Positions 1 through 32,120 of a stretch of 32,120 nucleotides of DNA are shown one piece after another; the first letter of the stretch is position 1; each line of letters opens with the position of its first letter. The notes under the pieces are model-generated. The model did not search any database and was not told the DNA's origin. It worked only from the letters and a program-made list of their open reading frames with translations. Source of the stretch: Draconibacterium orientale (GTDB taxonomy: Bacteria > Bacteroidota > Bacteroidia > Bacteroidales > FEN-979); assembly GCA_020718225.1 (NCBI GenBank), contig DYSO01000015.1, positions 1 to 32,120 of the forward strand, read 5' to 3'. A program made the translations under genes and the position numbers.

Positions 1-114
1 TTCTGCGGGAGCATTCAGCTCCTGGCCCGAATTATTATCCGACCGGTCCGTTTGGCATGAATATCCCGTCAGGATAAACAGAAAGAGGAACAGGTAAATT
101 CTTTTGAAACACAT
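1..114 (-). CDS. N-terminal fragment of a putative lipoprotein (5' end only)
   Basis: Reading the minus strand from the ATG at 114 gives 38 codons open to the window edge. The start MCFKRIYLFLFLFILTGYSC is a basic residue pair, a hydrophobic stretch and a Cys at residue 20, which resembles a type II (lipoprotein) signal peptide. It is followed by a polar Asp/Asn/Ser-rich stretch typical of the linker after a lipidated Cys. The lipobox GYSC is not a perfect match. The gene is divergent from the carboxylase genes. The rest of the protein is outside the window, so no function can be given. A GACCTTTG sequence on the minus strand at 137-144 resembles the phylum's -7 box with one mismatch. Confidence 0.55.
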   Translation of the reverse strand, partial: MCFKRIYLFLFLFILTGYSCQTDRSDNNSGQELNAPAE

Positions 115-252
115 AGATGGCCGGACAATGATGCCACAAAGGTCGTAAAAATTTTTAAAAAAAGCGATAAAAGGCAGTTTATTCTTCCGGTTGAATTGTT
201 AAATATCTATAAATAGACAGATATAAATTCAAGGGGCAATTTATTTTTTAAT

Positions 253-260
253 TAGTTTTG
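253..260 (+). promoter_or_regulatory. Candidate Bacteroidetes -7 box upstream of accC
   Basis: TAGTTTTG fits the Bacteroidetes sigma-A -7 consensus TAnnTTTG exactly and lies 33 bases before the accC-like ATG. I see no clear -33 TTTG at the usual distance, so this is a one-element match. Confidence 0.5.
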
Positions 261-293
261 ACGTTTATAATCCGATGAAACAGCGTAAAATTC

Positions 294-1802
294 ATGATTA
301 AAAAAGTACTTGTTGCCAATCGTGGTGAGATTGCCATCCGGGTGATGCGGTCGTGCCGGGAATTGGATTTGGCTACTGTCGCAGTTTTTTCTGATGCCGA
401 CCGTACAGCCATGCATGTCCGGTATGCAGATGAAGCTTACCATATCGGCCCTTCCCCTTCCCGTGAGAGTTATCTGAATATCGATGCCATCATCGGTGCG
501 GCGAAAAAATCCGGGGCCGATGCCATCCATCCGGGTTATGGTTTTCTTTCTGAAAATGCCGAATTTTCGGAACGGTGCAGGCAGGAGGGTATAAAATTCA
601 TTGGGCCAGGCGCTTATGCCATTACAACCATGGGGGATAAAATCACGGCGCGAAAAACCATGATTCAATCCGGAGTCCCGGTAGTTCCAGGGACTACAGA
701 GAAACTGACCGATGAAAACAGCGCCATAAAGATCGCTATGGAAATCGGGTTCCCGCTCATGATCAAAGCTTCATCCGGAGGCGGGGGAAAAGGGATGCGA
801 CTGGTAAAATCGATGGAAAGCTTGATTACCATGTTCCGCATGGCCCGTTCTGAAGCTATGAATGCTTTTGGCGACGATTCAGTTTACATAGAGAAATACA
901 TCGATTCGCCCCATCATATTGAATTTCAGATACTGGCCGACCAGCATGGAAATGTTGTCCACCTCTTCGAACGTGAATGTTCCATCCAGCGTCGCCATCA
1001 AAAGGTTGTTGAGGAGACCCCATCTCCGCTCATGACCCCGGAGTTACGGATGGAAATGGGCGAAAAAGCCGTAGCTGCAGCCAAAGCAGTAAACTATGAA
1101 GGCGCTGGGACCATTGAATTTATCGTCAACGACCAGCTTGACTATTATTTTCTGGAAATGAATACCCGTCTCCAGGTTGAACATCCGGTAACCGAACGGG
1201 TGGTCGGTATCGATCTGGTGAAAGAACAGATCAACATTGCCAACGGATTACCCCTCCCTTTTAAACAGGAAGAACTTCGTCAGCACGGACATGCCATTCA
1301 ATGCAGGATATATGCAGAGGATCCCGACAATAACTTCATGCCAAACCCCGGGGTCATCAAACATATTACCGAGCCGTTCGGCCTCGGCGTGCGGTACGAT
1401 GGATACGTTTATGTTGGATATGAAATACCCATTTACTACGATCCCATGATCTGCAAATTGATAACCTGGGGCAAAACCCGTCCCGAGTCAATCGCAAGGA
1501 TGCGCAGGGCATTGTATGAGTATAAAATTACGGGCGTCAAAACATCCATCAAATTTCTGGAACGGATTATGGAAACGCCCGGTTTTATTGAAGGAAAATA
1601 CAATACCCATTTTATCGAAGAAAACAGGGCCCAATTGTTTACCCCCAAGCATTGCGGGACCCAATGCGAAGACATCGCCATGATTGCCGCTTTTATCGAT
1701 TATCTTGATAAACTGGCCCGCATACAACCCCAGGCATTTACCAGCAACCTGGGCAACAACTGGAAAGATTTTGGAAGAAAAAGAAATGTATTAAGATTAT
1801 AA
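294..1802 (+). CDS. accC: Biotin carboxylase subunit of an acyl-CoA carboxylase
   Basis: ATP-dependent carboxylation of biotin on the partner carrier protein, first half-reaction of acetyl/propionyl-CoA carboxylase, in the cytoplasm. The 502-residue protein starts with the family signature VLVANRGEIAIRV. It has the ATP-grasp glycine loop GGGGKG at 162-167, Lys116 and Lys158 for ATP, and FLEMNTRLQVEHPVTE at about 286-301, giving E288, N290, R292 and E296. These fall at or next to the E. coli AccC numbering, so the active site looks intact. It is about 50 residues longer than E. coli AccC, with a C-terminal extension. The biotin carrier gene begins 2 bases after the stop and the carboxyltransferase follows, so this is probably the alpha chain of a propionyl-CoA-type enzyme rather than the fatty-acid AccC. 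The substrate is inferred. The symbol follows family usage; pccA would be equally fair. Confidence 0.93.
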   Translation: MIKKVLVANRGEIAIRVMRSCRELDLATVAVFSDADRTAMHVRYADEAYHIGPSPSRESYLNIDAIIGAAKKSGADAIHPGYGFLSENAEFSERCRQEGIKFIGPGAYAITTMGDKITARKTMIQSGVPVVPGTTEKLTDENSAIKIAMEIGFPLMIKASSGGGGKGMRLVKSMESLITMFRMARSEAMNAFGDDSVYIEKYIDSPHHIEFQILADQHGNVVHLFERECSIQRRHQKVVEETPSPLMTPELRMEMGEKAVAAAKAVNYEGAGTIEFIVNDQLDYYFLEMNTRLQVEHPVTERVVGIDLVKEQINIANGLPLPFKQEELRQHGHAIQCRIYAEDPDNNFMPNPGVIKHITEPFGLGVRYDGYVYVGYEIPIYYDPMICKLITWGKTRPESIARMRRALYEYKITGVKTSIKFLERIMETPGFIEGKYNTHFIEENRAQLFTPKHCGTQCEDIAMIAAFIDYLDKLARIQPQAFTSNLGNNWKDFGRKRNVLRL

Positions 1803-1804
1803 AA

Positions 1805-2323
1805 ATGGCATACGAAATTTCCAATGAAACGCGTACCGCAAAAATCGAAATCCTCAACCGGGTTGGCGATAAAGTACTTATGGCTGTTGATGACCGGAAA
1901 TACGATCTCGATATTGTGGAAGTGGAAAAGGGGGTATATTCTATCCTTTATAATGGCCTGTCGTACAATGTTGAGCTTATCGAAGGGGAGACAAGCAAAA
2001 AATACATCGTTAATACCTTCATAAAAACCTACAATATCGAAATCATTGATGCGGAAACAAAGTATATCAACAACCGCAACAAGGGAATGGAACCCGAAGG
2101 GGCAAACCACATTGTTTCACCCATGCCCGGTAAAGTAGTCAAAATCCTGGTGAGCAAAGGTGAAAATGTGGAAACCGGTCAGACTTTAATCGTCGTGGAA
2201 GCCATGAAAATGCAAAGCGAATTTAAATCTACCGGAGAAAAAGTCGTCCGCGAAATCCTGGTAAAAGAAGGCGATACCCTGAACGCTCATCAGCTGATGA
2301 TCAAACTTGAAGACAGAAGCTGA
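1805..2323 (+). CDS. Biotin carboxyl carrier protein with N-terminal BT-like region
   Basis: Carries biotin between the carboxylase upstream and the carboxyltransferase downstream. The C-terminal domain (about 100-172) is a biotinyl/lipoyl fold with VSPMPGKVVKILVSKGENV and the biotinylation motif EAMKM. Lys135 is the acceptor, 37 residues from the end, as usual. Residues 1-95 are a beta-rich segment (SILYNGLSYNVELIEGE and following) resembling the BT domain that sits between BC and BCCP in propionyl-CoA carboxylase alpha chains. The gene thus looks like the C-terminal half of a PCC alpha chain encoded separately. It starts 2 bases after the biotin carboxylase stop, implying translational coupling. 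The BT assignment is by appearance only. Confidence 0.88.
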   Translation: MAYEISNETRTAKIEILNRVGDKVLMAVDDRKYDLDIVEVEKGVYSILYNGLSYNVELIEGETSKKYIVNTFIKTYNIEIIDAETKYINNRNKGMEPEGANHIVSPMPGKVVKILVSKGENVETGQTLIVVEAMKMQSEFKSTGEKVVREILVKEGDTLNAHQLMIKLEDRS

Positions 2324-2407
2324 AAAGGGTCCGTCTTTGACCTGTCTGATTATCTGCATCCTTCAATAAATCTCTTATTATGTCCCGAAAAAAATAAATA
2401 TTATCCT

Positions 2408-3946
2408 ATGAAATCTTTGGAAGAAGCGTATCAGTTATTTGAAGAAAAAAACCGGCAGGCCGAATTGGGAGGGGGTCGGGAAAAGATCGAAAAAATTCAT
2501 AAAAGCGGCCGGAAAACGGCGCGCGAACGTATTTATGCACTGCTCGACCCCGAAACTTTTGTGGAGATGGACAAACTGGTTACCCACCGTTGCAGTGATT
2601 TCGGAATGGAAAAAAATAAAGTCTCCGGCGACGGGATGATTACCGGTTACGGTAAAATTGATGGACGGATGGTTTTTGTGTTTGCCCAGGATTTTACGGT
2701 ATTTGGGGGTACCATGAGCCGTGCAAATGCCGATAAAGTGGTAAAAATCATGGATATGGCAATGCGGATGGGCGCCCCGCTGATCGGATTGAACGATTCG
2801 GGCGGCGCCAGGATACAGGAAGGGGTGGAAAGCCTGGCCGGTTATGCCGATATATTTTACCGCAATGTCATGGCCTCAGGGGTGATCCCACAAATTTCGG
2901 CCATCTTTGGCCCATGTGCCGGTGGCGCAGTCTATTCGCCGGCCATGACCGATTTTATTCTGATGGTCAGAGAATCAAGCTATATGTTTGTTACCGGTCC
3001 AGAAGTTATTAAAACGGTGACCCATGAAGAAGTTACCATGGAAGAACTTGGCGGGGCAATGTCGCACAACACGCGCAGTGGCGTTGCCCATTTTGTTGCA
3101 GAGAACGATGAACAGATCGTGCTGATGATCCGTGAACTGGTCAGCTTCTTACCTTCCAACAATATGGAAGATCCTCCAATTCAACCCTGCACCGATGATG
3201 TGATGCGCCAGGATGAAAAACTTCAAACCATCATCCCGGCCGATCCAAATAAACCTTACGACATGAAAGAGATCATCACCTCGGTGGCCGATAACCACAA
3301 TTTTTTTGAAGTGATGCCTTTTTATGCCCAGAACATCCTTACAGGCTTTGCCCGTTTGGGTGGAAAACCGGTTGGAATTGTGGCAAACCAACCTGCCTTC
3401 CTGGCCGGGGTCCTCGATATCAACTCATCGGTTAAAGCGGCCCGGTTTGTCCGGTTTTGCGACTGTTTTAATATTCCCCTGATCACCTTTGTTGATGTTC
3501 CGGGCTTTCTTCCAGGCACGGTTCAGGAATTTGGAGGGATTATCAAACACGGGGCTAAATTGCTGTATGCTTTTTCAGAAGCCACTGTACCGAAAATCAC
3601 AGTAATCACCCGCAAAGCCTATGGGGGGGCATACGATGTGATGTCAAGTAAACACATCGGGGGCGATGTGAATTATGCCTATCCTACCGCTGAAATTGCC
3701 GTCATGGGACCCGAAGGCGCCGTGAATATCATCCACAAAGGAAAACTCAATGAAGCCGACCGTGCCATCGCCGTAAACAATTACCGTGAAACTTTTGCTA
3801 ACCCTTACAAAGCGGCAGAACTTGGATACATCGATGAAATTATACTTCCCCGGCAAACACGGCTGAAATTGATCCGCGCACTCGAGTTGACCCAGAATAA
3901 GAATAAAACAAATCCACCGAAAAAACACGGTAATATCCCCCTCTGA
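2408..3946 (+). CDS. pccB: Acyl-CoA carboxylase carboxyltransferase (propionyl-CoA carboxylase beta type)
   Basis: Transfers carboxyl from carboxybiotin to an acyl-CoA, probably propionyl-CoA giving methylmalonyl-CoA. The 512-residue length is normal for PccB/MmdA. Residues 1-55 have the family start with [19 protein letters not shown]. The N-terminal crotonase half has [17 protein letters not shown] and the oxyanion-hole region [17 protein letters not shown]. The C-terminal half has [19 protein letters not shown] and [14 protein letters not shown]. The closely related methylmalonyl-CoA decarboxylase alpha subunit shares these motifs. The adjacent ATP-dependent biotin carboxylase, and the absence of membrane decarboxylase subunits here, favour a carboxylase. 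The 84-base gap from the carrier gene has no obvious terminator, so the three genes are probably one operon. Confidence 0.9.
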
Positions 3947-3959
3947 TCTGCTATTTGTG

Positions 3960-3967
3960 TAATTTTG
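3960..3967 (+). promoter_or_regulatory. Candidate -7 box for the first C1 peptidase gene
   Basis: TAATTTTG matches TAnnTTTG exactly and lies 14 bases after the pccB stop. Transcription starting near 3973 would give a leader of about 60 bases to the ATG at 4036. No good -33 element is seen. Confidence 0.45.
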
Positions 3968-4035
3968 CCCCAACTGCAACTTCATGCGGTTTTATAATGT
4001 CTTATCAGGTATTCAATCCATTCAATTTCATCTCA

Positions 4036-7000
4036 ATGAAACATTTATATTCAACTGCTTTCCTTTTTATTGCCCTGATTGTAATCCCATTCATGGGCCA
4101 CTCCCAGCAAAAGCACGAACGCCGGTTTAAAACGGTATATCCTTATGCAACCAGAGTTTATGACTCAATTACAGCTGCCCGGATCCCGGCGCTTGAGGTA
4201 CCTGAATCACGCCTGAAAACCAGCCTTCCGGAATCGGTCGATAATTCTGAAAATGAATTTTGGTCAGGATTGCTCGATCAGTACCAGTTTTACAGTTGCC
4301 AGCAATATGCCGGGGTTGCTTATACCTTTGGTTATGAGTATAACCGTTTGAGGAACACACCCGGCTGGTATTGGGAAAACCGTTTTGCGGCACACTATAC
4401 CTGGAATTATCTCAATGAGGGTGGACGATACACCGGCGTAAACTTCCTCCATAGCTTTGATGTGATACGGCAACAGGGCCACATGACAAACAATTACTAC
4501 GGCACGGATACCACAGGCTTTTATCTGGGATGGGCCACCGGGTATAATAAATATTATTCCGGGATGCAACACCGCTTAAAACAGGTATATGCCATTCCCA
4601 TCAACAGCCAGACGGGGATCAATACCCTCCGGCATTACCTGTACGATCATTTAGACGGATCGGAGACTGGCGGTGTTGCCTGCTTTACTACCGACAGTTG
4701 GTTCGAAATGGGTCAGCTGCCCCCTGGGACGCCCGAGGCTGGAAAAAGCATCCAGCTTTGGTGGCACTCTACCCCCGATCATGGTTTGTGTATCGTTGGA
4801 TACAACGACTCCATCCGCTATGACGTGAATAACGATGGACAATTTACCAACGATATCGATATTAACGGAGATGGCATTGTGGATGCCAAAGATTGGGAAA
4901 TCGGCGGATTCAAATTTGCCAACTCCTGGGGATACTGGTGGGAAAACGAAGGCTTTGCCTATGTCCTTTACAGCGCCATGGCCAACAATTATGAAGCGGG
5001 CGGGGTTTACAACAACCAGGTGTATATCGTAAAGGCCGATACCGGATACCATCCGTTGCTGACAACCAAAGTGAAAATTGACTATACAAAACGCCAGCGC
5101 ATCCGCCTTATCGCCGGTGTCAGCTCCGATACCCTGGCCACTTTTCCTGAACATACCATCACCTTCCCCCTGGTCAATTTTCAGGGAGGCGACCATGTCA
5201 TGAATGGGTTCGACGAGGGACCGGGCTCAAAAGCAATAGAAGTGGGCCTTGATATTACCCCTTTGATGAACTGGTTCCCTGAAAATGGTAAAGCCAGATT
5301 GTTCCTGGGCGTCGAGGAACGCGATCCCGACCATTCCGGTTCAGGGGCCATCCTGGAAGCCTCCTTTCTGAGTTATACCCAGTTCCCGCAGGAATTTTAC
5401 GCTACAACAACGGCAGTCGATATTCTTGATAACGACCTGACCTTGATATCAGCCATTGCAACAGCAAACACATCAAGGGTTGAAATAACGACCACTGAAA
5501 TACCACCCTACATCCCTGGTCAGCATATTCAGGCCCAATTGGAGGCTACAGGAGGGACTGCCCCATACACCTGGGCGCTTCAACAAAAATATTCAAAACA
5601 ACCCTTTGCCGCAACTATCCCTGCCAATACAGGGGCCCAACTGACAAAAATCAGCAACCTGAGGCCCTATGCTGCCCGGGCCCTTCCCTTCCCATTTCCA
5701 TATTACGGAACAAGGAAGGATAGCATTTATATCAACTTCAACGGTTTTGTCACCTTCGATCCCGACGCGCTGCCTGCCCCTTACATCACCGACGAACTCG
5801 CCATGATGCATATGTTCCCGTTGATCTGTCCTGCGTTTTCACAGTTCTATACCTACATCCCTTCAAAAAACGACGGCGTGTTCTACAAAGCCGATGCTTC
5901 CTCTGTGGTCATTTGGTGGAAAACCTCCGTGGTTGGACATGAATACAATTCAAATAATAATTTTGCCATTACATTATATCCCGACGGACAAATTGAATTT
6001 TATTACGGGAATATGAATACCGGACCGGTTTTACCAACCATTTATACCGGGATATCAAAGGGGGATAACACCAATTTCGACATTGCCGCCCAATGGAGCG
6101 CCGATACCCTCTCCGGAAATGCAATCCGGTATCTTGCACTGCCTAACCCTGCAGGGATCAGCATCAGCCCGGATGGAAACCTTAAAGTCTTAGAAGCCGA
6201 CTCCTCTCTGATCTATTCCATTCCTGTTGTTGTTACCGATGAAGAGTACCTCACCGATTCGCACTCCTATACCCTGTCATCCGGATTACAACTTTCCCAC
6301 GAACTTGTTTGCGGCGAAGAGGGCCAACTCATTTTTGGCTTTCCTGCACATCTGAAATTAACACTGAAAAATCTGGGACAAACCAATATCCATAACCTGG
6401 TTGTCAGGCTGCAATCCATGGATAGCTCCTGTGTGATTACCGACAGCTTACTGTCAATTCCCCTTCTTTTGCCCGGCGAACCGGTTATTTTTGAGGAGGT
6501 TTTTAATTTCTCCCTGATTAAAAACCTTCCGGATGGGTATCCGGTAAGGTTCTCCCTGGAAGCACAAACCACCATGCGGTCGTGGCATGAAATCATGGAT
6601 ATCCCGGTTTTTGTCTCTTCAAACCAATCCATGGTGATGTTACATTCATTCCAAATCAACGATCCCGATGGCAAACTGTCAACAGGGGAGACTGTTGATC
6701 TGAATGTAACCATGGCGAACAACGGGAACCTGCCCGCCAGTAATGTCAGCGTTACATTATCATGCCATTCGCCCTATATTATCCCATTGGATACAACCGC
6801 TTTTTTTGGCGATTTCGCCCCGGGGGGAACCCTGACTGTGGAAAACGCCTATACCATTCAGGCTGCCTCCGATATTCCCGACGCAATACCCATCCCCTTC
6901 ACCCTGAAGGCTACCGATGGCGTTAAAATGTGGATCAGCAACTTTGAAATCACCCCTTATGCCCCGGCCTTCACGGTTGGCAGGATCGTGATTTCCGATG

Positions 7001-8883
7001 TTCAGGGAAATGGTAACGGAATTCTTGACCCGGGCGATGTTGCCGATATCCTTATTGCAACTTCCAATTCCGGCGGTTATCCGGCAACAGGGACGCTGGG
7101 TGTTCTGACCAGTTCCAGTCCGTATATTATCATCAATTCCGGATCCGCAAATCTTGGCAACATAGAACCCGGCGACACCGTGAATGCGGTATTCAATGTT
7201 TCTGTCAATCCCGATGCGCCACTCGGCACAACGGTTCCATTTACCTATACGGTAACCTCCGGTCTGTATATGGCCCAAAAACAGTTTACCCAAAAAATCG
7301 GTCTGGAAGTGGAGGATTTTGAAACCGGCGACTTTACCCGTTTCCCCTGGACCTTTGCCGGTACCCAACCCTGGATGATTACCGGTGATAATCCGTTTGA
7401 AGGATTGTTCTCTGCCCGATCGCACGCCATTGAAGATAATCAAACCAGCGAACTCCTGCTGCAAAGAAACACAACCATCCCCGATACCCTTTCATTCTTT
7501 TATAAAACCTCAACAGAGGCAGGCTACGATTACCTTATCTTTTATATCGACGGGGAAACCAAAGGACAATGGGCCGGTGAAACCCCCTGGACAAGGGCCG
7601 CATTTCCAGTGGCAGCCGGAGAGCATACCTTCCGTTGGAAATATATGAAAGACGCAGGCGTAATAGCAGGGAGCGATTGTGTTTGGATCGATTATGTCGA
7701 ACTCCCTTCAACAGGTGAAACCGGTGCCCGGATTTCGGGTTCCGTAACCTATGCAAACACGGTTCACACACCACTCGCTGCCCTGACAGTAAATCTGAAA
7801 AACAATGATGGCGCCGTCATTCAAACCGCCACCACCAATGGTTCCGGGCTCTATCTCTTTTCACACGTACCTCCCGGCGCCTATTCTTTCGATGTCGCTA
7901 CAGCAAAACCCTGGAATGGGGTTTCTGCAGCCGATGCATTGCTTTTCAGCAAACACATTGCCGCCATCTCTTCTCTGACAGGCATTTGGCTCGCTTCGGG
8001 CGATGTTAACCAATCCGGATTGCTGACTGCACTGGATGTATTGCTGATAAAAAAAAGGATCGCGGCCATCACCAACTCCTTCCCTTCAGGCGACTGGCTT
8101 TTTAACCACCAGCCTTTTACCCTTGCAACAACCAATATAATACAGGATTTTAACGGAATTACCTTCGGTGACGCCAATGGATCGTATATCCCATCCGTAC
8201 AAAAATCCAATGTAAAAAAGGGCCTTATCGCCTTGGGTACGGTCAACGGAGGAAATAGGGATCTATCCATTCCTGTTTATATTTCGGATATTGAAAACAT
8301 GGGCGCGTTCCAGTTCTCCATCAAGTACGATGCAAATGAACTTTACAACGCAAACATTACCGGTTGGATGGCTGGTATTGAAGATGTGACCATTGGCTAT
8401 CCGGAGCCCGGGATCCTCACATTCGTTTGGGTGGCAAGAGAAAAAGGGATTTCTATCCGCAATGGGGTCTTGTTTACCTTTCATTTCCTATCTGTTTCCA
8501 CCGCTGAATCTGCTCTCACTTTTACAGAAAACCCCACAGCCATTGAATTTACCGATTTCGACGGAAATGGATTTATCCCCGACCTGATCGGAGGCTCCGT
8601 GAATTCGTTCGCCGCGACCGGGATGGACCCTGTACCGGGTTTTTTGGTTTATCCAAATCCAAACGACGGAAAATTTTATCTTTATCCCGGACCGGATAAG
8701 ATATCCGTTTCCGTCAGAGTCGTTAATTCATTAGGCATGGTTGTTTATGAGAAAAAGGATGTTGATGTTGCCACATCTCCCTCCCTTTGGTTGGATCTGG
8801 GCAAGCAGCCGGAAGGAGTCTATATAGTGGCTATTGACGATAAACAGCAGGTTACCTATCAAAAAATTGTGATTGGCAGATAA
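4036..8883 (+). CDS. T9SS-exported papain-like (C1) peptidase with dockerin-like and cohesin-like modules
   Basis: Start chosen at 4036 because it begins a clean signal peptide (MKHLYSTAFLFIALIVIPFMGHSQ); the open frame reaches 3955 only through a TTG and lacks a signal there. The product is 1615 residues. Papain-type active site: oxyanion Gln82, nucleophile Cys88 (spacing 6 as in papain), His249 in PDHGLCIVGYND, Asn296 in FANSWGYWW. Between His and Asn is an Asp/Asn-rich calcium-loop-like insert (about 263-286). After it come an Ig-like segment and a beta domain with LPFPFPYYG and INFNGFVTFD (about 540-705), CARDB-like repeats (about 720-1090), a MAM/jelly-roll-like domain (1091-1230), a carboxypeptidase-regulatory-like domain (1232-1300), a dockerin-like repeat GDVNQSGLLTALDVLLIKKR (about 1322), a cohesin-like domain (about 1389-1523), and a T9SS sorting domain (VYPNPNDGKF, 1535-1615). 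Substrate unknown. Domain borders are estimates by eye. Confidence 0.85.
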   Translation: MKHLYSTAFLFIALIVIPFMGHSQQKHERRFKTVYPYATRVYDSITAARIPALEVPESRLKTSLPESVDNSENEFWSGLLDQYQFYSCQQYAGVAYTFGYEYNRLRNTPGWYWENRFAAHYTWNYLNEGGRYTGVNFLHSFDVIRQQGHMTNNYYGTDTTGFYLGWATGYNKYYSGMQHRLKQVYAIPINSQTGINTLRHYLYDHLDGSETGGVACFTTDSWFEMGQLPPGTPEAGKSIQLWWHSTPDHGLCIVGYNDSIRYDVNNDGQFTNDIDINGDGIVDAKDWEIGGFKFANSWGYWWENEGFAYVLYSAMANNYEAGGVYNNQVYIVKADTGYHPLLTTKVKIDYTKRQRIRLIAGVSSDTLATFPEHTITFPLVNFQGGDHVMNGFDEGPGSKAIEVGLDITPLMNWFPENGKARLFLGVEERDPDHSGSGAILEASFLSYTQFPQEFYATTTAVDILDNDLTLISAIATANTSRVEITTTEIPPYIPGQHIQAQLEATGGTAPYTWALQQKYSKQPFAATIPANTGAQLTKISNLRPYAARALPFPFPYYGTRKDSIYINFNGFVTFDPDALPAPYITDELAMMHMFPLICPAFSQFYTYIPSKNDGVFYKADASSVVIWWKTSVVGHEYNSNNNFAITLYPDGQIEFYYGNMNTGPVLPTIYTGISKGDNTNFDIAAQWSADTLSGNAIRYLALPNPAGISISPDGNLKVLEADSSLIYSIPVVVTDEEYLTDSHSYTLSSGLQLSHELVCGEEGQLIFGFPAHLKLTLKNLGQTNIHNLVVRLQSMDSSCVITDSLLSIPLLLPGEPVIFEEVFNFSLIKNLPDGYPVRFSLEAQTTMRSWHEIMDIPVFVSSNQSMVMLHSFQINDPDGKLSTGETVDLNVTMANNGNLPASNVSVTLSCHSPYIIPLDTTAFFGDFAPGGTLTVENAYTIQAASDIPDAIPIPFTLKATDGVKMWISNFEITPYAPAFTVGRIVISDVQGNGNGILDPGDVADILIATSNSGGYPATGTLGVLTSSSPYIIINSGSANLGNIEPGDTVNAVFNVSVNPDAPLGTTVPFTYTVTSGLYMAQKQFTQKIGLEVEDFETGDFTRFPWTFAGTQPWMITGDNPFEGLFSARSHAIEDNQTSELLLQRNTTIPDTLSFFYKTSTEAGYDYLIFYIDGETKGQWAGETPWTRAAFPVAAGEHTFRWKYMKDAGVIAGSDCVWIDYVELPSTGETGARISGSVTYANTVHTPLAALTVNLKNNDGAVIQTATTNGSGLYLFSHVPPGAYSFDVATAKPWNGVSAADALLFSKHIAAISSLTGIWLASGDVNQSGLLTALDVLLIKKRIAAITNSFPSGDWLFNHQPFTLATTNIIQDFNGITFGDANGSYIPSVQKSNVKKGLIALGTVNGGNRDLSIPVYISDIENMGAFQFSIKYDANELYNANITGWMAGIEDVTIGYPEPGILTFVWVAREKGISIRNGVLFTFHFLSVSTAESALTFTENPTAIEFTDFDGNGFIPDLIGGSVNSFAATGMDPVPGFLVYPNPNDGKFYLYPGPDKISVSVRVVNSLGMVVYEKKDVDVATSPSLWLDLGKQPEGVYIVAIDDKQQVTYQKIVIGR

Positions 8884-8915
8884 ACCGGGAAAGGCGACCT
8901 CAACAATTGTATCCT

Positions 8916-11900
8916 ATGCAGTATCGGTACATACTCTGCTTCTTTTTATCAGCCTGGGTTTTTTCTGTTCTGCCATGCTTCGGACAGCATTTCCCAAAAC
9001 GGGGTAAAATTCCTGCTTATCCTTACCATGCAAGAGTTTACGATTCGATCGCCGCATCCCGTATTCCGGTGCTTAATATTCCGGAATCACAACTGAAAAG
9101 GAGTTTGCCTGCCTCCGTTGATAATTCAGAACATGATTTCTGGCCTGGGTTACTCGATCAGTTCCAGTTTTACAGCTGCCAGCAATATGCTGGCGTTGCC
9201 TATACTTTTGGTTATGAGTTTAACCGTTTGAGGAACACTCCCGGCTGGTTGTGGGAAAACCGTTTTCCTGCGCATTATACCTGGAATTACCTGAACGAAG
9301 GCGGTCGCTATATTGGCGCTAATTTCCTCCATAGTTTTGATCTAATACGGCAACAGGGGCACATGACCAACCTGTTTTTCGGGGAAGATACGTCCGGTTC
9401 ATACCTGGGATGGAAATCAGGATACGATCTATACCACAGCGGGATGTACAACCGGTTAAAACAGGTTTATGCCATACCCATCAACAGTGAAGCAGGAATT
9501 AATACCCTTCGGAATTACCTGTACGACCATGTTGACGGTTCTGCTACCGGGGGAGTCGCCTGTTTTACCACCGATAGCTGGTTTGAGATGGCACCGTTGC
9601 CCCCCGGAACGCCCGAGTCAGGAAAAAGGGTCCAGCTTCGGTGGCGCCCTCATCCCGACCATGGATTGTGTATCGTTGGATACAATGATTCTATCCGTTA
9701 TGATTTGAACAATGACGGGACCTATACCAATGATATCGATATTAATGAAGATGGCATTGTGGATGCCAAAGACTGGGAAATCGGCGGATTTAAATTTGCC
9801 AACTCATGGGGTTATTGGTGGGAAAACGAAGGTTTTGCTTATGTATTGTACAGCGCCATGGCTTCCAATTATGAAGCCGGTGGCGTCTGGAACAACCGTG
9901 TTTATATCGTACAGCCCGATACCGGTTATCATCCGCTGCTGACCCTGAAAGTAAAAATTGATTACAACAAGCGACAACGTATCCGGCTCATTGCCGGGAT
10001 CAGCACCGATACGTTATCTTTTTTCCCCAAACATACAATGTCATTTCCTGTTGTTAATTTTCAGGGTGGCGACAATGTGATGTCAGGATATGTCAATGAC
10101 CCGGAATCAGGGGCTGTTGAATTAGGTCTGGATGTAACCCCGTTGCTTAACTGGTTTCCGACTGTCGGTCCTGCCCGGTTATTTGTTGGAGTGGAAGAAC
10201 ACGATCCTGACCATTCCGGTTCCGGTTCTGTTCAGCAGGCCTCTTTTTTATGTTATACTGTTGGACAACAGGAATTTACGGCAACAACAACGCCGATCAG
10301 CATTCTTGACAACGACCTCACCCTGATTTCCGCAATTGCCACTGTTAACGCTCCCCGGGTCGAAATCACCACCACCGAACTACCTCCAGTTATCCCGGGC
10401 CAGCCATATGAAACCCGGCTTGAAGCTTCCGGCGGGTCGTTGCCCTACACCTGGTCACTGCATGAAACCTATTCAAAACAGTTTTATTATAGTCCCTTGC
10501 CTCCCAATACCGGAACACCGTTGTCCAAAATAAGTGACCTGATGCCTTTTGCAGCCATGGCGCTTCCTTTTTCTTTCCCTTTCTATGGTAAGATGTACGA
10601 CAGCATTTATATCAATTTTTATGGATTCGTCTCCTTCGACCCTCAGGCCATCCCAGCGCCCTACATCACCGATGAACTGGCAATGATGCGCATGTTCGCC
10701 ATGATCAGTCCGGCCTTTTCACAATTCTATACCTATGTGCCTTCAAAAAATGACGGAGTCTTTTTTTATGCCGATGCCACCGTCGTAATGATCCATTGGA
10801 AAACTTCTGTTCAGGGTTCTGCAAATAATTCAAATAATAACTTTGCGCTGCTTCTCTATCCGGACGGAAGCTTTGAATTTCGATACGGACTGATGGATAC
10901 CGGACCTGTTTTACCTGCGGTTTACTCCGGTATTTCAAAAGGGGATTCACATAATTTTGACATAAAGACTGAATGGCGTGCCAACAACCTGAACGGGAAT
11001 GCCATAAGGTATCTGCCATTGCCTTTCCCTACAGGATTGACCCTCTCCCCGGATGGGCTGCTGAAAACCGCAGGGATCGATGCGACTCAAATATTTTCCG
11101 TTCCCGTGATGGTTACCGATGAAGAAAACATGACCGGATCTAAATTGCTGACTTTGTCCGGCGGATTGGGATTGACCTGGGAATTGGTTTCGGGGGAGGA
11201 TGGCTTCCTGATTTTCGGCCAACCGGCCAGCCTCACCCTGACATTAAAAAATACCAGCCAAACAGCCATTCCAAATGGCATGGTCAAACTTCGGTCGATG
11301 GATACCTCCTGCCTGGTCACAGATAGTATCCTTTTGCTGCCAATGCTGGGTCCGGGCCAACAGATGACATTCAATGAAGTATTTAAATTCGCCATCATGG
11401 ATCACCTCTCCTGCGAATACCCTGCAAGGCTTGCCCTCGATGTGTATGGCGGGACTCGATCCTGGCATCATATTCTGGAAGTACCGGTTGCTGCACCACA
11501 ACTGGAATTTTTATCTCCCCAGGTACCCGATGGTCATAACGACAGGCTCGATCCGGGCGAAATTACCGACCTGGCTGTCCGCCTCAATAATCTGGGGAAC
11601 TTCAGGGTGGAAGATGTCAGTATTCAACTGGAATCTCTTGACACTTTGGTACAGATTCAATCGGATGCGGTTCAATGGATCGGAAGGGTTAATCCGCTAT
11701 CTCAACATAAAAGCAGGTTCCGCATAAAAGCTTCCCGCAGTACTCCGTCGGGTTATATAGTCCCGATGCGGCTGACAGCATTTTTTGATACCATTCTGTA
11801 CCAACGATTGGACTTTTCGCTTACTGTCGGAAAAAAAGCGGTGGCAATCGTAAACCTTTCGGCAGCAAACACATCGATGGCTGCCATGCAGATGGCGATG

Positions 11901-12977
11901 GACAGCATCGGGGTCGGATACGATTCGCTTAGGACCCTGAATACAACACTCTCTGAATATGAGAGCGTGTTTCTTATCCTCGGTCATACCACACAAGGCG
12001 CCCATTCACTGAATTCTGCTGAATCAAAGCTGCTTTCACAATATCTCGAAGAACACGGGAATCTTTATATGGAAGGTTATTTCACATGGTACTATACCGA
12101 CAATACGGTACTGCATCCCTATTTTAAATATACTACCGACAATTGTTCCCTTTACACCTTCGACCAGGTCATCGGAGTATCCGGGACTCTTACCGATGCA
12201 ATGTCATTTGAATATTCGGGATATCCCGATTTTAGTTTGTTTACATTTATCCCACAGGAGTCTGCTTACAGCACATTGATCGATCCCGGATTCCCTCTCC
12301 GCAATTTTGAGATTGTATATCCCGGCCCCGGTTATAAAACCATCGGGACTTTTCTGGAGTTCGCTTCCATGGACGAAAGCGTTGAACCTTCAACGCGTCG
12401 TACACTGATGCAGCATTATCTCGAATTTTTCAATATCAATCTTTCCGGGCCCTATGTTCTGTTTCATACCGATAAAACCAACCTGCGCCCGGGCTTATCG
12501 GTTTTTTTTACCGACGACTCTTACCATGATATCCTGTCATGGCAATGGGAATTTCCGGGAGGCGACCCGGCCACATCCAATGAACCCAATCCATCGGTTA
12601 TGTATAACGTACCCGGGGCCTTTGATGTAAAACTTACCGTTTCCGACGGGGTTCATACCCGCTCCATGACACGGAAAAATTATATTCTTGTAAATTACCC
12701 CACCGGCCTGAACGAGCCGCGACTCTCACTCAAACTTGCGGTTTATCCCAATCCGGCAAAAAACCAGGCCATCGTTTCATGGAGTGGACCTGTGCCTGGA
12801 GATGGAGTTCTTTCACTGATAAATTCCATGGGAAAAAAAGTGATGGAGAAGGGCATCGATGGATTGACATTCCAAAAAAAGTGGGTTTTAAACCTGAGAG
12901 GCCTGGCACCTGGTATCTACTTCCTCAAACTTCAAACCAAATCCGGAATTGCCGTCGAAAAATTAATGGTGAATTAG
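8916..12977 (+). CDS. T9SS-exported papain-like (C1) peptidase, tandem paralogue, with Rossmann-like and PKD domains
   Basis: Start at the ATG at 8916 (upstream codon 8907 is TTG); MQYRYILCFFLSAWVFSVLPCFGQ is a signal peptide. The product is 1353 residues. Over the first 300 residues it aligns to the upstream protein without gaps: Gln82, Cys88, His249 and Asn296 occupy the same numbers, and residues 241-310 are identical at 62 of 70 positions. The calcium-loop-like insert, the INFYGFVSFD beta domain and a CARDB-like region follow in the same order. It then diverges: about 975-1178 looks like a Rossmann or class I amidotransferase/ThuA-like domain (VAIVNLSAANTSMAAM, VFLILGHTT, YLEEHGNLYMEG), then a PKD domain (WQWEFPGGDPATSNEPNPSV, about 1182-1263) and a T9SS sorting domain (VYPNPAKNQA, about 1275-1353). 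Only 32 bases separate it from the first gene, so co-transcription is likely. Its stop overlaps the convergent methyltransferase stop. Confidence 0.85.
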   Translation: MQYRYILCFFLSAWVFSVLPCFGQHFPKRGKIPAYPYHARVYDSIAASRIPVLNIPESQLKRSLPASVDNSEHDFWPGLLDQFQFYSCQQYAGVAYTFGYEFNRLRNTPGWLWENRFPAHYTWNYLNEGGRYIGANFLHSFDLIRQQGHMTNLFFGEDTSGSYLGWKSGYDLYHSGMYNRLKQVYAIPINSEAGINTLRNYLYDHVDGSATGGVACFTTDSWFEMAPLPPGTPESGKRVQLRWRPHPDHGLCIVGYNDSIRYDLNNDGTYTNDIDINEDGIVDAKDWEIGGFKFANSWGYWWENEGFAYVLYSAMASNYEAGGVWNNRVYIVQPDTGYHPLLTLKVKIDYNKRQRIRLIAGISTDTLSFFPKHTMSFPVVNFQGGDNVMSGYVNDPESGAVELGLDVTPLLNWFPTVGPARLFVGVEEHDPDHSGSGSVQQASFLCYTVGQQEFTATTTPISILDNDLTLISAIATVNAPRVEITTTELPPVIPGQPYETRLEASGGSLPYTWSLHETYSKQFYYSPLPPNTGTPLSKISDLMPFAAMALPFSFPFYGKMYDSIYINFYGFVSFDPQAIPAPYITDELAMMRMFAMISPAFSQFYTYVPSKNDGVFFYADATVVMIHWKTSVQGSANNSNNNFALLLYPDGSFEFRYGLMDTGPVLPAVYSGISKGDSHNFDIKTEWRANNLNGNAIRYLPLPFPTGLTLSPDGLLKTAGIDATQIFSVPVMVTDEENMTGSKLLTLSGGLGLTWELVSGEDGFLIFGQPASLTLTLKNTSQTAIPNGMVKLRSMDTSCLVTDSILLLPMLGPGQQMTFNEVFKFAIMDHLSCEYPARLALDVYGGTRSWHHILEVPVAAPQLEFLSPQVPDGHNDRLDPGEITDLAVRLNNLGNFRVEDVSIQLESLDTLVQIQSDAVQWIGRVNPLSQHKSRFRIKASRSTPSGYIVPMRLTAFFDTILYQRLDFSLTVGKKAVAIVNLSAANTSMAAMQMAMDSIGVGYDSLRTLNTTLSEYESVFLILGHTTQGAHSLNSAESKLLSQYLEEHGNLYMEGYFTWYYTDNTVLHPYFKYTTDNCSLYTFDQVIGVSGTLTDAMSFEYSGYPDFSLFTFIPQESAYSTLIDPGFPLRNFEIVYPGPGYKTIGTFLEFASMDESVEPSTRRTLMQHYLEFFNINLSGPYVLFHTDKTNLRPGLSVFFTDDSYHDILSWQWEFPGGDPATSNEPNPSVMYNVPGAFDVKLTVSDGVHTRSMTRKNYILVNYPTGLNEPRLSLKLAVYPNPAKNQAIVSWSGPVPGDGVLSLINSMGKKVMEKGIDGLTFQKKWVLNLRGLAPGIYFLKLQTKSGIAVEKLMVN

Positions 12978-13627
12978 ACTTGCAGGGTTTTATTTGTTTG
13001 ACTGTGGTTGCTGTAGGTTGGCCATTCAATTTTATATTCAAGGGCCTGATCACCGAAAACATCCCAGCCTTTCCTGTTGCCCCTGGCAAAAATCTCAAGG
13101 TAAGGGCCTGGGCTGCAGCGTTCAATCAATTCATATAATGCATCGGGTTTACGGGAATGTTCCTGTTTCTGGGTCCGGATGATGTTCACCTGGCTTCTTC
13201 CCGGCGATAAGGTACGCATGCTGCCCCGGATTCCAAAGAGAACCAATTCAGTTGTATTTCGAAAATAAAAACCCACGCCCCTTCCATCTGGTCCGCCATC
13301 TTTTCTCACTTTATGCCAGACGATGTTTGATTTATAGTTGAAACCCCATGCCTTCATTACTGCCAAACCCTCTGGGAGTAAAGCATTTGGCACCCATAAA
13401 TAGAGGTGGCTTTTTGCTGCTGCCACAGATTGAACCGGTATTTGTTGAATTTCCTCGAAGGACAAAGTATCATAGCGTGATAATCTTTTATGTTCAGGGG
13501 CAATTTTTCCGGTCCGGTTAAGAAATCGCCAGGGAGGATCTGCCAATATAGCAGCATATTCTTTATTACAGAGACTTTCAATAAAACTGGCAACAACCGG
13601 ATTAATTTTATCTTTAATCATTTTCAT
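12974..13627 (-). CDS. MT-A70 family adenine-N6 DNA methyltransferase of a restriction-modification pair
   Basis: Transfers methyl from S-adenosylmethionine to adenine N6, presumably protecting the sites cut by the neighbouring endonuclease. The catalytic motif ADPPWRF (DPPW at residues 30-33) and downstream YLWVPNALLPEG, NIVWHKVRKDG and TTELVLFGIRG follow the MT-A70 pattern, and the C-terminal PDALYELIERCSPGPYLEIFARG is the usual AdoMet-binding end. About 217 residues is normal for the prokaryotic group. The ATG at 13627 overlaps the endonuclease stop by 14 bases; ATG 13621 is the alternative. Overlap with the upstream gene implies coupled expression. The 3' end overlaps the convergent peptidase stop by 4 bases. 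The GATC-containing target is an inference from the partner. Confidence 0.9.
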   Translation of the reverse strand: MKMIKDKINPVVASFIESLCNKEYAAILADPPWRFLNRTGKIAPEHKRLSRYDTLSFEEIQQIPVQSVAAAKSHLYLWVPNALLPEGLAVMKAWGFNYKSNIVWHKVRKDGGPDGRGVGFYFRNTTELVLFGIRGSMRTLSPGRSQVNIIRTQKQEHSRKPDALYELIERCSPGPYLEIFARGNRKGWDVFGDQALEYKIEWPTYSNHSQTNKTLQV

Positions 13628-14204
13628 CAAGCAATTTTTTTGTTATTCCAAAAACCAATATCGGACATCCCCCTCCACCGCCTCCTTCAATTCGTGGTAA
13701 CAATTTCGACATATGTGTTGTGGACATTCCAAAAGAGGAACCTCTACCAATTGTTTTAAAAATGTTTTGCAAATGATCACATCGGGTAATAATTATTCCA
13801 ATACTGATTGCCCGTAAATCAAACAGAAGCCGAAAATTATTAAGATCCCGGTCAAAGAAAGGATCTTTATTATTCCATTCTATTTCAATAGCAACCCTGT
13901 TTTTATAGCAATCGACCTTATGTGTGGGTGATTCTGTTAGTTCCTCATCCACCATTACCGAGGTGTCAAATTCTTTTTCGATCCACCCTTTTTTATACAA
14001 AAAGGAATCAATTGAATTCGAAACCTTTGATTTATTTCCGCCACCTTCAAGAATCCAGCGTTTTTTAAGTTTGAATTGCATTAAAAGCCGGATTATATCA
14101 TCCCATTCTTCAGGAAAATCCTGATATAAAATGGCACAAGGATGTTTCCATTCATATACTTCATAATTATTGAGTACGTATTCCGGAAGAAGGTTTATCC
14201 CCAT
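13614..14204 (-). CDS. BglII/BstYI-like type II restriction endonuclease
   Basis: Predicted to cut DNA at a BglII-type (GATC-core) site. The PD-(D/E)xK-like centre is visible as HKVDCYKNRVAIEIEWNNKD: Asp98, Glu107 and Glu109. The spacing (9, then 2) equals Asp84-Glu93-Gln95 of BglII as I recall it, with Glu at the last position. The C-terminal STTHMSKLLPRIEGGGGGGC followed by PILVFGI is characteristic of this family. Start chosen at ATG 14204 (about 196 residues) rather than GTG 14228, because a perfect -7 box (TATCTTTG) covers the GTG. The gene overlaps the methyltransferase downstream. Base composition is far lower in G+C than the neighbours (18 of 60 in 13981-14040 against 38 of 60 in 14521-14580), which suggests horizontal acquisition. 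The exact recognition sequence cannot be read from the sequence. Confidence 0.82.
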   Translation of the reverse strand: MGINLLPEYVLNNYEVYEWKHPCAILYQDFPEEWDDIIRLLMQFKLKKRWILEGGGNKSKVSNSIDSFLYKKGWIEKEFDTSVMVDEELTESPTHKVDCYKNRVAIEIEWNNKDPFFDRDLNNFRLLFDLRAISIGIIITRCDHLQNIFKTIGRGSSFGMSTTHMSKLLPRIEGGGGGGCPILVFGITKKLLDEND

Positions 14205-14227
14205 GAATGGGTGTTGTTTTAATAACA

Positions 14228-14235
14228 CAAAGATA
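14228..14235 (-). promoter_or_regulatory. -7 box of the restriction-modification module
   Basis: TATCTTTG on the minus strand matches TAnnTTTG exactly. Transcription about 6 bases downstream would leave a leader of under 20 bases before the ATG at 14204. The -7 box overlaps the upstream GTG codon and therefore argues against it as a start. It is divergent from the promoter of the M20 amidohydrolase. Confidence 0.55.
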
Positions 14236-14265
14236 CACTTTTAAAGCGCATCCCCGTTTGGTTTG

Positions 14266-14297
14266 TTGATAACTGAACCAAACATTTTTTACCTTTG
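14266..14297 (+). promoter_or_regulatory. Candidate promoter of the M20 amidohydrolase gene
   Basis: TTG at 14266-14268, 21 bases, then TACCTTTG at 14290-14297, a full two-element match to the Bacteroidetes promoter. The expected transcription start near 14303 supports the ATG at 14320 over upstream in-frame codons. Confidence 0.55.
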
Positions 14298-14319
14298 CGT
14301 TTCTTTCAATCCGTTTTTA

Positions 14320-15528
14320 ATGGAGCATTTGAAGCGTCAGATCGAAATACTATCGACATCCGTTTATGATGAAGTGGTGGAAATCCGCCGCCACTTTCAC
14401 CAGTATCCCGAACTCTCATGCGAAGAATTCAAAACGGCCGGATATATCTGCGAAAAACTCGTTGAATACGGGATCCCTTATGTGGATGGGGTTGCCGGCA
14501 CCGGCATTGTCGGGCTGATCGAAGGCAGGAACCCTTCCTCCCGGTGTATTGCACTGCGGGCCGACATGGATGCGCTCCCAATCCTGGAATTAAATGACGT
14601 TGTTTATAAATCGGTCGTCCCGGGGAAAATGCATGCCTGTGGCCACGATGTCCATATGGCCTCCCTGCTCGGCGCTGCCAAAGTACTCACCGGAATAAAG
14701 GACCAATTTGAAGGGACCGTTAAATTGATTTTTCAACCCTCCGAAGAGCGATATCCGGGCGGCGCCATCCGGATGATCGAAGCAGGGGCCCTTGAAAATC
14801 CCAAACCCCAATACGTCATCGCCCAGCATGTAATCAATAACCTTGAAGCCGGCGATGCAGGGATGATGGCAGGGGCTTACATGGCCTCTACCGACGAATT
14901 TTTTATAACGGTCCGGGGAAAAGGGGGACATGCCGCCACTCCCGATCAGGTGGTGGACCCCATTCTTATTGCATCGCATATTGTGATTGCCCTTCAGCAA
15001 ATCGTCAGCCGGAATGCCAATCCAGTCATGCCTACCGTAATTTCTGTTGGCAGGATCACGGGCGAAGGCCGCACCAACATCATCCCCGACGAAGTGCGGT
15101 TGGACGGCACGGTCCGTACATACGATGAGGCATGGAGAAAAGCGGTACATCAGCGGATCCGGGATATCGCCATATCCTTGGCCGAAGGAATGGGCGCCCG
15201 ATGCGAAGTCAACATTGCCCATGGATACCCTTTCCTTTATAACGATCCAGCCCTGACGGAAAAACTGCGTAGCTTGGCCAAAGGCTATCTGGGCCCCGGT
15301 CATGTTAAAGATCTTGAAAAAAGAATGACCGCCGAAGATTTTTCCTATTTCGCCCAAAAAATCCCATCCTGCCTCTTTCGCCTGGGAATCTCAAACACCC
15401 TTCAGGGGATCAATGCAAACCTTCATGCCGCTGATTTCAATGTGGATGAACATTCGCTCAAAACCGGTACCGCCCTCCTGGCATGGTTCTCGGTTAACCT
15501 GCTTGCACCATTAAAGGAAACGGGATGA
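14320..15528 (+). CDS. M20D family metallo-amidohydrolase / N-acyl amino acid hydrolase
   Basis: Hydrolyses an amide bond of an N-acylated amino acid or similar compound in the cytoplasm. The 402-residue protein (ATG 14320) has the family start EIRRHFHQYPELSCEE. Metal-site residues are visible: Cys108 and His110 in HACGHD, Glu143 in FQPSEE, His170 in AQHV, and a C-terminal His in NLHAADFNVDEHS. IALRADMDALPI and RMTAEDFSYF are also typical. The dimerisation domain lies between about 185 and 300. There is no signal peptide. The frame extends upstream to 14263 but that start lies inside the promoter. Members include hippurate hydrolase, IAA-amino-acid hydrolase and N-acetyl-diaminopimelate deacetylase; the substrate cannot be chosen from sequence alone. 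The next gene overlaps its stop as ATGA. Confidence 0.9.
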   Translation: MEHLKRQIEILSTSVYDEVVEIRRHFHQYPELSCEEFKTAGYICEKLVEYGIPYVDGVAGTGIVGLIEGRNPSSRCIALRADMDALPILELNDVVYKSVVPGKMHACGHDVHMASLLGAAKVLTGIKDQFEGTVKLIFQPSEERYPGGAIRMIEAGALENPKPQYVIAQHVINNLEAGDAGMMAGAYMASTDEFFITVRGKGGHAATPDQVVDPILIASHIVIALQQIVSRNANPVMPTVISVGRITGEGRTNIIPDEVRLDGTVRTYDEAWRKAVHQRIRDIAISLAEGMGARCEVNIAHGYPFLYNDPALTEKLRSLAKGYLGPGHVKDLEKRMTAEDFSYFAQKIPSCLFRLGISNTLQGINANLHAADFNVDEHSLKTGTALLAWFSVNLLAPLKETG

Positions 15529-17483
15529 ACCTGATGAACGTTTTGAAATCTTTAGTTTCCGGTTTTCAATTTATTCGCCATCCGGTTTCCGGGATCCCGG
15601 TTAACCCCCGCTCCCTGCACATCCTGTTTGTTTTTGCCATGTGCCATGTCTCATTTGTCAATCTCTATTCCCAGGACCTTCTGCCCGGGAAAACAGTCCT
15701 TCCTTTTCAGCAAAATGCACCGGCCCAGGGAAACGATGAACAATTGGCCCTTCAATTGTACCAGAACCGCGAATACGAGAAAGCTGCCGAAGTTTATGAA
15801 CGGCTCTTTGAGATAAAAAAAGGTTCCTATTACTATCAGTATTTGCTTTTTTGCTGGATAGAAAGCGAAGCATATGAAAAAGCGGAACGCCTGATTAAAA
15901 AGCAACAGAAATCCGAACCGCTGGCGCTTAAATATCAGGTTGACCTGGGATATGTAAAATACCGACAGGGAAATCAGGAGCGATCCAAAAAAATCTATGA
16001 GGAAGTCATGAAACAGCTTACCCCTAACCGGCAACAAGTGGTTGAACTTGCCAATGCCTTTCTCATCCGGGGCGAAAATGAATATGCCCTGAAAACATAC
16101 CAGCGTGGCAGGGAACTTCTTGACAATTCCTATTCTTTTGGAATAGAAACAGCAGGGATTTACGAACGGATGGGCGATTTCACAAAGGTTATGGAGGAGT
16201 ACCTCAATCTGCTCGAAATCGATAATTCATCCATGGATCTGGTGCAGAATAAGCTACAGATGGTCCTGGCCAATGATATCAATAACGAGAAAAGCGGGCA
16301 GCTGCGGAAGTCTCTTTTATCAAGGGCCCAGAAATTTCCCGATAAGTCATATTATGCTGAATTGCTGTGGTGGTATTCTGTACAACAAAAAGATTTTGAC
16401 CTGGCCCTCATTCAGGCAAAAGCGCTCGACCGCAGACTTCAGGAGGACGGAAACCGGCTGGTCCAGCTGGCAAATCTGGCTATTTCCAATGAGGATTATG
16501 AAGTGGCTATGGAGGGGTTTCAATATCTGGTTTCCAAAGGAGCTGCTTTCCCTTATTTTGAACAGGCCCGCAGGGATTTGATCAATACACGCTATCTTGT
16601 CTCCCTCTCCTCACCCTCTCCGTCACGGAAACTTCTTATTGATCTGGAAAAGGCGATGAATGAAGAAATTCAAAAATCCGAAACAGATCCCCAAAACATC
16701 ACACTGATTAAAAATCTTGCCCACCTGGATGCTTTCTATCTCGGGAAATTACCGGAAGCCGTCGGGTTGTTGTGGAATGCCATCGAAATGCCCGGGGTGA
16801 AGCCTCTGCAAAGGGCGGAATGTAAATTGGAGCTGGCCGATATCTTATTGTTTACCGATGATGTGTGGGAGGCAACATTGCTTTATCAACAAGTGTACAA
16901 AGAGTTTAAAAATGATATCATAGGTCAGGAGGCGAAATTTAAAAATGCCATGCTTTCCTTCTATATCGGCGAATTCAAATGGGCACGTACCCAGGCCGAT
17001 ATCCTAAAAGCCGCTACTTCCAGGTTTATCGCCAACGATGCCATCACCCTGTCACTGCTGATCAGCGAAAATCTGGATCCCGACAGCAACACGATAGCGC
17101 TGGGACTCTATGCGCGGGCCGACCTCCTGGATTATCGCAACAATGAAATACTGGCGTTGAAAACACTCGATTCCATCCCCCTGCTTTTCAGCGACCATCC
17201 CATTTTTCAACAAGTCTTGTATAAAAAAGCCCGTATCCATCAAAAACAGGGCGATTTTTCAGGCGCCGACACCTTGTTTCTCCAACTGGTCGAACATTAT
17301 CCCGACGGAATCCTTGCCGATGAAGCCTTGATGCAAAGGGCCGAACTGAACGAAAAACAGCTGAATGACAAAGAAAAAGCCATGATGCTATATCAGGAAT
17401 TGATGGAAAAGTATCCGGGAAGCATCTTTGTTCCGGAAGCCAGAAAAAAATTCAGGGCTTTGAGGGGAGATAAGGTACAGTGA
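15525..17483 (+). CDS. Exported TPR-repeat protein
   Basis: The ATG overlaps the amidohydrolase stop by 4 bases (ATGA), implying translational coupling; an alternative ATG lies at 15534. The product is 652 residues. A hydrophobic segment LHILFVFAMCHVSFVNLYSQ near residues 30-50 looks like a signal peptide after an unusually long N-region. The rest is almost wholly helical with tetratricopeptide-like units, for example LALQLYQNREYEKAAEVYER near the start and ALMQRAELNEKQLNDKEKAM near the end. Such proteins act as periplasmic or outer-membrane scaffolds in this phylum, but no specific partner can be named. The rsmA gene begins 23 bases after its stop. Confidence 0.82.
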   Translation: MNLMNVLKSLVSGFQFIRHPVSGIPVNPRSLHILFVFAMCHVSFVNLYSQDLLPGKTVLPFQQNAPAQGNDEQLALQLYQNREYEKAAEVYERLFEIKKGSYYYQYLLFCWIESEAYEKAERLIKKQQKSEPLALKYQVDLGYVKYRQGNQERSKKIYEEVMKQLTPNRQQVVELANAFLIRGENEYALKTYQRGRELLDNSYSFGIETAGIYERMGDFTKVMEEYLNLLEIDNSSMDLVQNKLQMVLANDINNEKSGQLRKSLLSRAQKFPDKSYYAELLWWYSVQQKDFDLALIQAKALDRRLQEDGNRLVQLANLAISNEDYEVAMEGFQYLVSKGAAFPYFEQARRDLINTRYLVSLSSPSPSRKLLIDLEKAMNEEIQKSETDPQNITLIKNLAHLDAFYLGKLPEAVGLLWNAIEMPGVKPLQRAECKLELADILLFTDDVWEATLLYQQVYKEFKNDIIGQEAKFKNAMLSFYIGEFKWARTQADILKAATSRFIANDAITLSLLISENLDPDSNTIALGLYARADLLDYRNNEILALKTLDSIPLLFSDHPIFQQVLYKKARIHQKQGDFSGADTLFLQLVEHYPDGILADEALMQRAELNEKQLNDKEKAMMLYQELMEKYPGSIFVPEARKKFRALRGDKVQ

Positions 17484-17506
17484 CCAATAACAAGTTAAGA
17501 TAGAAG

Positions 17507-18406
17507 ATGGTACGTCCAAAGAAATTTTTAGGACAACATTTTTTACACGATGAAAACATCGCGCAAAAAATTGTCGGGTACCTGAACCCATCCTATCCGG
17601 TGGTGCTTGAAATCGGTCCCGGAATGGGGGCGCTGTCAAAATATTTACTTGAAAAACCGGGTTTTCAAACCTGGTTTATGGAAATCGACCGCGAGTCGAT
17701 CGCTTACCTGGTGAGAACTTATCCGGAAATTTCAAAACGGCTGATCGAAGCAGATTTTCTTAAATATGACCTTTCGGATTTCCCTCCGGACCACGGTAAA
17801 GCCCCTTTCGGCAATTCATCTCTGAATAAGGCTGTGCCGGATTTGAACCCTTTCACAAATTCCGGTACTCCATCCGGCAACCCGCTTTCGGATTCGATCG
17901 AACCGGTAACCTTTACCATCATTGGAAACTTCCCTTATAATATATCTTCGCAAATTTTATTCAGAGCGCTCGAAAACCGAAACCGTGTCGGAGAAATCAT
18001 CGGCATGTTTCAAAAAGAGGTGGCCCAGCGCCTTGCGGCCCCTCCGGGTAATAAAACCTATGGTATCCTGAGCGTTCTGCTTCAGGCTTATTATGAGATC
18101 GATTACCTCTTTACCGTCAATGAAACCGTCTTTTATCCGCCACCCAAAGTGAAATCGGCGGTAATCCGTTTACGCCGCAATACCGTGGATTCCCTCCATT
18201 GCGATGAAACACTTTTCACCCGTGTTGTAAAAACCGCCTTTAACCAACGTAGAAAAACACTTCGGAACGCACTCCGGCCACTGACGGGCAATCAACCGGT
18301 ACCCGACAGTAAAACCACAGGCAAATACATGGATTTGCGGGCCGAACGTCTTTCGGTAAACGATTTTATCAACCTTACCCGTGCCATCAGTGACATGGGC
18401 CGCTGA
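17507..18406 (+). CDS. rsmA: 16S rRNA dimethyladenosine transferase RsmA/KsgA, with internal insertion
   Basis: Dimethylates two adjacent adenines in the 3' terminal helix of 16S rRNA during small-subunit maturation. The start KKFLGQHFLHDENIAQKIV, AdoMet motif EIGPGMG (35-41), acidic Glu59, ADFL (82-85), catalytic NFPYNIS (141-147) and the C-terminal FYPPPKVKSAVIRL are all present, so the enzyme should be active. At 299 residues it is longer than usual (about 260-270). The extra length is a Pro/Asn/Ser/Gly-rich insert of roughly 35-40 residues (about 94-133) between the ADFL motif and NFPY. The insert carries an imperfect repeat (PFGNS and PFTNS). It is probably co-transcribed with the TPR gene upstream. 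Confidence 0.93.
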   Translation: MVRPKKFLGQHFLHDENIAQKIVGYLNPSYPVVLEIGPGMGALSKYLLEKPGFQTWFMEIDRESIAYLVRTYPEISKRLIEADFLKYDLSDFPPDHGKAPFGNSSLNKAVPDLNPFTNSGTPSGNPLSDSIEPVTFTIIGNFPYNISSQILFRALENRNRVGEIIGMFQKEVAQRLAAPPGNKTYGILSVLLQAYYEIDYLFTVNETVFYPPPKVKSAVIRLRRNTVDSLHCDETLFTRVVKTAFNQRRKTLRNALRPLTGNQPVPDSKTTGKYMDLRAERLSVNDFINLTRAISDMGR

Positions 18407-18413
18407 AAATTCT

Positions 18414-18421
18414 TATCTTTA
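18414..18421 (+). promoter_or_regulatory. Weak -7-like box before the TMTC-like gene
   Basis: TATCTTTA differs from TAnnTTTG at one base and lies 17 bases before the ATG at 18438, in the 31-base gap after rsmA. It could give separate transcription, but read-through from rsmA is equally likely. Confidence 0.25.
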
Positions 18422-18437
18422 CTACAGTTTTTTCAGG

Positions 18438-19940
18438 ATGAAACGAAAGCCAAGTCATAAACATCCAGGTCATAAAAAGCAGCGCCATCCTCCATCCAGG
18501 AAAAAAGCAGCCAAAAAAGGAATTACCCCCATCCCAAAGTCCGGGATTGCAAAACGCCTTTTTGCCCTGTTCTTTTTTTTATTTGCCTGGCTGCTTTACG
18601 GGAATACCATTGTGGCACACCCTGCCTCTGATGGCTGGCTGATTCCCGGAAATTTTCCGTATCAACCCATCACCGGGTTTACGTTCATTATCGAACATTA
18701 TTTCCTGGGTGACCAAACCATTTTCAGCCATATTTTCAATGTTTCCTTGTATGGGGTTCTTTTGATACTTCTGTTTTTTACCCTGAAACGGTTGCTGAAA
18801 AATTACAATATTTTATTCCCTTTCCTGATAACGCTACTTTTCGCTGCTCATCCGGTCCATACGGAGGTTGTAGCCAACCTGAATTATCGTGGGGAAATGT
18901 TGGCCTTTTTTTTCGGTATAGCAGGACTTTGGTTGTTCATCCGGTACGCCGAAAAAAGCGAACGCCGTTTTCTTTATTTCGCCGGACTGACCTTTCTTAC
19001 CGGCTATTTGTGTAGTTCATCCATCCTTCCATTTCTCCTGCTTTATCCGCTTACCCTCTACTTTTTTACAGGGGCTCTTTCCAGGAAATCATTATTGCTT
19101 CTTCTGACCATTCTCCTTTCAATATTTGTTGTCCATTATCTGTCGCGTTTTGTTTTCTTCCCGGCGCCTCAGCCCCCCGGTTTTATTGAAAATCCGCTTT
19201 TTTTTCAGAAAAACCTCTGGATAAGGATCGGAACCGGATGGACAACGCTTCTCTTTTATCTCAGGATCCTGATCTATCCGATTCCATTGCTATATTACTA
19301 TGGATATGATGTGATTCAGGTAACCAATATGTCAAACTGGCGCGTCCCCTTTTCCTCTTTTTTATATTTCATCCTTTTCGTTATTGCAATCTGGAAAATC
19401 CGGAATAAAAAATTTCTCTCCTTCGCCATTTTCTGGTATCTTATTGCCATCGTCTTTTATTCAAATATCATTTTCCCCGTTATGGGGATTGTCGGTGAAC
19501 GTTACGTGTTCAATGCATCCCTTGGCTTTTGTATGGCTGTCATCACTCTTGTTTTTTCTATTTTCAGAACCGATCCAAGGAGCCTTACCATCGAAATGGA
19601 TGTCCGGTTGAAAATCCTGGCCAGCGTCATCCTGGTTTTGGTCCCTTATGCCACCCTGACCCTCACCCGCAACCACGACTGGCGAAACCTCTCTGACCTC
19701 TATCACGACGATATCCAATATCTCGATAAGTCAGTGAAGGCAAATGTGGATATGGGAAGTTTTTATCTCTCCGGGAACGATACGGTTAAAGCCATCCGCT
19801 ACTTTGAGAAAGCCGTTGCATTATATCCTGACCCGCAACGCTGCGAACAGCTTCATGATTTGCTACTGATCCGGGGTGAGATACAAAGGGCAACCTATTA
19901 TCACCGGTTGGGAATTGGGTCCCAACAACCGCTTCCCTGA
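18438..19940 (+). CDS. TMTC-like multi-pass membrane protein (putative GT-C glycosyltransferase fold)
   Basis: The 500-residue start at 18438 follows a 17-base gap after a weak promoter; the frame extends to 18381 inside rsmA, which is unlikely. Residues 1-38 are strongly basic (Lys/His/Arg/Pro). About ten hydrophobic segments follow from ALFFFLFAWLLYG. The motif FAAHPVHTEVVANLNYRGEM and the later GIVGERYVFNASLGFCMAV match the DUF1736/TMTC family of dolichol- or polyprenyl-linked sugar transferases, whose members end in TPR repeats. Only one or two TPR-like units (KAIRYFEKAVALYPDP) remain at the C-terminus. The first extracytoplasmic loop is short and I cannot find the paired acidic residues usually seen there. 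Function is therefore uncertain. Confidence 0.72.
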   Translation: MKRKPSHKHPGHKKQRHPPSRKKAAKKGITPIPKSGIAKRLFALFFFLFAWLLYGNTIVAHPASDGWLIPGNFPYQPITGFTFIIEHYFLGDQTIFSHIFNVSLYGVLLILLFFTLKRLLKNYNILFPFLITLLFAAHPVHTEVVANLNYRGEMLAFFFGIAGLWLFIRYAEKSERRFLYFAGLTFLTGYLCSSSILPFLLLYPLTLYFFTGALSRKSLLLLLTILLSIFVVHYLSRFVFFPAPQPPGFIENPLFFQKNLWIRIGTGWTTLLFYLRILIYPIPLLYYYGYDVIQVTNMSNWRVPFSSFLYFILFVIAIWKIRNKKFLSFAIFWYLIAIVFYSNIIFPVMGIVGERYVFNASLGFCMAVITLVFSIFRTDPRSLTIEMDVRLKILASVILVLVPYATLTLTRNHDWRNLSDLYHDDIQYLDKSVKANVDMGSFYLSGNDTVKAIRYFEKAVALYPDPQRCEQLHDLLLIRGEIQRATYYHRLGIGSQQPLP

Positions 19941-19945
19941 AAAAC

Positions 19946-20023
19946 ATCCTGAATAAGGATTTCAAATTCAATACATTATTGTCTGGCACGCTATTTGTCA
20001 AGAAAAATTCTAAATAAGAATTT
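19946..20023. repeat. Pair of covarying 17-base palindromic elements
   Basis: ATCCTGAATAAGGATTT at 19946-19962 and ATTCTAAATAAGAATTT at 20007-20023 match at 14 of 17 positions. Each forms a 5-base-pair stem around a 5-base loop. Two of the three differences are compensatory (a C-G pair becomes T-A), and the second copy extends to 8 pairs. The copies start 61 bases apart in the 107-base gap between the TMTC-like gene and the TonB receptor. They could be operators or short RNA hairpins. Confidence 0.6.
19984..19999 (+). promoter_or_regulatory. Possible sigma-54 (RpoN) promoter before the TonB receptor gene
   Basis: TGGCACG at 19984-19990 is a perfect -24 element. Ten bases after the GG comes GT in TTTGT where the -12 GC would be expected, so spacing is right but the -12 dinucleotide has one mismatch. 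No TAnnTTTG box is evident in this gap. The predicted start is near 20010, inside the second palindrome. Confidence 0.35.
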
Positions 20024-20047
20024 TAATCTGCACATAATCATTTAATT

Positions 20048-22465
20048 ATGCTTAATATCAACCGTTTTTTCGTTGTACTTGTTCCACTGATAATATTGCT
20101 CTCCTTTGCTTTCCATCAATCGGTCTATGCCCAGTCAGGGACAGTGAAAGGCCGTGTATTAAACCATAAAAACAACGAACCGGTCCCTTTTACCAACATT
20201 ATCATCGATGGTGAACCAACCCGGGGGGTTACCAGTGATGTGGATGGAAATTTTACTTTTACCGGCGTCAACCCGGGCTATATCCGGCTGGTGGCCTCCT
20301 CAGTCGGTTTTAACCGGTTCATAACCGAAGATTTCCTGGTGACACGCTCCCATCCGGTTTTTATCGATATCCTTATGAGTGAAATGGTTGTTAACCTGGA
20401 TGCTGTTGAGGTTCGGCCAGATGTAATTGCCCGAAAACCGGAAAGTCCGGTTTCCATGCAAACACTTACCATTCAGGAAATTGAACGTAGCCCCGGATCA
20501 AATCGGGATATTTCACGTGTCATTCAAACCCTGCCGGGTGTTGCCTCAACCCCCTCGTTCAGGAACGATGTTATTGTCAGAGGGGGAGGCCCCAGCGAAA
20601 ACCGGTTTTTTCTCGATGGCGTCGAAATTCCTTATATCAACCACTTTTCTACACAGGGGGCCTCCGGTGGACCGGTCGGCATCATCAATGTGGATTTTAT
20701 CAGGGATGTGGAACTCTATTCAAGCGCTTTTCCGGCCAACCGTGGAAATGCGCTCAGCTCGGTAATGGAATTGAAACAAATCGATGGGAAAAGGGAAAAA
20801 ATCGGAGGCAGGTTTTCCATCGGTTCCAGCGACATTGCCCTTACCCTTGACGGGCCTATAACTAAAAATTCCTCACTGATCTTGTCTGTCCGCCGTTCCT
20901 ACCTTCAATTGCTCTTTTCAGCGTTGAAACTTCCTTTCCTTCCAACCTATAACGATTATCAGTTTAAATATAAGATCGACCTCAATAAACGAAATCAGTT
21001 GACGGTAATATCATTGGGGGCCCTCGACCACTCTAAATTAAATACCGGGATTCAGAATCCCGACAGTTATCAGCAGTATTTGCTTGGTTATCTGCCTGTC
21101 CTTGACCAGTGAAGTTACACCGTTGGGATTGTTTACAGGCATTTTCGCGAAAATGGTTACGACACCTGGGTCGTCAGCCGGAACATGCTCAATAACGATC
21201 AGGTTAAATACTTTAACAATGTTGAACTTCCCGATAGTTTGATTTTGAAATACAATTCTACCGAAACCGAAAATAAAATCCGGTATGAAGGATTGACACA
21301 GCTGGGCGACTGGAAAATTATGTATGGGGCTGGCCTGGAATATGTGAAATATACAAATAAAACCTACCAGAAACTTTTTATTAAAAATGAGGTCCGGATC
21401 CTCGATTATAATTCTATGATCGATTTCTTTAAGTGGAACATCAACGGACAGGTCACCAAACCGTTTTTTAATGAAAAACTGACGCTCTCACTCGGGCTCC
21501 GTTTGGATGCAAACAGTTACAGCAGCCTTATGAGCAATATGCTGGAGCAGGTTTCCCCCCGCTTTTCATCCTCCTGGAATTTCACAAATAAATGGTACCT
21601 GAATTTCAATGTTGGCCGCTATTATCAGTTGCCGGCATATACCACATTGGGGTTTCGCGATAACCGCGGCGACCTGGTCAATGATTCACTGGGGGTCAGA
21701 TATCTTTCAGCCGACCATGTTGTTCTTGGACTGGAGTTTCTTCCAAAACAAAATTCAAAAATTTCATTAGAAGGATTTTACAAATTTTACCGGAAATACC
21801 CTTTTTCACTCCTCGATTCCGTTTCAATTGCCAGTAAGGGAACCAATTATGGCGCCTTTGGCGATGAAGCAGTAACCTCTACATCCAACGGAAAGTCATA
21901 TGGGTTTGAACTTTACTATCGGGATGCCGATCTTTTCCGTTTCAACATTGTAGCATCCTATACCTTCGTCAGAAGCGAGTTTACCGATTTTTCAGGGGAT
22001 TATATCCCATCTGCCTGGGATAACCGGCATCTGATTAGTATTCTGATCGGCAGAAAATTCAAACACAACTGGGAGTTGGGGGCCAGGTGGCGTTTCGTGG
22101 GAGGGGCCCCCTATACCCCCTGGGATGAAAATAAATCAAGTCTTGTTTCCGCATGGGATGCACAGGGGAGGGGATATCTCAATTATGATGCCTTTAATAC
22201 CCTGCGACTGAAATCGTTCAATCAACTCGATTTACGGATCGATAAGGGTTTTTATTTTAACAACTGGTCGCTGATGTTGTATCTCGATATTCAGAATGTG
22301 CTCAACTTCCAATCGAACCAGCCCGATATCCTTGTCAATACCCAGCCCGATGGGTCAACAATCAAATTTATCGGCCCGGAAGGGAATGAAAGGTATCTTC
22401 TGCATACCATCTCCGGTTCCTCAGGGACCATCCTTCCGGCCATCGGGATTATGATCGATTTTTAA
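20048..22465 (+). pseudogene. TonB-dependent outer-membrane receptor interrupted by one in-frame TGA
   Basis: The 806-codon frame is open except for TGA at 21110-21112 (codon 355). After it the same frame continues for 24 codons (SYTVGIVYRHFRENGYDTWV and on) before the next ATG at 21185, so there is no frameshift. Residues 1-29 are a signal peptide, 32-115 a carboxypeptidase-regulatory-like domain (SGTVKGRVLNHKNNEPVPFT), about 125-235 the plug (VIVRGGGPSENRFFLDGVEI), and the rest a beta-barrel ending in IGIMIDF with a terminal Phe. In related receptors the interrupted place reads Asn-Gln-Trp-Ser/Asn-Tyr, so TGG to TGA at a Trp codon is the simplest explanation. An intact receptor would import a siderophore, peptide or glycan; no SusD partner is present. 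Either a recent nonsense mutation or a base-call error is possible. Confidence 0.85.
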
Positions 22466-23785
22466 TCAGGTTGTTCTGTGTTTCAGCTTCCAAAGACCTT
22501 TGATATCCCTGAAAAAATAGAAATCGCTCTTCCGGAATTTGAAAATGGTTGTCAACGGCATTTTTACCTGCCTGGCGTAGATCACAATAAAAAAGATGGA
22601 ACCCACGGCATAGCTGACATTGGTTGACCAGGCAGCGCCGATACCTCCGTAAACCGGGATCAGGAAAAGATTCAGGACAAAATTAATGATGAGTGCCGGG
22701 ACAAAAGTATAAATCGCGATTTGAGGTTTCCCCATACCCGTTAAACGGCTGTTCAAAATGCGAAACCCTACCAGAATTAAAATTCCAGGAAGCACTACCT
22801 GGATCATGGGGACGCTTTGAATAAATTCATCCCCGAAAACCCATGGCACAATGAACGGGGCAGTAAAGAAAATGACGATGCTTAACACCAGTCCGATCAG
22901 CAGCGATACCCTGAACATGGAAGCAACCGTTTTGTGGACAAACTCATTGTCCTTCGAATTGGCGCTCCGGCTGAGTACCACATTTTCGATGGCATAGGGA
23001 ATGTGCCATAACTGTTCGGCAATCTGCATTGCCAGAGAATAAAACCCCACCTCTTCCAGAACGGAGAGCTTTTTCAACATCAGGATGTCGAGCCTGTAGT
23101 TGAGCTGCATGACAAAAATGGCGATGGCATTTACCAGCCCCAGTTTTACCATACTTTTAATGATATGTTCATGGTATTTCCAGGTGATGGAATAATGGTA
23201 CCGGCCAACGATGCTCCTGTATGAAAACAGGAACATGAAAAGATTGGCCAGGGCAATGGCAATAAAGGCGCCTAAAACAGACATTTTCAATACCCACACA
23301 AACACGATGGTCAACAGCAAGGTTATCATGGTTGGCCCTGCATTTAAAAAACTGGCCCGCCGGATATCTTCCTTCCCTAAAAACACGCCTCCGGCAAAAA
23401 TGTTCGACAACAATAGCGGAATGGTCAGCAAAACCAAAACGATGATGAGGGGATCATAAGGTTGTGTTGCAGCGAAAAAATAGACCAGTCCGCAGATGAT
23501 GATGCTCAGGGCGCTGGTCCATAGGAGTAGGATAAACAGGGCAGATACAATATGCTCTTCGGGCAGGATTTTATTTCCGATATGATAGATGGCGCTTCGG
23601 CGGATACCCAACTGGGTAAAACCGATCACAATGATGGGGACCACAATAATGACGGAATAAAATCCAAAACCGGCAGCGCCCAGGAATCGTGAAAGGATAA
23701 TTCCGATAGCCAGGTTGCAAACGGTGACAGTGACGTTGCTCCCCAGGAAACTCAGGATATCATGGAAGTACGTTCTTTTGTCCAT
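22466..23785 (-). CDS. Polysaccharide/oligosaccharide flippase (Wzx/MATE-like)
   Basis: A multi-pass inner-membrane protein of about 439 residues with some 12-14 hydrophobic segments, beginning MDKRTYFHDILSFLGSNVTV and with typical transporter features (GIILSRFLGAAGFGFYSVII, LNYRLDILMLKKLSVLEEVG, FYSLAMQIAEQLWHIPYAIE). The family moves lipid-linked sugars across the membrane for surface polysaccharides. Start chosen at 23785, where ATG overlaps the upstream stop as TAATG; ATG 23797 is a good alternative. Its stop abuts the stop of the convergent TonB receptor gene with no base between. No glycosyltransferase cluster surrounds it, so the transported sugar is unknown. Confidence 0.85.
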   Translation of the reverse strand: MDKRTYFHDILSFLGSNVTVTVCNLAIGIILSRFLGAAGFGFYSVIIVVPIIVIGFTQLGIRRSAIYHIGNKILPEEHIVSALFILLLWTSALSIIICGLVYFFAATQPYDPLIIVLVLLTIPLLLSNIFAGGVFLGKEDIRRASFLNAGPTMITLLLTIVFVWVLKMSVLGAFIAIALANLFMFLFSYRSIVGRYHYSITWKYHEHIIKSMVKLGLVNAIAIFVMQLNYRLDILMLKKLSVLEEVGFYSLAMQIAEQLWHIPYAIENVVLSRSANSKDNEFVHKTVASMFRVSLLIGLVLSIVIFFTAPFIVPWVFGDEFIQSVPMIQVVLPGILILVGFRILNSRLTGMGKPQIAIYTFVPALIINFVLNLFLIPVYGGIGAAWSTNVSYAVGSIFFIVIYARQVKMPLTTIFKFRKSDFYFFRDIKGLWKLKHRTT

Positions 23786-26700
23786 TATTTTTTCCATTCC
23801 GGAAGTCGTCCGGGTGTCACCGGGGCTCCCAGTGTTTCGAGGGATTTCTCCAACCGGGGAAGCTCCACTTCACCGATATGTTTTACCAGATCATAAACCG
23901 GAGGGAATTCCTGTTCAAGAATTTGATAAGCCTCTTTTTGTGTTTGTGTCGGATCGGAGGTCGACATCCAACTGATCCAGGTCAGTTTTCCCAGGCGGGC
24001 ATTCAATGGTACAGGAGCAGGCGGGTTTTCTTCGTCGCTCGGTTTATTGGTGTTGCGGTTGAATTTTATATTCAGGATATCATCCAGTTGCAACACGATA
24101 TCCCGTGCCTGTCCGATCAGTTCAGGCGAAGCTGCCGGAGCGCTGTTCAAAGCCTGAAGCATGCTGCTGGCGCGTTTATAAAGCATTTCCGTGTAATTTT
24201 CAGTTCCCTGCATGACCCGTGTAAGTTCGGCAACCTTGCGGTGAAACTCAACCATCGCCCGCCTGTCAGAAGCTGGCAGGGTCGTGTTGTTCAGCAGAAT
24301 GGCATTGAATTCAATCGGACCGGCAATAACCCTGGTCTCCCCGCCGGAGGTCAATGAAAGGGTTACCCCGTATTTCCCGGGCATTGCAAGCGCCCCGCTG
24401 CCATTGCTCGCCAACGGATTGTACGTATCGGCCTGCACCGGACGGACCGATTGGTACCGGAGGTCCCAGTTGGTCCGGTTGATCCCTTTGGAAGGGCTTT
24501 TCCGGATGATCCGGACTGGAGACCCGGCGCTATCGGTTACTGTAAATGTGAGATAGGGTTCAATTTCCAGCTTTTCGGCACGGAGCGCTGCCTCTGTTGG
24601 TTGTGGAACGGGTTCCCCCTTTTTGAAAATCTCTTTTTCCTTCTCCTGCCGGATTTCCTTCTTCGTTTTCGGTACCTCCTTCAGATAATAGGTAAATACA
24701 GCTCCGAAATCAGGGTTTTTGGCAACATAAACGGTTGAACCCTGACCATATTTAATATCGGTGGGCAGGTACATCAGGGCATCCTTAACCGGAAAAAGAT
24801 AACCATCTTTGTCGAGAACATCTTTACCCAATTGCCGCAAGGGAGAATAATCATCGAGAATATAAAACCCACGGCCAAAAGTGGCTAATGCCAGATCGTT
24901 TTCCCGCTGCTGAATGGCCATATCCTTAACCGGAACAGGGGGCAATCCCGCTTTTAACCGGATCCAGTTTTTTCCACCGTCGATGGTGACAAAACAACCA
25001 AATTCAGTCCCGGCAAAAAGAAGGTCGGGATTGATAAAATCCTGGGTTATACTATGGACCGTACCGTTGTCAGGCAGGTTTCCGGCTATCGAAACCCAGC
25101 TTTTACCTTTATCGGTACTTTTTAAAAGATAGGGTTTGAAATCGTCGCGCAGGATGTTATCGAAAGATGCAAACACGATATTTTCATCGAACCGGGAGGC
25201 AAAAATATCGCTGATAAAGGTATTTTCCGGAACGCCCGGAAATTGATCCGTTTTCCTCCAGTTTTTTGCATCTTCGGAAACCTGTATCAAACCGTCGTCG
25301 GTACCGGCATAGAGTAAATTTTCTTTTACCGGTGATTCATCGAAAGATACAATAGTCCCAAACAGGGAAGTGGAAACATCTTTCTGTACCGCATCCACAC
25401 TCCAGAATTTTCCCATGACCGGCCAGGTATTCCGGTCTGTTTTTGAGGTGAGATCATCGCTGATCACACTCCAGGTGTTTCCCCTGTCGTCGCTCCGGAA
25501 AACTTTATTGGCAGCACAATATAAACGATGATGGTTGTGGGGGCTTATCAGCAACGGGGTGTTCCAGTTCCATTGATAACTGTCTTCACCCTTGCGGGGT
25601 TCCGGACGAATGTCAATGGCTTCCTGGCTTTTACGGTCGTAACGTACCATTCCGCCATATTGCGATTCGGCATAAACTATGTTTGGATCTGCCGGGTCAA
25701 TCTGTGACCAGAAACCGTCCCCGCCATTGGTGATAAACCAGTCGTCGGATAAAACCCCGGCGCCGTTGGTGTTCCTTGAAGGGCCCCCAAAACTGTTGTT
25801 GTCCTGGGTGCCTCCATAGATATAATAAAACGGTTTGCTATTGTCGACCTGGAGCCGGTAAAACTGCACCACCGGCAGGTTCGTTTTAAAAACAAATTCT
25901 TTTCCTCCGTCAAAAGTTTCATAAATTCCCCCGTCGCTCCCGATCAGAAAATGACGGGTATCGCCCGGATCAATCCACAGGGCATGGTCATCAACATGGC
26001 GCTTGTTATTTCCAACCGGACGCCAGGTTTTACCGCCGTCGTCGGTCACCTCTGAAACTGTTTCAACAGAATACACCTTATCCACCTCTTTGGGATCACA
26101 GTAAATCTCGTTGTAATATTGTCCCTGGGCAGAATGGGCGCTCATTTTTTCCCAGGAAGCCCCCCGGTCGGAGCTGCGGTAAAAGCCGGAACCACCCTGT
26201 GCCGCTTCAATGATGGCATAAATAACATCCGGGTTTACCGGTGAAATGGCCAGCCCGATGCCACCCATATCGCCGCCGGGAAGTCCGGAAGTGAGTTTGT
26301 TCCAGGTTTCGCCACCATTGGTCGATTTATAAATAGCGGTTTCAGGCCCGCCGCCAATTTTTGTAAAAACATGCCGGCGCCTTTGTTCACTGGATGCATA
26401 AAGAACATCGGGGTCCCTGGGATCCATCACAATGTTGTTCACCCCTGTATTTTCACTGATTTCCAATATTTTTTTCCAGGTTTTTCCTCCATCTGCCGAC
26501 TTGTACAAACCCCGGTCGCCCCCGGGGCCCCATACCGATCCTTCGGCGGCTACATAGATGGTTTCGGTGTTGCGGGGGTCAATAGCAATCTGACCGATCT
26601 GCCGGGAATCTTTCAACCCCATATTGGTGAAACTTTTTCCACCGTCGATGCTCTTGTAAACCCCGTTGCCATATCCCAGCGCCCGTTGATGGTTGTTTTC

Positions 26701-27183
26701 TCCGGTCCCTACCCAGAGAATGTTATGGTTGTCCGGGTCCATGGCCAGACAACCGATGGAATAAACGCCATAATTGTCAAATACCGGTTCAAAGGTAGTC
26801 CCGTTATTGATTGTTTTCCAGACATGTCCCGATGCAACAGCTACAAACCATTCGCTGTGGTTTGCCGGATTGACTGCAAAATCGGCAATACGCCCCGAAC
26901 AAAAAGCAGGCCCGATGCTTCTGAATTTCAATCCGCTGATAAGCGCTGAATTGTAGATGGAATCCTCTTTCGGCTTATCTTTTTCTTTCGCTTTTATTTT
27001 ATCGCCCTCTTTTTTTTCTGGTTTTTCTTTCGAACCCTTATCTCCCTTTTTTTCAGGTTGAACGGTCGATTCATAAGAACAAGAAACAGGAAAACTTTCC
27101 GGGGAAAAAACCCTGGCCGGTAAAAACGGCGTTACACAGATTACCAGCACGGCTGTTATCAGATACACGGACAGATGTTTCAT
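23785..27183 (-). CDS. Secreted VPS10/sortilin-like BNR beta-propeller protein
   Basis: About 1132 residues; start ATG 27183 begins a signal peptide (MKHLSVYLITAVLVICVTPF), while the frame reaches 27207 only with GTG. A Lys/Glu-rich linker (about 55-80, KGDKGSKEKPEKKEGDKIKA) precedes the propeller. Many Asp-box repeats of the S-x-D-x-G-x-T-W type are visible: STNGGETW, SSDRGASW, SADGGKTW, SDDRGNTW, STDKGKSW, TIDGGKNW. This places it with the WD40/YVTN/BNR-like 'glycosyl hydrolase' or VPS10 proteins common in Bacteroidetes, probably acting outside the inner membrane. A C-terminal region (about 800-1132) has beta and then helical character. I see no T9SS sorting domain at the C-terminus. Enzymatic activity is not established for the group. 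Confidence 0.8.
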   Translation of the reverse strand: MKHLSVYLITAVLVICVTPFLPARVFSPESFPVSCSYESTVQPEKKGDKGSKEKPEKKEGDKIKAKEKDKPKEDSIYNSALISGLKFRSIGPAFCSGRIADFAVNPANHSEWFVAVASGHVWKTINNGTTFEPVFDNYGVYSIGCLAMDPDNHNILWVGTGENNHQRALGYGNGVYKSIDGGKSFTNMGLKDSRQIGQIAIDPRNTETIYVAAEGSVWGPGGDRGLYKSADGGKTWKKILEISENTGVNNIVMDPRDPDVLYASSEQRRRHVFTKIGGGPETAIYKSTNGGETWNKLTSGLPGGDMGGIGLAISPVNPDVIYAIIEAAQGGSGFYRSSDRGASWEKMSAHSAQGQYYNEIYCDPKEVDKVYSVETVSEVTDDGGKTWRPVGNNKRHVDDHALWIDPGDTRHFLIGSDGGIYETFDGGKEFVFKTNLPVVQFYRLQVDNSKPFYYIYGGTQDNNSFGGPSRNTNGAGVLSDDWFITNGGDGFWSQIDPADPNIVYAESQYGGMVRYDRKSQEAIDIRPEPRKGEDSYQWNWNTPLLISPHNHHRLYCAANKVFRSDDRGNTWSVISDDLTSKTDRNTWPVMGKFWSVDAVQKDVSTSLFGTIVSFDESPVKENLLYAGTDDGLIQVSEDAKNWRKTDQFPGVPENTFISDIFASRFDENIVFASFDNILRDDFKPYLLKSTDKGKSWVSIAGNLPDNGTVHSITQDFINPDLLFAGTEFGCFVTIDGGKNWIRLKAGLPPVPVKDMAIQQRENDLALATFGRGFYILDDYSPLRQLGKDVLDKDGYLFPVKDALMYLPTDIKYGQGSTVYVAKNPDFGAVFTYYLKEVPKTKKEIRQEKEKEIFKKGEPVPQPTEAALRAEKLEIEPYLTFTVTDSAGSPVRIIRKSPSKGINRTNWDLRYQSVRPVQADTYNPLASNGSGALAMPGKYGVTLSLTSGGETRVIAGPIEFNAILLNNTTLPASDRRAMVEFHRKVAELTRVMQGTENYTEMLYKRASSMLQALNSAPAASPELIGQARDIVLQLDDILNIKFNRNTNKPSDEENPPAPVPLNARLGKLTWISWMSTSDPTQTQKEAYQILEQEFPPVYDLVKHIGEVELPRLEKSLETLGAPVTPGRLPEWKK

Positions 27184-27216
27184 GGCGTTGTTATTGATTA
27201 ATCTCACCCACAGGTT

Positions 27217-27235
27217 CCCCCTCCAGATGGAAGGG
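27217..27235 (-). repeat. Stem-loop, REP-like, in the gap between mtnA and the propeller gene
   Basis: CCCTCC at 27219-27224 and GGAAGGG at 27229-27235 form a six-pair stem with one bulged base around AGAT. It lies in the 79-base gap before the propeller gene and is G+C rich. No T tract follows on the minus strand, so it is not a classical terminator. It could be an mRNA-stabilising hairpin or one copy of a dispersed palindrome. Confidence 0.35.
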
Positions 27236-27262
27236 TAGCGGCGAGGGTTAAACTTTCGGTTT

Positions 27263-28315
27263 CTATCGGGTTGGTATATGTAATTTTGATATCGATTCTT
27301 TATTGGCGCCGATCAACCCCTTTTCGGTAATGATACCGGTTATAAATTTCGCAGGGGTCACATCAAAAGCGGGATTGTAAGCAGAAGAACCGGGAGAGCA
27401 TACCAATACCCGTTCCGGTTTACCTGTTTCAGTCATTCCATCCATATACAATACCTCATCGCCGCTGCGCTCCTCAATGGGAATTTGATCCCCGTTCTCA
27501 CAGTGAATATCAAAAGTGGAGGTGGGCGCTGCCACATAAAATGGAACATGGTATTCATGGGCGGCGATGGCTTTTTCAAGCGTACCTATTTTATTTGCCA
27601 CATCGCCGTTGGATGCAATCCGGTCGGCGCCTACAATCATCATATCGATTTTCCCCTTCGACATCAGCCAGGCGCCTGCATTATCCGGAATAATTGTATG
27701 GGGTATTCCGGCCTGGTTGAGTTCCCATGCTGTTAACCGCGCACCCTGATTGCGTGGCCGGGTTTCATCGGCATAGACAAAGATATTTTTCCCCTGTTCA
27801 TGGGCGAGGTAAACCGGCGATAAGGCAGTCCCATAATCAACAAAAGCCAGCCATCCGGCATTACAATGGGTTTCGATATGAAATCCGTCCTGAATCAATG
27901 TACTCCCGGTTTCTCCTATCTGACGGGAATCTGCTGCATCCTTATCGGCAAGAAGACGGGCTGTATTCAGGGCCTCCGGTCGCGAGGAGAGACCTGCAAG
28001 GAAGACTTCCTCTACCGCGTAAAACAAATTCCGGGCGGTGGGACGTGTTGCCTCAATATCTTTACGGGCGTGTAAAAGAAATTCAATATAACCGCTGTCA
28101 GGGGCTTCCATTGCAGCCATGGCCATGGCATAACCCGCCATGGCCCCGATAGCGCCGGCCCCGCGAATACGCATGTGGCGGATTGCATGACAACATTCAA
28201 GATAACTGTGGGCCTCAGCGATCTGAAAAGAAAAAGGCAACAGGTTTTGTTCAATGAAAAATACGGAAGTCCCTTCCCACCAAACGGTCCGATAATGTTT
28301 CCCGTTTATTGTCAC
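27263..28315 (-). CDS. mtnA: S-methyl-5-thioribose-1-phosphate isomerase family (MtnA-like)
   Basis: Isomerises an aldose-1-phosphate to a ketose-1-phosphate, in the methionine salvage pathway if the substrate is methylthioribose-1-phosphate. The 350-residue product has MRIRGAGAIG, the catalytic-Cys region ETHCNAGWLAFVDYGTALSP, ADETRPRNQGARLTAWEL and VGADRIASNGDVANKIGT with the catalytic Asp, all of which match MtnA of the eIF2B-alpha superfamily. The start is GTG 28315, 6 bases after the preceding stop; no nearer ATG fits the family. No other methionine-salvage gene is in the window, and related enzymes act on 5-deoxyribose-1-phosphate, so the substrate is likely rather than certain. Confidence 0.87.
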   Translation of the reverse strand: MTINGKHYRTVWWEGTSVFFIEQNLLPFSFQIAEAHSYLECCHAIRHMRIRGAGAIGAMAGYAMAMAAMEAPDSGYIEFLLHARKDIEATRPTARNLFYAVEEVFLAGLSSRPEALNTARLLADKDAADSRQIGETGSTLIQDGFHIETHCNAGWLAFVDYGTALSPVYLAHEQGKNIFVYADETRPRNQGARLTAWELNQAGIPHTIIPDNAGAWLMSKGKIDMMIVGADRIASNGDVANKIGTLEKAIAAHEYHVPFYVAAPTSTFDIHCENGDQIPIEERSGDEVLYMDGMTETGKPERVLVCSPGSSAYNPAFDVTPAKFITGIITEKGLIGANKESISKLHIPTR

Positions 28316-28321
28316 AATCGG

Positions 28322-28729
28322 TCAGTGAACAAATAACAACGTATCCTTCGCTGACCGGGGGGGCATGGTAATATGGAATGATCCATAATAGGTCATGCCA
28401 TTATAATAGGCATAACAGTTAGAATAATAGATTCGGGGGTAGAGCCGTGTAAAACGGACCCGGCCGGCGCCATCGGTTACCGACCTGCGTACCCATATGT
28501 TTCTGTTCAGGCTGTCGGTACTCAGGGCCAGGCTTACATAGGAACCGGTCATATAGGTGCCATCCTGGGTCTGCACGGTGACCGTCAAAGTTGTTGAATC
28601 GGCGCTTTTGTCTTCCCATTCAGGAACAGGTAGCGGATCCGGGTTTAAAGTATTCTTGCAGGAAGGGAAAAAACAGGTCACAATGAACAGCATTATGAAC
28701 CATGTTGGTTGCCTGGGATGCATTGTCAT
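28322..28729 (-). CDS. Small putative lipoprotein with a beta-sandwich domain
   Basis: I do not recognise this 135-residue protein. Its N-terminus WFIMLFIVTCFFPSCKNTLN has a hydrophobic segment ending in a Cys at the FPSC site, suggesting a lipoprotein. The rest (TLTVTVQTQDGTYMTGSYVS, RRSVTDGAGRVRFTRLYPRI) resembles the carboxypeptidase-regulatory/SdrD-like beta-sandwich, with an 'ornament and glycine' turn then aromatic strands. The ATG at 28729 overlaps the upstream stop as ATGA; ATG 28723 is the alternative. Close coupling to the barrel gene upstream suggests an envelope function. Confidence 0.65.
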   Translation of the reverse strand: MTMHPRQPTWFIMLFIVTCFFPSCKNTLNPDPLPVPEWEDKSADSTTLTVTVQTQDGTYMTGSYVSLALSTDSLNRNIWVRRSVTDGAGRVRFTRLYPRIYYSNCYAYYNGMTYYGSFHITMPPRSAKDTLLFVH

Positions 28730-29319
28730 AAGATTTTAAAACCAAGGCTTACGTTCCAGACATTGTTGTAGGAATCAAAAGTGTAATTTTCAACCGACTT
28801 GATCAACTGGTTTAAACCAACCTGGTAACGTACATCGAGGGTGAATTTCCAGACATCCAACCCGGCGCCTGCCTGTATGGCCCAGTTTACGGAGTTGAGG
28901 TCGGCCGTTTCGATGGGGCCGGCAATACCGCCTGCTTCGGATATGTTTTTATTTACAACAAAGGAGGCCATTGGCCCGGCCATGAGGCGAACGTTGATAA
29001 AATCTCCTTTCAGGAGTTTAAACCCGCTTAAAACCGGAACATCCATGGAACCAATCTTGATGTTTTGTTGCCAGTCCGAAATATTACTGGTAAAAACGCC
29101 TCCCTGTGTGGTGTAGTACAATTCGGGCTGGAGAAACAGGCGTTTCCCAATACGGGCAAAAGCGCCAACCTGGAAACCCGATTTGAAATTGGAGGTGATG
29201 GTATCCATATTGGTTGAAAGCTTGGCTGCATCATACCCAACCTTGATACCAATGGTAAACTGGCCAAAAGTTAATTCAGCCGAAAGAAAAATCAATACAA
29301 AAAAGAATAGTTTTTTCAT
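28726..29319 (-). CDS. PorT-like outer-membrane beta-barrel protein
   Basis: 197 residues from ATG 29319, which starts a signal peptide (MKKLFFFVLIFLSAELTFGQ); upstream in-frame codons lack one. Alternating hydrophobic strands (FTIGIKVGYDAAKL, SGFQVGAFARIGKRLFLQPE, FTLDVRYQVGLNQLI) and the closing WNVSLGFKIL give a small barrel of the PF13568 (outer membrane beta-barrel, PorT-like) family. It leads the minus-strand operon behind a good promoter. The family includes the T9SS component PorT/SprT, but most members are not that protein, so I do not assign it. Confidence 0.75.
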   Translation of the reverse strand: MKKLFFFVLIFLSAELTFGQFTIGIKVGYDAAKLSTNMDTITSNFKSGFQVGAFARIGKRLFLQPELYYTTQGGVFTSNISDWQQNIKIGSMDVPVLSGFKLLKGDFINVRLMAGPMASFVVNKNISEAGGIAGPIETADLNSVNWAIQAGAGLDVWKFTLDVRYQVGLNQLIKSVENYTFDSYNNVWNVSLGFKIL

Positions 29320-29343
29320 GGGAGAAATGATTTGGATGAGAAA

Positions 29344-29373
29344 CAAAATTATAAAATAATAATCAAAATCAAA
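29344..29373 (-). promoter_or_regulatory. Promoter of the five-gene minus-strand operon
   Basis: On the minus strand TTTG (29373-29370), 18 bases, then TAATTTTG (29351-29344). Both Bacteroidetes promoter elements are present. The leader to ATG 29319 would be about 20 bases. The serS stop lies just upstream, so this promoter gives independent transcription. Confidence 0.6.
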
Positions 29374-29400
29374 ATTTCATCTGAAAATCTTAAATAACGA

Positions 29401-30672
29401 TCACCTGATCATCTCAAACCCGGTATAGGCTGAGAGCGCCGGCGGGATCCGGATCCCTTCCGGGGTTTGACCATTTTCAAGGAGGGCAGCCACGATCCGG
29501 GGCAGGGCCAGGGCGCTGCCGTTGAGTGTATGGGCCGGTTGAATTTTTCCGGTTTCATACTTGAATCGTAATTTTAACCGGTTCGATTGAAAAGTCTCAA
29601 AGTTTGATATAGAGCTTACTTCTAACCAGCGTGCCTGGGCGGGCGACCATACTTCCATGTCGTACGTAAGCGCAGAGGTGAAACTCATATCCCCGCCGCA
29701 AAGTTTCACAACGCGGAACGGAAGCTCCAGTTTCCGGAGCAAACCCGATACATATTCCCGCATCGATTCAAGGATGTTGTAAGAAGTTTCGGGATGGGCC
29801 ACCTGAACAATTTCAACTTTGTCAAACTGATGTAACCTGTTTAACCCGCGGACATCTTTCCCATAGGAACCGGCTTCCCGGCGAAAACAACCGGAATAGG
29901 CCACATTCATGATGGGAAGATCCTGGATTTTTAACAGGGTATCCCGGTAAATGTTGGTAACCGGAACTTCTGCTGTGGGGATGAGATAGAGGTCGTCGAG
30001 CCCCACATGGTACATCTGGGCATCCTTATCGGGTAACTGTCCTGTTGCATAGGCCGAAGCTGCATTGACCAGGTAGGGGGGCTGAACCTCCTGATATCCG
30101 GCCTTTACTGCTTCATCAAGAAAAAAATTAACCAGCGCCCGCTGGAGCCGTGCGCCTTTACCTTTATATAAAGGAAACCCTGCGCCTGTTATCTTATTCC
30201 CTGCGGCAAAGTCGATCAGGTCATATTTCGTCGTCAGCTCCCAATGGGGAAGGTCCGTGGCAGCGGCAGTGATGACCTTTCCTTCCTGAAAAACAATAAG
30301 GTTTTCTTCCGGTGTCTTTCCGACGGGAACCGAAAAATGTGGCAGATTGGGAACCCTCACCAGAAGATCATCCAGCTCTTTTTTAATGGCTTCAAAAGAT
30401 ACTTCCAAATCCTTTGACTTATCTTTCAACCGGCCGGTTTTTTCTTTTAAAACATTGGCTTCGTCGCTTTTTCCCGATTTGAGGAGAAAGCCAATCTCTT
30501 TGGCCAACAGGTTGCTTTGTGCCTGAATATCGTCAAGTTGCTTTTGTGTTTCCCGGCGTTTGTCATCAAGCTCCACAATGGATTGAATGATCACCCCTCC
30601 CTCAAAATTTTTAACTGCCAGCCGGTCAACGACTTCCTGCCGGTGATCACGAATATAATTTAATTGTAACAT
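29401..30672 (-). CDS. serS: Seryl-tRNA synthetase
   Basis: Charges tRNA-Ser in the cytoplasm. The 423-residue length is normal. Residues 1-110 are the long coiled-coil tRNA-binding arm (Gln/Lys/Glu-rich, TQKQLDDIQAQSNLLAKEIG). The class II core has TAEVPVTNIYRD, motif 2 FRREAGSYGKDVRGLNRLHQ and motif 3 LNGSALALPRIVAALLENGQ, the Bacteroidetes variant. The ATG at 30672 is preceded by a clean AAGGAGG, unusual for this phylum, and a promoter at 30693-30726. Transcribed on its own, with the rpmA terminator upstream. Confidence 0.95.
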   Translation of the reverse strand: MLQLNYIRDHRQEVVDRLAVKNFEGGVIIQSIVELDDKRRETQKQLDDIQAQSNLLAKEIGFLLKSGKSDEANVLKEKTGRLKDKSKDLEVSFEAIKKELDDLLVRVPNLPHFSVPVGKTPEENLIVFQEGKVITAAATDLPHWELTTKYDLIDFAAGNKITGAGFPLYKGKGARLQRALVNFFLDEAVKAGYQEVQPPYLVNAASAYATGQLPDKDAQMYHVGLDDLYLIPTAEVPVTNIYRDTLLKIQDLPIMNVAYSGCFRREAGSYGKDVRGLNRLHQFDKVEIVQVAHPETSYNILESMREYVSGLLRKLELPFRVVKLCGGDMSFTSALTYDMEVWSPAQARWLEVSSISNFETFQSNRLKLRFKYETGKIQPAHTLNGSALALPRIVAALLENGQTPEGIRIPPALSAYTGFEMIR

Positions 30673-30676
30673 ACAA

Positions 30677-30683
30677 CCTCCTT
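30677..30683 (-). promoter_or_regulatory. Strong Shine-Dalgarno sequence before serS
   Basis: AAGGAGG on the minus strand ends 4 bases before the serS ATG. Such a perfect anti-SD match is rare among the other starts in this window. The spacing is shorter than the usual optimum. Confidence 0.5.
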
Positions 30684-30692
30684 TTTATCCGA

Positions 30693-30726
30693 CAAAGGTA
30701 AAATTTTTCCCGTCCAACAGGTCAAA
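30693..30726 (-). promoter_or_regulatory. Promoter of serS
   Basis: TACCTTTG at 30700-30693 is a perfect -7 box. TTTG at 30726-30723, 22 bases upstream, can serve as -33 and lies inside the first unit of the decamer array. Confidence 0.55.
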
Positions 30727-30832
30727 ACAGGTTGAAACAGGTTGAAACAGGTTGAAACAGGTTGGCCAGGTTATCCTGGTTTAACCTGGTTTAACCTGGT
30801 TGACTTGGTTGACCTGGTTTAACCTGTTTCAG
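30721..30832. repeat. Inverted decamer array between serS and rpmA
   Basis: GTTGAAACAG is repeated exactly three times (30731-30760) after a degenerate copy (30721-30730). Past a central CCAGG-TTAT-CCTGG hairpin (30766-30779) the related units CCTGGTTTAA, CCTGGTTGA and CTTGGTTGA appear in the opposite sense to 30832, ending CCTGTTTCAG. The two arms pair as a long imperfect hairpin. The array lies between the rpmA terminator and the serS promoter. Confidence 0.8.
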
Positions 30833-30836
30833 GCAT

Positions 30837-30868
30837 AAAAAAAACGGCATCAGAAAAATTCTGTGCCG
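30837..30868 (-). terminator. Rho-independent terminator after rpmA
   Basis: On the minus strand CGGCACAGAA and TTCTGATGCCG form a ten-pair stem with one bulged base around a short T loop, followed directly by eight T residues (30844-30837). It is 45 bases beyond the rpmA stop and should end the rplU-rpmA transcript. Confidence 0.85.
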
Positions 30869-30912
30869 CAACAGGAGATGGTTCAGGAAACTCCAACTGA
30901 AATCGCAAAAGA

Positions 30913-31182
30913 TTAGTTGGTTGTTTCTTCAATCGGGGCTACCGATACATAGGAACGTTCTTTTTTTTGTTTTTTAAATTCAACAATGCCATCGGTCAGG
31001 GCAAAAAGCGTATGGTCTTTGCCAATTCCTACATTCAAACCCGGGTTGTGTACCGTTCCCCGCTGCCTGACAATAATACTTCCCGATTTGGCGAACTGTC
31101 CGCCATATATTTTTACCCCTAAACGTTTGCTGTGCGATTCCCGGCCGTTGCTTGAACTACCTGCCCCTTTCTTGTGTGCCAT
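30913..31182 (-). CDS. rpmA: 50S ribosomal protein L27
   Basis: Component of the large ribosomal subunit near the peptidyl-transferase centre. The start [20 protein letters not shown] followed by LGVKIYGGQ is the highly conserved L27 N-terminus, with no cleavable Firmicutes-type extension. The 89-residue length is normal. It follows rplU in the usual rplU-rpmA order, separated by a 151-base gap full of heptamer repeats, and is followed by a strong terminator. Confidence 0.97.
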
Positions 31183-31193
31183 ACTGAAGGTTT

Positions 31194-31284
31194 ATTTACG
31201 ATTTACGATTTACGATTTACGATTTACGATTTACGATCTACGATCTACGATTTACGATCTACGATTTACGATTTACGATTTACG
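31194..31284. repeat. Heptamer array ATTTACG, 13 copies
   Basis: Thirteen consecutive 7-base units (31194-31284): ATTTACG with three ATCTACG variants (units 7, 8 and 10). It occupies most of the gap between rplU and rpmA and will be transcribed as CGUAAAU repeats. A 14th, altered unit (ATTTAAA) follows. Confidence 0.95.
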
Positions 31285-31296
31285 ATTTAAACTACC

Positions 31297-31331
31297 ACTC
31301 ACTACTCACTACTCACCACTCACCACTCACC
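31297..31331. repeat. Second heptamer array ACTCAC(T/C), 5 copies
   Basis: Five 7-base units: ACTCACT twice, then ACTCACC three times. It begins 12 bases after the ATTTACG array and ends 2 bases before the rplU stop. The unit shares A-x-T-x-A-C positions with the first array but is out of register with it. Confidence 0.9.
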
Positions 31332-31333
31332 AT

Positions 31334-31669
31334 TTATTCTTTAACACCAGCAGCGCCCTCGAGCGCGATATCTTCTATCAGTATTTTACTGAAATCCTGG
31401 CGGTGGCCTGTTTCTTTCTGATACCCTTTCCTCCGGTTCTTTTTAAAAACAACCACTTTATCGCCCCTGACATGGTCTATGATCTTGCCGGTAACCCGGC
31501 TCCCTTCAAGGATGGGTTTTCCAATGCTGATCTTCCCGTTGTCGTCCAACAGTAAAACTTTATCAAATTCAATCGGTGTACCAGGTTCACCTTCAAGCCG
31601 GTGAACAAAAATCTCGTCGTTCTTTTCAACCTTAAACTGCTGACCGGCTATTTCTACAATTGCGTACAT
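31334..31669 (-). CDS. rplU: 50S ribosomal protein L21
   Basis: Large-subunit protein binding 23S rRNA. Start chosen at ATG 31669 (MYAIVEIAGQQFKVEKNDEI), the conserved L21 N-terminus; the frame extends 12 codons further upstream only into the promoter. VVVFKKNRRKGYQKETGHRQ is the typical RNA-binding C-terminal motif. At 111 residues it is slightly longer than E. coli L21 (103), with an acidic-Ala tail. First gene of the rplU-rpmA operon. Confidence 0.96.
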   Translation of the reverse strand: MYAIVEIAGQQFKVEKNDEIFVHRLEGEPGTPIEFDKVLLLDDNGKISIGKPILEGSRVTGKIIDHVRGDKVVVFKKNRRKGYQKETGHRQDFSKILIEDIALEGAAGVKE

Positions 31670-31702
31670 GGGAGATAAATTGATGTTCGTAAAATTGGAG
31701 TG

Positions 31703-31710
31703 CAAAGATA
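31703..31710 (-). promoter_or_regulatory. -7 box of the rplU-rpmA operon
   Basis: TATCTTTG on the minus strand matches TAnnTTTG. The leader to ATG 31669 would be about 28 bases. No convincing -33 TTTG is present. Confidence 0.55.
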
Positions 31711-31881
31711 TAAAACTTTTGAAATTATTTTAACCTTATTCTGAAAAATCTTTAATATTTTTATTTACCAACCGAAAACCGTGTATTTTGTAGAGGTTGT
31801 CATTTTTTTACAGAGAAAACGCTTATTATTAAATGATTAATCTCAAACCAATAAAAAACTTTTGTTGAAAAGAAAATTAAT

Positions 31882-31913
31882 TTTGAAATTTTCAGAAAAA
31901 GATTATACATTTA
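31882..31913 (+). promoter_or_regulatory. Candidate promoter for the gene at the right edge
   Basis: TTTG at 31882-31885, 20 bases, then TACATTTA at 31906-31913 (one mismatch to TAnnTTTG). If used, the transcript would carry a leader of roughly 190 bases before the ATG at 32113. Confidence 0.4.
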
Positions 31914-32067
31914 CCCCGTCGAAACGACATTGATTTGTTAATAAAAAGTGCAATTAGGCTGTTTTTTTCAACAAAGCATTAATTTGCAACTTGTTATATT
32001 TATATATATAGGAACCATAAACAATATATGAGTCGAGTCTAAAAAGGACAACCACAAAATTAGGGGA

Positions 32068-32091
32068 ACTGCTTATCCACAATAAGCAAGT
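32068..32091. promoter_or_regulatory. Palindrome with a perfect DnaA-box sequence
   Basis: TGCTTAT and ATAAGCA (32070-32076, 32082-32088) are perfect inverted arms around CCACA; a one-base bulge allows three more pairs (ACT/AGT). TTATCCACA at 32073-32081 is the strict DnaA box. Only one box is visible, so an origin is not claimed. Confidence 0.4.
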
Positions 32092-32112
32092 AAAAAATAA
32101 TTACATTGCAGC

Positions 32113-32120
32113 ATGAAAGG
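32113..32120 (+). CDS. Possible start of a gene cut by the window edge
   Basis: ATGAAAGG at the last eight bases could be the start of a coding region (Met-Lys-Gly or similar), placed after a promoter and leader. Too little is present to identify it. Confidence 0.25.

Follow-up and report, generated by a model that had tools for sequence, protein, structure and literature searches.

Two adjacent genes for predicted exported papain-like peptidases in Draconibacterium orientale, one of them a derived form with an exchanged tail

The gene pair and its shared part

The window, i.e., the whole analysed stretch of 32,120 nucleotides from Draconibacterium orientale (genome G000, the other G-numbers designating the compared genomes), carries two large genes, P1 and P2, which lie on the same strand, 32 bases apart, in the ancestral slot between two anchor genes (Table 1). 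The preliminary description had recognised them as two adjacent papain-type genes with Gln82, Cys88, His249 and Asn296 at identical numbers and with T9SS sorting domains at both C-termini, and these observations hold.

Table 1. Features of the P1-P2 locus, in window positions.
Feature	Position	Strand	Details
Left anchor: carboxyltransferase-like protein (named by eye), 512 aa	2408..3946	+	88-90% identical in the genus regions compared
P1	4036..8883	+	1615 aa; ATG at 4036; ORF open from TTG at 3955
P1 predicted papain-like peptidase domain, about residues 60-335, Q82/C88/H249/N296	4213..5040	+	Conservation and profile-profile comparison
P1 His-Asn insert, residues 258-290	4807..4905	+	DVNNDG / DINGDG, two repeats resembling calcium loops
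P1 shared accessory modules, residues ~340-755, also in P2	5053..6300	+	NIDO at 562-639, below threshold
P1 swapped tail, first part, residues 863-1228	6622..7719	+	Begins NEW3-like (PF10633 at 883-910), followed by other modules
P1 CarboxypepD_reg, residues 1233-1287	7732..7896	+	PF13620, 33.9 bits, cut-off 32.3
P1 dockerin region, residues 1284-1386	7885..8193	+	Dockerin_1 at 1296-1342, 28.8 bits, cut-off 22.9
P1 cohesin, residues 1402-1525	8239..8610	+	Pfam 1410-1501, 25.3 bits, cut-off 24.1
P1 T9SS type A sorting domain, residues 1538-1613	8647..8874	+	TIGR04183, 41.2 bits, cut-off 23
P2	8916..12977	+	1353 aa; ATG at 8916; ancestral, widespread architecture
P2 predicted papain-like peptidase domain, about residues 60-335	9093..9920	+	
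P2 His-Asn insert, residues 258-290	9687..9785	+	Calcium-loop-like
P2-type-specific domain, residues 970-1190	11823..12485	+	38-62% identical in six relatives aligned
P2 PKD domain, residues 1188-1247	12477..12656	+	36.3 bits, cut-off 23.5
P2 T9SS type A sorting domain, residues 1276-1352	12741..12971	+	TIGR04183, 38.1 bits, cut-off 23
Right anchor: amidohydrolase-like protein (named by eye)	14263..15528	+	68-75% identical in the genus regions compared

The two proteins are 64% identical over 966 aligned positions (BLASTP, E = 0.0). After small gaps in the first ~35 residues, the alignment is nearly gap-free to about residue 860, with 81% identity over residues 40-390 and, per 60-residue window of P1, 47-72% over residues 361-840, 36% over residues 841-900 and 10-27%, where scorable, after residue 900; the stretches without a match are the C-terminal ~755 residues of P1 and ~490 of P2. 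The identity over residues 40-390 makes a related specificity of the two proteins plausible. The first 300 residues had been described as aligning without gaps and the C-terminal halves as differing completely: the former statement needs correction at the N-terminus and falls short of the real extent of the match, and a difference over the whole second half is ruled out by the overall identity and the window profile, while even the unrelated ends close with one sorting-domain family. Over residues 21-350, the pair has a dN of 0.14 and a dS of 1.39, values consistent with purifying selection.

Both proteins begin with hydrophobic leaders, as judged by eye, and the genome encodes SprA (TIGR04189, 2614 bits). 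Given the leader and the sorting domain, P1 and P2 should cross the outer membrane and then be either fixed at the surface, their predicted location, or released. The P2-specific domain region has no Pfam match, and its best hits in a PDB profile search reach only E 0.63 and 0.89; P2 has neither a dockerin nor a cohesin over the Pfam cut-offs. For P1 alone, the PDB search returned one sorting domain (E 0.0006), all else being at E > 0.6.

The P1 tail and the origin of P1

Residues 863-1228 of P1 share 61% identity with the tail of another exported G000 protein, of BNR type, and the P1 tail as a whole (beta modules, dockerin, cohesin and T9SS signal) is common to 13 other G000 proteins. Peptidase domains are present in 8 of the 14 tailed proteins (three C25, one C1, two M14 and two of the P1/P2 family), i.e., in more than half; the other bearers include BNR, sortilin-like, Omp28 and propeller proteins. 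No glycoside hydrolase family exceeds its cut-off in the 14 proteins, a GH43 match in L062 being sub-threshold (17.8 bits vs a cut-off of 32.2), so that these tailed proteins lack the glycoside hydrolases that mark a cellulosome in the strict sense.

Among the matches listed, strong complete versions of the tail (E < 1e-115) number 14 in G000, 14 in G008 and 13 in G009, and none was found among those listed for the other 58 of 61 genomes. Looser versions occur elsewhere in the genus, as do multi-cohesin proteins. Specifically, all six dockerin tails inspected in G001, G003, G010 and G012 carry, after the dockerin, a diverged cohesin-like domain (Prob 96.8 to scaffoldin cohesins, 66.3 to G000 cohesins), ruling out that the dockerin-cohesin layout was born in the clade of G000, G008 and G009; the clade is distinguished by the close similarity of its tails, not by the layout. 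The tail tree comprises 22 rows, without the multi-cohesin proteins and the proteins outside the retrieved loci.

Dockerins usually carry two calcium loops. The P1 dockerin has one canonical loop, starting from D1323, and a degenerate first repeat, and this holds for all 14 G000 tails: acidic residues are absent from loop positions 1, 3 and 5 of the first repeat, and only the second repeat is canonical, with D95, N97 and D106 invariant (numbering of A3), as are D151 and N153 of the last motif. The P1 cohesin scores barely above its Pfam cut-off, and AlphaFold2 gave no usable model of the dockerin-cohesin region from two rows (pLDDT 40.7). The genome contains 18 Pfam cohesins; two of its proteins have a dockerin without a cohesin, and three have a cohesin without a full dockerin (in one case truncated at the end of a contig). 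The G000 loci inspected contained no multi-cohesin protein, the one candidate, L188, being cut by a contig end. In the genus, G008 has one protein with 3 cohesins, G010 and G012 have 4 cohesins by a local model (3 and 4 Pfam stretches), and separate proteins with 3-5 cohesin stretches occur among the relatives, in four of them beside dockerin proteins.

Most likely, P1 would be part of a dockerin-cohesin assembly on the surface together with C25, C1 and M14 peptidases of the cell, and P2 would work alone. The strongest competing explanation, possible but with the odds against it, holds that the P1 dockerin and cohesin serve just as a stalk, pairing within the same chain or acting as a cohesin-like support, and that the tail is a T9SS export or spacer cassette spread by recombination. 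This would fit the adjacency of dockerin and cohesin in 14 of 14 G000 tails and the presence of the tail on BNR, sortilin-like, Omp28 and propeller proteins besides the peptidases; moreover, the lack of acidic residues in the first repeat means that binding may be lost or altered, and the cohesin-like domain found after the dockerin in six of six genus tails could act as its constant partner or as a stalk and not as a free socket. Conversely, the invariance of the second loop and of D151/N153, the G000 proteins that have only one of the two domains, and the multi-cohesin proteins encoded beside dockerin proteins in the relatives argue against a mere stalk.

As to the history of the pair, a single P2-type gene stands between the same anchors in 14 of the 16 other genus members inspected. 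Since this lone gene holds the site in so many members, the direction of change is from P2 to P1: P2 is the ancestral form and P1 a derived chimera. In the tree, which lacks the G009 P1 type and G016 because fragment and duplicate ORFs were excluded, both types, P1 and P2, from G000 and G008 fall into a single clade (100/100) apart from 15 other genus rows, with the two P1 types grouped at 95/83. In G008, the P1- and P2-type genes lie on different contigs, off the ancestral site, and neither has the anchors seen alongside; the tandem order is therefore not general. In G009, a 91% complete assembly, the P1-type gene runs into a contig end, and a P2-type gene was not found. Window identities between G000 and G008 over residues 61-840 range from 65 to 92% for the P1 type and from 40 to 92% for the P2 type.

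Probably, a P2-type gene was copied in the ancestor of the three-genome clade (G000, G008 and G009), and the copy, P1, exchanged all that follows about residue 862 for the tail of other exported proteins. The duplication followed by module replacement proposed in the preliminary description is thus upheld in its outline by the single P2-type gene elsewhere, the common clade and the sharing of the P1 tail with other proteins, with the amendment that the tail changed in one gene only and that the swapped part is smaller. It is rather unlikely that P1 is no local duplicate and instead arrived by transfer or long-range recombination to land beside P2. The window identities of the two types, the dispersed G008 genes and the P1-type gene of G009, beside which no P2-type gene was found in the assembly, would suit such an arrival, whereas the joint clade of the P1 and P2 types and the close same-strand spacing in the ancestral slot favour local copying.

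The papain-like domain and its family

Among 70 relatives, counted after the exclusion of 8 fragment or duplicate ORFs, C88 and H249 are kept in 70, Q82 in 69 and N296 in 65 (Asp in 3), and within the His-Asn insert D263, N265, D267 and G268 are each kept in 70 of 70. The order Gln, Cys, His, Asn and the HGxxxVGYND and NSWG-like motifs liken the domain to C1 papain (PF00112, clan CA); it differs in its invariant two-loop, calcium-type His-Asn insert, in the long T9SS-tailed chains that carry it and in the residue after the catalytic Cys, usually Trp in C1 peptidases but never Trp in the 70 relatives (G 37, Q 23, N 4, E 3, A 3). PF00112 gives no match up to E 1 in P1, P2 or 20 family members, by which membership of Pfam C1 as such is ruled out.

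Profile-profile comparison with hhalign aligns the family with C1 domains at Prob 98.2 (E 4.6e-14, 189 columns), while 25 controls, i.e., five comparisons (reversed profile, C25, M14, BNR, reversed against C25) and 20 column shuffles, remain at Prob <=1.7. The C1 set consisted of 9 rows chosen by an NSWG-type motif, which biases it to the C-terminal part, and for this reason the comparison was repeated after removal of the Asn motif from both profiles, giving Prob 95.1 (E 3.1e-8); with the Gln/Cys half only, it drops to Prob 21.5 (E 0.001). A PDB profile search with the peptidase family returned only 3ois, at E 0.74, and AlphaFold2 gave no usable model of the peptidase region from four near-identical rows (pLDDT 32.2). 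The papain-like character claimed for the N-terminal domain is therefore supported, by the profile comparison with its controls and by the conservation of the four residues, although the domain lies outside Pfam C1. The family searches named neither C1 nor any other family for the region, and neither of the two results set down in the preliminary description as refuting it was obtained.

Gln82 (oxyanion hole), Cys88, His249 and Asn296 would form the catalytic set, and the two-loop insert probably binds Ca2+, steadying the active-site half; if so, the enzyme should act outside the cell and depend on calcium. That the domain is no longer, or never was, a peptidase and serves as a fold-keeping binding or adhesin module is improbable: papain-like folds are reported to include acetyltransferases and deamidases (PMC10318531), the C1 match and the Trp are missing, and much of the remainder of P1 and P2 resembles non-catalytic modules such as PKD, CarboxypepD_reg and cohesin, but a pure adhesin is not expected to keep exactly these four residues across several families of one order, and dN is well below dS between P1 and P2.

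The P1/P2 family is present in at least 93 genomes of a 393-genome sample of one order of Bacteroidota, whereas in a sample of the phylum 4 of 395 genomes matched, namely G000 and three with weak fragments only; it is known so far from this one order and constitutes a papain-like family without a name in Pfam. A side-by-side pair is not unique to the window, family neighbours (gap up to 358 bases) being found in at least 12 other genomes of the order; by the tree, these are mostly old paralogues, not recent copies. The 13 tandem loci examined were picked for having at least two neighbouring matches in the order-wide search. Viral contigs scanned with A1 gave 18 pattern matches and no relative, and no account of the family, or of peptidases with dockerin plus cohesin in Bacteroidota, was found among the open-licence papers listed.

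Proposed function and known systems

The preferred reading, to which a probability of roughly 0.64 is given, is that P1 and P2 are exported calcium-loop papain-like peptidases, P1 being the tail-swapped copy that most likely works in a dockerin-cohesin assembly and P2 acting alone. A bolder version, in which the 13-14 proteins of G000, G008 and G009 with a dockerin as plug and a cohesin as socket, including the new and putatively calcium-gated papain-like family, would be chained into a scaffoldin-free proteolytic surface polymer, appears unlikely, and it is made less likely still by the looser dockerin and cohesin-like tails of genus members that also have multi-cohesin proteins.

Among known systems, the gingipains and other T9SS cargo resemble the pair as exported cysteine peptidases with a Por_Secre_tail, and the P1 tail is also found on three G000 C25 proteins. 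C25 peptidases are caspase-like, and when the P1/P2 domain is compared by hhalign with the three C25 domains, Prob is 0.1. Clostridial cellulosomes are not known to employ T9SS export. Those of A. cellulolyticus and B. cellulosolvens are described as including dockerin peptidases and some scaffoldins that combine cohesin, dockerin and peptidase, and differ in being centred on plant fibre (PMC3413522, PMC5590126). In R. flavefaciens, a papain-like module occurs with an X-dockerin, and it is described as resembling NlpC/P60, not C1 (PMC3573020); a papain-like module with a dockerin is reported to bind a ScaE cohesin (PMC5590126).

Closer in proposed function is the "planctosome" of Nemodlikiaceae (Planctomycetes), a hypothetical peptide-degrading cohesin-dockerin complex with M14 peptidases and an adaptor that has dockerin and cohesin in one chain; there, both domains are on the adaptor and not on each enzyme, and the cited part of its description mentions neither T9SS nor any papain-like or C25 enzyme (PMC6461901). 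In Ca. Stygibacter (Cloacimonadota, not Bacteroidota as here), a cellulosome-like complex has been proposed to digest protein among other polymers; according to the cited part of the report, its dockerins are on C25 gingipain-like and S8/S53 peptidases and it has its own multi-cohesin protein with a C-terminal attachment domain, multi-cohesin proteins also occurring in the window's genus, but its enzymes carry dockerins and one large scaffoldin the cohesins, whereas the G000 tails carry both (PMC8542988). Protein-digesting assemblies have thus been proposed, and are as yet unproven, for Cloacimonadota (PMC8542988) and Planctomycetes (PMC6461901); if the P1-type tails bind, protein digestion by the bacteria described here would likewise be organised as an assembly.

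The P1/P2 pair and its papain-like domain

The adjacent, predicted exported proteins P1 (1615 aa) and P2 (1353 aa) form a real, conserved, and probably active papain-like pair, of which one member is derived; the tail of P1 is of greater interest than the pair itself. The source genome (G000), 94.6% complete, comprises 3.27 Mb in 275 contigs, of which the window is C217. The preliminary description was partly right in its observation and largely right in its interpretation: its two ORFs hold at their coordinates (see table), and Q82, C88, H249, and N296 occur at those numbers in both proteins. Conversely, its common part of 300 residues proved too short, the core measuring ~860 residues, since a BLASTP identity of 64% spans 966 positions. 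By windows, identity is 73-88% over residues 61-360, 47-72% over residues 361-840, 36% over residues 841-900, and 10-27% beyond, where windows could be scored.

Coordinates of the features discussed (window positions)
Feature	Coordinates	Strand	Content
Left anchor	2408-3946		carboxyltransferase-like
P1	4036-8883		papain-like, with tail
P2	8916-12977		papain-like
Restriction pair	12974-14228	-	MT-A70 methyltransferase (PF05063) and BglII-type endonuclease (PF09195)
Right anchor	14263-15528		amidohydrolase-like
TonB-dependent receptor, first ORF	20048-21112	+	
TonB-dependent receptor, second ORF	21185-22465	+	
Large propeller protein	23785-27207	-	sortilin/BNR (PF15902)

The claim that both proteins are papain-type peptidases stands for papain likeness but not for C1 membership. 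Neither P1 nor P2 has a Pfam peptidase match, none of 20 family members matches PF00112, and the sole PDB match of the family profile (3ois, E 0.74) lies at an NSWG-like motif. Related genomes supplied nine canonical C1 domains, with whose profile that of 70 family members aligns at a probability of 98.2 (E 4.6e-14, 189 columns), pairing all of Gln, Cys, His, and Asn and leaving the His-to-Asn interval as an insert. Five controls (reversed profile against C1; family against C25, M14, and BNR; reversed profile against C25) reached at most 0.3, and 20 column shuffles at most 1.7. With the Asn motif cut from both profiles, the match to C1 is still at 95.1 (E 3.1e-8), while the Gln/Cys half alone is weak (21.5, E 0.001). 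Cys and His are conserved in 70 of 70 relatives, Gln in 69, and Asn in 65; within the insert, D263, N265, D267, and G268 are each present in 70/70, D275 in 69/70, and D279 in 68/70, and its two 12-residue steps may be calcium-loop-like. The residue following Cys is never Trp across the 70 members. Because the profile comparison and the conservation fit, yet PF00112 finds no match and Trp never follows Cys, the domain appears to be papain-like and to form a family of its own outside C1.

Distribution and direction of change

Of the 393 genomes sampled from the order, 93 have the family among the matches listed, spread over 62 of 207 genera, and so do 33 of 61 relatives' genomes. In an even sample of the phylum the family turned up in 4/395, of which one is G000 and the other three show weak partial matches. 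Family members often lie side by side: when 13 loci were picked because two or more family matches shared a contig, 10 proved to have two same-strand members at most 40 bases apart, and 12 had two members no more than 358 bases apart; in nine (L161-L169) the likeness between mates stops well short of the longer tail's end. Neighbouring mates mostly fall in different old branches of the tree, and some are sisters in G754 and G056.

All but one of the 19 genus genomes have a gene with the length and layout of P2, as do the sister genera g4 and g8; the exception is G009, in which none was found, and in G016 the gene is split into two ORFs. The pair itself is not generally kept by neighbouring genomes. 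Specifically, P1-type genes occur in three of the 19 (G000, G008, and G009), and in 14 of the other 16 members the same two anchors flank a single P2-type gene; the G005 contig stops ahead of the second anchor, and neither anchor was seen in G015. In the tree, a single clade (100/100) unites the P1 and P2 types of G000 and G008; within it the P1 types group together (95/83) and the remaining order is unsupported. As the P2 type is widespread at the ancestral site, the P1 type is confined to 3/19 genomes, and both form one clade, P1 is the derived copy. In G008 the anchors lie at most 241 bases apart (L101, contig C395), the ancestral site is empty with no P2-type remnant by tblastn between them, and both genes are on other contigs. 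The proposed duplication with module replacement is thus upheld by the derived status of P1 and by a tail shared with proteins of its own genome; P1 may have been copied in place or returned by recombination.

Between P2 and the right anchor sits a restriction pair. Among the genus regions fetched, five loci matched both of its genes and a sixth matched the methyltransferase alone, which suggests that the pair is gained and lost at this site. Further along, the TonB-dependent receptor appears as two ORFs, both matched by one G007 ORF (L047, cut by the fetched end); the split is a frameshift or an assembly error.

The tail of P1

Past residue ~862, P1 matches other G000 proteins, best a BNR-type exported protein (61% over 369 residues), near whose tail it also falls, with weak support (81/75), in a tree of 22 tails from fetched loci. 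Four domains of the tail exceed their Pfam cut-offs: CarboxypepD_reg, Dockerin_1, Cohesin, and Por_Secre_tail. Strong complete matches (E below 1e-115) to the CarboxypepD_reg-dockerin-cohesin block number 14 in G000, 14 in G008, and 13 in G009, six tailed proteins of G009 being encoded on a single 51 kb contig (C186, L199). The other 58 genomes have weaker matches only, the best at 1e-57 and some spanning most of the model, among the matches listed. Profile comparison shows a cohesin-like domain behind the dockerin in six weaker tails of G001, G003, G010, and G012 (probability 96.8 against scaffoldin cohesins, 66.3 against G000 cohesins), and Pfam reports no cohesin in the four lacking a scaffoldin part. 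The dockerin-cohesin layout thus predates the G000/G008/G009 clade; particular to the clade are the closely similar form of the tail and its acquisition by P1. In all 14 G000 tails the second dockerin repeat is canonical, and loop positions 1, 3, and 5 of the first are non-acidic throughout.

The 14 tailed G000 proteins comprise P1 and a second family member (L062), three C25, one C1 with a lectin-like domain, and two M14 proteins, so that eight are peptidases or belong to the P1/P2 family; the others are two BNR proteins (one under the Pfam cut-off), one sortilin-like, one sub-threshold propeller, one Omp28, and one with no named N-terminal domain. No glycoside hydrolase family reached the cut-off among the 14. 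The window's large propeller protein, for which no tail domains are listed, shares 28% identity with the propeller part of the tailed L067.

A putative cohesin-dockerin assembly and known systems

T9SS export is plausible because G000 has SprA. PF00963 cohesins number at least 18 in G000, 28 in G008, and 15 in G009; besides tails, the G000 loci inspected hold single-cohesin proteins only, one cut by a contig end. In G008, the gene upstream of the P1 type encodes a cohesin-bearing protein that also has a sorting domain. Multi-cohesin proteins of relatives carry three cohesins (G008) or four by a local model (G010, G012), and dockerin proteins adjoin cohesin proteins in G010, G012, G001, and G003, so that the genus does have a cohesin-dockerin system. 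The clusters concerned (L194, L195, L200, and L201 of G001, G010, G003, and G012) combine multi-cohesin proteins with dockerin-tailed beta-helix or SprB-repeat proteins, most of them T9SS-tailed; the Pfam dockerin model reaches its cut-off in both beta-helix proteins (G010, G012) and is not listed for the SprB-repeat proteins (G001, G003). The tails may pair within or between chains.

No report of the family or of a P1-type tail was found among the matches listed in the open-licence literature, and "bacteroid" is absent from the main text of a 2023 survey of papain-like families (PMC10318531). For Bacteroidota single cells from cockroach gut, the available part of the report lists dockerins without cohesin (PMC10266427). 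Genome data have led to proposals of proteolytic cohesin-dockerin complexes in Ca. Stygibacter (PMC8542988) and Nemodlikiaceae (PMC6461901). Moreover, clostridial cellulosomes include dockerin-bearing peptidases, among them scaffoldins that combine cohesin, dockerin, and peptidase parts (PMC5590126, PMC3413522), and in R. flavefaciens the structure of a papain-like (NlpC/P60-type) module with an X-dockerin has been solved (PMC3573020).
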